64,000 nt of DNA from Gemmobacter sp. 24YEA27 (GTDB taxonomy: Bacteria > Pseudomonadota > Alphaproteobacteria > Rhodobacterales > Rhodobacteraceae), in the NCBI RefSeq assembly GCF_030052995.1, contig NZ_JASJPW010000003.1:1-64000 (forward strand), in the 5' to 3' direction. Of the stretch, positions 1-64,000 are shown one piece after another. The number at the start of each line of letters is the position of its first letter. Positions within the stretch are counted from its first letter, which is position 1. Position numbers and translations under genes: made by a program. Under the pieces are notes generated by a model. The model worked only from the letters and a program-made list of their open reading frames with translations. It was not told the DNA's origin and made no database searches.

Positions 1-303
1 TCACGCGGGGATTTGATCTCGATTGACTTCTTCTCGGTCCAGATGGGTCCGAAGGCAAAACGCGTTCAGATGATCTTTGTCGAAATATGCACCGCCGCTC
101 TCATGGTGGCCCTGCTGATCTATTCGCAGAAGCTGCTGGATGTGGTGGCGATCAAGCGCGCCCCGGCGACCGGCATTCCCTATGGCTGGGTCTATCTGGC
201 GCTGCCGACCTTCTGCGTGGCGGGGCTTTATTTCATCTTTGAGCGCGCGGTGAAGACGCGCCTCTTCGCGGCGAGCACCGCCGACAGCGGCAAGAGGGCC
301 TGA
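1..303 (+). CDS. TRAP transporter small permease (DctQ family), C-terminal part
   Basis: Reading is open from the first base of the window, so only the last ~100 residues of the protein are present. What remains has two hydrophobic segments, around IFVEICTAALMVALLIYS and GWVYLALPTFCVAGLYFIF. The GIPYGWVYLALP stretch is typical of the end of DctQ proteins, which form the small membrane subunit of tripartite ATP-independent periplasmic transporters. The large permease gene follows after 3 bases, the usual dctQ-dctM order. The substrate-binding dctP gene, which would reveal the substrate, must lie to the left of the window. Family assignment is firm; the substrate cannot be read. Confidence 0.85.
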   Translation, partial: SRGDLISIDFFSVQMGPKAKRVQMIFVEICTAALMVALLIYSQKLLDVVAIKRAPATGIPYGWVYLALPTFCVAGLYFIFERAVKTRLFAASTADSGKRA

Positions 304-306
304 TCC

Positions 307-1587
307 ATGCTGATGCTTCTGACCCTTGCGCTGGTTCTGTTCGCGCTGATGTTTCTTGCCGTGCCGATTGCGATTTCGCTGGGGCATCGCCTCGCTTGTC
401 ATCATCCTGATCTGGGACACGCCCGGCTTTGTGCTGGCGCAAAAGATGCTGAACGGGATCGACAGCTTCCCGCTGCTCGCGGTGCCCTTCTTCATCCTCG
501 CCGCCTCCATCATGAATGCAGGCGGCATCACCACCCGTATCGTGGATCTGCTGGGCTCGGCCATGGGCGCCTGCGCGGCAGTTCGGGCCAGGTGAATATC
601 GGGACGAACCTGTTTCTCGCCGGGATTTCCGGCTCGTCTGTGGCGGATGCCTCGGCCACCGGCGCGCTTTTGATCCCCGAGATGAAGAAAGAGGGCTATT
701 CGGGCGCTTTCGCCGCCGCGCTGACGGCCACGGCGGCACTGCTCGGCCCGATCCTGCCGCCTTCGATCCCGCTGGTGATCTATGGCGTGATCGCCGAGGT
801 CTCGATCGTCAAGCTCTTCATCGGCGGTTACATCCCGGCGCTGATGATCGTCGTGGCGCTGGTGATCTTCGTCAATCACCACGCGAAAAAGCATGACCTG
901 CCGCGCCGGGGCCGCCAGGGGGGCGCGGTGATCTGGCAGAAATTCCGCGTCTCGGTCTGGGCCATGTCGATGCCGATCCTTTTGATCATTGGCGCGCGGG
1001 GCGGCTATTTCACCATCACCGAGATTGGCGCCGTTCTGGTCGTCTATGCGATCTTTGTCGGCTGGGTGATCCACCGCGAGTTCCGCTGGGGCAAGCTGCC
1101 CGCGATCCTGTCTGACGCCGGGATGCAGACGGCAAATATCATGCTGGTGGTCGCGACCTCTTCCTTCGTCGCTTATCTGATGGTGGTGCATGGCGTGCCC
1201 AAGGATCTGTCGCGCTGGATCCAGGAGGCACAGCTTTCGCCGGTGGTGTTCCTGCTTCTGATCAACCTGATCCTGCTGATCGCCGGGGCCTTCCTGGACT
1301 CCACCCCGGCCACCATCATCATCGTGCCGATCGTGCTGCCCTCGGCCATCGCGCTCGGGATCGATCCGGTGCATTTCGGGCTGGTCGTGGTGGTCAATCT
1401 GATGATCGGCCTGATCCATCCGCCGATGGGGCTCAACCTTCTGATCACCCAATCCATCGCGAAAGAGCCGATGGGGGCTATCCTGAAGGAAAGCCTCCCG
1501 CTTCTGGGCATTATGCTGGTGATCCTGATGCTGGTGACCTTCGTTCCGGCAACCGTGCTCTGGCTGCCAAAGGTGATGGGCCTCTGA
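307..1587 (+). CDS. TRAP transporter large permease (DctM family), with two compensating frameshifts
   Basis: This is the main membrane subunit of a TRAP importer driven by an ion gradient, about 426 residues, the normal family length. The first ~26 residues (ending AVPIAISLG) and everything from VNIGTNLFLAGISGSSVADASA onward share one frame. The ~65 residues between them (IASLVIILIW...VDLLGSAMG) are in another frame. The first shift is an apparent extra G in the GGGG at 381-384; the second is near 570-580. The GISGSSVADA and LLGPILPPSIPLVIYG signatures are intact. The shifts are probably sequence errors, since the translated halves fit the family perfectly when joined. A 13-bp hairpin follows the stop. 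Confidence 0.85.
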   Translation: MLMLLTLALVLFALMFLAVPIAISLGHRLACHHPDLGHARLCAGAKDAERDRQLPAARGALLHPRRLHHECRRHHHPYRGSAGLGHGRLRGSSGQVNIGTNLFLAGISGSSVADASATGALLIPEMKKEGYSGAFAAALTATAALLGPILPPSIPLVIYGVIAEVSIVKLFIGGYIPALMIVVALVIFVNHHAKKHDLPRRGRQGGAVIWQKFRVSVWAMSMPILLIIGARGGYFTITEIGAVLVVYAIFVGWVIHREFRWGKLPAILSDAGMQTANIMLVVATSSFVAYLMVVHGVPKDLSRWIQEAQLSPVVFLLLINLILLIAGAFLDSTPATIIIVPIVLPSAIALGIDPVHFGLVVVVNLMIGLIHPPMGLNLLITQSIAKEPMGAILKESLPLLGIMLVILMLVTFVPATVLWLPKVMGL

Positions 1588-1594
1588 CAAATCA

Positions 1595-1626
1595 GCCTCG
1601 CGTCGCCGGCCATGGCGACGCGAGGC
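1595..1626 (+). terminator. Perfect 13-bp hairpin after the TRAP operon
   Basis: GCCTCGCGTCGCC (1595-1607) and GGCGACGCGAGGC (1614-1626) are exact reverse complements around a 6-base loop, 7 bases after the DctM stop. No T-run follows, so it may act as a factor-dependent terminator or an RNA-stabilising 3' end. Confidence 0.6.
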
Positions 1627-1879
1627 CAGTGTTTGCCCCGGGCGAACTCGGCTTCAGGGGCGGGAAGTGTTCCAATACGACCCACGCCCCGACAACAGAT
1701 CCGGATGCGCGGTTCTGCAAAAAGGCACCCGGCGCAGTAGCCGCACTGTGTATCCTCCATCATGCCGTGAAAGAAAGCCGCAGCGAGCCGATTGTCGCGG
1801 TTGATCTCACCCGTGCCCCAGGCCGTGCCACGAAACTGGCCGCGAAAGATAGGTCCATCGCCAGGCAACCGTAGCGGTT

Positions 1880-2030
1880 GTGGGATATGGTGCGGGGCGT
1901 CGGTTCAGCGGTAGGAGCCGCAAGATGCTCGGTCACAGTATTTGCGCGACAAACCCCTGCGCCTGGCGATCTCGCAGATCGACGGCTGCTGTCGTAAGTG
2001 CATCTGGCGAATGATGTTCAAAAGCCCCAT
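1880..2030 (-). pseudogene. Fragment of an IS21-type IstA transposase (N-terminal HTH)
   Basis: Read leftward from 2030, the translation gives MGLLNIIRQMHL, then SICEIARRRGLSR, and after a one-base frame change NTVTEHLAAPTAEP. That is the pattern of the N-terminal helix-turn-helix of IS21-family IstA proteins (S-I-x-E-I-A-R-x-x-G-L-S-R-N-T-V). Nothing further of IstA, no IstB and no terminal repeats are visible, so this is a relic. The rest of the gap between the TRAP genes and the MocR gene (1627-2156) shows no other recognisable coding sequence. Confidence 0.45.
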
Positions 2031-2156
2031 GTGGAGAACTGCATTGCCACCACCGCTCGCCGCTTCGGGGGAATGTTCACGTGGCTCAGTTCCGCGTGGA
2101 GATTTCGTGCCTGCCCGGCGCGGTGGCGGGTGGGCATTAACAATCAGGTGGTTCCT

Positions 2157-3647
2157 ATGGCCAGACCCACTGCGGTCCCCCGCAACTTTGCGACGCTCCA
2201 AAGCCTGCAGGTCGCGCGTGGCACCACCAGACGCGACAGCCTCTATGCCGCTCTTGTAGCGCTGATCAATGAGGGCATGTTTTCTTCTGGCGACGCGCTG
2301 CCTTCGACGCGCCAGCTGGCAGAGCAGCTTTCGCTTTCGCGCAATACGGTTATATCCGCCTATCGACGGCTTGTGCTCGACGGTCTGGCCAGCAGCGAAG
2401 AGCGGTCTGTCTTTCGGGTCAGCGAGATGGTGCGCCCCGGCAAATGCCGAAGGCGGGTGGTCCCGGGGCCTTGCCGCCTGAGCCGGATAAGGGAAAGCCA
2501 GGCCTCCCGGGATCGGTCAGCTCTCTGCCGCGCATCCATAAGGATAAGAACTGGCGTAGCGCTGAATATCCGTTCATCTATGGTCAGTGCGACCCCGCGA
2601 CATTCCCGACCGCAAACTGGCGCTCTGTTCTGCGGGACCTGAACTCGCTGAACGGTATTTCTGTCTGGACCCGCGAAGTCTATGACGAGGATGACCCGAA
2701 CTGATTGACGCGCTGCGACGGGTCATCCTCCCGCAACAGGGGCTCTGGGCGCAGGATGATGAGATCCTGATCACCGGCGGGGCGCAGAATGCGCTCTTTA
2801 TGATCACCCGTCTGCTGGCCTCTGGCGGGCAAAAGGCGGTGGTCGAGGATCCGGGCTATACCGATATGACCTCGATCCTGCGGATGAACGGGGCCGAAGT
2901 TGCCTTTGTGCCGGTCGATCAGGAAGGCCTGATCACCGAAGCCATCCCGGCCGGCAGCGATCTGATCTACTGCACCCCGAGCGGCAGTTTCCCACGTCTG
3001 TCCGCATGTCTTTGCGCCGCCGCGAAGCGCTGATCGAACGGGCCACGCGCGAAGGCTTTTACGTGATCGAGGATGGCTACGATTCAGAACTGCCGTTCCA
3101 GGGCAATATCCTGCCCTGCCTGCGGGCCATGGCTCCGGGCGAACGGATGATTCATGTCGGCAGTTTCTCCAAGACGCTGGCCCCAGGGCTGCGGGCGGGC
3201 TATGTGGTTGCCTCGCGTGAGATCATTGCCGAATTGCGGCTTTTGCGCCGGCTGATCATGCGCAATCCCTCTACCTATATTCAGGCGGCGATCGGAAGGT
3301 TTATCCGCAGCGGCTATTACAATGCCCATCTGCAGAAACTGCGCAGCACCTATCACGGCCGCTATAAGGCGCTGACCACAACCCTGCGCCATCTGCTGCC
3401 GGATGCAGGGTTCCTGCCGGTGCGGGGCGGCACCTCTGTCTGGCTGACGCTGCCCGAGGGAATCCGCGCGGCGCCGCTCTATGAAAACCTGCTGGCCCGG
3501 GGTGTCTTTGTCGAGAACGGAGATGCCTTCTTCGTGGCGCCGCCCGAACGTTCCTGTCTGCGGCTCGGCTACTCCTCGATCAGGGCGCAGCTCATCCCGC
3601 GGGGGATAGAAATCATCGCCGAAGAGGTCAGCGCCCTGCGCAAATAA
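2157..3647 (+). CDS. MocR-type transcriptional regulator (GntR wHTH + aminotransferase domain), three frameshifts
   Basis: MocR regulators join an N-terminal winged helix to a PLP-binding fold-type-I aminotransferase domain that senses PLP or an amine. The HTH is clear (GDALPSTRQLAEQLSLSRNTV, residues ~43-63). The aminotransferase part shows ITGGAQNALFMITRLL, VVEDPGYTDM, IYCTPS, EDGYDSEL and the PLP-lysine motif HVGSFSKTLAPGLRAGY. The gene runs through three frames. Shifts lie near 2440-2480, at ~2697 (GG read as G in a DDPELID context) and at ~2984 (a lost C before QFPTSVRM). All three are one-base losses. I place the start at the ATG 2157, just ahead of the HTH. It lies directly upstream of the hydantoinase operon and is its likely regulator. 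Confidence 0.85.
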
Positions 3648-3690
3648 TCTCATCAGCCCGGGACAGGGCGATGAATTGCAGCGAAGAGAA

Positions 3691-3731
3691 GGATCCAGTT
3701 ATTCCGAATGGAGGGATCCAGAATGGACCAG
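3691..3731. promoter_or_regulatory. Direct repeats, candidate MocR operator
   Basis: GGATCCAG occurs at 3691-3698 and 3714-3721, and GGACCAG at 3725-3731. On the minus strand these read CTGGATCC, CTGGATCC and CTGGTCC. MocR regulators such as TauR bind direct repeats beginning CTGGA. The repeats sit between the MocR gene and hyuB, where an operator would be expected. Function is inferred. Confidence 0.4.
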
Positions 3732-3772
3732 TGGTCGCACTGGCCCGGGCAAAATTTCTACAGAAGATCGGC

Positions 3773-3797
3773 ATATCTATCTAAGAATTATAGATAT
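3773..3797. promoter_or_regulatory. AT-rich palindrome upstream of the hydantoinase operon
   Basis: ATATCTAT (3773-3780) and ATAGATAT (3790-3797) are exact inverted repeats with a 9-base spacer, inside the only AT-rich stretch of the 3648-3965 gap. It may be a regulator site or part of the promoter. A TTGACT lies at 3866-3871, but no convincing -10 follows. The rest of the gap contains no gene; a weak hairpin (3650-3674) follows the MocR stop. Confidence 0.35.
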
Positions 3798-3965
3798 TTT
3801 ATTCTTCATTCTCTTTGGGGCCAGTGGCGGAAAACAAACCCTCTGTTTGCCGTCTGGTGAGAGAATTGACTGAAAGCGGCCCATTTCTAAGGTGCGCGGA
3901 ACGTCAGGAACACGGCCGGATCTTCGCGGGGGGCAGCCTTCCCTCCTCCGGCCGGAAGGAGAACT

Positions 3966-5762
3966 ATGTCTGCCCCAACCGCCCCGGATTTCGATCCCGT
4001 GCTGCTGTCCGTTCTGTCAGCACGGATCGAAACCATCATCCGCGAAATGATCAATACCGTGTCAAAGGCCAGCCGCTCGGCTGTGATCAAGAATGCGCGC
4101 GATCTGTCCTGTGGCGTATTGACCGCCGATCATCGCCAGCTTTGCGTCGAAGAGGGGATCCCTATCCATATCTCGGCGCTGGATCTGACCACCCGCGCGA
4201 TCACCGATCTTTTCGATGATGTGAAAGAGGGCGACGCCTTTCTGAACAACTGCTCCTATACCGGCGGAACCCATCACGCCGATCTGACAGTGGTGATCCC
4301 GGTTTTCTATGAGGGAGAGCTCTTGTTCTGGGCACTTGCGCGCTCGCATCACGCCGATATGGGGGCACCGCTGCCGACCACCTATCTGCCCGAAGCGGCC
4401 ACAATCTATGAGGAAGGCCTGAACTTCCCCTGCATCCGCATCCAGGAGGATTTCACCGATAAGAAAGACTGGATCCGCTACGCGATGTATAACATCCGCG
4501 TCAGCAATATCTGGTATGGCGATTACCGGGCGCAGGTGGGGGCCTGCCGTGTCGGCGAGCGCCGCCTGAAGGATCTGGTCGCGAAATACGGCATTGAGAC
4601 GATCCGTCGCTTTTTCGACGAATGGACCGCCTATGGCGAGCGCCGCATGATCCAGGAACTGAAACGCCTTCCCGCCGGAGAGTGGAGCTATGAGACCCGT
4701 CACGACCCTATCCCGGGCGTTGCCGATCAGGGTGTCCCGGTGCGGGTGACCGTGATCACCGATCCGGAAAACGGCCTGATCACCATCGATGCGCGCGACA
4801 ATGAGGACAATATTCCCGGCGGCTTTAACCTTTCCGAAGCCTGTGCGCTCGGCTCCTGCCGGATCGGGGTCTATTTCAATCTTGACCCGACCCTGCCGCA
4901 TAATGCGGGCAGCGACAGCCGGATCCGGGTGCTGCTGCGCGATGGCGCGGTGGTGGGGCGACCGAAATTTCCCGCCGGCACTTCGATTGCCACAACCAAT
5001 GTCAATGAACGGCTGATCAATGCGGTTCAGGCCTGTTTCGCGCAGATGGGCCGCCCCTTCGGCCTTGGTGAAGGCGCGGTGCAGCAACAGGCCGGCGAGT
5101 CGGTGATTTCGGGGATTGATGCCGATAACGGCAACCAGCCCTATGTGAACCAGCTTTTCGTCACCTATGGCGGTGGCCCGGCCAAACATGGCACCGATGG
5201 CTGGCTGACCTATCTTGGTTCGGTCAATGCCGGGGTGATCGTGCTCGACAGTGTCGAGATCGATGAGGGCATGTATCCGATCCTGATCGAAGAGCGCAAA
5301 GTCGCCCCCGGCACGATGGGCGCGGGCGAGTGGAATGGCGCGCCGGGGATGACGGGCACCATGATCCCGCTCGGCGATGAGCTGACCGCGATCTATTGCA
5401 GCGACGGCTGTGTGAACCCGCCGAAGGGCGTTCTTGGCGGCGGTGCCGGAGCGGCCGCGCGAAACATGAAACGGCTTGCCAGCGGTGAGATCATCGACCT
5501 GCCGGGCTTTAACAGCGAAACTTTGCGCCGGGGTGAGGCGCTGGTCTGGATCAATAACGGCGGCGGAGGCTATGGCGATCCATGGCAACGTGCCCCCGAC
5601 CGCGTGACGCAGGATATCAATCGCGGCTGGCTGAGCCCCGAGGCCGCCGAAACGGTATATGGTGTCGCAGTGCGCCCCGGCGAGCTGCCAGGCCTTGTCG
5701 TCACCGACCTGGCCCGCACGGGTCAGCTGCGCGCCACGCCCCTCGCAGCGGGAGGCAAGTAA
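3966..5762 (+). CDS. hyuB: Hydantoinase B / oxoprolinase-type subunit
   Basis: The protein is intact at 598 residues, matching the HyuB family. HyuB is the partner of HyuA in ATP-dependent opening or carboxylation of cyclic amides and ketones (N-methylhydantoinase, 5-oxoprolinase, acetone carboxylase families). Family hallmarks seen are the N-terminal LSARIETIIREM, HADLTVVIPVFYEGEL, the metal-region RSHHADMGAP, and NNGGGGYGDPWQR near the C-terminus. The start is the ATG after an AAGGAG-like site. The hyuA partner begins 1 base after the stop. The true substrate is not fixed by sequence; the neighbouring amino-acid-type importer and flavin monooxygenase suggest a nitrogen-containing ring or amide. 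Confidence 0.88.
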   Translation: MSAPTAPDFDPVLLSVLSARIETIIREMINTVSKASRSAVIKNARDLSCGVLTADHRQLCVEEGIPIHISALDLTTRAITDLFDDVKEGDAFLNNCSYTGGTHHADLTVVIPVFYEGELLFWALARSHHADMGAPLPTTYLPEAATIYEEGLNFPCIRIQEDFTDKKDWIRYAMYNIRVSNIWYGDYRAQVGACRVGERRLKDLVAKYGIETIRRFFDEWTAYGERRMIQELKRLPAGEWSYETRHDPIPGVADQGVPVRVTVITDPENGLITIDARDNEDNIPGGFNLSEACALGSCRIGVYFNLDPTLPHNAGSDSRIRVLLRDGAVVGRPKFPAGTSIATTNVNERLINAVQACFAQMGRPFGLGEGAVQQQAGESVISGIDADNGNQPYVNQLFVTYGGGPAKHGTDGWLTYLGSVNAGVIVLDSVEIDEGMYPILIEERKVAPGTMGAGEWNGAPGMTGTMIPLGDELTAIYCSDGCVNPPKGVLGGGAGAAARNMKRLASGEIIDLPGFNSETLRRGEALVWINNGGGGYGDPWQRAPDRVTQDINRGWLSPEAAETVYGVAVRPGELPGLVVTDLARTGQLRATPLAAGGK

Positions 5763-5763
5763 T

Positions 5764-7834
5764 ATGAGCTTCCGCATCTGTATTGATATCGGTGGAACCT
5801 TCACCGATGCCGTTGTGCTGCAGCTGGGTGGCCTGCCGCGCATCTTCAAGGCCTCTTCGACACCGCCGGCATTTGAGCATGGCTTCATGGCGGCGCTGGA
5901 GCTGGCGGCGCAATCCTATCAGCTGTCGCTGGAGGATTTCCTGTCCAGGACGGAAAGCATCGTGCATGGCACCACAGTCTCGACCAATGCCCTGGTCGAA
6001 AACAAGGTTGGCCGTGCGGGGCTTTTGCTGACCGCCGGCCATCCCGATATTCTTCTGCTGCGCGAGGGCCCGCGCAAGCGGACCTTTGACTGGTCCGTGC
6101 CCTATCCCGATGCCTTCATCCCGCCACATCTGACGCAGGAGATCGGCGGCCGCATCGACGCCAGGGGCCGCGAGCACCAGCCGCTGGCCGAAGAGGATGT
6201 GCATCAGGCCATTGCCCGTTTCCGCGCCCTTGGTGTCGAGGCGGTGGCGGTCAGCCTGCTCTGGTCGGTGGTGAATGGCAGCCATGAACGCCGGATCCGT
6301 GAGATCTTTGCCGCGGAATGGCCGGAAGTGCCGGTCACCCTTGGCCATGAGCTGAACCCGATCCAGCGCGAATATCGCCGCACCATCGCCACGGCCTTCA
6401 ATGCCGCGCTCCTGCCCGTGGTCCGCTCTTATGTCGAAGGGCTGGAGACGGCCCTGCGCGCGGCGGGCTACCGCCGTGAACTGCTGATCGCCAATTGCGT
6501 CGGCGGCATGATGCCCGCGCGGGTGATCGCCGAAAAGCCGATCTTCAGCACCATGTCCGGCCCGACGCTGGCACCGATTGCCGCGCGCCGCCTTCTGCCG
6601 GGGGCGGATCTGATCATCGCCGATATGGGCGGCACCACGCTGGATGTCTCAGTGGTCCGGGATGGCCAGCTGATCATCACCCCCGAGGCCCTGATCGGCT
6701 TTGACATGCTGGGCGTGCCGAAAATCGACGTGCGCTCGATCGGCGCCGGGGGCGGCAGCATCGCCTGGGTTGATCCGGGCGGGCTCCTGCGGGTCGGGCC
6801 GCAAAGCGCGGGGCGGCACCCGGGCCGGCCTGTTATGGCCGGGGCGGCACTTTGCCGACCGTGACAGACGCCAATGTGGTACTTGGGGTCATTGATCCCG
6901 ATAATTTCCTTGGCGGCCGGATGAAGCTGGACCGCAAAGCCGCCGAAGCCGCCGTCAGCTCGATTGCCGGGGCCCTGGGCATCGGGCTGCACGAAGCGGC
7001 CTGGGCGATCTGCACCACCTGCAATCATAATATGGTCGGCGCGATCCAGAATATCACCATCAATGAGGGGATCGACCCGCGCGAGAGCGTGCTGGTCTCG
7101 GGCGGCGGCGCAACCGCCTGCCATATCGCCGAAATGGCCGAGGTTCTGGGCATCCACAGCGTTCTGGTACCAAAGCTGACCGCCGGCCTCAGCGCCTTTG
7201 GCGGCCTCGTCTCGGATCTGCGTTTTAATGAGACCGGCACCGGCCAGACCTCATCGGCGGGCTTCGATCTTGCAAAGGTGAACGATCTGCTGTCAGCCCT
7301 GCGGCAACAGGCGCTGGCCGGCTGAAAGAGGCCGAAACCAGCGTCGGGCGGATCGATCTCGAATATGCGTTTCTCGGGCGCTACAAATACCAGTCCTGGG
7401 AAATCGAGGTGCATTTCACCCCTGAAAACGGGGTGCTCACCGAGGCGGATATTCCTGCGCTGATCCACAGTTTCCACGAAACGCATGAGCGGATCTACGG
7501 GGTGCGCGAAGAGGCGGATATCGTTGAATTCACCACCTGGAAGGTCGCGGCCCTCGGACGCAACCCTCTGAATGACGTCGATCTGAACCAGACTGGTGCA
7601 CCAGGCGAGGCGGGTGGCAACACCGGACCCACCGGCTGGCGCGAGGTCTGGTCGCCTGCCCATCGCAGTCTGCGCCGCGTGCCGGTCTATGACGGCAACC
7701 GGCTTCGACCCGGCGACCGGATCCCCGGCCCGGGCATCATCGAGGAAAGCACCACCACGCTTCTTTTGCTGCCGCAAACGGTGGCAGAGGTCAGGCCTGG
7801 CGGTGACTATCTCGTCACAACCGAGACAGCCTGA
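5764..7834 (+). CDS. hyuA: Hydantoinase A / oxoprolinase-type ATPase subunit, two frameshifts
   Basis: HyuA supplies the ATP-binding actin-fold half of the hydantoinase pair. The start ATG at 5764 follows GGGAGG; the N-terminus has the phosphate motif DIGGTFTDAVVL, and the middle has IADMGGTTLDVSVV and GAGGGSIAW. The frame breaks in GGGG 6810-6813 (family text continues PACYGRGGTLPTVTDANVVLG) and again in GG 7320-7321 (continuing LKEAETSVGRIDLEYAFLGRY). Each break is repaired by adding one G. Joined length is ~690 residues, the family norm. Translationally coupled with hyuB. A continuous longer reading upstream (from 5659) overlaps hyuB and is not the start. Confidence 0.88.
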
Positions 7835-7863
7835 AACAGGCCATAACCCCCAAGGAGAATAAA

Positions 7864-9064
7864 TTGTCTGTACATATCAAAAGGTTGCTTGCCTCGTCGG
7901 CAGCGGCCACGCTCTCGCTCATGCCTTTGGCAGCCCAGGCTGACGACAGCAGCGTCGTCATCGGGGCGGCCATTGCCGAAAGCGGCTGGATGGCCCCCTA
8001 TGACGAGGGCCCCTATAACGCGGTCAAACTCGCCGTTGAAAAGATCAATGCGAATGGCGGCCTGCTTGGCAAGACGCTGGTGCTGGAAAAGGCCGATACC
8101 AAGACCGAAGTCGCCGGAGCCGCCCAGGCCGGGGCGCAGCTTCTGGATGCCGGTGCCCAGGTTCTGATCATCTCCTGCGATTTCGACATGGGCGCACCGA
8201 CGGCGCTGGTTGCAAACCAGAAAGGCGTGATCTCCTTCTCGACCTGCGGCGCGGATGCCAAGCTCGGCAATCATGCGATCGGCCGCTATGTCTTTTCCCT
8301 CGCCAGCGAGGCCGAGGCCAATGGCAGCCTGCTCGCCAGCTGGTCGGTGCATAAACAGGGCTGGAAAACCGCCTATCTGCTGACCGACAGCAGCTTTGAA
8401 TATACCAAGAGCCTCGGGCGTGGATTTGAGGCAGGCTGGGCCGCCGAAGCGGGCGAAGGCACGCTGATCGGCAGCGATACCTTCCGCAATGACGATGCCT
8501 CTTTCTCGGCGCAGATCACCCGCATCAAGGCGCTGCCCGAGCAACCCGATGTCATCGCCCTTGCAGGCGTCACGCCGGCTTCCCGGCCATCGTGCGCCAG
8601 TTCCGCGCGGCGGGCATCACTGCGCCCTTCGTCACCGGGACCAATGCGGATGGCGACGGCTGGCGCGATTCCGTTCCGGCGGAAAATCTGAGCGACTTCT
8701 ATTACTTCTCCTATTCCTCGGCGCGCGGCGATGACCCGCGCCCGGAAATCGGTGCCTTCAACGCTGATTTCCTGGCCGCGACAGGCGAGCGCCCGCAGAC
8801 CGGTCAGGCTGTCACCGGCGATTCAGCCGTCACCGCCTGGGCACGGGCCGTCGAACGGGCCGGCACCTTCGAGTCTGACGCAGTTCTGGCGGACTGGAAA
8901 AGTTCCGGGATGAGCCGCTGCTGGCCGGTCTGACCACCTTCACCGCCGATCTGCATATCACTGCGGGCCGTCCGATGCTGGCCGTCGGCTATACCAATGG
9001 TGAACCCGCTTCCATCGGCTATTACAGCCCCGCCAAACGCGATTACATCCAATGGTGGGACTAA
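7864..9064 (+). CDS. Periplasmic substrate-binding protein, branched-chain-amino-acid type, two frameshifts
   Basis: This is the type-I periplasmic binding protein of the Liv-type ABC importer that follows. It opens with a TTG start at 7864, supported by AAGGAG at 7852-7857. A signal peptide follows (basic LIKRLL-like start, hydrophobic [12 protein letters not shown], AxA site AAQA). The mature part begins [22 protein letters not shown] and has [18 protein letters not shown]. One-base losses at GG 8577-8578 and GG 8896-8897 split it into three frames; the last frame ends [12 protein letters not shown] with TAA at 9062. Joined length is ~400 residues. Its operon position suggests it binds the substrate of HyuAB or of the downstream monooxygenase. 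Confidence 0.85.
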
Positions 9065-9086
9065 GCCCGAAACGGCGCCGTCCCCG

Positions 9087-9824
9087 GTGACAAAGCTCGT
9101 CGGAACTGGCCTTTCGGTTGGTTTCGGCGGCATCAAAGCGCTGAGTTCCGTCGATATCAGCCTGGATCAGGGCGGTATTCTGGGGGTGATCGGCCCGAAT
9201 GGTGCGGGCAAGACCACGCTTGTGAACGTTCTGACCGGCTTTCAGCGGCCCGATCGGGGGATGTGCTGGTCAATGGCCAGAACATCACCAGGGGCGGCCG
9301 CGCGGCGCGGTCCGGGCCGGGGTGGTGCGCAGCTTTCAGGCCGCGCGGCTTTTCCATGACCTGACGGTCGCTGAAAACGTCGAGGTCGCGCTCTGCGCGG
9401 CCGGGCGCAGCCGCAGAGCAGCCGGGCCTGCAGCGCGGGAGCTGCTGGACTGGATGGATCTTGGTCACCGGGCCAATCTGCGCGCCGGAGACCTTTCTTT
9501 CGGAGAAGAGCGTCTTGTCGGCATTGCACGCACGCTTGGCTCGCAGCCGCGTTTCCTGCTGCTGGATGAACCCGCCGCCGGACTGAATGAGGTGGAATGC
9601 GCCGCCCTTTCCGGGCGAATCCGCGCGATCCCTGCCCGCTTTGGCTGCGGGCTGCTGCTGATCGAACATAATATGGATGTGGTCCTTGCGACCTGTCCGC
9701 AGCTGGTGGTGCTGGACCGGGCCATAAGATCGCTGGCGGCCCCGCCGACCTTGTCCGCCGGGATGAAACCGTGATCGCCGCCTATCTGGGGGTTGGTCAT
9801 GAGGGGGGCGGGGAAGATGCTTGA
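9087..9824 (+). CDS. ABC transporter ATP-binding protein, LivG type, three frameshifts
   Basis: One of the two ATPases of the Liv-type importer. Seen are Walker A (GPNGAGKTT), the LivG-type [30 protein letters not shown], a signature region [14 protein letters not shown], Walker B ([12 protein letters not shown]) and the H-loop [10 protein letters not shown]. Frames change near 9255-9260 (a GGGGG run), between ~9290 and 9315, and at GGG 9719-9721; all are single losses. The real end is the TGA at 9822-9824, reached through [20 protein letters not shown] chose the GTG at 9087 just before the conserved domain, since no ATG is in frame nearby. The stop overlaps the livF start. Confidence 0.82.
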
Positions 9825-10521
9825 ACTCAGCGATCTGCGGGTCAGCTACGGCCGGATCGAGGCCCTGCGCGGTATAAGCCTGACGGCGGCAGCCGGCCAG
9901 GTGACCTGCCTTGTCGGCCCGAACGGGGCGGGAAAATCCTCTGCCATGCTGGCGATTGCCGGCGCGTTGCGCCAGGTGACCGGCTCGGTCCGGTTCGAGG
10001 GCGAAGAGATCCTGGGGCTGCGCGCCGATCTCGTCGCGCGGCGCGGCCTTTCGCTGGTGCCCGAGGGACGCGGCGTCTTTTCCACGCTCAGCGTGACGGA
10101 AAACCTCGGGCTCGGGCTGCGCCCGGGCCAGAAGCTCGACGATGCCATCGCCGAGACACTCGCGCAGTTTCCGGCGCTGGAGACCCGCCTTGCCACACCG
10201 GCAGGCAGGCTTTCGGGGGGCGAGCAACAACAGCTGGTCATCGCCCGCGCCCTGCTGACCCGGCCCAGGCTTTTGCTGGTGGATGAACCCTCGCTGGGTC
10301 TCTCACCAAAAATGACAGCGCTGGTGCTGGGCGCGATCCGGGGGCTGAAAGCGCGCGGTGTCGCGGCGCTGGTTGTCGAGCAAAGCGCCGAACGCGCGCT
10401 CAGCATCGCGGATCATATCTGCGTCCTGCGAAACGGGCGCATCACCTTTTCCGCCCCGCGTGCGGAGATCCTCTCAGCCGAGAGCCTGCACCAGGCCTAT
10501 TTCGGGGAAGCCGCATTATGA
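9817..10521 (+). CDS. ABC transporter ATP-binding protein, LivF type
   Basis: Intact second ATPase of the Liv-type importer, 234 residues from the ATG at 9817 ([12 protein letters not shown]), which overlaps the livG stop. Walker A GPNGAGKSS, the LivF-typical VPEGRGVFSTLSVTENL, signature LSGGEQQQLVIARAL, Walker B LLLVDEPSLGLSP and the switch VEQSAERAL are all present. An in-frame ATG 24 bases upstream exists but would add residues outside the family. The gene ends in a 4-base ATGA overlap with the permease gene, so the transporter genes are translationally coupled. Confidence 0.92.
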   Translation: MLELSDLRVSYGRIEALRGISLTAAAGQVTCLVGPNGAGKSSAMLAIAGALRQVTGSVRFEGEEILGLRADLVARRGLSLVPEGRGVFSTLSVTENLGLGLRPGQKLDDAIAETLAQFPALETRLATPAGRLSGGEQQQLVIARALLTRPRLLLVDEPSLGLSPKMTALVLGAIRGLKARGVAALVVEQSAERALSIADHICVLRNGRITFSAPRAEILSAESLHQAYFGEAAL

Positions 10522-11429
10522 GCCTCATGCAATATGTGATTGATGCCCTTTCGCTTGGCGGGCTTTATGCGCTGGTGGCGCTTGGTGTGGCGCTGATCTT
10601 TGGCGTGATGCGGCTGATCAATTTCGCCAGTGGCGATTACATCACCTGGGCCGCCTATGCGCTGGTGGTGCCATCGGCGGCCCAGGTGGCAACGCCGTTT
10701 ATCGGCACCTGGCCGGCACCGCTTCTCATCCTCGCGGTAATCGCACTGATCGTGCTGCTGGCGCTTGCGACGGAATGGCTGGCCTTCCGCCCATTGCGCA
10801 ATGCCGAGCCCGCGACGCTGCTGATCTCCTCTTTCGCGGTAAGCTATGCCTTGCAGAACCTGATCCTGCTGGTGCATGGCGGGCGGCCGAAATCGATCAA
10901 TCTCTGGCCGGAACTGATGGCCCCGGCGCGCTTTGCCGGGGGGCAGGCTCCGATCATCGATCTGGTGACCATCGCCACCTGTTTTTCCGCGCTGGCAGTG
11001 GTGGCGCTGTTTCTTAAACGCACCCGATTTGGCGCCGAGATGCGGGCCGCATCTGAGAATTTTCGTATGGCGCAATTGCTGGGCATCCGGGCGGACCGGG
11101 TGATCGGCACGGCTTTCGCAATCGGCGGCGCTCTGACGGCGCTGACGGCCCTGCTGCTTGTCGTGAAGACAGGTACCCTGGATTACCGGATGGGCGTTCC
11201 GATCACGCTGATGGGCTTTATGGCCACGGTGATCGGCGGCATGGGGGGCCTGCTGGGCCCGGTTCTGGCCGGTTTCCTGATCGGGATCGCCACCACCGCC
11301 CTCCAGGCCTTTCTGCCCGATCACCTGCGCGAGGCGCGCGACGCCTTCGTCTTCGGCTTTGCCCTCATCCTGCTGGTGATTGCGCCAGGCGGGCTGATCC
11401 GCGCCAAATCCCATATTGAGAGGGTCTGA
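10518..11429 (+). CDS. ABC transporter permease, LivH type
   Basis: Intact 303-residue membrane protein with about eight hydrophobic segments, the normal size for LivH. The start MSLMQYVIDALSLGGLYALVALGVALIFG and the GVMRLINFASGD motif are diagnostic of LivH. The cytoplasmic coupling region (AASENFRMAQLLGI) and the GGMGGLLGPVLAGFLIG segment near the end also match. It overlaps livF by four bases and is followed 3 bases later by livM. It forms half of the membrane channel. Confidence 0.92.
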   Translation: MSLMQYVIDALSLGGLYALVALGVALIFGVMRLINFASGDYITWAAYALVVPSAAQVATPFIGTWPAPLLILAVIALIVLLALATEWLAFRPLRNAEPATLLISSFAVSYALQNLILLVHGGRPKSINLWPELMAPARFAGGQAPIIDLVTIATCFSALAVVALFLKRTRFGAEMRAASENFRMAQLLGIRADRVIGTAFAIGGALTALTALLLVVKTGTLDYRMGVPITLMGFMATVIGGMGGLLGPVLAGFLIGIATTALQAFLPDHLREARDAFVFGFALILLVIAPGGLIRAKSHIERV

Positions 11430-11432
11430 CCC

Positions 11433-12452
11433 ATGGCCGCACGTCCCGCCTTCCGCTTTGCCACTGCGGTCAACCTGTCACTGGCCATCGGACTGATCTG
11501 GGTTCTGGGCCAGAGCTTTGGCCCGCCCGCGCTGAACCGCTTCCTGACCGAGATGTTCATCTATGTCGTCGCGGTGGTCGGCCTGCAGATCTTCATCGGC
11601 AATTCGGGGATCGTTTCATTCGGGCATTCCGCTTTCATGCTGATCGCGGCCTATGCCTCGGCCTGGCAGACATGCTGCCCGGGGCTGAAACCGGTCTACC
11701 TTCCCGGACTGCCGGACTTTCTTTTGCAAAACACGGTGCCTTTGCTGCCCGCAACCCTGATCGCGGCCAGCCTTGCGGCCCTTGTCGCGGCGCTGATCGG
11801 GCTGATCCTGATGCGGCTGAGCGGTATCGGGGCCTCTATCGCGCTCTTTGCGTTCCTTGCGATGATGCGCGCGATCTATGAGAGCTGGACCAGCTGGACG
11901 GCCGGGGCCAGCACGCTGATCGGCCTGCCGCTTGACGTCTCAGCGGGCACTGCCGCCGCCTGGGCTGTGGTGACAGTGGCCGCAGCGGTGCTGTTTCGCG
12001 AAAGCCGCTATGGCCTGATGCTGCGCGCCTCACAGGATGACCTGATCGCGGCCCGGGCCTCGGGCGTACCGGTTCTGCTGCTGCGCATCCTCGCGCTGTC
12101 GCTGAGCGCGTTCTTTGTCGGGGTCGGCGGCGTGCTGCTTGGCCATTTCCTTGGCGCGCTTTCGGTGCGGACCTTCTGGCTGGATCTCACCTTCCTGATG
12201 CTGGCCATGCTGATCTTTGGTGGCCGCGCCAGCGTGACCGGCGCTGTGCTGGGCGCGGTACTGATCCGCAGCGTCATCTCGGGCTTTCGGCTCCTGGAAT
12301 CCGGCGTCACGCTTGGAGAAAGCCGGTTCAGCCTCCCCTCCGGCAGCCAGGAACTGCTTCTTGCCATAATCATTCTTGTTGTTCTGACCCGGCGTCCAGG
12401 CGGCCTGACCCGGAGCAGAGAACTGACCTGGCCGCTCAGAGCGCCACGCTGA
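11433..12452 (+). CDS. ABC transporter permease, LivM type
   Basis: Intact 339-residue membrane protein, the second channel subunit. LivM features are the GNSGIVSFGHSAFMLIAAYA motif near residue ~55-75, the LRASQDDLIAARASGVPV coupling loop, and the conserved GGRASVTGAVLGAVL segment. The C-terminal tail is short, without a fused ATPase. With binding protein, LivG, LivF and LivH it completes a five-part importer dedicated to this operon. Confidence 0.92.
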   Translation: MAARPAFRFATAVNLSLAIGLIWVLGQSFGPPALNRFLTEMFIYVVAVVGLQIFIGNSGIVSFGHSAFMLIAAYASAWQTCCPGLKPVYLPGLPDFLLQNTVPLLPATLIAASLAALVAALIGLILMRLSGIGASIALFAFLAMMRAIYESWTSWTAGASTLIGLPLDVSAGTAAAWAVVTVAAAVLFRESRYGLMLRASQDDLIAARASGVPVLLLRILALSLSAFFVGVGGVLLGHFLGALSVRTFWLDLTFLMLAMLIFGGRASVTGAVLGAVLIRSVISGFRLLESGVTLGESRFSLPSGSQELLLAIIILVVLTRRPGGLTRSRELTWPLRAPR

Positions 12453-12464
12453 CAGGAGAACACC

Positions 12465-13796
12465 ATGGGCAAACCCCAGATCCATCTCGCCGCTTTTCTG
12501 ATTGCAGGTCCCGTGGCCCACAGCCATGCGCTCTGGCGTCATCCCGAAACCAGGGGCAGTTTCCTGGATCCCGCGCTCTACACAGCAACGGCCCATGCGC
12601 TGGAAGAAGGTCTTTTTGACTTCCTGTTCTTCGCGGATCGCCTGGCGGTCTCGGAGCAGCTGACAGAGGGGCGCGAGACCAGTTTTCGCTATGGGGCCCA
12701 GGATGCTGCGCGTCTCGATCCGGTGCCGATGCTGTCCTATCTTGCCGCACAGACCAGCAGGATCGGCCTCGGTGGCACACGTTCGACCACTTATTTCGAG
12801 CCGAACCACGTTGCACGTTCCTTCGCGACGCTCGACCATATCTCAAAGGGTCGGGCTGCCTGGAATATCGTCACCTCAATGAATGACAGCGAGGGCCGGA
12901 TTTTCGGGGCGGATCAGCATCTGGCCCATGATCTGCGCTATGACCGCGCCGATGAATTTGTCGAGGCCACGCTGGCATTGTGGAAGAGCTGGGCTCCGGA
13001 TGCACTTATCCATGACAAAGAGGCCGGGATTTTCGCCGATCCGTCCCGTATCCGCCCGGTATCCTATGAAGGAAAATGGATCAGGGTAAATGGCACGCTG
13101 AACATTCCGCCAGGGCCGCAGGGTCACCCGGTGATCATCCAGGCAGGCTCCTCCGGCCGCGGTCGGCGCTTTGGTGCCCGCTGGGCCGAGGTGATTTTCA
13201 CGATCCACCGGCAGCCGGAAGAAATGCGCCGGTTCCGCAAATCCGTGCATGAAGAGATGCGACTGGCCGGGCGTCAGCCGGAGGACTGCAAGATCCTCAC
13301 GGCGGTGATGCCCTTTATCGGCGCGACCCGGGCCGAGGCAGAGGACAAGCTGCGCTTTCACAACAGCCTCGCGAGGCCGGAACTGGGTCTTGTCACGCTT
13401 TCGGGGCAGCTGAATTTCGACCTTGGGCCCTATCCGCTGGACCTGACGGTTGAGGCCCTGCTGGAGCGCCCCGAGGTCCCAGCCTATGTCCGTGAGAAGC
13501 TGCCCTCGATCCATGCCCCGTATGAGACCCTGGGTGACATTGGCCGGATCTGGGCCGCGAGCATCCGGGTCCCACAGATTGCTGACACCGGCGCGGAAAT
13601 CGCTGCCAGGTTAGCTGAGCTGTTCGAGAGCGGCTGCTGCGACGGGTTTGTGGTAACCCCGGCTTTTCTGCCTGGAAGCTTTTCAGACTTCGCGAGGGAA
13701 GTCGTGCCGCATCTCCAGGCGCGGGGGATCTATCGCGAGGCATATACCGGGACGACCCTTCGGGAGCATCTTAATCAGACCAGACCGGCCAATTGA
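12465..13796 (+). CDS. NtaA/DszA-type flavin-dependent monooxygenase (bacterial luciferase-like)
   Basis: Intact 443-residue protein of the luciferase-like superfamily, subfamily of nitrilotriacetate monooxygenase component A and DszA. These enzymes use FMNH2 from a separate reductase and O2 to cleave C-N or C-S bonds. Signatures are QIHLAAFLIAGPV at the N-terminus, FLFFADRLAV, YFEPNHVARSFATLDHISKGRAAWNIVTS (seen in parts), and HPVIIQAGSSGRGRRFGA. AGGAG precedes the ATG. It is the last gene of the hyuB-to-livM run, 12 bases after livM. No flavin reductase gene is nearby, so reduced flavin must come from elsewhere. The substrate is unknown; an N-substituted compound imported by the Liv-type system is the simplest idea. 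Confidence 0.87.
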   Translation: MGKPQIHLAAFLIAGPVAHSHALWRHPETRGSFLDPALYTATAHALEEGLFDFLFFADRLAVSEQLTEGRETSFRYGAQDAARLDPVPMLSYLAAQTSRIGLGGTRSTTYFEPNHVARSFATLDHISKGRAAWNIVTSMNDSEGRIFGADQHLAHDLRYDRADEFVEATLALWKSWAPDALIHDKEAGIFADPSRIRPVSYEGKWIRVNGTLNIPPGPQGHPVIIQAGSSGRGRRFGARWAEVIFTIHRQPEEMRRFRKSVHEEMRLAGRQPEDCKILTAVMPFIGATRAEAEDKLRFHNSLARPELGLVTLSGQLNFDLGPYPLDLTVEALLERPEVPAYVREKLPSIHAPYETLGDIGRIWAASIRVPQIADTGAEIAARLAELFESGCCDGFVVTPAFLPGSFSDFAREVVPHLQARGIYREAYTGTTLREHLNQTRPAN

Positions 13797-13918
13797 TCGT
13801 CAGGATCAGCGGGTGCAGGTTTTAGGCGCCCCATTCAATGGCGGCCTGAATCCACTCGGCTCTGCCTGGGGTGGGGCCAGGGATCCGGCCCAGGTCGTCC
13901 AGCCGGAAGCCCTCTGGG

Positions 13919-14311
13919 TCAGCGGTTATCGGCGGTCTGGTTTACGACGGTGTCGCTGGTTCCGCGCTGGAGGCGCTGAATAGCCTGGTGGACGATCAGC
14001 CCCGTGAGGCTGCCTGCCGCCACGCCGAGACTGTCCGCCACGAAATCCGCAAGCTCGCGCGCGCGCCCGACCAGCGGCTGGATCAGCTCGATCAGCCCGC
14101 CATAGGCCACCAGGATCAGCGCGACCGGCAGGACCCAGCCCGGCCGCAGCAGGGTGACAACAAGAGCAACAAGGGCAAAGGCCCCAAAATGCTGCATTTT
14201 GTCAGAACCAGGCATCTGTGGCAGTGCGCCGCCAGGCATCAGGGTGCCGATACCGATGGCAATAAGCAGCAAAGCCGCGATGATCAGGGTCAGGAGGGAT
14301 CTGGAAGACAT
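13919..14311 (-). CDS. VanZ-like membrane protein
   Basis: A small membrane protein of ~130 residues from the ATG at 14311 (MSSRSLLTLIIAALLLIAIG); a GTG at 14347 would add 12 residues. It has about four hydrophobic segments and the VanZ-like core SDKMQHFGAFALVAL, then YGGLIELIQPLVGRARELADFVADSLG, the E-x-x-Q...D-x-x-A/D-x-x-G pattern of the VanZ family. Members are widespread and mostly of unknown role; the named VanZ gives low-level teicoplanin resistance. It is transcribed against its neighbours, stands alone, and shows no link to them. Confidence 0.75.
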   Translation of the reverse strand: MSSRSLLTLIIAALLLIAIGIGTLMPGGALPQMPGSDKMQHFGAFALVALVVTLLRPGWVLPVALILVAYGGLIELIQPLVGRARELADFVADSLGVAAGSLTGLIVHQAIQRLQRGTSDTVVNQTADNR

Positions 14312-14588
14312 CAGCCATTTATCCGGGCCAGGGGGAGAGAAGTCCACCTCAGGAGGCGTGGTTCACGGCGGATTTACCATCCAGGGGCGAAGTTCCGCTG
14401 GCGAGAGAGGAAAAGTCACGAAACAGTGCCATAAGTTCAGGCAGATCAGCGCCATGGGCCTTTATCAGAGCCTTGTCGCGACATAAACGCCGGAAAATTC
14501 TGCGGCTGACGTGTCAGTCCATGGGTCCGGCTGCGGATCCGTACCATAACAACAGCCGAACAGGCAGCTACAGGCCGGAGACTTCCCG

Positions 14589-15782
14589 ATGCGAACTCAG
14601 TTGCGATCCACCGGAGCCCGGCCATCCCGCTTTTCTCCCGCCCGCAATCTCCTGGCTGCCGCTGCCGCTCCTGCGCCCCGCGCTGGCACAGGAGGCCCCG
14701 TCTCCACCCCCAAGGCCGGATATGTCGTGCTGGAACGGGCCTCGGTGCCGGTGCAGCAACTGCTGACCGGGCGGGCGGTGGCGCGCAGTGCGACGCAGCT
14801 CCGGCCAAGGGTCGGGGGCGAGATCACCGCGATCCTCTATACCCCGGGGGCGCAGGTCGAGGCCGGGACCCCGCTTTTCACCATTGACCCGCTGACCTAT
14901 CGTGCCGCGCTGGCCTCGGCAGAGGCGAGCCTAGCGCGGGCCTCGGCGGATCTGAAGGCGGCGGAAACCAGCTATGGCCGGGTCTCTGCCCTGCGCGGCT
15001 CATCAGCCAGCCAGGCGGCGCTGGATATTGCCGAAACCGACCTTCTGAAAGCCCAGGCCGGGCTGGCCGAGGCGGAATCCGGCGTGGATCTGGCCCGCGC
15101 CCAGCTGGACTGGACGACGATCCGGGCACCGATCACCGGGATTGTCGGTGTGGCCCAGGTCTCGGTCGGGGATCTGGTGACCCAGGGCCAGGCCCAGGCA
15201 CTGGCCGAAATCGTCCAGGTCGATCCGGTGCTGGTCGATCTGTCGGAACCCTATCAGACGCGGCTTGCCATCGAGGCCCGGGCCGAAAGAGGCGAGATCG
15301 AGCTGATCACACCCGAACTGGTCCTGGTTCTCGATGGCGGGCGGCGCATCGCGGGCCAGGCGGCGCTGATTTCTTCGGCGGCAACTGTGTCGTCTTCCAC
15401 CGGCACCCGCACGCTCAGGTTCGAGGTTCTCAATCCGGGCGGCATGATTGCGCCGGGCATGTTCCTCCAGGCCGAGCTGACGCTGGCGCGGCAGCAGGCG
15501 ATCCTTGTGCCGCAGCGTGCCACACAGCGCGAACGCGACGGGCGGCTATCGGCCTGGATCGCCGTGGATGGAAAAGTCGCCAAACGCTATCTGACCGAAA
15601 CCGGCACCTGGGAGGCGGCCTGGATCGTACAGGCCGGGCTGGAACCGGGCGACTGGCTGCTGCTTGACGGGATCAACACCATGCGTGAGGGGCGCGAGAT
15701 CACCCCCGTCCCGGTGACCATAGATGCGCAAGGGGTGGTGCGCGACCTTGCGCCCGCCACCGAAGGCGGCGCGGGGAACTGA
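14589..15782 (+). CDS. RND efflux periplasmic adaptor (membrane fusion protein), N-terminus frame-disrupted
   Basis: Periplasmic adaptor of a tripartite RND pump, joined to the pump gene 4 bases downstream. The order is barrel-sandwich first half (GGEITAILYTPGAQVEAGTPLFTIDP), alpha-hairpin coiled coil (ALASAEASLARASADLKAAE...), second lipoyl half (DWTTIRAPITGIVGVAQVSVGDLV), then beta-barrel and membrane-proximal domains. The N-terminus given in this frame has no good signal peptide. In the adjoining frame, ISWLPLPLLRPALAQEAPSPP reads as a signal sequence with an ALAQ cleavage site. Adding one C in the C-run 14706-14711 joins it to KAGYVVLERA. The true start is therefore uncertain. Confidence 0.85.
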   Translation: MRTQLRSTGARPSRFSPARNLLAAAAAPAPRAGTGGPVSTPKAGYVVLERASVPVQQLLTGRAVARSATQLRPRVGGEITAILYTPGAQVEAGTPLFTIDPLTYRAALASAEASLARASADLKAAETSYGRVSALRGSSASQAALDIAETDLLKAQAGLAEAESGVDLARAQLDWTTIRAPITGIVGVAQVSVGDLVTQGQAQALAEIVQVDPVLVDLSEPYQTRLAIEARAERGEIELITPELVLVLDGGRRIAGQAALISSAATVSSSTGTRTLRFEVLNPGGMIAPGMFLQAELTLARQQAILVPQRATQRERDGRLSAWIAVDGKVAKRYLTETGTWEAAWIVQAGLEPGDWLLLDGINTMREGREITPVPVTIDAQGVVRDLAPATEGGAGN

Positions 15783-15786
15783 TCTG

Positions 15787-18700
15787 ATGGCACAGTTTTT
15801 CATCACCCGCCCGGTCTTCGCCTGGGTTCTCGCGATCATCACCATGCTGTTCGGCAGCTGGTCGCTCTGGAACCTGCCCATCGAGCAATATCCCGATATC
15901 GCGCCGATCCGTATCAGTGTGACCGCGACCTATCCCGGCGCCTCGGCCGAGGCGACCGAGAATTCCGTCACCTCGGTGATCGAAGATGCGATGACCGGGC
16001 TCGACGGGCTTTTGTTCATGACCTCAAGCTCTTCCGCCAGCGGTCGCAGCCGGGTCGAACTGGTTTTCAACGACACGGTGACGGCGGATCAGGCGCAGAA
16101 CCAGGTGCAGAACAAGGTCGCGCTGGCGGAATCCGGTCTGCCACTGGTCGTGCGCGAACGCGGCACCGAAGTTCAGCGCGCCGGGGAAAGCTCGCTGATG
16201 GTGGGGGCGCTGGTCTCGCGCGACAACCGCTATTCGACGCTGCAACTGGGCGATCTGACGACGCAGATGGTCGAGGACGCAGTGCTCCGGGTCGACGGGG
16301 TCGGATCGATCGACAGTTTCTCATCGGGCTTTGCGATGCGGGTCTGGCTGGACCCGATGAAGATGGCCGAATTCCAGATCACCCCCGGCGATGTCACCGC
16401 CGCGATTGCCGATCAGAATTCCACCGTCTCGGTCGGAGCGCTTGGCGCGGATCCGGCGGTGCCGGGGCAGCAGCTGACTGTGGCGCTCTCGTCGCAGACC
16501 CAGCTTACCGGGGTCGATCAGTTCGCGCAGATCCGGCTCAGGGTCGAAGAAGGCGGCGGCGAAGTGCTGCTGGGCGATGTTGCCACAATCGAGATCGGCC
16601 AGACGAGCTATGGCCGTTCGGCGCTTTTCAACGGCGCCAATGCGGCCGGCTTTTCGGTGACGCTCGCCACGGGGGCGAATGCCGTCGAGACCGCGAAACG
16701 GGTGCGAGAGACGCTTTCGGGCCTGCAAAGCGCCCTGCCCGAAGGGGTCGAGGTTGCCTATCCGTTCGACACCTCGCCCTTCATCGAGGAATCGATCCAG
16801 ACCGTCTGGAAGACGCTGGCCGAAGCAGTGGCGCTTGTGTTCATCGTCATTCTGATCTTCCTGCAAAGCTGGCGCGCAACCATCATCCCGGTGATCGCCA
16901 TTCCGGTGGTGCTGCTGGGCACCTTCGGGGTGCTCTCGGGGCTTGGCTATTCGATCAACACGCTGACCATGTTCGCCATGGTGCTGGCGATCGGTCTCCT
17001 GGTCGATGACGCGATCGTGGTGGTCGAGAATGTCGAAAGCCAGCTGGAACATGAGCCGGGGCTGGATGCGGTCAGCGCCACGCGCCGGTCGATGGGGCAG
17101 ATTTCATCGGCCCTGGTCGGGATCGTGTTGGTCCTGTCTTCGGTCTTTCTGCCGATGGCCTTCATGACGGGTTCGACCGGGGTGATCTACCGGCAGTTTT
17201 CGATCACGATCATTTCGGCCATGGTCCTGTCGCTGGCAGTGGCCCTGATCCTGTCTCCCACAATGTGTGCGGCACTTCTGAAGCCGCGCGCGCATGACGG
17301 CGGCAACTGGTTTGCCCGCCAGTTCAACCGCGGAATGGCCAAAGTGACGCGCGGCTATGGCCATGCCGCCGGGCTGGCCATGCGCTGGCCCTTTCTTGTC
17401 CTGCTTGTGCTTTGCGCGATCAGCTGGGGCTCGTTCCAGCTGTTTCGCCAGCTGCCGTCGTCTTTTGTCCCGCAAGAGGATCAGGGCGTGATGATGGTGC
17501 AGCTGCGCCTTGTCGAAGGCTCGACCACCTCGCAGACCCGTGCCGTGACCGAAGAAGTCGTTGACTGGCTGATGGAGGAAGAAGGCGCGACCGTTGACAC
17601 CGTGATGACCGCGCTTGGCTTTACCTGGGGCGGAGGCGGGCCGAATACCGCCATGCTTTATATCAGGCTGAAACCTTTTGCCGAACGCCCCGGCCTGTCT
17701 GCCTCCCGGCTGGAGCGCGTCGCCAATGCCCATTTCAACGGCCATCGCGCCGGCAATATCACCTTTTCCCAGCCACCGGCGATCCAGGGGGTCGGCAGTT
17801 CCGCCGGTATTTCCTTCTATCTGATCGACCAGGCAGGTCAGGGCCAGGCCGCAATGGAAGAGGCCGCAATGCTTCTGGCCACGCGCGCCCAGGAGGCCGG
17901 TATCGCCTCGGGCTTTCGCGGCCATGAGCCAAGCCGGCGCCCCGCTTTGCGCCTCGATGTCGACCAAAGCCGTGCCCGGGCAATGGGGCTCACGGTGTCC
18001 GAGGTGAATGCCATGCTCTCGGTGATCTTCTCGGGCCGGGAGGTGAACGATTTCGAACTCGGGGCCGAGCTGCGACCGGTGATCGTCCAGGGGGCCGCCG
18101 AATGGCGGATGCAGCCCGAAGACGTGACTGTCTGGCATGCAAGGAACCGCGCCGGCGAGATGGTGCCCTTTGCCAGTTTCATGACCCAGACCTGGTCCGA
18201 AAACTCGCCCACACTGAACCGCTATGGCGGCACACGGGCGATCTCGGTCTCTGCCAATCCGGGTGAGGGAATTTCGACCGGCGAGGCGATGGCGGGGCTC
18301 GAGGCCCTGCTGGAAGATATTCCCGGCTACAGCATCGCCTGGACCGGCCTTTCCTATCAGGAGCGGCTTTCGGGCAACCAGGCGCCGATCCTCTTCGCCA
18401 TGTCGGCACTCGTGGTGTTCCTGTCGCTGGCGGCCCTTTATGAAAGCTGGTCGGTCCCGTTTTCGGTGATGCTGGCGGTGCCGGTGGGCATTCTTGGCGC
18501 GCTTGTTGCGGCCTGGGGGTTCGGGCAGTCGAACGATGTCTATTTCAAAGTGGGTCTCTTAACGACCATCGGCCTTGCCGCGCGCAACGCGATCCTGATC
18601 GTCGAATTCGCCGAGGCGCGACGAAAACAGGGGATGGAGCTGCTGGCCGCCACCCGCTCTGCCGCCGAGGCGCGGCTGCGGCCGATCCTGATGACCTCTT

Positions 18701-18873
18701 TCGCCTTTGCCCTTGGGGTGCTGCCCCTTGCGCTCGCCTCCGGCGCAGGTGCGGCAGCGCAGCATGCCATTGGAATCGGGGTATTGGGCGGTATGGTCGC
18801 CTCAACGGTGATCGCCCTCTTCATGGTCCCCGCGCTTTACGTGCTGGTGCTGCGGCTGAGTGGTCGCACGTAA
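15787..18873 (+). CDS. RND efflux pump inner-membrane transporter (HAE1/AcrB type)
   Basis: Intact 1028-residue pump, normal length for AcrB/MexB-type drug exporters. Seen are the N-terminal FITRPVFAWVLAIITMLFG, the YPDIAPIRISVTATYPGASAE porter-domain start, the proton-relay TM4 motif GLLVDDAIVVVENVE with its paired aspartates, and the second-half LTTIGLAARNAILIVEFA with its asparagine. The start is the ATG 15787 (MAQFFITRP), not the longer upstream frame. No outer-membrane channel gene follows, so it must share a TolC-type partner. No regulator is adjacent; the substrate is unknown. Confidence 0.93.
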   Translation: MAQFFITRPVFAWVLAIITMLFGSWSLWNLPIEQYPDIAPIRISVTATYPGASAEATENSVTSVIEDAMTGLDGLLFMTSSSSASGRSRVELVFNDTVTADQAQNQVQNKVALAESGLPLVVRERGTEVQRAGESSLMVGALVSRDNRYSTLQLGDLTTQMVEDAVLRVDGVGSIDSFSSGFAMRVWLDPMKMAEFQITPGDVTAAIADQNSTVSVGALGADPAVPGQQLTVALSSQTQLTGVDQFAQIRLRVEEGGGEVLLGDVATIEIGQTSYGRSALFNGANAAGFSVTLATGANAVETAKRVRETLSGLQSALPEGVEVAYPFDTSPFIEESIQTVWKTLAEAVALVFIVILIFLQSWRATIIPVIAIPVVLLGTFGVLSGLGYSINTLTMFAMVLAIGLLVDDAIVVVENVESQLEHEPGLDAVSATRRSMGQISSALVGIVLVLSSVFLPMAFMTGSTGVIYRQFSITIISAMVLSLAVALILSPTMCAALLKPRAHDGGNWFARQFNRGMAKVTRGYGHAAGLAMRWPFLVLLVLCAISWGSFQLFRQLPSSFVPQEDQGVMMVQLRLVEGSTTSQTRAVTEEVVDWLMEEEGATVDTVMTALGFTWGGGGPNTAMLYIRLKPFAERPGLSASRLERVANAHFNGHRAGNITFSQPPAIQGVGSSAGISFYLIDQAGQGQAAMEEAAMLLATRAQEAGIASGFRGHEPSRRPALRLDVDQSRARAMGLTVSEVNAMLSVIFSGREVNDFELGAELRPVIVQGAAEWRMQPEDVTVWHARNRAGEMVPFASFMTQTWSENSPTLNRYGGTRAISVSANPGEGISTGEAMAGLEALLEDIPGYSIAWTGLSYQERLSGNQAPILFAMSALVVFLSLAALYESWSVPFSVMLAVPVGILGALVAAWGFGQSNDVYFKVGLLTTIGLAARNAILIVEFAEARRKQGMELLAATRSAAEARLRPILMTSFAFALGVLPLALASGAGAAAQHAIGIGVLGGMVASTVIALFMVPALYVLVLRLSGRT

Positions 18874-19299
18874 TGGCCCCTGGATTTACAGGGTCCTTAC
18901 CCGGTTTTTTCCACGTAAGGGGGACAGGATTGTCCGCCGGCAGCCCCATGGAACAGTCTGGCGTGATTGCGCAGTGGAGCGCTTCTGGCTCATCCAGAGC
19001 CGGATGAAGTTGAGAAGATGGTGAGGAAAGCCGTCACGATGAAAGCGCCCGCCGGGCAGGTTGTGAAGAACATCCGGCCCGCCGCGCGCAGTCATCACCA
19101 TACCTGGCAGGCACAAGATGCAGGTCACGGCGCAGGAAGGACCCCTCTCTGTAGAGGCGTGGGGGCAGCTTCCTGACCTCGCAGACAATGTTCTGGCCTT
19201 CCGCCCGGGGGTTTAGGATCTGGTCTTAAGGACGGTAAGGGCGGCAACCTGGCCGACCCTGTATTTGCTATAGCAAAGGCCACTTCCCGACGGCGAAAC
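18874..19299. other. Gap with no recognisable gene
   Basis: No open frame here resembles a known protein. A short imperfect inverted repeat (CCCTG...CAGGG, about 18878-18896) follows the RND stop and could be a weak terminator. Given the adjoining transposase relic, this may be degraded mobile DNA, but I cannot name it. Confidence 0.4.
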
Positions 19300-19921
19300 C
19301 CGCCTGGGTATCTGTTCTTAAGGCGCTCCTTCGCTCGGATGCCCCGTGATCTGACGCCTGAAACCGCGTTTCCTTCCCGAGCCAGGACGTTGTCACTGAC
19401 CATTGTCAGAGGCCTGGCACGCACCTCGAACAGCGTGGCCAGTTCCCGCGCCACCCTGGCTCCGGACAAGGAGGCGTCGGCGATCAGGGCGACGCATTTC
19501 CGCCTGCAGTCATCGGCCAGGGTGATGACCCGGACGCGGCGGCCATCGGTCAGCTGGTCCGAGACAAAATCGAGCGACCAGATCTGGTCCGGCATGAGCG
19601 ACAGCGCCATCGGTGCCCGTGTGCCGATCACCCGACACGCCCGACGGTCGCCCATCCCGTGGCCCGCCAGCATCCGCTTCAGACGGGCATTCCGTTCGTC
19701 GGGAAAACGATCCCCCGGATCGTCTCCTGACCCTCCTCCACCTCTGGCCCCTTCAGCCGCTTCGCCTCGCTGACATCCATAGCGCCATACCTGGCCTTCC
19801 CCTTGCAGAGGGTCGAATCGCTGACGCTGTGCTTGCGGCACAGTTCGACCGCAGAAACCCCGGCATCGTGCTCAGTCAGAATGCCGATAATCTGGTCTTC
19901 GGTGAACCTGCTGCGCGTCAT
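19300..19921 (-). pseudogene. Degraded IS3-family transposase (OrfA start and part of OrfB)
   Basis: From the ATG at 19921 the leftward frame reads MTRSRFTEDQIIGILTEHDA, then CRKHSVSDSTL and DVSEAKRLK, the OrfA helix-turn-helix of IS3-family elements. It then loses frame. A second frame carries NARLKRMLA directly fused to RRACRVIGT (end of OrfA joined to start of OrfB). After a further deletion come QIWSLDFVSDQLTDGRRVRV, with the first catalytic Asp, and LSGARVARELATLFE...MVSDN, with the second. The HTH-21 region of OrfB and the RPHSAL end are missing. It cannot be active. No terminal repeats or target duplication were found. Confidence 0.75.
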
Positions 19922-20058
19922 CTCGGGCCCTTTCGGTTCGGCCAGAGCCGAGGTCAGACTGGATCAGCCACAGGGGGCAACGTCACCTCATGGTCATCAC
20001 AAAAGGCGTCACAAAAACACATGGGCCAGGCATAAGGCGGTGGCCTGCATTCAAAGTG

Positions 20059-20087
20059 TTGACAGTTTCTTGCTCCTCCACAATCTT
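20059..20087 (+). promoter_or_regulatory. Possible promoter for the isocitrate-lyase-family gene
   Basis: TTGACA at 20059-20064 is a perfect -35. At 17 bases the -10 would be AATCTT, which is weak. It lies 37 bases before the start codon, in the only promoter-like stretch between the IS relic and the gene. Confidence 0.3.
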
Positions 20088-20123
20088 GCCACCCAACGAA
20101 CTCGATCACGGTAAGGGAAGAAA

Positions 20124-21029
20124 ATGATCACTAAGGCGCGTGTTTTCAGGGAGCTTCTGAAGTCAGAGCCCGTTCTCGTCTCTCCGGGCGTCTTCGATGG
20201 ATATTCCGCAAAGCTGGTCGAGCAGATGGGCTACAAAACCGCCTGCACCACCGGCGCGGGCCTCGCCAATGCGCGGCTCGGTGTGCCTGATACGGGCATC
20301 ATGAGCCTGACGGACAATCTCGAAGCGGTCCGCATTCTGGCGCGCTCGATCTCGATCCCGCTGATGGCCGATGCCGATACGGGCTATGGAAACCCGGTCA
20401 CCGTCTTCCATGTCACGAAGCTTTTCGAGGAAGCCGGCGTTGTCGGCATCAACATCGAAGATCAGGTCAGCCCCAAGCGATGCGGCCATATGGCAGGCAA
20501 GGATGTGATCGATGCGCGCGAGATGGCCCGCAAGATCGAGGCCGCCTGCAATGCCCGCAGGGATGATGACTTCGTTATCCTCGCCCGCACGGATGCGATT
20601 GCCGTCGAGGGGCTGGATGAGGCGATCCGCCGGGCGCAGCTATATGTAAAGGCGGGGGCGGATCTGATCTTTGCCGATGCGATCAAGGGAGAGGACCAGA
20701 TCCGCCGCCTGGTCGAATCGGTGGATGTGCCGGTCTCGGTCAATATGGGCTTTGGCCTCCGTTCGCGCCCGACGACGCCGCTGATTCCGGTGGCGCGGCT
20801 GGCAGAGCTTGGGGTGAAGCGGGTCACCCTGCCCCGGATGCTGCCTGCGGCGGCCGTGCTGGCGATGCGGCGGGCGCTGGTGGCGATGAAGGACTCGCTC
20901 GACAGCTTTGAGCCGACAGAACGACCGGACCTCCTCACCGATATCGATGATTTGTGGGATCTGATGGGCGAGAATGATGTCGCCGGTCTGGAAGCGCGCT
21001 ATATGGACCTTGACGGGGTCACATACTGA
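20124..21029 (+). CDS. Isocitrate lyase / PEP mutase superfamily lyase
   Basis: Intact 301-residue TIM-barrel enzyme. The family cleaves or forms C-C or P-C bonds next to a carboxylate: 2-methylisocitrate lyase, 2,3-dimethylmalate lyase, oxaloacetate decarboxylase, PEP mutase. The catalytic loop SPKRCGH has the cysteine at residue 120, pointing to a lyase rather than a mutase. The metal motif MADADTGYG is at 81-89. AAGGGAAG precedes the ATG. Neighbours are a GntR regulator (34 bases downstream), an FAD hydroxylase and, further on, an aconitase-type dehydratase. A lyase acting on a substituted malate would fit but is inference. There are no prpC/prpD neighbours, which argues against the propionate cycle. 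Confidence 0.85.
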   Translation: MITKARVFRELLKSEPVLVSPGVFDGYSAKLVEQMGYKTACTTGAGLANARLGVPDTGIMSLTDNLEAVRILARSISIPLMADADTGYGNPVTVFHVTKLFEEAGVVGINIEDQVSPKRCGHMAGKDVIDAREMARKIEAACNARRDDDFVILARTDAIAVEGLDEAIRRAQLYVKAGADLIFADAIKGEDQIRRLVESVDVPVSVNMGFGLRSRPTTPLIPVARLAELGVKRVTLPRMLPAAAVLAMRRALVAMKDSLDSFEPTERPDLLTDIDDLWDLMGENDVAGLEARYMDLDGVTY

Positions 21030-21063
21030 CCGCGAACCGGATCACAAGCCGGACTGGGACCTT

Positions 21064-21696
21064 ATGACAGAGCCAGAACCGAAAGCAGCGGCGCTTGGCG
21101 ACCGGGTGTTTCATGCTCTTCTTGAGCAGATCCATTCCGGCGCCATTCCTCCCGGCACCGAAATCCGCGAGGCACGGATTGCGGCCGAGATGGGCGTCAG
21201 CCGCGGCCCGGTGCGGGAGGCGGTGCGCCGCCTTCAGGGCCTTGAACTGATCACCCGCGAATCCTGGCAAAGGGCGCGGGTGGTTCGGCTGTCGCGTGCG
21301 GCGATGATTGATCTCTTTCAGCTGCGCGAAGCGCTGGAAGGATGCGCCGCCCGGCTTGCGGCGGAACGGATGCAGCCTTCCTCTGCACAGGCGCTGCTCG
21401 CGCAGTTTGAGCCGCTGATTGATGGCCCGGATCTGGATTTTCATGAGCTGGTCGCAGTTTCCAGCGGCAATGAGCGGCTGGTGCGGACGCTTTGCGGCGA
21501 TCTTTATCACCTGCTCAAGCTCTATCGCCGCCAATCCGGCGCGGTGCCCGAGCGCAAATCCCAGGCCGCTGATGAGCATCGCGCCATCGCCGCCGCGATT
21601 GCCGCCGGAGAAGGGGATCAGGCCGAAGCCCTGATGCGCGCCCATATCCGCCTGGCGCTGGATCAGCTGCGCGCATTGCCGGACGGCGGCGCCTGA
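21064..21696 (+). CDS. GntR-family regulator, FadR (FCD) type
   Basis: A 210-residue repressor-type protein from the ATG at 21064. The N-terminal winged helix is clear (GTEIREARIAAEMGVSRGPVREAVRRLQGLELI), followed by the all-helical FCD ligand domain (FQLREALEGCAARLAAERM, then the metal-binding-type DFHELV and DEHRAIAAAIAAGEGDQAEALMRAHI). It sits between the lyase gene and the FAD hydroxylase gene. Repeated TGAGACAT elements in the intergenic region downstream (21822 and 21855) are its plausible target. An in-frame ATG at 20974 overlaps the lyase gene and is unlikely to be used. Confidence 0.85.
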   Translation: MTEPEPKAAALGDRVFHALLEQIHSGAIPPGTEIREARIAAEMGVSRGPVREAVRRLQGLELITRESWQRARVVRLSRAAMIDLFQLREALEGCAARLAAERMQPSSAQALLAQFEPLIDGPDLDFHELVAVSSGNERLVRTLCGDLYHLLKLYRRQSGAVPERKSQAADEHRAIAAAIAAGEGDQAEALMRAHIRLALDQLRALPDGGA

Positions 21697-21819
21697 GGGC
21701 TGTTTCATTTCGGATTTCTTCAGCGCCGCAAACGGCACCTGTCCTGTTCGTTGCAGCCACCTGCCGGAACAGCGTTCAGACGTGCGGCGGCAATATCTGC
21801 CCACCGCGCAATGGCCTGA

Positions 21820-21862
21820 TGTGAGACATCACACCGCATCAAATGTATCTTGTATGAGACAT
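21820..21862. promoter_or_regulatory. Repeated TGAGACAT elements and short palindrome, candidate operator
   Basis: TGAGACAT occurs at 21822-21829 and 21855-21862, exactly 33 bases apart, about three helical turns. The first copy is part of a perfect palindrome TGTGA-GACA-TCACA (21820-21833). The pair lies ~75-115 bases ahead of the FAD hydroxylase start. It could bind the FadR-type regulator encoded just upstream. The spacer of 4 is too short for a classical CRP site. Confidence 0.4.
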
Positions 21863-21936
21863 AAAGCTATGCGATAGAACTTTCCGGAGCCCAGGCTGTC
21901 CGTTTGCCCGCAACCACAAGACTGAGGAGAGTTCGG

Positions 21937-23172
21937 ATGGCCGATGCTGCACGAGTAACGGTAATCGGAGCCGGGCCGGTAGGGCTGGCGATTGCGGTCG
22001 TGCTCAGCCGCCGCGGCACAGATTGTCTTCTGCTCGAAAAGCGCGACGGCCTCAGCACCGTGTCAAAAGCGTCGACCTTCCACCCGCCGACGCTGGAAAT
22101 CTTTGGAAACTTCGGGGTTCTCGGGCCAATGCTCGAGAAGGGGCGCAAGGCGACCCATATCCAGTATCGCGATCCCGACGGTGTGTTTGCCGAATTCGAC
22201 CACGCGCTGCTGGAGGCCGACACCCCCTATCCTTTCCGCCTGCATCTGGAGCAATCGGCGATCACGCCACTGATGGCGGATATCGTGCGCGGCTCGGGCC
22301 ATGGCGAAATCCGCTTCGGTGCAGAGCTGCAAAGTCTTGAAACGCTGGAAGACGGGGTGCGCGTCGGCTGGTCTGATGCGGATGGCGCCGTTCATCATCA
22401 TGACTGTGACTTCGTGGTGGGGGCCGATGGCGCCAGCAGCACGGTGCGCGATCTTCTGGGTCTGGAGCTGGAGGGTATCCACTATCCGGGCCGGGTGCTG
22501 CGGCTTGTCAGCACCGACCCGATTGAAGACTACCTCCCCGGGATCGGTCAGATCAGCTATGTTTTCGACCGTGACAACCGCTCGGTCAGCCTCTTGCAAA
22601 TGCCCGATTGCTGGCGGCTCATCATCCGCCTGCCTGCCGGGTTTGACGAGGATGAAGTGGTCAGACCGGAATGGTATATGGAAGAATTGCACCATTTCCT
22701 GCCGATGCTGCCCGAGCGTCTCACCCTGCGCAGCCATGATATCTATGGCGCGCGGAAGATGCTGGCCTCCAGCCATGGCAATGACCGGGTTTTCCTGATT
22801 GGCGATGCGCTGCATCTGACCAATACACGCGGTGGCATGAATATGAATTGCGGCATCCATGATGCCTGGGTGCTGGGACATGCGATTGCCGATGCGCTGG
22901 AAAGCGGCCAGCCGGGGCTTGCCGAAGCGGCAGCGATTGCGAGGCGCCGCGTCGCGGAAGAAGAACTGCTGCCCCGCACCGACCGCAATGTCGCGGGCGG
23001 CCCAGGATGGCTTGACGAAGTGCGCCGCCGTGCCGCCAGCCCGGAAAACGCGCGGGAAATGCTGGTGCGAACCACCATGCTCGACATGGCACCACCGCGT
23101 GACGCCCAAAACCTTCAGCCGGACACCCGGATGACACCCGCACAGACCATCCAGCCGGAGACCGCAAAATGA
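21937..23172 (+). CDS. FAD-dependent aromatic hydroxylase (PHBH-fold monooxygenase)
   Basis: Intact 411-residue flavoprotein monooxygenase. The dinucleotide motif GAGPVG is at residues 11-16, the DG motif FVVGADGASSTVRD at ~155-168, and the GD motif VFLIGDALHLTNTRGGMNMN at ~287. GAGGAG precedes the ATG 21937. Enzymes of this class hydroxylate phenolic or pyridine-ring acids using NAD(P)H and O2; some also open 3-hydroxypyridine rings. It overlaps the next gene by ATGA, so the two proteins probably act in one pathway. 6-Hydroxynicotinate- or salicylate-hydroxylase-like activity is possible; the substrate is not determined by motif. Confidence 0.85.
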   Translation: MADAARVTVIGAGPVGLAIAVVLSRRGTDCLLLEKRDGLSTVSKASTFHPPTLEIFGNFGVLGPMLEKGRKATHIQYRDPDGVFAEFDHALLEADTPYPFRLHLEQSAITPLMADIVRGSGHGEIRFGAELQSLETLEDGVRVGWSDADGAVHHHDCDFVVGADGASSTVRDLLGLELEGIHYPGRVLRLVSTDPIEDYLPGIGQISYVFDRDNRSVSLLQMPDCWRLIIRLPAGFDEDEVVRPEWYMEELHHFLPMLPERLTLRSHDIYGARKMLASSHGNDRVFLIGDALHLTNTRGGMNMNCGIHDAWVLGHAIADALESGQPGLAEAAAIARRRVAEEELLPRTDRNVAGGPGWLDEVRRRAASPENAREMLVRTTMLDMAPPRDAQNLQPDTRMTPAQTIQPETAK

Positions 23173-23909
23173 CCGTCGCAGCCGATCTTCTCGCCCCCGC
23201 CGCCCGTGTTGGCGTGATGGTGCCCCCCGCCAATCCGACGGTTGAACCCGAGCTGCGCTTCCTGCTTCCCGAAACCGTCGGCCTGCATGTGACCCGCTTT
23301 CCCGTGCGCCCCGGCACGACGCTCGAAGAGCGCAACCAGGCCTATCTTGACCAGTATCCGCAGCGTCTGGGCGATTTCGGCTCGATCACGCTGGGCGCGA
23401 CAGCCATTGGCCTGACCGGCCCGTCTTACCGGCTGTTGCCCGAGGGCGATATCGCGCAATGTGACCGCCTTTCGGCCCAGGCAGGTCATCCGGTCGCGAC
23501 GGCCAGCCTCGCGATCCTGCGCGCACTTGAGGCCCTGAAGGCAAAGCGGATCGCCCTCGTCTCGCCTTATCCTGCCTGGCTCACGGAAAAGGCCACCGCC
23601 TTCTGGACGGCCTTTGGCTGCGAGGTGACCCAGATTGTCCCGATCTCGGAAGAGTTCCGCGCTTACGAGCTGACGACAGATGAGGTCGCGGCCGCCCTTG
23701 GCCGGGTGGATCACAGCGGCGCGGATGCCGTGGTGATGAGCGGCACCGGCATGATCACCGTGCCCGCCGGGCTTGCGGTCGCTGACAGCGGCCTGCCCTT
23801 CCTGTCTTCCAACCTCTGCACCGCATGGTGGTTGCTGAAGACGCTCAATATCGCGCCGGGTGAAAACATGAAGCGCGCTGCCCCCGAGCTTGCGCAAACC
23901 ATTGGCTGA
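23169..23909 (+). CDS. Asp/Glu racemase superfamily protein (maleate isomerase / arylmalonate decarboxylase-like)
   Basis: A 246-residue protein with the layout of maleate cis-trans isomerases and arylmalonate decarboxylases: N-terminal GVMVPPANPTVEPEL and two symmetrical halves. In maleate isomerases a catalytic cysteine follows LGYA in half one, and another follows the S-A of half two. Here the matching positions read LGATAIG (residues 75-81) and MSGTGM (190-195), with no cysteine; the only cysteines are at ~98, 151 and 217. The classical isomerase or decarboxylase mechanism is therefore doubtful. It overlaps the FAD hydroxylase gene by four bases, so it likely acts on that product. Confidence 0.75.
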   Translation: MTVAADLLAPAARVGVMVPPANPTVEPELRFLLPETVGLHVTRFPVRPGTTLEERNQAYLDQYPQRLGDFGSITLGATAIGLTGPSYRLLPEGDIAQCDRLSAQAGHPVATASLAILRALEALKAKRIALVSPYPAWLTEKATAFWTAFGCEVTQIVPISEEFRAYELTTDEVAAALGRVDHSGADAVVMSGTGMITVPAGLAVADSGLPFLSSNLCTAWWLLKTLNIAPGENMKRAAPELAQTIG

Positions 23910-23988
23910 ACGGCCACACCAGACTGGACGCAAGCCCCTGTGCGGCCTATAGCTTCTGGCAACGCGGTGCAGGATCCACAGTAAAGCA

Positions 23989-24792
23989 ATGATGACACAA
24001 GCCCGACAAAGCAGGGATTTGCAGGACATCATTCCGCTGTATTTCCGGATCTTCCTGGTGCTGGATCAGCAGATTCGCGCCGGAACCTGGGGCGAGGGCG
24101 AGGTCATGCCCTCCGAACAGGAGCTTGCAGCTGAATATGGCGTCTCGCGGGTGACGGTGCGCAAGACCATGGCCCTTCTCGAAGAGGCCAGTCTGATCAC
24201 CCGCCATCGCGGGCGCGGCACCTTTGTCAATCCGGAGGTGCTGGACCGTGGCCCCGGAGACGGCATCAGCGGCTTCAAAGACAATATTCGGGAGTTTGAG
24301 GAAACCACGGCGGTTGAACTGCATGAATTCGCCAAAGTGGATATTCCGAATGATCTGGCCCGGGAAACCGGTCAGGCGCTGAACGGTCCCGCGCTCAGGA
24401 TCCGGCGCACCCGTCGCCGCGGCGAGGTGCCGTTTTCACATTCCGTCGTCTATGTTTTCCCCCCGGAATCGGACCTGCTTTCCGAAGAATCGCTTGGAAA
24501 CCGCACGGTGGTTGCAGCGCTGGAAGAACAGGGTTTTGTCTTTTCCCATGCAGAACAACGCCTGACTGCCGTTGCCGCCGATCCAGAACTGGCCGGCCAT
24601 CTTGGCATGGCACCCGGCGCGCCGCTGATCTGTATGCGCCGCACCGTTTTCGACAGTACCGGGCGCCTCGTGGAATTTCTGCGGATCTTCTACAATCCCG
24701 AGCTGTTTGAATACCGGGTAAGCCTGTCGCGCGAACAGGGCGAAAGCCAGACGCCGCAATGGGTCCGGCGTGGCCAGGACTTCGCATCCTGA
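23989..24792 (+). CDS. GntR-family regulator, HutC (UTRA) type
   Basis: Intact 267-residue regulator. The winged helix covers residues ~15-85 (YFRIFLVLDQQIRAGTWGEGEVMPSEQELAAEYGVSRVTVRKTM, seen in parts, ending GRGTFVNPE). A UTRA ligand domain follows (ALRIRRTRRRGEVPFSHSVVYV... and GAPLICMRRTVFDSTGRLVEFLRIFY). UTRA regulators sense small metabolites such as urocanate, sugars or amino-acid-like acids. It precedes the aconitase operon in the same direction with ~300 bases between. The palindrome at 25022-25041 and its relatives at 35524 and 35650 are candidate binding sites. Confidence 0.87.
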   Translation: MMTQARQSRDLQDIIPLYFRIFLVLDQQIRAGTWGEGEVMPSEQELAAEYGVSRVTVRKTMALLEEASLITRHRGRGTFVNPEVLDRGPGDGISGFKDNIREFEETTAVELHEFAKVDIPNDLARETGQALNGPALRIRRTRRRGEVPFSHSVVYVFPPESDLLSEESLGNRTVVAALEEQGFVFSHAEQRLTAVAADPELAGHLGMAPGAPLICMRRTVFDSTGRLVEFLRIFYNPELFEYRVSLSREQGESQTPQWVRRGQDFAS

Positions 24793-25021
24793 CGGGCTCT
24801 TCTGCTTCTTCCTGACATCCCGCGAATTTCCGGTCTCAGCGGCGCCCGGTAGCCCCGCCCTTGCGCCAGGCCGCACACCCCCACATGCGAAACCGAACAG
24901 ATGTGCCAGGCCCCCAGACAGGGGCCTGCTCGTTGCCAGACGGTGTGCCCGGCTTCTTCCCCTGTGATCCGGATGCAGCATACCAGATGTCGCGCCGTTC
25001 TCTTTGGCCATATTTGTTTTA

Positions 25022-25041
25022 TTGTATTCTTTATAATACAA
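25022..25041. promoter_or_regulatory. Inverted repeat upstream of the aconitase operon (site 1 of a three-site motif)
   Basis: TTGTATT (25022-25028) and AATACAA (25035-25041) are exact inverted repeats with a 6-base spacer. The element TTGTAT-N7-AATACA recurs with the same spacing at 35650-35668 and, as TAGTAG-N7-AATACA, at 35524-35542. It lies just upstream of, and may partly be, a promoter (it contains TATAAT). The rest of the 24793-25095 gap holds no gene. Confidence 0.5.
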
Positions 25042-25046
25042 CTTTC

Positions 25047-25075
25047 TTGACAGTTTTCGCGATCTGCACCATAAT
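25047..25075 (+). promoter_or_regulatory. Sigma-70-type promoter for the aconitase operon
   Basis: TTGACA (25047-25052) and CATAAT (25070-25075) are separated by 17 bases, a near-consensus promoter. Transcription would begin near 25082, immediately before AGGAG (25082-25086) and the ATG at 25096. If so, the leader is very short. Confidence 0.5.
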
Positions 25076-25095
25076 GGCGTCAGGAGAGCAGAGGC

Positions 25096-27715
25096 ATGAG
25101 CATTACCCAGATTTCCGAGGACCGCGCCGATGGGCGACAGGCCTCTGTTGCAGCAGAACTGGCGAGGCTCGTCGCCACACGAACCGCACCGCTGCCCTAT
25201 TCATTGCGGATCGTCCTTGAGAACCTGATCCGCAACAGCCCGACCGACGAGCGTGCCCTGATCCTTGAGGTCGCCGCCTGGAGACCGGGGGCCCCGGGTC
25301 TCGTGGTGCCTCTGGCGGTCGACCGGGTGGTGCTGCCCGATTCCAGCGGCTTGCCGGTGCTGATGGACTTCGCCGCCTTACGCGATGCGCTGTTGCGCGA
25401 GGGCGGCGACCCGGCCCGCGCCGAGCCACAGATCCAGTGCGACCTTGTGGTGGATCATTCGCTGATCGTCGATCAGGCCGGGCACCCGGGGCGATGCAGC
25501 ATAATCTGAAGATGGAATTCCGCCGCAATGCCGAGCGCTACACGGTCTTTCGCTGGGCGCAGCGGGCCTTTGAAAAGCTGCGGGTTATCCCGCCTGGTAT
25601 GGGCATCATCCACCAGGTGCATCTGGAACATCTCGCGCGGGTCGTCACGGAGGACGGGCATCCGGAATTCGTGCTGGGCTGCGATTCCCACACCCCGATG
25701 ATCAATGCCCTCGGCGTGCTTGGCTGGGGCGTTGGCGGTATTGATGCCGAGGCCGCCCTTGTCGGCGAACGCTACCGCGTCACGATCCCGCGCGTCACCG
25801 GTGTGAAGCTGACCGGCGCGCTGAGGCCGGGTGTCACCACGACCGACCTGGTTCTGACCCTGACGCAGCGCCTTCGCGCGTTGAATGTCGTAGGGGCCTT
25901 TGTCGAATTTACCGGCCAGGGGCTTGATCACCTCGCGGTCCCGGAACGCGCGACCCTGTGCAATATGGCGCCGGAATATGGGGCGACCTGCGGCTATTTT
26001 CCGATCGACCGCCTGACCCTCGACTATCTGCGTCAGACGGGCCGCGACGAGGAGCATATCGCTCAGGTCGAAGCCGTTGCGCGCCGCCTCGGCCTGTTTC
26101 GCGACAACGGGGCGCCGGAGCCGGAATTTTCCGACCTGCTTGAGATTGATCTGTCCGAGGTCGAGCCCTCGCTTGCGGGACCGCGCCGCCCGCAGGACAG
26201 ACTGGCTCTGTCACAGGTCGCGGATGCGTTTCGTGCGGGGCTTTCTCTCCCCGCATCGGCGGGCGGGTTCGAGGCCGGGCCGCATCCCGATCATGGCCGC
26301 CTGGCCATTGCGGCGATCACCTCCTGCACCAATACGTCCAACCCGACGCTGATGCTGGGCGCAGGGCTTCTGGCCCGTGCCGCGGTCGCGCGCGGGCTGA
26401 GAACCGCAAAAGGCGTGAAGACCTCGATGGCGCCGGGCTCGCGGGTCGCGCTCAGCTACCTCGGAGCGGCCGGGCTTCTCAAACCGCTGGATGAGCTGGG
26501 CTTTCATACGGTCGGCTTTGGCTGCACCACCTGTTCCGGCAAGTCTGGCCCGATTGACCCCGGCATCCAGCACCAGGTCAGCGCGGAGGGCATGGTCGCC
26601 ACTGCAGTGCTGTCCGGCAACCGCAATTTTGAAGGCCGCACCCATAAGGCCGTCCAGGCCGCCTATCTCGCCTCGCCGCCGCTGGTTGTGGCCTATGCGC
26701 TGGCAGGACGGATCGACATTGACCTGACGCGTGAGCCGCTGGGCCACGATCAGGCGGGTAAGCCGGTTTATCTTGCCGATATCTGGCCGGGCGAAGAGGA
26801 ACTGGCGGCGCTCAGTGCAACGGCGCTCCGCCCGGATGATTATCGTCAGAACTACGCAACGATCGCGCAGGGCACCGAGGAATGGCAGGCGCTGGAGACA
26901 CCGGAGGGCCCGTTCTTCCACTGGGATAAGGCATCGGCCTATATCTCCCGCCCACCCTTCTTTGACGCGGATTTCCTGGAAACCCGTCGCTCAGTTCCGG
27001 ACCGTCTCGATGCGGCCCGCGCACTGGCGGTTTTTGGCGACAGCCTGACCACGGACCATGTGACCCCATCGGGCGAGATCACCGCAGATACGCTTGCCGG
27101 TGAGTATCTGGCCAGCCTGGGCGTGCCGGTCAGCGCCTTCAACGCCTATACGCAGCGGCGCGGCAATCATGAGGTTATGGCCCGGGCGACCTTTGCCAAT
27201 CCGCGCATCCGCAACCGCCTTGTCAGCCGTCCGGGCGGCTGGACCCGTCACCTGCCCGAAGGCGCAGAGATGCCGATCCATACCGCTGCCATGCGCTACC
27301 GCGCGGCTTCGGTTCCAACGATCATCCTCGCCGGGCGCGATTATGGCATGGGGTCCAGCCGCGACTGGGCCGCGAAAGGCCCGGCTTTGCTGGGGTCTCG
27401 CTGGTGATGGCACAGAATTACGAACGCATTCACCGCTCTAACCTGATCGGCATGGGGATCCTTCCCGCGCTGTTCCAGGAGGGCGAGAGCCATGAAAGCC
27501 TCGGGCTGAGCGGTGAGGAAAGCTTTGCCATTGACGGCCTTCACGCGGCGATCAGGACCGGAGATCCGATCCGCGTCACCGCCACCGCGCCGGATGGCAG
27601 CGAGATCCGCTTCAGCCTGACCGCCGATCTTCACGGTGCCGATGAGCGGGCGCTACTGGCCGCCGGTGGTATCTTCCCGCGGCTGTTTGACCGCCTGCTT
27701 GCCCCTGTCTCCTGA
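25096..27715 (+). CDS. AcnA/IRP-type aconitase family hydro-lyase, two frameshifts
   Basis: A [4Fe-4S] dehydratase of ~873 residues once the shifts are joined, the size of bacterial AcnA. The order is FVDHSL-type QCDLVVDHSLIVDQ, VLGCDSHTPMINALGVLGWGVGG, cluster ligands in ITSCTNTSNP and in GFGCTTCSG, and a swivel domain with FGDSLTTDHVTPSG and [23 protein letters not shown]. Frames break at GGGG 25488-25491 and GGGG 27392-27395; each is repaired by one G. It heads an operon with an amidohydrolase and an isochorismatase-fold amidase rather than TCA genes. A specialised substrate (a substituted malate or citrate) is therefore likely, or it is a second aconitase. Not distinguishable from sequence alone. 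Confidence 0.85.
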
Positions 27716-27722
27716 GGTTTCG

Positions 27723-29087
27723 ATGCATTTTGACCTGATCCTGAAAAACGGAACCCTCGTGATCCCCGGCACCGGCCTTGTCGACGCCTCGGTCGCGGTC
27801 ACCGGCGGGCGCATTGCCGCGCTGCTGGCGCCGGGCGAGAGCGCGACGGCCGTCCGTGTGATCGACTGCAAGGGAAAACACGTCTTCCCCGGCGTGATCG
27901 ACCCCCATACCCATATCGGCTTTGGCGCAAAAGAAGCCGACTTCCTGACCGAGAGCCGGTCCGCCGCGCTTGGCGGGTGACCGGGATGATGACCTTCCAC
28001 CGCTCGGACGATCTGGCGCAGTCGACCGGACCGTGGCGCGAGGCGGGTGAAGCGCGCTCGATCATTGATTTCGGGTTTCATTTCGGGGTCACCAGCCGCG
28101 CCCATGTCGAGACGCTGGCAGAGAATGCGGCGCGGTTCGGGGTGACCTCGATCAAGGTCTATCTGATGTATAAGGGCGCCGCCGGGGCCGCCAAAGGCTT
28201 TGGCGAGGTCGATGACGCATTGCTGTTCCGCGCGCTGCAGGCCGGGGCAAAGATCCCTGGCGCCGTGGTAGGCGTGCATTGCGAGAATACCGAAGTCATT
28301 CCCGTCTTCCGCGAACCGCTGCGCGAGGCCGGGCGCGACGATCTGAGAGCCTGGATGAACAGAGCCCCGGCTTTCTGGAAACCGAGAACGTCTTCCGCGT
28401 CTGCTGGTTTGGCGAGAAAACCGGCTGCCCGGTCAATATCGTGCATATGTCTGCCGGGAAAGCCTCGACATCGTGCGCCGTCTGCGCCGGCCCGACAGGG
28501 CACCGATCCATGTCGAGACCTGCGCGCATTACCTCTCGCTCTCGCATGACGATGCCAGCGGAGCCCTGGCCAAGGTGAACCCGCCCCTGCGGTCGCAGGC
28601 CGATATCGACGCGCTTTGGGAAGGGGTGCGGCTGGGCGAGATCAGCACCATCGGATCTGACCATGTGCCCCGCAAAGCCGCGACCAAAGACGGCGGCATC
28701 TGGACTGCGAGCGCAGGTTTCCCGGGGATCGCGACGCTCTTGCCGGTCTTGCTGGACGAGGGCTGGCACCGGCGCGGCGTCGGTCTGGACGTGCTGGCGG
28801 CGGCAACCAGCGCGAATGTGGCGGATCTTTACAATCTGGCGGGCCGGGGCCGTATCGCACCGGGTTACAGCGCCGATTTCGCAATTGTCAATCTGGATGG
28901 CGAGACGCTGGTCGATCCGGACCAGCTGGAATCGCATTCCGACTATACGCCCTGGGCCGGGCGCAAACTGAAAGGGGCGGTAACCGCAACCGTCCTGAAA
29001 GGCCGGCTGATTGCCGAGGGCGGCAAGGTCCTGCCCGGCATCGAGGCCGGCGGTGAATACATTTTCAGAACTGCAGGGAAAGCGTGA
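27723..29087 (+). CDS. Cyclic amidohydrolase (dihydropyrimidinase/D-hydantoinase family), three frameshifts
   Basis: A ~455-residue metal-dependent ring-opening amidase when joined. All metal-centre residues are visible: HxH in DPHTHIGFG, the carboxylated lysine in TSIKVYLMYKG, His in VGVHCENTE, His in NIVHMSAGKAS, and Asp in STIGSDHVPR. Frames move by one base three times: GGG 27975-27977, near 28350, and near 28480. The ATG at 27723 follows the aconitase stop by 7 bases. The family opens dihydropyrimidines, hydantoins, allantoin or dihydroorotate. Its place before an N-carbamoyl-amidase-like gene suggests a hydantoin- or imide-type ring whose ureido or amide product is then hydrolysed. Confidence 0.85.
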
Positions 29088-29088
29088 A

Positions 29089-29802
29089 ATGACGGAACGG
29101 GTCTGGGATAAATTCCTCACCGAACATGACAAGGAAATCTACCAGCTCGCCGGATATGGCAAGCGCGGCGGATTTGGCAAACGGCCCGCGCTTTTCATCA
29201 TCGACGTGCAGTATAATTTCTGTGGCGACGAACCCGGTGAATCGCAGATTGAGGGCGTGAAGAAATACCGCACCCATTGCGGCCCGGCGGGCTGGGAAGC
29301 GGTAAACCGGATCGAGCCGCTGCTGAAGATGGCGCGCGAAAAGAACCTGCCGGTGTTCTATACGCAGTCAGAGCGGCGCCCCGATATGCTCGACAGCGGT
29401 GTTCAGGTCGGCAAGAACCACCGTGGTGGCGAAAAGACCTCGACCGAAGGCAGCCATGCGACCCAGACCGTCGCGCCGCTTGCGCCGCAGCCGCAGGATA
29501 TCCTGATCGGCAAGCGCAAACCCTCGGCCTTTTTCGGCACGCTCTTCATGAGCCACCTGAATTTCCTTGATGTCGATACGCTGATCATGACCGGCTGCAC
29601 GACATCTGGCTGTCTGCGGGCGACCACGGTTGACGCGTATTCCTACAATTTCAAGGTGATCATACCGGAGGAAACCGCCTTCGACCGTTTCGAGGCGAGC
29701 CATGCGATCAACCTCTTCGACATGAACTGCAAATATGCCGATGTGATCCCCACCGCCGAGGTGCTGGACTATATGAAGGGTCTGCCCCGCCGCGAGGTCT
29801 GA
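29089..29802 (+). CDS. Isochorismatase-fold amidohydrolase (N-carbamoylsarcosine/maleamate amidase-like)
   Basis: Intact 237-residue cysteine hydrolase. The Asp-Lys-Cys triad is visible as D39 (FIIDVQYNF), K144 (GKRKPSAFFGT) and C175 (TGCTTSGCLRATTVDA). The N-terminal KRGGFGKRPAL is close to N-carbamoylsarcosine and maleamate amidases. The ATG is 1 base after the amidohydrolase stop, so the two are coupled. The likely job is to release ammonia (and CO2) from the amide or carbamoyl product of the preceding enzyme. It is the last gene before a strong terminator. Confidence 0.85.
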   Translation: MTERVWDKFLTEHDKEIYQLAGYGKRGGFGKRPALFIIDVQYNFCGDEPGESQIEGVKKYRTHCGPAGWEAVNRIEPLLKMAREKNLPVFYTQSERRPDMLDSGVQVGKNHRGGEKTSTEGSHATQTVAPLAPQPQDILIGKRKPSAFFGTLFMSHLNFLDVDTLIMTGCTTSGCLRATTVDAYSYNFKVIIPEETAFDRFEASHAINLFDMNCKYADVIPTAEVLDYMKGLPRREV

Positions 29803-29830
29803 TGGCTGCGCGTCCGCGCTTAAAACACGA

Positions 29831-29860
29831 AAGGCGGCCCTGATACAGGCCGCCTTTTTT
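29831..29860. terminator. Rho-independent terminator between convergent operons
   Basis: AAGGCGGCC (29831-29839), an 8-base loop, GGCCGCCTT (29848-29856) and a run of six T form a classical terminator after the amidase gene. It lies between convergent genes and may also serve the leftward aminotransferase gene, whose stop is at 29889. Confidence 0.9.
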
Positions 29861-29888
29861 CTTGCTTGTCGCGGTGCAGGCCGCGTGT

Positions 29889-31169
<1,281 letters not shown>

Positions 31170-31193
31170 GGTCACCTCGTTTCGAATATTCAT

Positions 31194-32303
31194 TTACCGC
31201 ACCTTCTCATCTGTCGCGAAAGTCAGCGCACGAATGGCTTTCCAGCTGATTGCAACGTCATCACCCGCTGCCGGACGTTTCTTGCCAAGACCACGCGGCA
31301 CATAGGCGGTCATGGGGCCGATCCCTGCGACCTCCATCACCGCGCGGAAATGGTCGCCGTGGTAAATCACATCGCGGATATGGGCGGCGAAGCGGTTCGG
31401 GGCGCCCTCTTCCGCCCCAAGCCGGATATGTTCGGGGCGCACCAGCACCTGCACATCCGCGCCGTCCGACTGGGATCCGGTCGCGGTTGTCAGGATTTCG
31501 GTGCCTGCCGCTGTCCGCACCGTCACGGTATCAGCATCTCTGCCGCTGACCTTGCCGGTGATGACGTTATTCTCGCCCATGAACCGGGCGACAAAAGCGG
31601 TCTGGGGCCGGTCATAGACCTCATCCGGCGGGCCGATATGCTGAATGCGGCCCTCATTGAAGATCGCGACCCGGTCCGACATTGTCAGCGCCTCGGACTG
31701 GTCATGCGTCACGTAAAGCATGGTGAGGCCCAGCTTTTCATGCAGCTCGCGGATCTCAAGCTGCATATGTTCGCGCAGTTGCTTGTCAAGCGCGCCCAGC
31801 GGCTCATCCAGCAAGACCATCTTCGGCTCGAACACCAGCGCGCGCGCGAGGGCAACCCTTTGCTGCTGGCCGCCCGAAAGCTGCACCGGACGGCGATCCG
31901 CCACCTTGTCGAGCCGGATCATATCCAGCGCCCGGTTCACCCGCGCCTCGATCTCATGCTTTGCGAATTTGTGCATCCGGAGCGGAAAGGCCAGGTTTTG
32001 CGCCACGGTCATATGCGGAAACAGCGCATAATTCTGGAAGACCATGCCGAAATTGCGGGCATAGGTCGGGGTTTCGTTGATGCGCTTGCCGTCAAAGATC
32101 ACTTCGCCCGAGGACGGTTTCTCAAAGCCCGCAAGCATCATCAGGGTGGTTGTCTTGCCCGATCCCGAAGGGCCGAGCAACGTCAGAAACTCGCCTTCGG
32201 CAATGTCGAGATTCAGGTGATCGACCACCTGGACAGAGCCGTCATAGCTCTTGCACACATCACGAAAACGGACGAACGGCTGAGAGGGGTCTTGGGAAGA
32301 CAT
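31194..32303 (-). CDS. ABC transporter ATP-binding protein, PotA type
   Basis: ATPase of the polyamine/opine-type (PotABCD) importer, ~369 residues. Walker A GPSGSGKTT, FGMVFQNYALFPHMTV, signature LSGGQQQRVALARAL, Walker B VLLDEPLGALD and the H-loop VTHDQSEAL are complete. A C-terminal TOBE domain follows (VLVRPEHIRLG, and RDVIYHGDHFRAVMEV). Of two nearby ATGs I prefer 32303, whose AGGA spacing is better than for 32309. It lies between the second permease and the aminotransferase gene in one leftward operon. Confidence 0.92.
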   Translation of the reverse strand: MSSQDPSQPFVRFRDVCKSYDGSVQVVDHLNLDIAEGEFLTLLGPSGSGKTTTLMMLAGFEKPSSGEVIFDGKRINETPTYARNFGMVFQNYALFPHMTVAQNLAFPLRMHKFAKHEIEARVNRALDMIRLDKVADRRPVQLSGGQQQRVALARALVFEPKMVLLDEPLGALDKQLREHMQLEIRELHEKLGLTMLYVTHDQSEALTMSDRVAIFNEGRIQHIGPPDEVYDRPQTAFVARFMGENNVITGKVSGRDADTVTVRTAAGTEILTTATGSQSDGADVQVLVRPEHIRLGAEEGAPNRFAAHIRDVIYHGDHFRAVMEVAGIGPMTAYVPRGLGKKRPAAGDDVAISWKAIRALTFATDEKVR

Positions 32304-32342
32304 AGGCATTTCCTGACGGCTGTGGCCGGTGAGAACGAAGAA

Positions 32343-33122
32343 CTAGCGGCGGATGCTTTCGCTGCGGGCGCGAACGACTTCCGCAACGATCAGCATGGCG
32401 GTTGAGAAGAGGATCATCAGCACCGCTGCCGCCGCGATGGTCGGGCTGAGCATTTCGCGCAGACCAGAGAACATCTGGCGCGGCAGGGTGAGCTGTTCCG
32501 GCCCGGAAAGGAAGATCGCGATGATCAGTTCGTCAAACGACGTGGCGAAAGCAAAGATCGCCCCGGCAATGACACCCGGCATGATCATCGGCAGCACCAC
32601 CTCGACAAAGGCCGTGAAAGGGCCAGCGCCGAGCGACATTGCTGCGCGCAACAGCGAGTTGTCGAAGGTCTGTACGGCCGCCAGCACGGTGATCACCACA
32701 TAGGGCGCTGCGATGATTGTATGGGCGATGATCAGACCCGTGCGCGAGTTGGTCAGCCCCACCGTGGCAAAGCCGAAGAACAGCGATGAGGCGATGACGA
32801 TGGTCGGCACCACCATCGGCAAAGACAGCGTTGCGATCACGATTTTCTTGCCGCGAAACTCGGACATATGCAGGCCGAAGGCCGCCAGAGTGCCCAGCGT
32901 GGTGGCGAGGAACATGGTGGCGATGCCGATGACAAAGCTGTTCCATGTTGCAAGCAGCCAGCGCGGCGAATGGAAGAAATCCTCGTACCAGCGCAGCGAC
33001 CAGCCCGGGGTCGGCAGCGTCAGCACCTCGCCCGATGAAAAGGAAAGCGGGAAAATCACGAGGATCGGCAGCACCAGAAAGGCAAAGACGAAGATCGCGA
33101 AGATACGGATTGCAAGCATCAT
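32343..33122 (-). CDS. ABC transporter permease, PotC type
   Basis: Intact 259-residue permease with six hydrophobic segments. Its coupling motif is SLGAGPFTAFVEVVLPMIMPG, and the C-terminal FATSFDELIIAIFLSGPEQLTLPRQMFSGLRE is characteristic of PotC/PotI proteins. It is 3 bases from the PotB-type gene. Together they form the channel of the importer. Confidence 0.9.
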   Translation of the reverse strand: MMLAIRIFAIFVFAFLVLPILVIFPLSFSSGEVLTLPTPGWSLRWYEDFFHSPRWLLATWNSFVIGIATMFLATTLGTLAAFGLHMSEFRGKKIVIATLSLPMVVPTIVIASSLFFGFATVGLTNSRTGLIIAHTIIAAPYVVITVLAAVQTFDNSLLRAAMSLGAGPFTAFVEVVLPMIMPGVIAGAIFAFATSFDELIIAIFLSGPEQLTLPRQMFSGLREMLSPTIAAAAVLMILFSTAMLIVAEVVRARSESIRR

Positions 33123-33125
33123 GGC

Positions 33126-34298
33126 TCAGCTCTTTCCCTTGCCCAGCGAGGGCATCAGCCGCCCTGCCACCAGCAGGATCAGCCCGGTAAAGAGCAAAAG
33201 CAGGAAGGAAAGCGCCGCCGCCATGCCCTGGTTGATCGTGTTATTGGTGAAATAGTCGATATAGTAGCCAATCATCTGATCAGTGATGCCGCCGACCAGC
33301 GCGGGTGTGATGTAAAAGCCCACGGAGAGCATGAAGACGATCAGCGCACCGGCACTGAGACCAGGCAGCGTCAACGGCAGGTAGATCAGCAGAAACTGTT
33401 GCCAGGGCTTCGCCCCGAGCGAGGCACCCGCCCGAACATAGTCACCTTTGATCCGCGCCATGACGCTCAGCAGCGGCAGGATGAAGAAGGGCAGCAGCAC
33501 ATGGACCATCGCGATATAGACCGCTGGCCTTGTGAAAATGATCGCCTTCGGCTCCGAGATCAGACTGGCCGCGCTCAGCAGACCGTTAATCACGCCCTCG
33601 CGCTGCAACAGGATGAACCATGCGGTCGAGCGCACGAGGATCGAGATCCAGAACGGGATCAGCACGCACATCATCGCTATCGCCTTGCCACGCCCCGTGA
33701 GGGTCGAGAGATACCAGGCGGCGGGATAGCCAATCACCACGGTAATCAGGGTCACCGCCGCGCTGATGAGGAAGGTGCGCAGAAACAGGCTGCGAAAGAT
33801 TGCCTGATCCTCGCTGACCGGCACTATGGCGCCGTTGTCATTATAGCGCAGATCCAGCGCCCGCAGCACATAAGTGGCGGTATAGGGGCTGCCATGGAGT
33901 TTCAGCAGCCGCCAGATCTGTGGCTTCCCCCATTCCGGGGCAATTTCAGGAAGCGAGGTCGCGAAAGGCGCCTCCAGCTTATCCGCCCCGGACCGGGTCT
34001 TTGTCAGCGTCGACCGCAGCCCGGTCGATTCAAAATTCAGCCGCCGCGTTAACGCCCCGAAAGCGCGATTGTCGAGCCCTGCCCCCATATCGGCGACAAG
34101 CGCCGCGAAGGCCTCTTCGGAGGGCATCCCCTCACCGTCCCAGGCGTCAAGCGCCAGAGTCGTGCGCGGCAGGGCGATGCTTATTTCGGGGCTGTCAAAG
34201 GCCCGTTTGATCGAAACCCCGATCGGAATGACGAAGCCGATCAGGATCAGCAATAAAAGTGGCGCAATCAGCAGCCATGAAACGGTCGTTTTGTTCAC
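33126..34298 (-). CDS. ABC transporter permease, PotB type, with long periplasmic insertion
   Basis: Intact 390-residue permease. The first membrane segment (LLIAPLLLLILIGFVIPIGVSI) is followed by a hydrophilic insert of ~120 residues (about 35-160) before the usual core. Standard PotB is nearer 280 residues. The core has FLISAAVTLITVVIGYPAAWYLS and the coupling motif ASLGAKPWQQFLLIYLPLTLPG. Such enlarged PotB proteins are known in polyamine/opine-type systems of alphaproteobacteria. The insert may help dock the binding protein; that is inference. Confidence 0.88.
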   Translation of the reverse strand: MNKTTVSWLLIAPLLLLILIGFVIPIGVSIKRAFDSPEISIALPRTTLALDAWDGEGMPSEEAFAALVADMGAGLDNRAFGALTRRLNFESTGLRSTLTKTRSGADKLEAPFATSLPEIAPEWGKPQIWRLLKLHGSPYTATYVLRALDLRYNDNGAIVPVSEDQAIFRSLFLRTFLISAAVTLITVVIGYPAAWYLSTLTGRGKAIAMMCVLIPFWISILVRSTAWFILLQREGVINGLLSAASLISEPKAIIFTRPAVYIAMVHVLLPFFILPLLSVMARIKGDYVRAGASLGAKPWQQFLLIYLPLTLPGLSAGALIVFMLSVGFYITPALVGGITDQMIGYYIDYFTNNTINQGMAAALSFLLLLFTGLILLVAGRLMPSLGKGKS

Positions 34299-34371
34299 TT
34301 CGCCACCCGCGCCCCGCAGTCAGTTCTGGCAGGCGCGTCCTGAAGCGCGCGCCTGCCGGTTCATTCAGTGT

Positions 34372-35415
34372 TCAGCGCGCAGCCCAGGCCGCGAACCGCG
34401 CTTCCAGATCCTCACCATGGATAACCCAGAATTCGGTATTGATCCGAAGGCCTTCATCGGTGTGGTTCAGAACCATACCCGGATTGCTTTCGCGGATGAC
34501 CGGATCCTCGTTCACCTCTTTGTTCGCCGGCGAGATTGGCCAGATTTTCGCCTGTTCGCGCAACGGGCCGACATCTGTGATCCAGTCCAGCATCTTCATC
34601 GCCTCATCTTTCTTCGGCGAACCGGCGACCACTGCCCAGTAATCGACCGAATAGATCAGCGTGTTCCAGTCGAGCTGGTAGTCTTTCTTGTCTTCGCTCA
34701 TCGCACGCAGGATACGACCGGTGAAGGCCAGCGCGAAGTCGACCTCGCCGCTGCCGACGAATTGCAAAGGCTGCGCGCCGGTATTCCACCAGACGACATG
34801 GCCTTTCAGCGTATCAAGCCTGGCGAAAGCACGGGCCACGCCCTCTTCCGTGGCGAGAACCTCGTAGACTTCGGCAGACGGCACGCCATCCGCGAGCAGC
34901 GCCGCCTCAAGCGTCATCTGAGCGGTAGAGCGCAGTGAACGCTTGCCGGGGAATTTCTCAACATCGAAGAACTCCGCGAAGCTTTGCGGTCCGGCGGCAT
35001 GTTTCGACTTGTCATAGAAGACAGCCGCGCCCCAGCCCGCGCCGCCAACCCCACATTCCAGTGCGGTTCCGTCGATGAACTTATCTTTTTTAACAATATC
35101 ATAGTCGACGGCCTCGAAGATCCCGTCTTCACAGCCGCGCAACAGTTCCGGCTCGCCGATCATCTGGATGTCTTCGGTGACCTGACCGGCTTCGACCATG
35201 GAATAGATCTTGGCCAGCTCGCCATCGGACGCATCATCCTTGACCTTGATTCCCGTCGCCTCGGTAAAGCTCTTGAACAGCGTCTCGCGCGCCGCATCCT
35301 GATAGCCACCGCCCGGCCCGATGATCACAAGGTCGCGCGCCTGCGCCCCTGCAGCAAAGCCGAGTGCCAGCGGCAATGCCAGCAGGACGGAGTTCCGGAG
35401 CCTCTTTTCTCTCAT
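34372..35415 (-). CDS. Periplasmic substrate-binding protein, polyamine/spermidine type
   Basis: A 347-residue type-II binding protein. From the ATG at 35415 (AGGAG upstream) it has a signal peptide: basic MREKRLR, hydrophobic NSVLLALPLALGFAAG, cut near AQARD. The mature part has VIIGPGGGYQDAARETLFKSFTEATGIKV and VVWWNTGAQPLQFVGSGEVDFALAFTGR, typical of PotD-like and extracellular family 1 proteins. It is the first gene of the leftward importer operon, divergent from the aldehyde dehydrogenase gene. The ligand could be a polyamine, another amine or an amino-acid derivative. Confidence 0.88.
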   Translation of the reverse strand: MREKRLRNSVLLALPLALGFAAGAQARDLVIIGPGGGYQDAARETLFKSFTEATGIKVKDDASDGELAKIYSMVEAGQVTEDIQMIGEPELLRGCEDGIFEAVDYDIVKKDKFIDGTALECGVGGAGWGAAVFYDKSKHAAGPQSFAEFFDVEKFPGKRSLRSTAQMTLEAALLADGVPSAEVYEVLATEEGVARAFARLDTLKGHVVWWNTGAQPLQFVGSGEVDFALAFTGRILRAMSEDKKDYQLDWNTLIYSVDYWAVVAGSPKKDEAMKMLDWITDVGPLREQAKIWPISPANKEVNEDPVIRESNPGMVLNHTDEGLRINTEFWVIHGEDLEARFAAWAAR

Positions 35416-35523
35416 TTTGGTCACTCTCCTGTCAGAGGGCAGGCGACACACCGGCCCATTATCGCTATCCGGAATCAGGCGCTTTCTGCGGTCATCAGGT
35501 CGCATGGCGCCGGATAGTTTATA

Positions 35524-35552
35524 TAGTAGCAATAATAATACATTTATGTATT
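35524..35552. promoter_or_regulatory. Operator-like element before the polyamine-type importer (site 2 of the motif)
   Basis: TAGTAG (35524-35529), 7 bases, AATACA (35537-35542) matches the element at 25022 in spacing. AATACAT (35537-35543) and ATGTATT (35546-35552) also form a perfect palindrome around TT. It overlaps a TATAAA (minus strand, 35523-35518) suited to the leftward operon. Confidence 0.45.
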
Positions 35553-35649
35553 TGGCAAGCAGATTTTGCTTCGGGCATGTCGCCAGCCTGCGGAAGCGGC
35601 CATGACAGCAGAGACAGCATCTTGCAGGGCAGATATATCTTAAGCTATA

Positions 35650-35668
35650 TTGTAGCCACTATAATACA
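35650..35668. promoter_or_regulatory. Operator-like element overlapping the aldehyde dehydrogenase -10 (site 3 of the motif)
   Basis: TTGTAG (35650-35655), 7 bases, AATACA (35663-35668) has the same layout as site 1. A perfect -10, TATAAT, lies inside it (35660-35665), about 30 bases before the ATG at 35696; the -35 region is poor. A regulator bound here would block transcription. Confidence 0.45.
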
Positions 35669-35695
35669 TTTGCCACGCAAAACAGGACGGTTGCC

Positions 35696-37255
35696 ATGCC
35701 TCTCTCCGACCCGACCGGGCCCTTCCAGCCGCAGGCCGCCAATCCCGCCATCCGTCCGACCCCGGCCCGCGATGGCATTGTCGAATACCAGCTCTATATC
35801 GACGGCGCCTTCACGCCCGCAGCTTCGGGCGGCCGAATCGAATCGACCGATCCGGTCTCTGGCAAAGTCTGGTCCACCATCGCCCGCGCCCAGAATGAGG
35901 ATGTCGACCGCGCCGTCATGGCCGCCCATCGCGCGTTCAACGATCCCGCCTGGCGTGGACTTTCTGCCACGGCGCGCGGCGCGCTGCTGCGCAAGCTCGG
36001 CGATCTGATTGCTGAAAACGCCGCCTGGCTTGCCCAGTTGGAGATGAAGGATAACGGCAAGCTGATTGCCGAGCTGACCGTCCAGATGAGCTACCTGCCG
36101 AATTACTACTATTACTATGGCGGCATGGCGGACAAATTGCAGGGCGCAACCATCCCGACCGACAAGCCCGGGGTAATCAACTACACGCGCTATGAACCCC
36201 TGGGCGTCGTAGCCTGTATAATGCCCTGGAACTCGCCCCTGCCCCTGATGAGCTTTAAGCTCGCGGCGGCGCTTGCGGCGGGGAATACTGTGGTGCTGAA
36301 ACCGTCGGAATTCACCTCGGCCTCGACGCTGGAATTCGCGAAACTGGTAGAGCTGGCCGGCTTCCCGAAAGGTGTGGTCAATGTGGTGACCGGCTATGGC
36401 CACGAGATGGGCGAGGCCCTTGTCGCGCATCCGAAGGTCGAGCGCATCGCCTTTACCGGTGGGCCGGTCGCAGGGCGGATCATCAACGAACAGGCCGCCC
36501 GCGCCATGAAACGGGTCACGCTGGAGCTGGGCGGCAAATCTCCGAACATCATCTTCGAGGATGCCGATCTGGATCAGGCGATCAAAGGTGCGGTTGCAGG
36601 GATCTTTGCGGCCTCAGGCCAGACCTGCGTGGCAGGTTCGCGCCTGTTGCTGCAGCGGTCCATCCATGATCGCTTTGTGGAAAGGCTGGTGGACTTCCTG
36701 AAGGATATCCGCTTCGGCCACCCATCGAACCCCGACACCCAGATCGCGCCGATCTCAACCGCGCCGCAGCTGGCAAAGATCGAGGAATATGTCGCCATCG
36801 CCACCGCCGAGGGCGCAAAGCTGGTGCGCGGCGGAAAACGTGCCGCTGTCGCAGACTGGCCCAACGGGCTGTTCTATGAACCCACGATTTTCACCGACGT
36901 GAAAAATTCGATGCGGATCGCGCAGGAAGAAGTCTTCGGCCCCGTCCTTTCGATCATCCCGTTTGAAGATGAGGAAGAGGCAGTGCAGATCGCCAATGAC
37001 ACCATCTTCGGTCTGGCCGCAGGGGTCTGGACCCGCGACCTCGCCCGCGGTCTGCGCATGACGGAAAAGATCCGTGCCGGCACGGTCTGGGTGAACAACT
37101 ACCGCTCCACCTCGATCACCTCGCCCTTTGGTGGCTTTGGGATGAGCGGCATCGGTCGCGAGGGGGGCATGACCGGCATCATGGAATATGTTGAACTGAA
37201 AAGTGTCTGGCTCTCGACGGGGGTTGAAATCCCGAACCCCTTCATCCGCCGCTGA
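35696..37255 (+). CDS. NAD(P)-dependent aldehyde dehydrogenase
   Basis: Intact 519-residue aldehyde dehydrogenase superfamily enzyme. The catalytic Glu lies in VTLELGGKSPNII (around residue 280) and the catalytic Cys in ASGQTCVAGSR (around 315). Asn and Lys of the oxyanion and cofactor sites are in MPWNSPLP and VLKPSEFTS, and the C-terminal PFGGFGMSGIGREGG is present. The N-terminus is ~25 residues longer than usual. It is divergent from the polyamine-type importer and aminotransferase, so oxidation of an aminoaldehyde or semialdehyde made by that transaminase is the likely role. Confidence 0.9.
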   Translation: MPLSDPTGPFQPQAANPAIRPTPARDGIVEYQLYIDGAFTPAASGGRIESTDPVSGKVWSTIARAQNEDVDRAVMAAHRAFNDPAWRGLSATARGALLRKLGDLIAENAAWLAQLEMKDNGKLIAELTVQMSYLPNYYYYYGGMADKLQGATIPTDKPGVINYTRYEPLGVVACIMPWNSPLPLMSFKLAAALAAGNTVVLKPSEFTSASTLEFAKLVELAGFPKGVVNVVTGYGHEMGEALVAHPKVERIAFTGGPVAGRIINEQAARAMKRVTLELGGKSPNIIFEDADLDQAIKGAVAGIFAASGQTCVAGSRLLLQRSIHDRFVERLVDFLKDIRFGHPSNPDTQIAPISTAPQLAKIEEYVAIATAEGAKLVRGGKRAAVADWPNGLFYEPTIFTDVKNSMRIAQEEVFGPVLSIIPFEDEEEAVQIANDTIFGLAAGVWTRDLARGLRMTEKIRAGTVWVNNYRSTSITSPFGGFGMSGIGREGGMTGIMEYVELKSVWLSTGVEIPNPFIRR

Positions 37256-37298
37256 TCCGGTCAGCCCGCCCGCCGGATCGACATATTTCGACAGGCAC

Positions 37299-37330
37299 CG
37301 CCTGGGCAAACCGCATGGTTTGCTCAGGCG
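37299..37330 (+). terminator. Hairpin after the aldehyde dehydrogenase gene
   Basis: CGCCTGGGCAAACC (37299-37312) pairs with GGTTTGCTCAGGCG (37317-37330), 13 of 14 positions, with a GCAT loop. No T-run follows. The remainder of the 37256-37625 gap shows no recognisable gene on either strand. Confidence 0.55.
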
Positions 37331-37625
37331 CGTGGAGCCTTCACTGATGACTGTTCGAAATCATGCGTTGCCAGCTGAGACCAGGCCGCGGACGCTGCAA
37401 CCCCCTTCAATCCGGGCGTTGTGACCGGCACGAGATATCGGCCTGCTGGTGGCGCCGAAACGGCGAAGCGCTCGCAGACCCTGCCGGCGAGGCTGCGGCT
37501 TCGCCGTCTGGCCTGGACCTGTTCCACGTCAGCACTCCTTCGGAGAGCAGGAGCGATTGGGACGGATCACAAAAACAGGTCAGGCGGAAACCAACCCCGA
37601 AAACGGGTTTCCAGGACGATATTGC

Positions 37626-38639
37626 TCATATCATCGTGAGGGCGTAATCCACCGCCTCGATCAGGCTTGATGCCTCGGCGATGCCCTTGCCGGCAATGTC
37701 AAAGGCAGTGCCGTGGTCGACCGAGGTGCGGATCACCGGCAGGCCGAGGGTCACATTCACCCCGTTCAGCGCCGTCCAGCGCCCGGTGGCCGGGTCAACC
37801 GCGAAGCCTAAGAGCTTCACCGGGATATGGCCCTGGTCGTGATACATCGCCACGACCGCGTCGAAATCCCCGCCGCGCAGCCGCACGAAGACCGTATCGC
37901 CGGGGACCGGCCCGAAGACTTTCTCGCCCTTCGCCTGGTATTCCGCAACCAGCGGCGCCGTCACGTCGATATCATGACGCCCGAAGATCCCTCCTTCGCC
38001 GGCATGCGGGTTCAGCGCGGCGATGGCCACGCGGGGCGCCGTCATCCCCATCCGCCTCAGCGTCGCCAGCGTCAGATCCGTTACATGGCAGATGCGGGCC
38101 GCCGTGGCGCGTCCCGGCACCTCCTCCAGTGCGCAATGGGTCGAAACATGGCTGACCCGCATGCCACCATGCGCCAGCATCATCACACTGCCCTTCACTC
38201 CGGTCAGATCGGCGAGCATCTCGGTATGTCCGGCATAGTGGCGCCCGGCGAGGTTCAGCGCCTCTTTGTTCAGCGGCGCGGTAACGATGCCGTCAATCCG
38301 ACCCGCCATGGCGAGGCGCACTGCGATGGCGATGGCCTGATAGGCCTGCTCCCCCGCCGCAGCCGTGATCTCACCCCAGCGGATCTCAGCGTCCGGCGCC
38401 GGGGTCGGCAGGATCGCGGCCCCTTGCAGCCCGGCAAGCTGCGCCTCGCTGATCACCGGCGGTGGCTGCAATCCGGTGACCTCCGCCGCCAGGGCGAGCG
38501 CGCCGGGATCGCCGATCACCACCAGTGCGAAGGCGCCCTGATCCAGCCTGTCCTGCAGATGCGCCAGCGTGCGCAGCGTGATTTCCGGGCCGATTCCGGC
38601 GGGATCGCCAAGCGTGATAGCAAGAAGCGGGCGGGACAT
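37626..38639 (-). CDS. pdxA2: PdxA2-type 4-phospho-acid-sugar dehydrogenase
   Basis: Intact 337-residue member of the PdxA family, which oxidises and decarboxylates 4-phosphohydroxy acids. Seen are LAITLGDPAGIGPEI at the start, TAPLNKEALNLAG, the metal-binding histidines in YAGHTEMLA and MYHDQGHIPVK, and IRTSVDHGTAFDIAGKG at the end. The start ATG is 38639; the open frame runs further upstream but outside the family. Next to a DUF1537 kinase and a DeoR regulator, PdxA2 is known to convert D-threonate 4-phosphate to dihydroxyacetone phosphate and CO2. The neighbourhood favours this over pyridoxal synthesis. Confidence 0.85.
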   Translation of the reverse strand: MSRPLLAITLGDPAGIGPEITLRTLAHLQDRLDQGAFALVVIGDPGALALAAEVTGLQPPPVISEAQLAGLQGAAILPTPAPDAEIRWGEITAAAGEQAYQAIAIAVRLAMAGRIDGIVTAPLNKEALNLAGRHYAGHTEMLADLTGVKGSVMMLAHGGMRVSHVSTHCALEEVPGRATAARICHVTDLTLATLRRMGMTAPRVAIAALNPHAGEGGIFGRHDIDVTAPLVAEYQAKGEKVFGPVPGDTVFVRLRGGDFDAVVAMYHDQGHIPVKLLGFAVDPATGRWTALNGVNVTLGLPVIRTSVDHGTAFDIAGKGIAEASSLIEAVDYALTMI

Positions 38640-38683
38640 TGGAACCTCGGGCTGCATCGAACTGAAATCTTTTGACATCATAT

Positions 38684-38734
38684 GAAAGATATTGGAAGTA
38701 TTTTCCGGCACAATGTGGAATGTATTGAAATATT
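38684..38734. promoter_or_regulatory. Tandem repeats between pdxA2 and the DeoR gene, candidate operator
   Basis: The block GAAAGATATTGGAAGTATT (38684-38702) recurs in related form as GGAATGTATTGAAATATT (38717-38734), 33 bases apart, about three helical turns. The latter is also an imperfect palindrome. The repeats cover the only AT-rich stretch between the divergent genes and would let one DeoR protein control both. Confidence 0.5.
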
Positions 38735-38786
38735 CGCCGGGCCATTCCAGAATAGCCCGCAACCCAACCGCACCGGAAAGAAGCCC

Positions 38787-39563
38787 ATGCTGCCAGCCCT
38801 GCGCCAGGCCCGGATCATCGAATTCCTGCGCCGTGACGGGGCAGCGGGGCTGAAAGAGATGTCAGCCGCGCTCGGGGTCTCCGTCTCGACGCTGCGCCGC
38901 GATGTCGACATGCTTTTTGAGGCCGGGCATCTGGAACGCACACGCGGCGGCGCCCTGCTGACCGGCAGTCTGCGTGCCGGGCCAGAGCTCGGCCGCGCCA
39001 TCGCTTCCGAGCTGGAAAGCGGGGCAAAGGCAGCAATCGGGCGCGAGGCCGCGCAGCTGATCCGCCCCGGCATGACCGCGATCTTTGACAGCGGCTCCAC
39101 CACGGCATCGGCGGCGCGGGCGGCGCGCGACAGCGGCACGGCCTTTACCGCCGTCACCAATGATCTCGCAATCGCCGCGACGCTGGCGGAGGCGCCGCAG
39201 ATCCGCCTGATCGTCGCCGGGGGAGAGCTGCGCCCCGGTTCCGGCACGCTGATGGGGGCGGATACGCTCGATCTGATGCGGCGGCTGCGCGCCGATCTGG
39301 CTTTCGTCGGTGCCCATGCGGTCAGCGAGACCGAGATGTCGGACACTTCGGTCGAGCTGGCACAGCTCAAACGCGTGATCCTTGCCGCCGCCGACCGGCC
39401 AGTGCTGCTGGCGGACAGCTCGAAGATCTTCTCACGCGCCTTTTGCAGCTTTGGTCTGCTGCGACAGCTGGACCGGCTGGTGACGGATGACCGGCTGGGG
39501 CTTGATCAGCTGGCGGTGCTGCAACATGCTATTCCCCAGGTCGATCTGGCGGCACTGCCGTGA
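38787..39563 (+). CDS. DeoR-family transcriptional regulator
   Basis: A 258-residue sugar-pathway repressor. The N-terminal DeoR helix-turn-helix (RQARIIEFLRRDGAAGLKEMSAALGVSVSTLRRDVDML, in parts) is followed by the phosphosugar-binding DeoRC domain (IFDSGSTTASAARA, VTNDLAIAATLAE, and DSSKIF near the end). The start is the ATG 38787 behind GGAAAG. It is divergent from pdxA2 and overlaps the kinase gene by GTGA. It therefore probably controls the D-threonate-type module, with a phosphorylated intermediate as inducer. Confidence 0.88.
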   Translation: MLPALRQARIIEFLRRDGAAGLKEMSAALGVSVSTLRRDVDMLFEAGHLERTRGGALLTGSLRAGPELGRAIASELESGAKAAIGREAAQLIRPGMTAIFDSGSTTASAARAARDSGTAFTAVTNDLAIAATLAEAPQIRLIVAGGELRPGSGTLMGADTLDLMRRLRADLAFVGAHAVSETEMSDTSVELAQLKRVILAAADRPVLLADSSKIFSRAFCSFGLLRQLDRLVTDDRLGLDQLAVLQHAIPQVDLAALP

Positions 39564-40554
39564 GGCTGCGGCTGATCGCGGATGATCTGACCGGCGCGCT
39601 GGATGCGGCGGCGCCCTTTGCACGCGAGGCCGCGCCGGTGCGGCTGACGCTGTCAGCCGGCGGCGATACGCCTGCGCTGAGCCACAGCACCGAAAGCCGC
39701 GATCTGGCGGAACCGCTCGCCTGTGGGCTGGTGCGCGATGCCGCGCGCCGGATGGCGGACCCGTCGGCGCTCTGGTTCAAGAAGGTCGACAGCGTGCTGC
39801 GCGGCCACCCGCTGGCCGAGACGCTGGCGATGATGGCAGCCGGCGGTTTCGCGCGTTGCATCTTTGCGCCGGCCTTCCCCGAAATGGGCCGGATCACCAG
39901 GGAAGGGCGCCAGCTGGTGCTGGACGGCGGGACCTGGCGCGAGACCGCACAAGGCGATCTGCGCGCGGCTTTTGCCAGGCTGGCGCCCGAGCGCGAAATC
40001 CATGTGCCGGATGCGCAGAACGCGGCGGAACTGCGCGCAGCCATCCGCCCCTGGACCGGGATGCAAGGCACGCTCTGGGCAGGAAGCCGGGGGCTGGCCG
40101 AGGCGCTGGCCGCCCCCTCATCGCCCCTGCCGCGCCCAGAGGTCGGGCTTTTCATCCTCGGGACAGCGCATCCCGCCACCCGCGCGCAGGCGGCAGCGCT
40201 TGCCCCCTGATCCGTCCCGCATCAGGGGCCGGGCTCGACGCCGACAGCGCGAGACCTGTCCTGCTGGACCCGGTGCAGCTCAGCGCTGATGCGCGCGAGA
40301 CCCATGCGCGGCTGCGCGACAGCCTCTCGCGTCTGCAGCCCGGCGGCGCCGGCGCGATTTTCGTGACCGGCGGAGATTGTCTGAGCCTTGTTCTTGCTCA
40401 GACCGGCACCGAAGCCCTCGACTGTATCGGCGAGGCCGGTCCGGGCATCCCTGTTTCGCGCGTCATCGGCGGCCGGTTCGACGGGCGTTTGCTGGTCTCG
40501 AAATCCGGCGGTTTCGGCGGCGCCGATCTGCTGACAGGCTTTCTCAGGCGCTGA
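39560..40554 (+). CDS. DUF1537 four-carbon acid-sugar kinase (D-threonate kinase-like), one frameshift
   Basis: An ATP-dependent kinase of the DUF1537 family, ~331 residues after joining, shorter than the usual ~400. The N-terminal LIADDLTGALDAAAPFA, ALWFKKVDSVLRGHP and the C-terminal ATP-site VTGGDCLSLVL are family signatures. The GTG start overlaps the DeoR stop. A lost C in the CCCCC run 40203-40207 breaks the frame before LIRPASGAG. Paired with PdxA2 it matches the known D-threonate route (kinase, then oxidative decarboxylation to dihydroxyacetone phosphate). Its end overlaps the convergent isomerase gene by 11 bases. Confidence 0.82.
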
Positions 40555-41311
40555 CGGGGATTTCGCGGAAGGCGGGCAGCCAGCACAGCGTCTCAGCAGT
40601 CGTCCTGCCGGGCCGGTATTCCGCCCCGATGGGTGCCGTCCAGCCAAGCGCGCCGATCCGCGCGAGCACCGCGCGATAATCCAGCTCGCCATGATCAGGT
40701 GCGCCCCGGTCAGGGACCGAGGCGATCTGGACATGACCAATCAGCGGCAGCAGGCGCTCGAACCGCCGGCAGATATCACCGCCGCAGATCTGCAGGTGAT
40801 AGCAGTCGAACATCAGTTTCAGCGGCGGATGGCCGAGGCCTTCAATGATAGACGCTGCCTGTTCGGCGCTGTTGAGGAAATACCCCGGCGCATCATAGGG
40901 GTTCAGCGGCTCGATCAGAATGGTACGACCGCCTGCCCGCGCGCAGGCAAAGGCAAGATTGGCGCGGAACGCAGCATCGGCCTCCGGCCCGGAAGCGATC
41001 CCGGCCATCACATGTACCGCCCCGGCGCCAATCGCATCGGCATAGGCGAGCGCTTCGAGGATCGCATCCGCGCGCTCTGCCTCGCGCCCGGGAAGCGCCG
41101 CCAGCCCGTTCTCACCCGACGCCCCGCGCCGCGTGTTGAGGCCGAGCATCGGCAGCCCGGTCTCCTCCAGCGCCGCCTTCACCTGGGCCGACGGTGTCTC
41201 ATAAGGCCAGTGGCATTCGACCGCGTCGAAGCCGGCCTGTGCGGCGGCGCGGATCGCCTCGGGGAGTGGCAGATCGGCCCAGAGAAACCCGAGATTGGCA
41301 GAAAAGCGCAT
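40544..41311 (-). CDS. otnI: 2-oxo-tetronate isomerase-like TIM-barrel protein (hydroxypyruvate isomerase family)
   Basis: Intact 255-residue sugar-isomerase-fold protein. Metal-ligand positions are visible: the Glu in ILIEPLNPYDAPGYFL, the Asp and His in KLMFDCYHLQ, the conserved HVQIASVPDRGAPDHGELDY region, and Glu in IGAEYRPG. Members named Hyi or OtnI isomerise hydroxypyruvate or 2-oxo-tetronate. Last gene of the long leftward operon, 5 bases after the LtnD-like gene. With that dehydrogenase and the divergent otnK-otnC pair it completes the route from four-carbon aldonate to dihydroxyacetone phosphate, so OtnI is preferred over Hyi. Confidence 0.85.
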   Translation of the reverse strand: MRFSANLGFLWADLPLPEAIRAAAQAGFDAVECHWPYETPSAQVKAALEETGLPMLGLNTRRGASGENGLAALPGREAERADAILEALAYADAIGAGAVHVMAGIASGPEADAAFRANLAFACARAGGRTILIEPLNPYDAPGYFLNSAEQAASIIEGLGHPPLKLMFDCYHLQICGGDICRRFERLLPLIGHVQIASVPDRGAPDHGELDYRAVLARIGALGWTAPIGAEYRPGRTTAETLCWLPAFREIPVSA

Positions 41312-41316
41312 CCCGA

Positions 41317-42224
41317 TCAGCCCCCGCTGCCGGGCAGCGTGATTCCGGCCCGCGCGGCGAGCACCTTCGCCACTGCCGCATCATCCTCACGCCCGAGCCC
41401 GGCACCTGCGGCTTCACGGAACAGGGCAAGTGCGCTGTCGGAAAGCGGCACGCTGGCCCCAAGCCCAAAGCCGCGCCGGTCACGATGCCGAGATCCTTGA
41501 CGAAAATATCCACCGCCGAATGCGGCGTATAATCGCCATCGGCGATATGCGGCGCGCGGTTGCCAAACATCCAGCTCATCCCGGCGCAATCGCCGATCAC
41601 CCCGATCACCTCATGCAGATCGAGGCCGGCGGCGCGCGCCAGCACCATCGCCTCGGCCGCAGCCGCAATATGCACCCCAGCCAGCAACTGGTTGATCATC
41701 TTCATCTTTGACGCGGCCCCTGGTGCCGCGCCCAGCCGGAAGACCCTGCCCGCAATCGCGTCAAGCGCCGGGCCGGCCTTGAGGAACGCCGCTTCGGGGC
41801 CAGAAGCCATCACGCTCATCTCGCCCGCCAGCGCCTTCGCGGAACCACCTGAAACCGGGGCGTCCAGCGGCAGCATCCCGGCCTCGCGCAACCGGCGCGC
41901 CTGATCTTCGGCCCGCGCCGGGTCCTGCGTCACCGAGACCGCGAAGACGGTACCAGACTGTGCCGCCGCGACCGCCTGGCCGGTGCCGAACAGCACGTCT
42001 TCGGCCTGATCGGCATTGACGACGAAAAGGAAGACCACCTCCGCCGCCGCGACTGCCGCAACAGCGGTCTCATGGGCGCAACCGCCCTGCGCGGCGAAAT
42101 CCGCCCGCGCCTCGGGGCGGATATCAAAGGCATGGGTTTCCAGCCCGGCGCGCAAGAGCGACAAAGCCGCGCCACGCCCCATAGAGCCAAGACCGATCAC
42201 GGCCACAGCACCCGTCCGGGTCAT
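41317..42224 (-). CDS. ltnD: L-threonate/beta-hydroxyacid dehydrogenase (LtnD-like), one frameshift
   Basis: A ~303-residue NAD-dependent dehydrogenase of the 3-hydroxyisobutyrate/tartronate-semialdehyde reductase family. The Rossmann motif VIGLGSMGRGAALSLL is at the start, LDAPVSGGSAKALAGEMSVM in the middle, and the catalytic lysine lies in ASKMKMINQLLAG. The frame is lost at ~41464 (a G missing in GGGG on the coding strand) and resumes with GLGASVPLSDSALALF. Second of two adjacent ATGs is best spaced from GGAG. In the four-carbon pathway LtnD oxidises L-threonate to 2-oxo-tetronate, the substrate of the next gene's isomerase. Erythronate specificity is also possible. Confidence 0.82.
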
Positions 42225-42250
42225 CATCTTCTCCGTTAAAAGGCCCGGCC

Positions 42251-43015
42251 TCAGCCGAGCGGTCTGCCGCCATCCACGGCGATCACCGCGCCGGTCGAAT
42301 AGGTCAGAAGCCCCGCCGCCGCGACCACTGCATCGGCGATATGCTCCGGCTGCGCCAGAGCGCCAAGCGGCGTGCGCGCGGCCTGCTCGTCGCGCCAGTC
42401 CTGGCTCAGTGATTTGACGAAATCGGTATCGACCAGCCCCGGCGCCACCGAAAGCACCCGGATCTTCGGCGACAACGCCCGCGCGAGCGACAGCGTCATA
42501 TTGTCGACCGCCGCCTTTGACGCGCAATAGACGATGTTCGATCCCATCCCCGTCCGGGCCGCGATCGAGGAGATGTTGACGATCACTGCCTTGCCGCCCG
42601 CGCCCCGGTCGGACGCATCCAGCATCGGTCGCATGGCGCGGGTGGTGGCGACCACACCGCGCACATTCACCGCAAGGATATCGTCGATGATCTGATCCTC
42701 CAGCGCGTCAAGATCGTCATGCGGCACGAAACGCGTGATGCCGGCGCAGTTCACCAGAATATCCAGCCCGCCAAACGCCGCGCGGATCTCTGCCGCCGCC
42801 TCTGCCAGCGCGGCGCTGTCGGTGACCGGTGCGCGCAAAGGCAGATGCCCCTCGCCCGGCATCAAAGCCGCCAGCGCCTCCGCCCCGGCTGCGGCACTGT
42901 TATAGCCAAGTGCCACCCGCGCGCCCGAGGCTGCGAGTCCGATGGTGATGGCGCGCCCGAGCCCGCCGGTCGCGCCGGTGACGAAGGCGCGTTTGCCTGT
43001 AAGGTCGATCTTCAT
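42251..43015 (-). CDS. Short-chain dehydrogenase/reductase
   Basis: Intact 254-residue SDR. NAD(P) motif TGATGGLGRA (residues ~14-23), NCAGITR, the catalytic Ser in VNISSIAARTG and the YxxxK in VYCASKAAVDN are all present, as is the C-terminal GAVIAVDGGRPLG. Four-base overlap (ATGA) with the upstream dehydrogenase gene. It probably reduces or oxidises a hydroxyl of the imported polyol or sugar acid; substrate unknown. Confidence 0.88.
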   Translation of the reverse strand: MKIDLTGKRAFVTGATGGLGRAITIGLAASGARVALGYNSAAAGAEALAALMPGEGHLPLRAPVTDSAALAEAAAEIRAAFGGLDILVNCAGITRFVPHDDLDALEDQIIDDILAVNVRGVVATTRAMRPMLDASDRGAGGKAVIVNISSIAARTGMGSNIVYCASKAAVDNMTLSLARALSPKIRVLSVAPGLVDTDFVKSLSQDWRDEQAARTPLGALAQPEHIADAVVAAAGLLTYSTGAVIAVDGGRPLG

Positions 43016-43956
43016 TTCGCGCCTTCCCGCGCCCTGAAAGCGGCGAGCCGCGTCAGGCGCCCGTCGCGCCAGGCCCTGCGGGCCGCAAGCTCGCCCTCCG
43101 GCAGCGCCGCACGGCGCTCGGCGGAGATGCGGGCGATAAGGTCAGCGGACCAGGGCTGCGGGTCGCGACGGGACTCAGCGATGGAATGATAGAGCGGCCC
43201 GAGCCGCGCTGCGTAATCGACCACCCCGCCCGGCGCGTTGAGGTCGATGGTCTCGAACGGCCCCATGAAAGACCAGCGCAGGCCGAGCCCATGTGCCACA
43301 GTCGCATCAATATCCGCCGCCGTCGCATAGCCCGCGTCATAAAGCGCCCAGGCCTCGTTCAGCAGCGCGCCTTGCAGGCGGTTCAACACAAAGCCCTCAA
43401 TCTCGCGCGTCAGCGAGACGGGGACCTGACCCACCGCCTCCATCAGCGCGCGGGTCGAGGTGACGGCATCCACGTCGGTCCAGGGCGCCGGCACCAGCTC
43501 CACCACCGGCACCAGATGCGGCGGGTTGACCGGATGCGAGATCAGGAAGCGATTGCGGTTCGCACAGTCTTCGGTGAAAGCCGAGGCCGGGATCCCCGAT
43601 GAGGACGAGCCAACCACCGCGCCTGCCTTCAGCAGCGGGCCAATCTGACGGCAGACCTCTGTCTTCACATCCACCCGCTCAAAGACAGATTCCTGGATAT
43701 AATCGGCGGGGCTGACGGCTTGCGACAGGCTTTCCACCACGCTGATCTTCGCCAGCGCGGCGCCTGCATCATCGGCCAGCCCAACCTCAGCCAGGTCGTT
43801 CAGCGCGGTCTGCGCCCAGGGGATCACCTTCGCACGGACCTCGGGCGACGGATCAAACACCAGCACCTGATGCCCGGCGCGGGCGAAGACCACCGCCCAG
43901 CCGGAGCCGACCAGCCCGGCCCCGACAATCCCTATTACAGCTTTTCCTGACATCAT
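43012..43956 (-). CDS. 3-hydroxyacyl-CoA-dehydrogenase-fold dehydrogenase (L-gulonate/L-carnitine dehydrogenase-like)
   Basis: Intact 314-residue two-domain NAD enzyme. The Rossmann motif IGIVGAGLVGSGWAVVFARAG opens the protein, SSSSGIPASAF and the catalytic histidine in ISHPVNPPHLVPVVELV follow, then the helical C-terminal domain (GFVLNRLQGALLNEAW). Stand-alone members of this length act on free hydroxy acids (L-gulonate, carnitine) rather than CoA thioesters. It overlaps both neighbours by four bases. The presence of a third oxidoreductase besides LtnD and the SDR suggests that more than one stereoisomer, or a longer sugar acid, is fed into the pathway. Confidence 0.85.
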   Translation of the reverse strand: MMSGKAVIGIVGAGLVGSGWAVVFARAGHQVLVFDPSPEVRAKVIPWAQTALNDLAEVGLADDAGAALAKISVVESLSQAVSPADYIQESVFERVDVKTEVCRQIGPLLKAGAVVGSSSSGIPASAFTEDCANRNRFLISHPVNPPHLVPVVELVPAPWTDVDAVTSTRALMEAVGQVPVSLTREIEGFVLNRLQGALLNEAWALYDAGYATAADIDATVAHGLGLRWSFMGPFETIDLNAPGGVVDYAARLGPLYHSIAESRRDPQPWSADLIARISAERRAALPEGELAARRAWRDGRLTRLAAFRAREGAK

Positions 43957-44844
43957 GCGACTTTCGAGGCCTCACCATCGGCGAGGCAGATTTCCGAGAT
44001 GCGCAGCCCGTCTTTGGTGATTCGCGAGGGGAAGGTGTCGCGCAGCCGCTCCTCATGGACCGGGATCACACGATGAGCGTCATAGCCGGCCTGCTTCATC
44101 ATCTCTTCCGTCGCCAGCACCAGATTGGTCTGACTGCCGACGGCGAGGCCGACCGGCACATAGATCTCGCCAGCATCGACAGCAGCCCCCGGGCCTTTCA
44201 CGTTTTCAAAGACATAGACCAGATCGCCGGTCAGCACCCAGGGGTCTGCCGTCTGTGTCTGACCGTCATTCCGGACCGTGACCCACATCGAGCCATAGGT
44301 GTGGCTGTCTTCGGCCAGATGCAGATCGATCCCCGGCAGAACATTCTCGACGGCGCCATTGACAGTGATCAGCCGGCGGTCGCGTGCCAGCTCCACCCCG
44401 CGCACGATATCGCCGGGATCGACCGCGACCATCATCCAGCGCATCCGCTCGGGCAGCGACATCGCCCAGACCCATTTCGCGATCTCGCGCTCCTGGATGT
44501 AGAATTTGGCGTTGGGAAAGTCTTCGACATTGCCGAAATGGTCGAAATGCGCATGGGTGATGAAGACGGTATCGACATCTTCCGGCGTCAGCCCGATCCC
44601 GGCCAGAACCTCACGCGGGCTGCGCCAGTTTCTCGACCTTGAAGCGGTCGCCCAGCGTTTTGCCGTAAGCCTTGTCATTATAGCCGACATCGACCATGGC
44701 GACGTGATCCTTGCCCTTGATCACGACATAGCAATAGGGAAGCTTCACATAGCCCTGGTTATGGGCGCCATAGAGTACGCCGCTCTTGTGATAGTCTTTC
44801 ACGAACGAATATTCACAAACCCAGATCGAATAGTCGGACATCAT
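43953..44844 (-). CDS. Metallo-beta-lactamase-fold hydrolase, one frameshift
   Basis: A ~296-residue MBL-fold protein. It starts at one of two adjacent ATGs (44844 or 44841) behind GGAGG. The zinc motif HxHxDH is in FITHAHFDHFGN, a further histidine is in AEDSHTYGS, an Asp in VLTGDLVYVFENV, and the last His in VIPVHEERL. The frame changes near 44630 by an apparent extra G (EKL then RSPREVLAGIG). Members resemble lactonases (AttM/AiiA-type N-acyl homoserine lactonases). In this operon, hydrolysis of an aldonolactone to the free acid before LtnD is an attractive but unproven role. Confidence 0.8.
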
Positions 44845-44866
44845 TTCCTCCCAGAACTGTCCCGGA

Positions 44867-45445
44867 TCAATGCCCGCCGCAGGCGCAGCAGGCATGGCTG
44901 AAATCAATCATCTGCAGTCCGGCGCGCGTCTCGGCGCAGGTTTCCAACACGGCATATGCGCGGCGGATCTGCGCATTGAGCGCGTCGAAAGTGGCGTCTC
45001 CCCCCGGCGCATCCGCCCGCCAGGCGACCAGCCCGTCAAGGATCGCGCGGCAAAGTCCGGCGCTTTCGGCAAGCCGGTCGCGATGGGGGCCAAGTGGACC
45101 GGGGGCAACAAGCGCGGCGAGCTGCGCGGCAATCTCCGCCTCGCGCTCGCGGCAGGCTTTCACCTCGGGCAGACCGGCGTGATCGGGGCGCGAAGTGAGC
45201 CGCGCGAGGATCAGAAGTCCGGCCAGCTGCCCGACCAGCCGACGCAGATCGTTGAAAACGGCGCGGGCCGCGATGCCGTAGCGCCCGGCAGCGTCGGAGG
45301 CGAGCGCCCGCGCGATTTCGCCCTCGTCAGGCAGGCTCTCAGCGGGTGGCGGCTGCATCGGGGCGGTGCAATCGGGGCGGTGCAGCACCGCGAGCCGCTC
45401 AAACAGCGCGGCACCCTGCGGGCGGGAGATGGGATGGCCGCTCAT
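44867..45445 (-). CDS. Protein of unknown function with Cys/His-rich C-terminus
   Basis: Intact 192-residue protein that I do not recognise. It is predicted soluble, largely helical and Ala/Leu/Arg-rich, with no signal peptide and no membrane segment. The C-terminus ends HACCACGGH, a cluster of three cysteines and two histidines that could bind metal. Its stop is 23 bases before the MBL gene and its start overlaps the LacI stop by ATGA, so it is co-translated in a catabolic operon. Codon use resembles its neighbours. Possible roles are a small metal-binding accessory factor for a neighbour or an activator of transport; neither is supported by a motif. Confidence 0.7.
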   Translation of the reverse strand: MSGHPISRPQGAALFERLAVLHRPDCTAPMQPPPAESLPDEGEIARALASDAAGRYGIAARAVFNDLRRLVGQLAGLLILARLTSRPDHAGLPEVKACREREAEIAAQLAALVAPGPLGPHRDRLAESAGLCRAILDGLVAWRADAPGGDATFDALNAQIRRAYAVLETCAETRAGLQMIDFSHACCACGGH

Positions 45446-46482
45446 TCTTGTCTCCCCGCGGTGGTGCCACGTTCGATCAGCGGTTTCGGGGCGATACGGT
45501 GCAATTCGACCGGCGTCCCCGGATCAGCTGCCAGCCGCGCCGCCAGATCGACGGTGACCGCCAGCATCTGGTCAATCGGCTGCGGGATCGTTGTCAGAGA
45601 ATGCGATGGCCACGAGGCCATGGCGATATCATCGAAACCGACCACTGAAATATCAAGCGGGGCCCCGATCCCCAGCCGCGCCCGCACGCCTTCGACAAAG
45701 CCGATGGCGACGATATCATTGGCGCAGAACACGCCATCCGGGCGCTCCGACAGCGCGGCGAAGGCCTCGGCGCCCGAGAACCCGGCCTCATAGCTGAAAT
45801 TCCCGACCTCAACCTTTTGCGGCTCAGAGAGGCCACGCTCCAGCGCGCGGTCGCGAAAGCCCTGCCAGCGTTCGATATTGGTCGAGGCATCGGGAAAAGC
45901 CGCGACATAGCAAAGCCGCCTGTGCCCCTTGTCGATCAGGTGATCGGCGGCCATGCGGGCGCCGGTGATATTGTCACAGGTGACACCATGCCCGGCCGGG
46001 TCCGAGGACAGCCGGTTAAAAAAGATACAGGCGGTGCCGGCGGCGGTACATTCCTGCACCGCGCGCGAGGACATGGTGGCGGCGAGGATGATGATCAGAT
46101 CAGGCTGATAGGTCAGCGCCTGTTCCACCGCCTCATCGATCCGCTCGGGCGCTTCGGCGGAGACCAGCATGACATTCATGCCGATCTCCTGGAGCGCTGT
46201 GGTCAGCCGGGTCATCACCTCCGGATAGAAAGGGTTGGTGATGCCCGCGACCACAAGGCCGACGATTCGCGTCCGCCTTGTGATCATCGACCGTGCGAAA
46301 GGGTTGGGCCGGTAGCCCATCTCTTCCGCGGCTTCCAGAACCTGGCGGCGGGTTTCCGGGGCAACGATGGCATCGGGATAGAAGGCGCGCGAGACGGTCG
46401 AAACCGACATCCCGAGCGAGCGGGCAAGATCCTTGACCGTCACCCGCTTGCGCGAACCACCTTTATTGCTGTCGTCACTCAT
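45442..46482 (-). CDS. LacI-family transcriptional repressor
   Basis: Intact 346-residue regulator. The N-terminal LacI HTH (VTVKDLARSLGMSVSTVSRAF) is followed by the hinge and a periplasmic-binding-type sensor (TRIVGLVVAGITNPFYPEV...FCANDIVAIGFVEG and VVGFDDIAMASWPSHSLTTI). It lies inside the four-carbon acid-sugar operon, between the HisD-like dehydrogenase and the unknown protein. The palindrome at 52831-52859, built from the TGCAAACGTT core typical of LacI operators, is its likely target, making the operon self-regulated. Confidence 0.92.
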   Translation of the reverse strand: MSDDSNKGGSRKRVTVKDLARSLGMSVSTVSRAFYPDAIVAPETRRQVLEAAEEMGYRPNPFARSMITRRTRIVGLVVAGITNPFYPEVMTRLTTALQEIGMNVMLVSAEAPERIDEAVEQALTYQPDLIIILAATMSSRAVQECTAAGTACIFFNRLSSDPAGHGVTCDNITGARMAADHLIDKGHRRLCYVAAFPDASTNIERWQGFRDRALERGLSEPQKVEVGNFSYEAGFSGAEAFAALSERPDGVFCANDIVAIGFVEGVRARLGIGAPLDISVVGFDDIAMASWPSHSLTTIPQPIDQMLAVTVDLAARLAADPGTPVELHRIAPKPLIERGTTAGRQE

Positions 46483-46499
46483 AACCCTTGCTCCGGTCT

Positions 46500-47786
46500 T
46501 CAGGCTGCGTTGGAACCGCCATAGCGGCGAACGCGGATATTCGCCTGTTCTGCATGGCCCGCAAAGCCCTCAAGCATACAAAGCCGCGAGGCATATTCGC
46601 CGATCATCGCCGAAGCGGCGTCAGTGGTGACGCGCTGATAGGTGCAGGTCTTGATGAACTTGCCGACCCACAGCCCGCCGGTATAGCGCGCGGCCTTTTT
46701 GGTTGGCAGCGTGTGATTGGTGCCGATCACCTTGTCACCATAAGCAACATTGGTGCGTGGGCCAAGGAAGAGCGCGCCGAAATTCTGCATGTTTTTCAGG
46801 AAGTAATCCGGGTCGCGGGTCATGACCTGGACATGCTCATAGGCCAGATCATCGGCGACTTTCAGCATCTCCTCTTCACTGTCGCACAGGATCACCTGGC
46901 CGTAAGCCTCCCAGGCCTTGCGCGCGATATCGGCGGTCGGGAGCACGCCAAGCTGGCGCTCGATCTCGGCCAGGGTGTCATTGGCAAGCTTTTCCGAGGT
47001 GGTGATCAGCGCCGCCGGGCTGGTCGGGCCATGTTCGGCCTGGCCCAGAAGGTCGGTCGCACAGATCTCGCCATCAACGGTGTCGTCGGCGATCACCAGC
47101 GTCTCGGTCGGGCCGGCGAAAAGGTCGATGCCGACGCGGCCGTAAAGCTGACGCTTTGCTTCGGCGACAAAGGCATTGCCGGGGCCGACCAGCATATCGA
47201 CTGGCGCGATGGTCTCGGTGCCGATCGCCATGGCGCCAATGGCCTGAACGCCGCCGAGGCAATAGATCTCATCGGCGCCGGCGAAATGCATCGCCGCGAC
47301 GATGGCCGGATGCGGTTTGCCATGGAAGGGCGGCGCGCAGGCGATCACCCGCTTCACGCCGGCAACCTTGGCCGTCAGAACCGACATATGCGCCGAGGCG
47401 ACCATCGGGTATTTACCACCCGGCACATAGCAGCCCACGGCTTCGACCGGCACATTGCGATGGCCGAGGAAGACGCCCGGCAGAGTTTCGACCTCCAGAT
47501 CCTTCAGGCAATCGCGCTGCGCCTTTGCGAAGTTGCGGACCTGGGTCTGCGCGAAATGGATATCCTCCAGATCGCGGGGCGAAACTTCTGAAATCGCCTG
47601 CTGGATTTCAGTCTCTGAGAGGCGGAAGCTTGCCGGCGCATAGCCGTCAAATTTACCTGCCAGCTCGCGCACGGCGGCATCTCCGCGCGCCTCGATATCG
47701 GCAAGGATCGTCTCGACGGTTTCCTTAACGACGGCATCATTCGCCGAGATCGCTTCGGCCGTCTGTCCCTGCTTGAGGTATCTCAT
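46500..47786 (-). CDS. HisD-like polyol/alcohol dehydrogenase (histidinol dehydrogenase family)
   Basis: Intact 428-residue zinc dehydrogenase of the HisD family. Family positions are visible: [53 protein letters not shown], the Gln/His pair in [13 protein letters not shown], Asp in [17 protein letters not shown], and the late His in [13 protein letters not shown]. Histidine biosynthesis is unlikely here: the gene sits between a LacI regulator and a ribose-type importer. HisD paralogues such as HpsN (sulfopropanediol 3-dehydrogenase) oxidise a primary alcohol to a carboxylate in two NAD-dependent steps. Oxidising a four-carbon polyol or aldose end to threonate or erythronate would feed LtnD. 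Confidence 0.85.
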
Positions 47787-47896
47787 GATGGTGGTCCGGT
47801 TCCTGTGTGGTGGCCAGTCGGGAAAATCACGCGCGGGGACGGGAGCGGTCCCCGCGCGCAGGGGTTGCGGGCCGGGCTCAGCCGGCGCGACAAGGG

Positions 47897-49111
47897 TCAG
47901 GGCTGAACGGTCGGCTCGACCTTGGTCAGCTTGTAGAGATCAGCGGGCGGCTCGCAGTCCTGGCAGTTGATGCCCGGCTCGTTGGCGCCTGCCGGCACAT
48001 CTGCGGGCAGTGCCTGGATGGTTGCGCCCTCAACCGGGGTGCCGTTCAGCGCCGAGTCGATGGAAAGCTCGGGCAGCAGCACCGGGTCCAGCACCTGGGT
48101 GACGAAGGAAGACGGCACGCGGTCGGCCGGGAAGGCATTGCAGCCATTCTCGAATTTCTCGCCTTCACAGATCTTCACATCGGCAGCCGGCACCCAGGGC
48201 AGCGGGAATTCGATATTCATCGGCTCCAGCTCGCGCTTGCCTTCAAGGATCTCCATCATCAGTTTGAACGCATAGCCCGATTGCGCCGGTGGCGAGCCAG
48301 CCGAGACACCTTTGAGGCCCTTGGCCTGCATGTCGGGATCTGCCAGCGCGAGGCGGAAGCCATTCGAGTTTTCACCGGTCATCGCGACAAGACGGGCGCC
48401 TGCATCAAGCAGCGCCTGGATAGCACCGAATTCACCGGCCTGGGCCCAGATGCCGTCGACATCCGGATGCGCGGCCAGCGCTTTGGCCGTTTCCTGCTGC
48501 GTGGTGCGGTCGTCCCAGTAGGAATAGTATTCCGCCACAACTTCGATGCCGGGATACTGGTTGAAGACATGCATCGCGCCATCGGTATGGCGCTTGTCGA
48601 CCGAATTGCCAGGCACGCCGCGCGACAGGAAGATCTTGCCCTTGCCGCCCAGTTCGTTGACCAGCGCCTGAGCCGAATTCTCACCAAAGCCCGAGGTGAT
48701 ATAGCTGACATTGTAAGCGCAGGGCTCGGTGACGGTGGCGTCATAGGTGAAGAACAGGACCCCCTCATCGCAACCGCGTTTGATGGTGCGGTTCAGCGCG
48801 GTCGAGGAAATCGGGAACGTGATGATCCCATCGGCACCATCCTCGATCATGCTCTCATAGGCCGAGATCTGCGCCTGGGGGTCAGTGCCCGAGATCACCT
48901 CGATCAGCTCAACCGTCTCGTTATAGGGCGCTGTTGCCGCAAGGGCCTTAACGATATTCGCCGCCTCCGACTGCCAGGAGTTGCCGGAATAGGAGAGTGA
49001 GAGATAGATCTTGTATTTCTTGCCCTCTGCCGCAGCCGGGCCGGCGGCAAGCACACCTGCAGTGGCCAGAGCCAGCGCCGAAAGCGAGAGTTTCGCGAAT
49101 GTGGTGGTCAT
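47897..49111 (-). CDS. Periplasmic sugar-binding protein, ribose type
   Basis: Intact 404-residue type-I binding protein. The signal peptide runs from [20 protein letters not shown] to an AxA site at GPAAAEG; AGGAGG precedes the ATG. The mature part begins [19 protein letters not shown] and has the domain-crossing segments [16 protein letters not shown] and [20 protein letters not shown]. It is longer than RbsB (~300), with a C-terminal extension of ~80 residues that carries a CQDC pair. Its operon position makes it the binding protein for the ribose-type importer; the ligand is probably the polyol, sugar or sugar acid degraded by the operon. Confidence 0.88.
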
Positions 49112-49189
49112 GGTTTCGTTTCTCCTCCTGAAAATCTGTTGGTCTCTGCATCCGGCGCCCGCTCAGGCAGGCGCCGCCCTCCCCTGACC

Positions 49190-50226
49190 TCAGCCCTTGC
49201 GGACCAGGGCACGGATCTTCTCGAACACCTCGTCGCGCAGCAGCAGCAATGCGACGAGGATGATGGTGCCTTCGATGATCGTGCGAAGGCCGAATTGCAG
49301 CCCGATCGCCGAGATGATGGTGCCGAGCGTCGTCAGCAGGATCGCGCCGCCGACGGTGCCGAGGAACGAGCCGGAGCCGCCAAGGATCGACGAACCGCCG
49401 ATCACCACCGCCGCAATCGAGGGCAGCATGTAATTGTCACCCATCCGCAGCGTGGCGCCGTTCGAATAGCCGGCCAGCATCATGCCGGTGAAACCGGCGC
49501 AGGCGGCGCTGATCACATAGGGCGCCACCTGTGCGGTCAGCATCGGGATGCCGGCGATGCGCGCGGCCTCGGGATTGGTGCCAAGCGCGTAGAGATAGCG
49601 GCCAAGCGTGGAACGCGACTGCACCAGCCAGCCGAACGCCACGAAGAGGATCACGAACACCACCGGCAGCGGCACGCCGGCAAGATGCGATTTCATCAGC
49701 CAGGTCAGCGCTTCGGGCGAGGCCCCGCGCGGCGTCCCCTTGGTCATGCCAAGCGCGACCGATGCCACGATAATCGAGGTCGCCATGGTCATGATGAAGG
49801 GCGGCACTTTCAGCCAGACGACGCCGATGGCGGTGGCAAGCCCCACCCCGGCGCAGATCACCACGACAAGCGGCAGGAGATACCATGCACCGGGATTACC
49901 CGCCCCCACGAGACTGGTCGCCAGCACCCCGCCAAGGGTGATCAGCGCCGGCAGTGACAGGTCAAGCCCGCCGGTCAGGATCACCAGCCCCTGGCCGAAC
50001 GAAAGGACCACGAGGAAGGAGGCCAGCACCATCACGGTCTGCACCTGCGCCCATGAGCCGAGATTGGGGCTGATGAAGCGCGAGCCAAGCAGCATGAGGA
50101 TGCAGATCGCAAAGACCGCGAGCGTCGAGATCGTCTCGCGTGAGATCCTGGCCGCGCCACGCCGGTCGGGGATGCTGCGTAACCTGAGGATTTTTCGGCT
50201 GAAGTGGAAGTAATCATCTGTTTCAT
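49190..50226 (-). CDS. ABC transporter permease, ribose (RbsC) type, copy 1, one frameshift
   Basis: A ~345-residue permease. The main frame carries LASFLVVLSFGQGLVILTGGLDLSLPALITLGGV, the RbsC signature seen here in parts, and YALGTNPEAARIAGIPM. The N-terminal ~45 residues are in the preceding frame: ATG at 50226, then one G is missing in the start region, after which DYFHFSRKILRLRSIPDRRGAA and ISTLAVFAICILMLLGSRF continue. The ATG follows the copy-2 stop by one base. Two different permeases in one operon imply a heterodimeric channel. Confidence 0.85.
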
Positions 50227-50227
50227 C

Positions 50228-51222
50228 TCAGCGCTTCCCAAGGCCTGCGCGCCCGATGCCCGCCAGCACACCGCTGAAGACCACGCGAGGATCAGCACCG
50301 CGCCCTGGAAAATCCCGGTATAGAAAGAGGCGACGCCGCTGGAGAACAGCACCTTTTGCAACAGCATCAGAGTGCCCGCCCCATGACCGAGGCGAAAAGC
50401 CCTCCCTTGCCGCCCGTGAAAGCGGTGCCGCCAAGCGCCACGGCGGCAAAGGCCAGCATCAGCAGTGGCGTCCCGGCATTGGGGTTGCCGGTCGCGGTCT
50501 GCGCCGAGAGCATATAACCGCCAGCCCGTAAAGCATTCCGGCGCCGACAAAGGTCAGGAAGCGCGCCCGCGCCACCGGCACGCCGGAAAGCCGCGCCGCC
50601 TGTTCATCCTCGCCAATGGCGTAAAGCGCGACACCCCAGTCGGTGCGGCGGGCGAGGCTCCAGATCACGATCACCGCCAGCACGACCAGCCCGGAAACCG
50701 GCACCACCCCCAGAGCCGGTCAGTCAGCTCATAGCTCACCCAGTTGGCCACCTGGCCGCCGGGCGCATCAAGGATCACCAGTGCGATGCCCTGGCAGATG
50801 ATCATCGTGGCCAAAGTCGCCGCGATAGCCTGGAGCCGCAGCCCCGCCACCAGCCAGCCATTGACCGCGCCGACCACCGCGCCGATGCCAAGACAGATCC
50901 CCAGCGAGGCCAGCGCCCCAGCTGGCCCCTGCAGGGGATAGACCGCCATCACCACATTGGTGAGCGAGACCACCCCGGCGAGCGAAAGGTCAAAGCCCCG
51001 CGACAATACCACCAGGGTCTGGCCTGCGGCGGCAAGCGCCAGCGGCACCGAATTGTTCACCAGATTGCCAAAGGCTCCCAGAGACCAGGCGCGCGGCTGC
51101 TGCCAGACATTGATCGCGTAAAGGATGACATAGATCAGCACGATGAGCACCGCGCCCTCGGTCAGAAGGCTTTTGAGCACCGGCTTTCGCTTCATTTGTC
51201 TCTGTTCAGTCGCGGAACTCAT
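50228..51222 (-). CDS. ABC transporter permease, ribose (RbsC) type, copy 2, about four frameshifts
   Basis: A ~333-residue permease split over several frames. The first part is intact (AVLIVLIYVILYAINVW, VLSRGFDLSLAGVVSLTNVVMAVY, LVAGLRLQAIAATLATMIICQG). Frames change near 50700, 50525, 50385 and 50280. The pieces SLARRTDWGVALYAIGEDEQAARLSG, AGYMLSAQTATGNPNAGTPL and GAGTLMLLQKVLFSSGVASF follow in family order. It ends with TGA at 50230-50228. The start overlaps the RbsA-type stop by ATGA. This is the most damaged gene of the window, probably by base-calling losses. Confidence 0.78.
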
Positions 51223-52790
51223 GCCGCCTCCCCTTTTGCGCGGGGAGCATGTTCCGCTCCCTGGCCCAACATGGACGCGACAAGGCGCTGTTCGGTGATC
51301 GCCTCGCCCTCGAAAACGCCATTCACGCGGCCGCCGTAAAACACCAGCGCGCGGTCGGCGAGCTGGACGATCTCGGGCAGTTCGGATGAGTAGAACAGCA
51401 CCGAGCCGCCCTCATCGGCAAAGGCCCGGATCGCGTCATAGATCGCCTGTTTGGTGCCGACATCGACGCCCCGCGTCGGGTCGTAAAGCACCAGCGTGCG
51501 GGCCCCCGTCGCCATGGTGCGCGCGATCAGCGCCTTCTGCTGATTGCCGCCCGAGAGGTCTCCGATGGCAAAACCCAGATAGCGCGGGCTCAGATCAACC
51601 TTCGCGGCCGTCTCAAGCGCATGTTTTGCCTCTGCTTTCGGCCCGACAATCAGCGCGCGCGAGATACGGCCCAATACAGGCAGCACCACATTCGAGGCGG
51701 TGGAGAGGCCGGCCAGGATACCCTCGGTCTTGCGCTCTTCGGGCAGGAAGGCGATGCCGCTGCCGGCGGCCAGCGCCTGGCGCGGGCTGCGCAGTGTGAC
51801 GGGCTTGCCATCGACACGGATCTCACCGCTGCTGACCGGCTCCAGCCCGGCAAGCATCCGGAAGAGCCCGCGCTGGCCCTGTCCCTCCAGCGCCGCGACG
51901 CCCAGAACCTCGCCCGTGCCGAGCGTGAAACCGGCGCCGTTCACGCCCCGGCCGGTTACGTCTTTCACCTCAATCCGGTGGGTGGCTGTCGCACGTGGCG
52001 CGCGGGCCGGGCGGGCGTGATCGACCTTGTGGCCGACCATCATCTCGAAAATATCGTCATCATCCGCCGCCGCCAAATCGACGCTCGCAATCGAACGCCC
52101 GTTCCGGAGAACGGTCGCCCGCGTCGCCAGTTCGCGCACCTCCGGCAGGCGGTGCGAGATATAGAGCACCGCAAGGCCGCGCGCGGTACTCTTGCGGATC
52201 AGATCGAACAGCCAGTCGGTCTCAGCCAGCGAAGCAGTCGGCTCGTCAAGAATAAGCAGTTTTGAGGCATGTTCCATCGCGCGCAGGATCTCGATGCGCT
52301 GGCGCTCGGCCAGCGGCAGATCGGCGATCAGACTGCGCGGGCTGATGCGGCCCATATCGTATTTAGCCAGGGTGGCCGCCGCCTTTTCCTCGCCAAGGCG
52401 GCGGGAATTGATGCCAAAGCCACCTTTTGGCTGCTGCGGCAAATGCAGGTTCTGCGCCACGGTCAGGTTGCGCACGAGGCTCAGCTCCTGAAACGCGGTC
52501 GCCACGCCCATGCTTTGGGCCGCAAGAATCGAGCCCGGCGCATAGGCCGCCGCGCCGATCTGCATCTCGCCCTGATCCGGGCGAACCGCGCCGGTCAGGA
52601 TCCGAACCAGCGTCGATTTACCAGCGCCATTCTCGCCCAGAAGCGCATGGACCTGGCCCGCCGCCAGCGAAATATCGGCATGTTCCAGCGCAACGGTCGC
52701 CCCGTAAGCCTTACGCAGGCTTTCGGCACATAGCGCCACCGCCCCCGCAAATGCAGGGCTGCCGCTTTCGCGGCCGGTCGCATCAGACAT
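51219..52790 (-). CDS. Sugar ABC transporter ATP-binding protein, RbsA/MglA type (two NBDs)
   Basis: Intact 523-residue double ATPase. The first domain has Walker A LLGENGAGKST, a divergent signature LPLAERQRIEI and Walker B LLILDEPTASL. The second has a degenerate Walker A (ALEGQGQRG), signature DLSGGNQQKALIA and LYDPTRGVDVGTKQAIY. This asymmetry is normal for the family. The start is the ATG at 52790 behind GAGGAG; a longer frame to 52859 would run through the operator. First gene of the 12-gene leftward operon. Confidence 0.92.
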   Translation of the reverse strand: MSDATGRESGSPAFAGAVALCAESLRKAYGATVALEHADISLAAGQVHALLGENGAGKSTLVRILTGAVRPDQGEMQIGAAAYAPGSILAAQSMGVATAFQELSLVRNLTVAQNLHLPQQPKGGFGINSRRLGEEKAAATLAKYDMGRISPRSLIADLPLAERQRIEILRAMEHASKLLILDEPTASLAETDWLFDLIRKSTARGLAVLYISHRLPEVRELATRATVLRNGRSIASVDLAAADDDDIFEMMVGHKVDHARPARAPRATATHRIEVKDVTGRGVNGAGFTLGTGEVLGVAALEGQGQRGLFRMLAGLEPVSSGEIRVDGKPVTLRSPRQALAAGSGIAFLPEERKTEGILAGLSTASNVVLPVLGRISRALIVGPKAEAKHALETAAKVDLSPRYLGFAIGDLSGGNQQKALIARTMATGARTLVLYDPTRGVDVGTKQAIYDAIRAFADEGGSVLFYSSELPEIVQLADRALVFYGGRVNGVFEGEAITEQRLVASMLGQGAEHAPRAKGEAA

Positions 52791-52830
52791 AGATCTCCTC
52801 CCTCGCCCCGGAGACGTTTGCGTCAGACTA

Positions 52831-52859
52831 ATGCAAACGTTCTCTGGGAACGTTTGCAT
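52831..52859. promoter_or_regulatory. LacI-type operator, perfect 11-bp inverted repeat
   Basis: ATGCAAACGTT (52831-52841) and AACGTTTGCAT (52849-52859) are exact reverse complements around CTCTGGG. Each arm contains the TGCAAACG/CGTTTGCA half typical of LacI-family sites. A third related half, GACGTTTGCGTC, lies at 52813-52824. The site is ~40-70 bases upstream of the RbsA-type start and also faces otnK. The 52860-53209 gap holds no gene. Confidence 0.75.
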
Positions 52860-53209
52860 ATAAGGATGATTCCATTCTTCGGGTCAAGCTGTTAAATTTG
52901 TGCCCGGATCAGACTACGGCACAGGGCCAGAACAGCGCGTAAGCCAAGATCCGGCACACCTGGGTGCTGAGGAATATTATTACATGTTTTCCATGTGTTA
53001 CAGAAGAACGGATCGCGGGCTTAACAAATCCGTACCGGGTGAGTCGCGGCCTGCCTTCCGCCTGCCCGGAGAAATGCCGGCTCCGCAGCTTGCTTCCGCG
53101 GCGCAACCCGCCCCGCCTGGGATCCGGCACTGACCAACGCCGCGCCTGTCCCCCCCGCAGGTGCCTGTCTCGCCCTCACTCTCAACCCCTCTTCCATCGG
53201 AAAGCCCAT

Positions 53210-54472
53210 ATGCTTCTTGGCTGTATTGGTGACGACTTCACCGGCTCAGGCGACCTCGCCAATACCCTCGCCCTTCAGGGCATGCGGGTGACGCAATTCT
53301 GCGGCGTGCCCGCAGGACCCGCAGATCCCGGTATCGAGGCCGGTGTGGTTGCGCTGAAATCCCGCACCATATCGGCTGATGCGGCGATTGCCCAAAGCCT
53401 CGCCGCACTGGACTGGCTGCGCGCGCAGGGCTGCCGGCAATTTCTGTTCAAGTATTGCTCAACCTTTGACTCTACACCCGAGGGCAATATCGGCCCCGTC
53501 ACCGCCGCGCTGGCCGAGGCACTGGCCGCCCGCAAGGTGGTGGTCTGCCCTGCCTTTCCCGGAGCGGGCCGCACGGTCTACCAGGGGCATCTCTTTGTGA
53601 ATGACCGGTTGCTGAGCGAAAGCGGGATGGAGAACCACCCCCTCACCCCAATGACTGACCCCGATATTCGCCGCTGGATGGCAGCCCAGACCGTTCTGAA
53701 AACCGGCCATATCGGCTTTGCCAGCGTGCGCCAGGGTGCGGCAGAGATCGCCGCTGCGCTGGCGCGCGCGGATGCGGCGGGTGCCAGGCTGATCGTCGTC
53801 GATGCGCTCTCGGATCAGGACCTGATCGAGATCGGTACCGCGCTGGACGGGGTTCCGCTGGTTACCGGCGGCTCGGGGGTCGCGATGGGGTTGCCGGGAA
53901 ATTTCCGCCGCCGGGGGCTGCTGGCAGGCGGGCAGAACGGCTGGCAGGGCGTTAGCGGCAAAAGCGCGGTACTGTCGGGATCATGCTCCAACGCGACGCG
54001 CGGCCAGGTGGCGCGACATCAGGCTCAGGGCCTTCCTGTGTTTGAGATCAGCGCCGACGCCGCCGTTGCCGGCGCACTGAATCCCGAAGAAATCGCCGCC
54101 TGGGCACTGGCGCAAGACAATCGCCCGCTGATTTACTCATCCGCCGATCCGGCAGTGGTGCGGGCGGCGCAGGAAAAACACAGTCGCGACCGCGCAGCCG
54201 GAGCGATCGAAGCGCTGTTTGCGGCCATCGCCCGGGCGTTGGTTGCGGGCGGGATTGGCCGGCTGATCGTCGCGGGCGGCGAGACGTCCGGAGCGGTAGT
54301 TGAGGGGCTGGGCCTGCATTCACTGGAAATAGGACCGGAAATCGCACCCGGGGCACCGGCTTTGCGCAGCGGCCTGCCAAATGGCAGCGCGCTTGCCCTC
54401 GCGCTCAAATCCGGGAATTTCGGGGGGCCCGATTTCTTTGCCGAAGCCGATACAATCCTGGGCGCGACATGA
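53210..54472 (+). CDS. otnK: 3-oxo-tetronate 4-kinase (DUF1537 family)
   Basis: Intact 420-residue DUF1537 kinase from the ATG at 53210. It has the N-terminal GCIGDDFTGSGDLANTLALQGM, FKYCSTFDSTPEGNIGPV, FPGAGRTVYQGHLFVN, GGSGVAMGLP and the C-terminal ATP-site VAGGETSGAVVEGLGL. In the known L-threonate/D-erythronate pathways OtnK phosphorylates 3-oxo-tetronate for decarboxylation by OtnC. The gene overlaps the aldolase-family gene by ATGA and is divergent from the operon carrying OtnI and LtnD. The open frame extends upstream to 52964, but that part is outside the family. Confidence 0.9.
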   Translation: MLLGCIGDDFTGSGDLANTLALQGMRVTQFCGVPAGPADPGIEAGVVALKSRTISADAAIAQSLAALDWLRAQGCRQFLFKYCSTFDSTPEGNIGPVTAALAEALAARKVVVCPAFPGAGRTVYQGHLFVNDRLLSESGMENHPLTPMTDPDIRRWMAAQTVLKTGHIGFASVRQGAAEIAAALARADAAGARLIVVDALSDQDLIEIGTALDGVPLVTGGSGVAMGLPGNFRRRGLLAGGQNGWQGVSGKSAVLSGSCSNATRGQVARHQAQGLPVFEISADAAVAGALNPEEIAAWALAQDNRPLIYSSADPAVVRAAQEKHSRDRAAGAIEALFAAIARALVAGGIGRLIVAGGETSGAVVEGLGLHSLEIGPEIAPGAPALRSGLPNGSALALALKSGNFGGPDFFAEADTILGAT

Positions 54473-55114
54473 GCGAGGAAACCCGCCTGCGCGACGACAT
54501 CTGCCGCTTTGCCCGCTCGATCTTTGAGCGCGGCCTGACCTGCGGCGCCTCGGGGAACATCTCGGCCCGGCTGTCGGATGGGAGATTGCTGGTAACGCCC
54601 ACCGGCTCCAGCATGGGATCGCTCGAGCCGGGCCGTCTCGCGCTTTTCGACGCCGATGGACGCCAGACAGCTGGCGATGCCCCGACCAAAGAAATGGCCC
54701 TGCACGAGGCGTTTTACGACACCAGAAAGGGCGCCGGCGCGGTGGTGCATCTGCATTCAACGCATTCTGTGGCGCTTTCCGTGCTGCCCGACACCGACCC
54801 GACAATGTGTTGCCGCCGATCACCGCCTATTCAGTGATGCGACTCGGCAAAGTGAAGCTGCTGCCTTATTTTGCGCCCGGCGATCCGCGATGGGCGATGC
54901 GGTGCGCAGCTTGGCCGGGCGTCGCTCGGCGGTGCTGCTTGCACATCATGGGCCGGTGGTGGCCGGGAAGGATCTCGACGCCGCCGTGAATGCGATTGAG
55001 GAACTGGAAGAGACCGCGAAGCTGGTCCTGCTGACCCATGGCCGCCAGCCGCGCCTGCTGACCGAGGCGCAGATCACTGATCTCGTGCGCCGTTTCGGGC
55101 TCGAACTCGACTGA
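54469..55114 (+). CDS. otnC: 3-oxo-tetronate 4-phosphate decarboxylase (class II aldolase family), two frameshifts
   Basis: A ~215-residue class II aldolase/adducin-fold enzyme. The first frame has FERGLTCGASGNISARLSDGRL, VTPTGSSMG, the acid-base region TKEMALHEAFY and the zinc histidines of VVHLHSTHSVALS. The next carries PPITAYSVMRLGKVKLLPYF, and the third RSAVLLAHHGPVVAGKDLDAAV with the third zinc histidine. Shifts near 54810 and 54890 are one-base losses. OtnC converts 3-oxo-tetronate 4-phosphate to dihydroxyacetone phosphate and CO2, the last step of the pathway encoded on both sides of the LacI operator. Confidence 0.83.
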
Positions 55115-55336
55115 GGACAACCTTCGGGAGTTTCCTGTTGGTCTGTGTTTCTGCGCCGGTCCATGCGCTTTCAGGCCGCTCGCCCCAGGCATTCTGTGGC
55201 TTTGAGGATCTCTTGTGGGCCTTGGCGGTGGGACAGTCCTCCCGCCCTCATTACCCGTTCTTGCGGATGGGTGTGTTTGCCGCCGCGCCGCACCTGAGGA
55301 TCGCAGTGCGTCAGCGAGGCGTGTCGCAAGCCCCTT

Positions 55337-55489
55337 TGGCGTAGTTACGACAGCGAGGTCCGGCCCCACAGCGCGATCGCTTACAACCCGCCGATCTACA
55401 TGCACATTCCCGGTGGCACAGCCAGCCCGCCCCCCGCGAGCAGAGCCGCGAAGCTCCAGGCGCAGCGGTCCAGACTCTCATCCGGATAA
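55337..55489 (+). pseudogene. C-terminal fragment of an IS3-family OrfB transposase
   Basis: The frame ending at TAA 55487-55489 reads WRSYDSEVRPHSAIAYNPP, then PGGTASPPPASRAAKLQAQ. The V-R-P-H-S-A-I motif and the following proline-rich tail are the end of IS3-family integrase domains. Nothing upstream (55115-55336) or downstream (55490-55659) can be assigned, so only a stump of the element remains at the border between the otnKC genes and the next operon. Confidence 0.75.
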
Positions 55490-55659
55490 AGCTGCTTGAG
55501 GACTTGGGCGTGTTGCCCTGCGTATTCTGGAAGCTCGAGTAACTGCCAGATAATCTGAAAAGTGGTGTTCCTCTGATACGCCCGGCTAAGCCGATGGCCC
55601 CCACCAGAACCACTTGGTCTCGTCGGTGACCCTGAAACCGCGCTTGTGCCGCAGAACCT

Positions 55660-56361
55660 CTAGTCCCGGTCATGCGCCGGGGTGTAATGCTCCCTCAGAA
55701 GGCCATCGATATCCTCTAGTTCGCCATTGGCGATGAAATCTGCAAAGTGACGGTGGAGCGCAACTTCGCTGGTACGATCTGCGACACGCGCCCAATCACG
55801 CAGAAAGACAATCAGGCAATGCTGGGCCAGGCCCTCCCAGATCTTTGCCGCCAGCTCGTTGCCTGAATGCCTAAGAATGGCACGGTGGAAAGCAAGGTCT
55901 GTCTTCCCAAGCAGCAAAGTATCGTCAGACCCCGCCAGGTCACGCATCATGGAAATATGCTCTTCCAGTTCCTCCAAAAGTTCAGAGCGGTCGAAATTCT
56001 CAGACATGACGCGCCGCAATACCACCCGTTCGATCGAATGGCGGACTTCATAAAGATCATCAATGAACGCTTCGGAGTAATCGGCAACCTTAAGGCCTCG
56101 CTGGTCGCTCTCGACCAATACGCCCCGCAGATGAAGCTTCTGCAACGCTTCACGCGCGGGCATCCGGCTGACATTCAGCGTGGCTGCCAGCTCCGCTTCG
56201 GTGATCCGGTCGCCTGGGCTTTTCTCTCCAAGCGCAATGGCCAGAACGATGCGTTCCTCGACCTCGTCTGCGGTGGTTCGGGGCCGGGGAATGGCCGAAA
56301 GCGCGCTTGGTCGCGCTGAGGCTGTCACCTGGGCATCTCGCGGTCGAATTCTGGTCTCCAA
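55660..56361 (-). CDS. GntR-family regulator, FadR (FCD) type
   Basis: Intact 233-residue regulator. The winged helix lies at ~30-100 (DEVEERIVLAIALGEKSPGDRITEAELAATLNVSRMPAREALQKL, in parts). The FCD domain has YEVRHSIERVVLRRVM, DLAFHRAIL with its metal-type Asp/His, and a C-terminal HRHFADFIANGELEDIDGLLREH. It follows the leftward transporter-enolase operon at a distance of 115 bases and has its own AT-rich upstream stretch (56370-56400), so it is probably transcribed separately. The palindrome at 63890-63901 resembles FadR-type operators and is a likely target. Confidence 0.87.
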   Translation of the reverse strand: METRIRPRDAQVTASARPSALSAIPRPRTTADEVEERIVLAIALGEKSPGDRITEAELAATLNVSRMPAREALQKLHLRGVLVESDQRGLKVADYSEAFIDDLYEVRHSIERVVLRRVMSENFDRSELLEELEEHISMMRDLAGSDDTLLLGKTDLAFHRAILRHSGNELAAKIWEGLAQHCLIVFLRDWARVADRTSEVALHRHFADFIANGELEDIDGLLREHYTPAHDRD

Positions 56362-56476
56362 ACCGGGAACCCCTCATTGAGTATATCTAGGTTACACGTA
56401 CTGAACTCTTGGGCCATTTATGCGGCGGCAGCACCAAAATGAAAAGCGCAGCCTGAAAAACCGCAAAACCCTGCTT

Positions 56477-57235
56477 CTATTCGCGTTGTGTCACACGCAG
56501 GAAAGCCTTCGTCCGCTCCATTTTTGGGGTGTCGAAAAACTCCTGCGGTGGGGATTCTTCCACGATTAGCCCCTGGTCCATGAAGATCACCCGATCGGCG
56601 ACCTGGCGGGCAAAACCCATTTCATGGGTGACCACCAGCATCGTCATGCCCTCGGCCGCAAGCGCCTTCATAACCTCCAGCACCTCGCCCACAAGTTCGG
56701 GATCAAGTGCGGAGGTCGGCTCATCAAAGAGCATCGCCTTGGGCTCCATCGCCAGGGCCCTCGCAATGGCAACCCTTTGTTTCTGGCCACCCGACAGTTC
56801 CTCGGGCCAGGCATCGATCTTGGCACCGAGGCCCACCCGCTCCAGCAGATCTCTCGCCTTCGCCTCCGCCAGCGCCCGCGGCAACTTGCGGACCCGCATG
56901 GGAGCTTCGGTGACATTCGCCAGCGCATCCATATGCGGGAACAGGTTGAAATCCTGGAACACCATACCGAATTCGCGCCGGGTTTCATCAATCTCGGCTC
57001 TTGAGCGCGAGATCATCCGTCCATTCCTGAAGTCACGGTAGGCCAGTTTTCCATCAAGGGTGATCTGGCCTGCCTCCGGCTGCTCCAGATAGTTCACGCA
57101 GCGCAGCAGCGTGGACTTGCCCGATCCTGACGGACCGATGATGCAAACCACATCCCCCTTCGCAACATTCAGAGAGACCCCGTTCAAAACCTTGAGCTGG
57201 CCGTAGGATTTCTCAATCCCTTCAAGCCTGATCAT
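56477..57235 (-). CDS. ABC transporter ATP-binding protein, polar-amino-acid (GlnQ/HisP) type
   Basis: Intact 252-residue ATPase. Walker [33 protein letters not shown], signature [20 protein letters not shown], Walker [21 protein letters not shown] and the H-loop [15 protein letters not shown] are complete; FQ-x-FNLFPH is typical of the amino-acid subfamily. It overlaps the permease gene by ATGA. It powers an importer whose other genes lie directly upstream and which belongs to the sugar-acid operon by position. Confidence 0.92.
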
Positions 57236-57930
57236 ACCCGGCCTCCCTTTGCGCGGCGCTTTTTCTTGCCAGCATAACCCCTGGAAATGCGGGCTTCGAG
57301 TTTTCGAACAAAGATTGCAGCCGGATAGCCGACGCTGAAATACATAATCATGCAGACAGTATAGATGGTGAAATACTGGTAGGTACGCGCCGCGATGATC
57401 TGGCCCGAAAACAACAACTCCTGAACCGTCACCACCGAGGCCAGCGCGGTATCTTTAAATAGCGATATGAAATAGTTGCCCAAGGCCGGTGTTACGGTGC
57501 GGATGGCCTGCGGCAGAATGATCCGGACGAAACCCTGCTGCCGTGACATGCCAAGAGCGGCATAGGCCTGAAACTGGCCCTTTGGCACCGACAGGATGCC
57601 TGCGCGATAGACCTCGCTGAGATAGGCCGTGTAGTGCAGCGTCAGCGCAACCATGGCGGCCGTAAGCCCATTAAGCCGTATGCCCACACCGGGCAGCACA
57701 AAATAGAGATAGACCAGCTGCAGCACCAGCGGCGTGCCGCGCAGCACTTCGACATAGACCCCTGAAATGAAGCGGATCAGGAAGTTCTCGGACATCCGGC
57801 CGAGTGCGACAGGTATGGCAAGTGTCAGGCTCAGGGTAATCACAACCAGCGTCATGCCAATCGTGACGGCGAAGCCTTTCAGCAGGGTCGGATAATATTC
57901 CGCCACCACTGAAAAATTCAGAAGATCCAT
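57232..57930 (-). CDS. ABC transporter permease, polar-amino-acid (HisM/GlnP) type
   Basis: Intact 232-residue permease. Features are the N-terminal [20 protein letters not shown], the [21 protein letters not shown] motif, and the coupling helix [23 protein letters not shown]. Only one permease gene is present, so the channel is presumably a homodimer. The tail is strongly basic ([11 protein letters not shown]). It lies between the binding protein and the ATPase. Confidence 0.9.
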
Positions 57931-57995
57931 CGGGCCACCTCAGTGAACCGGGGCGCGACACACGCAAACGCCTGTGCGCGCCCCGTAATTTAGGG

Positions 57996-58874
57996 TTAGT
58001 TGGAGACCGGGAAGTAGAAGAGATTACGGTCAGTCAGACCATAATTCCTCAGCACGCGCGACACTTGCCCATTGCCGCGCACTTCGGCCAAGGCCATCGA
58101 CATCGCGCTGCGCAGCATGCAATCTTCCATGCGGATGCCGTAGCGCGCATACCCATAGCCGTATTGGAAGATCAGCTCATCCGGGATTTCCACCCCGGCG
58201 ACCATCTCAATCGACTCGTCTTTGTTTTCGGCGATATAAGTCGCCACCTTGATGTCGTCTTCCAGGATCACGTCGACGCGGCCTTGCGACAGGCTCATGA
58301 ATTGGTCAGCGTCAGTCTGGAACGGGACCACTTCAACGCCCAGAGAGCGCAGGTACTCGTCAGCCGCCGAACCCGCGATGGCACCCACGCTATGGTTCTT
58401 CAGATCCTCAAAGGAGTGAATCGCCTTGGGATTGCCCTTGCCGACGGTGATTGCAGGCCCGTACCACCAGCCCGGGCCGGTGAAGCTGAGAACCTTAAGA
58501 CGATCGGGCGTGACGTGGATATTGGCCGCAACCATGTCGATGCGTTCGGAAATCAGCGACGGCGTCAAAGAAGGGAACGGTGCGACCTCGTAAGTGATCT
58601 TGTCGATGCCAAGCCAGCCGAGTGCTGCCTCGACGATTTCGACGTCGATGCCCGAAGCCTTGCCGGTCGCAGGATCAAGCGAGGTATAGGGCGGGCTGGG
58701 GCTGATCCCAAGTGTGATACCATTGGTCTGCGCATCCGACAGCGAGGTGTCGCCGGCGCAGGCCTCAAAGCCCGGGGTGAATTCAAAGCGGGCTGCTGCA
58801 TCCTGCGCCAGCACGGGGGCCGCCAAGGTCAGCGTCGCTGCAAGGGAGAACCCTAGCCTGATTGCCGTGGTCAT
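57996..58874 (-). CDS. Periplasmic solute-binding protein, family 3 (polar-amino-acid type)
   Basis: Intact 292-residue type-II binding protein. A signal peptide ends near TLAAPVLAQDA. The mature sequence has ITLGISPSPPYTSLDPATGKASGIDVEIVEAAL, the family 3 start, here with a long ~35-residue lead, and VGAIAGSAADEYLRSLG plus the metal-like GRVDVILEDD hinge region. Four cysteines (CAGD near the N-terminus, DCML near the C-terminus, among others) could form a disulfide. Its position after sugar-acid enzymes suggests that the ligand may be an acidic sugar derivative rather than an amino acid. Confidence 0.87.
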   Translation of the reverse strand: MTTAIRLGFSLAATLTLAAPVLAQDAAARFEFTPGFEACAGDTSLSDAQTNGITLGISPSPPYTSLDPATGKASGIDVEIVEAALGWLGIDKITYEVAPFPSLTPSLISERIDMVAANIHVTPDRLKVLSFTGPGWWYGPAITVGKGNPKAIHSFEDLKNHSVGAIAGSAADEYLRSLGVEVVPFQTDADQFMSLSQGRVDVILEDDIKVATYIAENKDESIEMVAGVEIPDELIFQYGYGYARYGIRMEDCMLRSAMSMALAEVRGNGQVSRVLRNYGLTDRNLFYFPVSN

Positions 58875-59017
58875 GGATCATACTTTCCTGTTGGTTTCGT
58901 TTATTTTGAATTGGACAGAGAATACGGTCGGGCCGTACCTGGGATTATGGCGGCGTCACTCCTCCTTTCTCATTCATGATCATGGTGAAGGCATCGTAGT
59001 CATCCCGGGCCAGGGCC

Positions 59018-59782
59018 TCAGATGGTGATGCCTCCATCGACATTGATGGCCTGACCGGTGATGAAGGCCCCTTCATCCGAGGCCAGAAAGGCACAGATCC
59101 CCGCGATCTCTTCGGGCGTGCCAAGACGGCCCAGGGGCTGACGATCGACAAAGGATTTCAGCGCGGCCTCACGAGAGGCCATCTGTTGGCCCAACGCTGT
59201 GATCCGCTCTTCCAAAGACGGCGAATGAACCGTTCCGGGGCAGACCGAATTGGCGCGAATCCGGTGCCCGACATAATCCGCAGCAATGGATTTGGTCAGG
59301 GCGATGACACCGCCTTTGGCAGCACCGTAAGCCGCCCGACGAGGGAAGCCCTTGATCGAGGAGACCACCGAACCGATGGTGATGATCGATCCCCCGGCCT
59401 GTTTCATCCTGGGGACTGCCGCGCCAAGGACGTGAAAGGCACTGTTCAGGGTTATCGAGATGGACCGATGCCATTCCTCAGCTTCGCATTCTTCGATGCT
59501 GCCCTGATGCACATAGCCCACCGCGTGAACCAGAATATCGACCTGTTCAAAGCCCGCGAAATAGTCAGCCACAGCATTCGCGTCGGTCGCATCCAGTTTG
59601 CTGCGTTCGCCAGCCGTGAAACCCGCCAATGCCGCCTCGTTCAGATCCGAGGCAAAAACCCGCGCGCCTTCTGCCGCCAGCCGCTCGGCGACTGCGCGGC
59701 CGATGCCCTGCCCCGCCGCCGTTACAACCGCCACTTTGCCGGCCAGACGGTCCGTCGGGACAAGGTTCAACGCGCCGGTCAT
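59018..59782 (-). CDS. SDR dehydrogenase, 2-keto-3-deoxy-L-fuconate dehydrogenase-like
   Basis: Intact 254-residue SDR. The cofactor motif is VTAAGQGIGRAVAERLA, where the T-A-A-G-Q-G start is typical of 2-keto-3-deoxy-L-fuconate dehydrogenases. DILVHAVGYVHQG, catalytic Ser in TIGSVVSS, and the Y-x-x-x-K in AAYGAAKGGVIALT follow, with RQPLGRLGTPEEIAG and GQAINVDGGITI at the end. Its neighbour overlapping by four bases is an FAH hydrolase, as in L-fucose, L-rhamnose and L-arabinonate type routes. A 2-keto-3-deoxy acid from the enolase enzymes is the expected substrate. Confidence 0.87.
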   Translation of the reverse strand: MTGALNLVPTDRLAGKVAVVTAAGQGIGRAVAERLAAEGARVFASDLNEAALAGFTAGERSKLDATDANAVADYFAGFEQVDILVHAVGYVHQGSIEECEAEEWHRSISITLNSAFHVLGAAVPRMKQAGGSIITIGSVVSSIKGFPRRAAYGAAKGGVIALTKSIAADYVGHRIRANSVCPGTVHSPSLEERITALGQQMASREAALKSFVDRQPLGRLGTPEEIAGICAFLASDEGAFITGQAINVDGGITI

Positions 59783-60639
59783 TTCGCGCCCCTTTGTGAG
59801 ATCGGGGTCACAATCTGCCGCTGCACACCCAGTCCCTTGATACCCACCTCCATCACATCGCCGGGTTTCAGCCAGCGCGGCTCTTTCATGCCCAGGGCCA
59901 CGCCCGGAGGGGTGCCGGTACAGATCAGATCGCCGGGCATCAGCTCGCAGAAATCACTCATGTAGGAGATGATCGTGGCCGGATCGAAGATCATCTTCGC
60001 GGTCGTGCCGGTTTGCATCCGTTGACCATTTACGTTGAGCCAAAGATCCAGCGCCGCGATGTCGCCCAGTTCATCAGCCGAGGCGACAAATGGACCGGTC
60101 GGGCAGAAGTGCGGATAGCTTTTGCCCTTGATCCACTGCCCACCGCGTTCGATCTGCCACGCCCGCTCGGACACGTCATTGACAATCGTATAGCCCAGAA
60201 CATGCGAAAGCGCGTCTTTGCGGGCGATGTTCAGGCCCCCCTTGCCGATGACGATGCCCAGCTCCACTTCCCAGTCGAGCTTGGTCATGGATTCGGACCA
60301 ATAGACCGGGTCATTCGCGCCGCAATAGGTTGTCGAACCTTTGCTGAACAGGATTGGCTCACTCGGGACCGGCATGCCAGATTCAGCGGCGTGATCAGAA
60401 TAGTTTAACCCAATGCACCAGATGTTCGGCGGCTGTGCGATGGGCGGCAAAAGCCGCGCAGTGGCGCTATCAACGACAGGCAGGCTATCCACTGCGACAG
60501 TAGAGAGAACCGATGCCAGCTCAGACGCATTCTCCGCGGTAAAATCCGTCACGATGCCCGAGACATCGCGCGCAGCCCCCGCACCGTCCAGCAGGCAGGG
60601 GATCATGCGACCGGATTGTTCTAAGCGTTGCAGTTTCAT
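59779..60639 (-). CDS. FAH-family hydrolase, 2,4-diketo-3-deoxy-sugar-acid hydrolase-like
   Basis: Intact 286-residue fumarylacetoacetate-hydrolase-fold enzyme. IWCIGLNYSDHAAESGMPVPSEPILFSKGSTTYCG, seen in parts, and the metal-ligand acidic residues in KLDWEVELGIVIGKGG are present, together with YTIVNDVSERAWQIE, KSYPHFCPTGPFV and DLICTGTPPGVALGM. In the diketo-hydrolase branch of fucose or rhamnose degradation, these enzymes split a 2,4-diketo-3-deoxy acid into pyruvate and a hydroxy acid. This fits an SDR before it and dehydratases upstream in the same operon. Confidence 0.88.
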   Translation of the reverse strand: MKLQRLEQSGRMIPCLLDGAGAARDVSGIVTDFTAENASELASVLSTVAVDSLPVVDSATARLLPPIAQPPNIWCIGLNYSDHAAESGMPVPSEPILFSKGSTTYCGANDPVYWSESMTKLDWEVELGIVIGKGGLNIARKDALSHVLGYTIVNDVSERAWQIERGGQWIKGKSYPHFCPTGPFVASADELGDIAALDLWLNVNGQRMQTGTTAKMIFDPATIISYMSDFCELMPGDLICTGTPPGVALGMKEPRWLKPGDVMEVGIKGLGVQRQIVTPISQRGAK

Positions 60640-60693
60640 AGGCGGTATTCCTCAGAAGCTCTTTTCAGCGCGCCTCACGGCGCGAGGCCAGGA

Positions 60694-61421
60694 TCAGTAG
60701 GTAGCGCGACCGCCGGACAGGTCGAAAACCGCGCCGGTGGTGAAAGAGTTCTCTTCCGAAACCAGCCAGGCCACCATCCCGGCCACTTCATCGACCTCGA
60801 GAAAGCGCGCTCGCGGGATTTTCGAGAGCATGTAGTCAATGTGCTCCTGGCTCATCTGATCGAAGATCGGTGTGCGGGCTGCGGCGGGGGTGATGCAGTT
60901 CACCGCAATATTCTTGCCGGCCAGTTCTTTGCCCAGCGATTTGGTCAGAGCGATAGCCCCGGCCTTCGACGCAGAATAGGCCGAGGCATTGGGATTGCCC
61001 TCTTTGCCCGCAATGGAGGCGATGTTCACGATCCGCCCGTAATTGCGCGCCTCCATTCCGGGCACGATGGCCTTGTTCACATTGAAGGTGCCGATCAGGT
61101 TGATCTCAACCACACGGCGCCAGTCAGCGTCGGGATAGTCGGTCAAACGGTGGTTCGGACCCGCTATGCCTGCAGAATTGACCAGAATATCGACATGGCC
61201 CAACGCGGCTTCGGTCTGTGTCATTGCGGCAGCGACTGAAGCCGCATCTGCCACATCGGCCCTGATCGCTACGGCCCTCCGACAGAAGCCGTATCGGCAT
61301 TCAGATCCCAGACCGCAACCCTCGCGCCCGAGGCGGCAAGCCGCTTTGCGACCGCCAGGCCAATCCCCTGCGAGCCACCGGTGACGACTGCCGTTTTTCC
61401 GTTCAGATCAATGTTGTTCAT
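60694..61421 (-). CDS. SDR dehydrogenase, one frameshift
   Basis: A ~243-residue SDR. The first frame, from the ATG at 61421, reads NNIDLNGKTAVVTGGSQGIG and ends at DTASVGGP. One G is missing near 61275, after which VAIRADVADAASV and NSAGIAGPNHRLTDY follow. Catalytic Ser lies in IASIAGKEGNPNASAYSASK, with Y-x-x-x-K. It shares an operon with the other SDR and could oxidise the sugar or the aldonate; which SDR acts first cannot be told. Confidence 0.84.
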
Positions 61422-61437
61422 TCCGTGCAGTCCTCTC

Positions 61438-62603
61438 TCAGGCCGAAAAGATCGTCTTGCCACCCACCCGGATCTCAACCGGAACGCGGTAGCGCTCGAG
61501 TGCCGAAACGTCGATTTCAACCCCGAGGCCTGGCCCCTCGGGCAGATGGATCAATCCCTCAGCATCCGGGGCGATTTTGGTCAAGGTCAGGTCGCGCGCC
61601 ACGTCGCGCAGCTCGGTGGGGAATTCGCAGATCCGGTGATCTTCCAGCCCTGCGAAAGGTTGCAACGAGGCTGAAAGCGCAAGGTTTGATGTGAAGGTGT
61701 GGTTCACATAGGTCACGCCCCGGGCAGCGGCGTAATCCGCCACTGCTTTGGCCGGGCCAAGGCCGCCAATCCGACCGCAGTCAATCTGGATGAAGTTCAC
61801 CCCGCCGAATTCGATAAGATGTTCAGCCATTTCACGGTTATGCGCGGCTTCACCCCCGCGATCCCCACCCCGGTGCCCCGGGCCTTTTCAGCCAGACCCC
61901 GATAGGCGACCAGGGAGGCACCGCCAAAGGGCTCTTCGAAGAAGGTCACTCTGTTACGGGACAGGGCCTCTAGCCGGACCGCCGCTCTTTCAACGTCATC
62001 GCCAAAGATCTGGCCGGCATCGATCAGCAGAACACCTTCCTCTCCCAGTCCCTCACGGGCCGCGTCGGCCTGGGCAAGATCCCCGCGAGTGAATCGCCAA
62101 AGGGAGCCCAACCGAACTTCGCAGCCCGGAACCCCTTGGCCCTGATTGCACGGGCACGTTCAAAGGTTTCCTCCGGGGTCGTGCCGAAAAGTGTCGAGGC
62201 ATAGGGAAGCTTTGGATAGGCTCTTTCATAGCCAGCAGTTTCCAGGCCGGCTCCCCGCGCGCCTTGCCCAAAAGGTCCCAAAGCGCCATCTCGATACCGG
62301 ACCAGGTATGCGCGGCCTGAAGCAAATCCATTGACCTGTAAGCCACCTGCGACGCTATCTCTGCGATGTCGGAGGGCTTTTCCAAAATCTGCCCCAGCAC
62401 CGAGGCCGATACCGGCTGGCAGGCGCCGTGGGACATCGGGGTCACAAAGGCCGCGATTGACACCAGGGGCGAGGCTTCGCATTCCCCCAGCCGGTCAATC
62501 CACCGGCTTGCACCCGAACAACCAGGGCGTCCTGACTGCCATCCGCGGCCGTGGTGACCTCTGGCATGGCAATATAAAAGAAATCTACCGCTTCGATCTT
62601 CAT
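61438..62603 (-). CDS. Enolase-superfamily sugar-acid dehydratase, copy 1, four frameshifts
   Basis: A ~388-residue mandelate-racemase-type enzyme split over four breaks (near 62490, 62270, 62110 and 61830; all one-base losses). Pieces in order: MKIEAVDFFYIAMPEVTTAA; GECEASPLVSIAAFVTP; AHTWSGIEMALWDLLGKARG; FERARAIRAKGFRAAKFGWAPFGDS with the lysine; VLLIDAGQIFGDD with the first metal Asp; FFEEPFGG with a metal Glu; NFIQIDCGRIGGLGPAKAVA and the base histidine region YVNHTFTSNLALSA. Its ATG overlaps the copy-2 stop. The second lysine of the usual K-x-K is a glycine, as in copy 2. Confidence 0.8.
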
Positions 62604-63754
62604 GCTGCCCCTGCCAGAAGTTTTGCCGCCTCGGCATCAGCTGAAAGCTCGGCCACCGCATCCGGCAGCAGGCGCAGACCCAAGCCGGGCGCGTCCGGGA
62701 TCTCAAGCAGGCCCTCGTCATCCAGCGCCCAGGGTTTCTCTACAATATCATCGATATAGGGAGATCCGCCGATGAACTCGACCATATCGGTATCGGGGAA
62801 GGCAGCCGCAAGTTGCAGATCGGCAGCAAGGCCCACCGCCGTGTTCCAGCCATGGCCGATATATTGAATGCCGAAATCATTCGCCATCCTCGCAATGCGC
62901 AGCTGTTCGGTGATACCGCCGACTTTGGTCACATCCGGTTGCACGATATCCAGCGCCCGTGCCTCGAACCACGGCAGATAGGATTGCCGCCGGGTGAGAC
63001 ATTCGCCGCCGGCAATCGGGACCGGGCTTTGCAGGCGCAGCTGACGAAAATCATCCAGAGCATCAGGATGCAGCGCCTCTTCGAACCAGGTCACGTCGTA
63101 ATCTCTGAGCATTTGTGCTGTGTTCAGCGCCCATTTCAGACCGTTCGGCCAATAGGCATCGCTGGCCCCTGCATCCACCATCAGCCGGCAGTCATCCCCG
63201 GCCCCTTCACGGGCGGCGCGTATGATGGCCTCATCCAGCTTGCGGTCATTCCGACGCCCGAACGGCCCCCAACCGATCTTGATCGCCCGGAAGCCCTGCG
63301 CGCGGTAATAAGCGGTCCGCTCGCGCATCAGATCCGGCTCTTCCATCAGGATCGAAGCATAAGCCATCACGCGGTTGCGATAGCTGCCGCCGAAAAGCCG
63401 GGCCAGCGGTTGGCCACAGCTCTTGCCGAACAGATCCCAAAGCGCGATGTCGATGCCCGAGATCACATGCGTCAGCGTGCCGCCGCGCCCCATCCAGAAC
63501 GTGTTCTGATGCAGTTTCTCGCTGACGCGCATCGGCTCCAGGGCCGACTCGCCGATCAGCAATGCGCGCAACACATCCAGTCCGGCCCTGACCAGGCGCG
63601 CGTCAGTAAAGACCGAGCCGATCCCTGCCTGTCCGTCATCGGTCTGCACAAGGATCAGCGCATGGATCGAGTCTTCCGGCCTGATCTCATTCGACCAGCC
63701 GCCTTTCGGGGATTTTCCAAAAAGGCCAATGGCCTCCACTCGCGAAATTCTCAT
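62600..63754 (-). CDS. Enolase-superfamily sugar-acid dehydratase, copy 2
   Basis: Intact 384-residue enzyme, first gene of the leftward operon. Likely catalytic residues are K159 (FRAIKIGWGPFG), metal ligands D194 (LMVDAGASD), E225 (WFEEALHP) and E251 (IAGGECLTR), and the H301-D274 dyad (YIGHGWNT; IVQPDVTK). In mandelate racemase and relatives a second lysine two residues after K159 is usual; here it is G161. That residue change and the His base point to an anti-elimination of a sugar acid. With an SDR and an FAH hydrolase downstream, a fuconate-, rhamnonate- or arabinonate-type acid is likely. Confidence 0.87.
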   Translation of the reverse strand: MRISRVEAIGLFGKSPKGGWSNEIRPEDSIHALILVQTDDGQAGIGSVFTDARLVRAGLDVLRALLIGESALEPMRVSEKLHQNTFWMGRGGTLTHVISGIDIALWDLFGKSCGQPLARLFGGSYRNRVMAYASILMEEPDLMRERTAYYRAQGFRAIKIGWGPFGRRNDRKLDEAIIRAAREGAGDDCRLMVDAGASDAYWPNGLKWALNTAQMLRDYDVTWFEEALHPDALDDFRQLRLQSPVPIAGGECLTRRQSYLPWFEARALDIVQPDVTKVGGITEQLRIARMANDFGIQYIGHGWNTAVGLAADLQLAAAFPDTDMVEFIGGSPYIDDIVEKPWALDDEGLLEIPDAPGLGLRLLPDAVAELSADAEAAKLLAGAA

Positions 63755-63880
63755 ATGCGCCTCGGCATGAATTAGGGGGTTTCAGACCCGCAGATCTGAG
63801 CCCGCTGTCAGTACGGGCCGTGGTGAACGAACCGGTCGGGAATCTCTCGATGGCCGGTCGCCACGGGGACCGCGCTTTAC

Positions 63881-63908
63881 ATACAAGACACGGTATACCG
63901 TATGTCAA
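63881..63908 (-). promoter_or_regulatory. Promoter with embedded GntR-type palindrome for the enolase operon
   Basis: On the minus strand TTGACA (63908-63903) is followed 16 bases later by TTGTAT (63886-63881). Between them lies ACGGTATACCGT (63890-63901), a perfect 12-base palindrome with the GGTATACC core seen in FadR-type GntR operators. A bound regulator would block RNA polymerase. The remaining right edge (63909-64000) shows no recognisable gene. Confidence 0.6.
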
Positions 63909-64000
63909 GCTAATTTCTGCTCCGGAGGCTGGCCACGATCCTCAAATGTCACGTCGCTCTTTGCGGCGGTCAGGGAAACCTTCCGTCGGACTGCAATCTG

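Follow-up and report, generated by a model that had tools for sequence, protein, structure and literature searches.

Gene content and organisation of the locus

The window (the whole stretch of DNA analysed, 64,000 nucleotides from Gemmobacter sp. 24YEA27) carries two sets of genes for four-carbon acids and, alongside them, a group of dehydrogenase, hydrolase, regulator and importer genes (Table 1). Profile searches found all of the genes named in an earlier note on this DNA, namely LtnD, OtnI, OtnK and OtnC, a HisD-like dehydrogenase, a protein of the 3-hydroxyacyl-CoA-dehydrogenase fold (HCDH), an SDR, an MBL-fold hydrolase, a 192-residue protein (U192), a LacI regulator and a two-permease importer, and the coordinates it gave are correct. 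Absent from that note is the second four-carbon-acid set, which lies beside OtnI (37626-40554) and consists of PdxA, a DeoR-family regulator and a DtnK-like kinase.

The minus-strand genes overlap or are separated by gaps of at most about 110 bases, as read from the ORF ends and the sequence, and those from the importer through OtnI therefore likely form one operon, from which the OtnK-OtnC pair is divergent. The extra genes had been described as co-transcribed with the core for four-carbon acids; this seems to be the case for LtnD and OtnI, which share their strand, but not for OtnK and OtnC, which lie on the opposite one.

Table 1. Features of the locus, in order of position, with the evidence for each assignment
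Feature	Position	Strand	Evidence and remarks
PdxA-family dehydrogenase	37626..38762	-	PF04166 324 bits; TIGR00557 339 bits (cut-off 290); extent is that of the ORF, true start probably further in
DeoR-family regulator	38682..39563	+	PF00455, PF08220; adjoins PdxA and DtnK-like kinase
DtnK-like four-carbon acid sugar kinase	39560..40554	+	PF07005 89 bits; NF047819 89 bits (cut-off 450); two frames
OtnI-like 2-oxo-tetronate isomerase	40544..41311	-	NF043033 238 bits, the best model (cut-off 325)
LtnD, L-threonate dehydrogenase	41317..42227	-	NF043037 329 bits over intact part (cut-off 350); frame broken
SDR oxidoreductase	42251..43015	-	PF13561/PF00106
HCDH, 3-hydroxyacyl-CoA-dehydrogenase fold	43012..43956	-	NF004783 412 bits (cut-off 347)
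MBL-fold hydrolase, AHL-lactonase-like	43953..44841	-	PF00753; frame broken
U192, 192 aa, family unknown	44867..45445	-	no Pfam or NCBIfam match
LacI-family regulator	45442..46482	-	PF00356 and PF13377
HisD-like dehydrogenase	46500..47786	-	PF00815 469 bits; TIGR00069 457 bits (cut-off 244); motif GKYPM and Asp-Lys
Periplasmic binding protein of importer	47897..49111	-	PF13407 164 bits; nearest solved chain 4pe6, 91 bits
Permease B	49190..50095	-	PF02653; PRK09512 118 bits
Permease A	50284..51222	-	PF02653 on N-terminal piece; extent by tblastn; frames broken
ABC importer ATPase (CUT2/RbsA type)	51219..52859	-	two PF00005 domains; AraG/RbsA models ~368 bits, under their own cut-offs
OtnK, 3-oxo-tetronate kinase	53210..54472	+	NF043035 555 bits (cut-off 350); start codon read from sequence
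OtnC	54469..55114	+	NF043034 160 and 76 bits on two pieces (cut-off 250); frame broken

Interrupted frames and a sister genome

Five genes of the window (LtnD, MBL, permease A, OtnC and the DtnK-like kinase) are each broken up into at least two frames. A sister genome (G008, locus L126) is 95.9% identical to the window over 14.5 kb and has single frames for LtnD, MBL, both permeases and DtnK. Permease A is intact there (L126 17174-18175, 333 aa), permease B is a longer frame (L126 16135-17220), MBL has 317 aa (L126 10899-11852), the kinase has 331 aa and scores 107 bits with NF047819, and LtnD reaches 371 bits with NF043037, over its cut-off. Since LtnD, MBL, permease A and the DtnK-like kinase are intact in so similar a genome, their broken frames in the window likely reflect assembly error. 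The OtnK-OtnC pair is missing at the corresponding site of the sister genome, and its linkage in the window is therefore not old.

Conservation of the entry block

The extra genes around the HisD-like dehydrogenase and the MBL/U192 pair are a real conserved unit, called the entry block here. All block loci but L172, a contig of 5,082 bases, have HisD (21/22), as do nine of the ten found with a U192 profile (L172-L181). SDR occurs in 19/22, in two types (11 and 8 loci), and U192 lies directly upstream of MBL, on the same strand, in 27/27 loci. The binding protein also occurs elsewhere, a copy 79% identical being found without the block in R. ruizarguesonis and a relative 61% identical adjoining nitrile hydratase in Aminobacter.

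U192 matched no Pfam or NCBIfam family, and one database search returned 27 homologues. A C-terminal A-C-C-x-C is invariant in an alignment (A1) of the window protein with 26 of them (P0134 left out); the structure model predicts a helical bundle (pLDDT 81.6), and substitutions number 5, 5 and 16 at the three codon positions. The metal motif of MBL, HxHxDH, is complete in 27/27 loci, and the window piece of this protein scores 33.8 bits against the AHL lactonase (AiiA/AttM) model, under the curated cut-off of 375.

Linkage to four-carbon-acid routes

Linkage to a kinase set for four-carbon acids was found in 14/20 block loci (the short contigs L172 and L176 left out) versus 0/72 non-block loci with this HisD (Fisher p ~3e-12), flanks being extended for some block loci only. 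Within a single HisD search the counts are 6/8 and 0/72 (p ~9e-8); both p values ignore relatedness, and four of these six linked loci are one Mesorhizobium-type locus. The linked set is either OtnK/OtnC or DtnK/PdxA, two routes that differ after kinases of the PF07005 superfamily, one proceeding through the OtnC decarboxylase and the other through the PdxA dehydrogenase. This alternation of back-ends argues that the block feeds tetronates, and the block probably imports and prepares a four-carbon sugar-acid-type compound. The proposal in the earlier note that the extra genes act as a group leading into the core holds to this extent: they form a conserved block, tied to four-carbon acids by its recurrence with two different routes.

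That two unrelated operons are neighbours by chance would agree with the position of OtnK-OtnC on the other strand and with its absence from the site in G008. This is nevertheless quite improbable, as the linkage recurs with different back-ends, with block and back-end on the same strand in L005, L007-L010, L177, L178 and L180. At L180 the block, a galactarate-dehydratase-like enzyme (sole NCBIfam match galactarate dehydratase, 381 bits of 731), OtnK and OtnC are all on one strand, and neither LtnD nor OtnI was matched within the sequence examined.

A linked kinase was not found in the sequence examined for six of the 20 block loci (L116, L017, L168, L173, L174 and L179), and L017 has an FGGY kinase in place of the set. 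The search for unlinked copies covered three genomes with a block locus lacking the kinase (G998, G826 and G1063, and not the genomes of L116, L017 and L168); in these, a PF07005 kinase adjoins an over-cut-off OtnC elsewhere in the genome.

OtnK of the window is 44% identical to that of L005, where the OtnC homologue scores 292 bits, over the NF043034 cut-off. Between three lineages, DtnK-type kinases are 35-39% identical and PdxA about 60%. These kinases score 85-176 bits against a DtnK cut-off of 450 (the model is named for a gamma form), and PdxA stands beside a PF07005 kinase and DeoR both in the window and in rhizobia. The window PdxA, the only one found in its genome (3/7 same-genus genomes searched have none), is a candidate D-threonate-4-phosphate dehydrogenase, scoring 276 of 583 bits with that model; the models for OtnI, DtnK and this dehydrogenase all remain under their curated cut-offs.

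The HisD-like dehydrogenase

The HisD-like protein scores over cut-off with TIGR00069 and PF00815, models that do not separate HpsN from HisD. Its nearest solved chain is HpsN (408 bits), and it is about 40% identical to the genome's own HisD (C1:2066539). At the site of HpsN residues 352-353, the window protein and 105/105 hits at at least 68% identity have Asp-Lys, whereas 7/7 intact HisD copies compared have Asp-Tyr. HpsN carries the motif G-R-Y-A/S-H, including its sulfonate-binding His, according to the accessible text of PMC11382572. The clade studied here mostly has G-K-Y/F-P-M/L (G-K-Y-P-M in the window), the position of that His being occupied by Met in 64 and Leu in 41 of the 105 hits and by His in none. 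The Zn ligands, Glu318, His319, Asp352 and Lys353 (HpsN numbering) are kept. Judged by these residues, the protein fits neither of the characterised classes, HisD or HpsN.

In the phylogenetic tree the clade branches apart from the GRYSH proteins, and HisDs of block loci fall on several of its branches (many forks are weak, and the tree tool's own count omits unlabelled rows), so members of the clade seem exchangeable. Records name these genes histidinol dehydrogenase or sulfopropanediol 3-dehydrogenase. Matches with an E-value no higher than 1e-100 occur in 186 plasmid records, 125 of which have one at 60-80% identity.

An acid is favoured as the substrate, because the clade keeps the lysine with which HpsN, in its solved structure, contacts the sulfonate, and because of the transporters found near relatives. 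Within 7 kb, a GntP-like permease occurs at 8 of 98 loci examined and a TctC protein at 16 of 98 (8 of the 16 at at least 50% identity); such proteins usually serve carboxylates. In Pseudomonas, Raoultella and Klebsiella, HisD forms small operons with a permease and a LacI regulator; the Klebsiella permease, which is named D-beta-hydroxybutyrate permease in its record and has no Pfam match, is presumably kin of GntP. Since four-carbon genes are missing from the surroundings of most relatives, the substrate of HisD itself need not be a four-carbon one.

Proposed pathway and alternatives

Our preferred reading, held with modest confidence, is an operon under LacI control for the breakdown of a small compound resembling a sugar acid, or of the lactone of such a compound, and for its entry block we infer the following reactions. 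The compound would be taken up by the ABC importer, which is of the ribose-type family, and a lactone would be hydrolysed by MBL with U192 as its partner, as the complete HxHxDH motif and the strict pairing suggest. HCDH and SDR may be NAD(P)-dependent dehydrogenases that act on the hydroxy acid at its secondary alcohols, adjusting its oxidation state or stereochemistry and yielding 3-oxo-tetronate or a threonate isomer. Tetronates would then reach dihydroxyacetone phosphate through LtnD-OtnI-OtnK-OtnC and/or the DtnK/PdxA pair, families which are all recognised at the locus. The residues kept in the HisD-like protein point to a Zn- and NAD-dependent four-electron dehydrogenase, putatively acting on a terminal CH2OH whose neighbouring hydroxyl binds the metal and converting either an alcohol to a tetronate or a hydroxy acid to a diacid.

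The former conversion, in which HisD would oxidise a neutral four-carbon polyol or aldose (erythritol, threitol or threose) twice to a tetronate for LtnD or DtnK, is the entry step that the earlier note had proposed. It is in keeping with the linked tetronate back-ends, and HisD-fold enzymes are capable of the chemistry: HpsN performs a four-electron alcohol oxidation of R-DHPS (accessible text of PMC11382572), a catabolic precedent which also means that such a step would not be new in kind. As stated, however, the proposal is not supported, and we regard it as unlikely, given the anion-contacting lysine in all 105 hits and the GntP-like or TctC proteins near relatives. The same lysine, and the operons with permease and LacI regulator, would suit an enzyme that turns the CH2OH end of a hydroxy acid or sugar acid into a carboxylate and so yields a diacid (for instance tetronate to tartrate, or 3,4-dihydroxybutyrate to malate), as would the diacid-type enzymes near relatives: an HpaI/GarL-like aldolase at 7/98 loci, RraA and a sugar-acid dehydratase in Advenella, and the dehydratase-like enzyme of L180. 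HisD would then provide a parallel outlet and therefore not lie upstream of the core. Still, a tartrate or malate enzyme was not identified within the block, GarD-like, RraA and IlvD/Edd-type enzymes occur at one locus each, and relatives elsewhere adjoin quite different enzymes (a cyclase, FAA hydrolase, MetE-like); diacid formation is possible but somewhat doubtful.

A pathway for DHPS or another sulfonate, with HisD acting as HpsN, would explain why HpsN is the nearest solved relative, the retained lysine and the name sulfopropanediol 3-dehydrogenase that some sources give to relatives. The superfamily of the L180 dehydratase-like enzyme also holds sulfolactate sulfo-lyase, although the sole NCBIfam match of this enzyme is galactarate dehydratase, as noted above. 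Against a sulfonate stand the motif lacking the sulfonate-binding His, the branch separate from the GRYSH proteins and the neighbours, among whose annotations no desulfonating enzyme is named; it is highly improbable.

Returning to hydroxy acids, sugar acids or the corresponding polyols as substrates, we tentatively propose that the clade could be a HisD-fold class with a third function, spread widely through the Proteobacteria: a Zn/NAD four-electron dehydrogenase of their terminal CH2OH groups. In one conserved operon it would be coupled to a two-protein lactonase (MBL with U192 as its orphan, Cys-rich and helical partner) and to four-carbon-acid routes that can replace one another. As genes of this clade carry neither the HisD nor the HpsN signature despite their names, establishing the substrate would allow many annotations to be corrected and a new dehydrogenase specificity to be defined. 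U192 and MBL offer a compact test case of a lactonase possibly dependent on a second protein, and because the back-ends alternate, the pathway question can be tested with a few four-carbon acids and lactones.

Comparison with known systems

The locus shares LtnD (over cut-off in the sister genome), OtnK (over cut-off), OtnC (in two pieces) and OtnI (as best model) with the LtnD/DenD-OtnI-OtnK-OtnC route of L-threonate and D-erythronate catabolism (PMC12540250, PMC10580937), and differs in that the core is joined to an entry block absent from the accessible text of that description. DenD was not recognised in the cluster of the window. D-threonate catabolism reportedly proceeds through DtnK and PdxA2 (Zhang et al., 2016). 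The locus resembles that system in having DeoR and a PF07005 kinase next to a PdxA that exceeds its family cut-off, whereas the candidate kinases fall well under the DtnK cut-off. The closest solved relative of HCDH is lambda-crystallin (3ado, 191 bits), which is L-gulonate 3-dehydrogenase.

The HisD-like protein has the fold, Zn ligands, Glu-His and Asp-Lys of HpsN (DHPS 3-dehydrogenase, PDB 8v35 and 8wwe); unlike it, it has Met or Leu for the sulfonate-binding His, belongs to a separate clade and has no sulfonate genes recognised around it. The fold, the Zn ligands and the catalytic Glu-His are also shared with histidinol dehydrogenase, from which it is set apart by Asp-Lys in place of Asp-Tyr.

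Gene content and conservation of the entry block

The HisD-like dehydrogenase gene of the window belongs to an entry block that is a unit, shared with U192 (a 192-residue protein without a known family), an AHL-lactonase-like hydrolase (MBL), an enzyme of 3-hydroxyacyl-CoA-dehydrogenase fold (HCDH), an SDR, a LacI regulator and an ABC importer. ORF and profile searches recovered every gene that the earlier note had named at 40544-55114. Its proposal of co-transcription probably holds for the genes from the importer to OtnI, which share one strand and, judging from ORF ends and sequence, overlap or are at most about 110 bases apart, but not for OtnK-OtnC, which lie on the opposite strand. PdxA, DeoR and a DtnK-like kinase, outside that range, make up a second four-carbon-acid set, its kinase gene being convergent with OtnI.

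Genes of the window and other HisD copies (C1, contig; G000, the window's genome; G008, its sister genome)
Feature	Position	Strand	Remark
ABC ATPase, permease A, permease B, binding protein, HisD-like, LacI, U192, MBL, HCDH, SDR, LtnD, OtnI	52859 to 40544, in that order	-	ORFs and profile matches
OtnK, then OtnC	from 53210	+	divergent from the importer/HisD-like run
PdxA	below 40544	-	
DeoR, DtnK-like kinase	below 40544	+	
Amino-acid-type ABC importer, SDR, fumarylacetoacetate-hydrolase-family protein	56477-60639	-	next genes
HisD of the genome	G000 C1:2066539		
Second divergent HisD homologue (L003, L004, L128)	G000 C1:689418-690646		split into two frames; residues changed at the Asp-Lys site
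HisD homologue, similarly distant	G008 C1:3020367-3021572		single frame; 35% identity to the window's HisD

Block loci were collected by a HisD search of named genomes, plasmid searches and U192-profile searches, the last being positive, starting genomes counted, in 11 of 374 genomes of Metarhizobium's family, 3 of 348 of P. viridiflava's and 1 of 394 of the window's own. HisD is present in 21 of the 22 block loci, two of which (L172, L176) lie on short contigs; the sole exception is L172, a 5,082-base contig; nine of the ten loci found via U192 (L172-L181) carry it. In 19/22 an SDR, of one of two types, is found no more than 4 kb from HCDH.

U192 is a true coding frame, with 5, 5 and 16 substitutions at codon positions 1-3 relative to the sister genome. 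Its gene is immediately upstream of MBL on the same strand in 27/27 loci, all retaining the MBL HxHxDH motif; in the DNA examined at five of these (L182-L186), neither HisD nor a close HCDH was found. U192 seems rare: one database search gave 27 homologues, and its profile reached further ones in Pseudomonas. Alignment shows invariant Cys/His positions common to the window's U192 and 26 of the 27 homologues. The predicted structure is a helical bundle, and fold comparison of the model gave no informative match. As contrary results, a 79% relative of the binding protein adjoins an alpha/beta hydrolase, and a 61% relative (L135, Aminobacter sp. MSH1) adjoins nitrile hydratase and amidase genes, both without the block.

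Association with alternating back-ends

The block is genuine and conserved, and comparative data connect it with four-carbon acids. With L172 and L176 left out, a PF07005-type kinase set (the superfamily of OtnK and DtnK) is linked to it in the DNA examined around 14/20 loci (window, L126, L005, L006, L007-L010, L115 with L125, L175, L177, L178, L180, L181) and was not found in that around L116, L017, L168, L173, L174 and L179; none of the 72 other loci carrying the same HisD without the block has such a kinase (Fisher p about 3e-12, relatedness ignored). The HisD search alone gives 6/8 versus 0/72 (p about 9e-8, relatedness likewise ignored). PdxA accompanies a DtnK-type kinase at L006-L010, L115, L175, L177 and L178, and OtnK/OtnC are found at L180 and L181; both sets occur in the window, and at L005 OtnK/OtnC are accompanied by a partial DtnK-like match. 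The kinases of both sets form one superfamily, the next step being by an aldolase-type OtnC or by PdxA; across three lineages the DtnK-type kinases are 35-39% identical and their PdxA about 60%. At L180 the block, a galactarate-dehydratase-like enzyme, OtnK and OtnC follow one another on one strand; neither LtnD nor OtnI gave a match in the DNA examined there. In G998, G826 and G1063, the genomes checked among those whose block locus lacks the kinase, a PF07005 kinase adjoins OtnC elsewhere. The case for a tetronate as the product of the block rests mainly on this repeated pairing of one entry block with different tetronate routes.

Some results run contrary to this. L017 has an FGGY kinase in place of the PF07005 kinase, and the OtnI, DtnK and D-threonate-4-phosphate dehydrogenase models scored below cut-off. 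A search of the genome gave no PdxA other than the window's, which may for that reason have a housekeeping role; against this, three of seven same-genus genomes searched (G001, G004, G006) gave no PdxA match, and PdxA is therefore not universal in the genus.

Split frames and movement of the back-end

LtnD, MBL, permease A, OtnC and the DtnK-like kinase have split frames in the window. The sister locus L126 (G008) is 95.9% identical across 14.5 kb, and there a single frame spans each of LtnD, MBL, the two permeases and DtnK. All but one of the length differences are one-base indels, the other being of three bases, and several fall within short single-base runs; assembly error is the likeliest reading of the split LtnD, MBL, permease A and DtnK frames. 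OtnC falls outside this comparison because OtnK-OtnC are missing from the G008 site, where about 0.2 kb (L197 5078-5277) replaces 2.35 kb of the window (53125-55474). Since G008 has a PF07005 kinase and OtnC on another contig, this back-end was moved to or from the block after the two genomes split.

Substrate and class of the HisD-like enzyme

Two published sources describe the route from L-threonate to DHAP via LtnD, OtnI, OtnK and OtnC (PMC12540250) and its growth genetics (PMC10580937). In the scheme proposed for the entry block, HisD would oxidise a CH2OH group twice, MBL with U192 would open a lactone, and HCDH, whose closest solved relative is lambda-crystallin, and the SDR would act on secondary alcohols to give 3-oxo-tetronate or a threonate isomer.

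The neighbours of HisD were surveyed within 7 kb at 98 loci. A GntP-like permease is found at 8 of these, TctC at 16 (eight of those at 50% identity or more) and an HpaI/GarL-like aldolase at 7. One SDR type occurs at 68 (54 of those at 40% or more); the window lineage has another type, 31-33% identical to the common one. HisD lies beside a permease, which we take to be GntP-like, and a LacI regulator at L022, L025, L030, L031, L033, L034, L119 and L120, in Pseudomonas, Acinetobacter, Raoultella, a Klebsiella record and a Salmonella plasmid; the Pseudomonas permease gave no Pfam match. The aldolase (7 loci) or a MetE-like protein (6 loci), three loci sharing both, is near HisD at L036, L040, L045, L049, L054, L069, L074, L075, L077 and L078. 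The four genes listed for an 11.4 kb plasmid of Geobacillus subterraneus (L124, Bacillota) include LacI and a HisD of this clade.

In CpHpsN the sulfonate is contacted by Lys353 and the His of a G-R-Y-A/S-H motif (PMC11382572). The corresponding motif in the window is G-K-Y-P-M. Of 105 tblastn matches at 68% identity or more, one of them the window's own, 64 carry Met and 41 Leu at the His site, and every one has Asp-Lys; ten matches at 44-55% have His (7) or Leu (3) and Asp-Lys throughout. Asp-Tyr is found in all seven of the intact copies at about 40% that were taken to be true HisD. The earlier note had a neutral four-carbon polyol or aldose as substrate, and a polyol is possible; because the Lys is kept and GntP-like, TctC and HpaI/GarL-like neighbours occur, an acid is favoured, and its product may be a diacid. 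The HisD tree includes weak forks, and our search of the open-access PMC literature found no paper on this clade. The zinc ligands and catalytic Glu-His pair are conserved, and from their residues we read these proteins as a separate class with a putative anion-binding pocket, the closest solved structures being those of HpsN (DHPS 3-dehydrogenase), at 408 bits as against at most 256 for true HisD.
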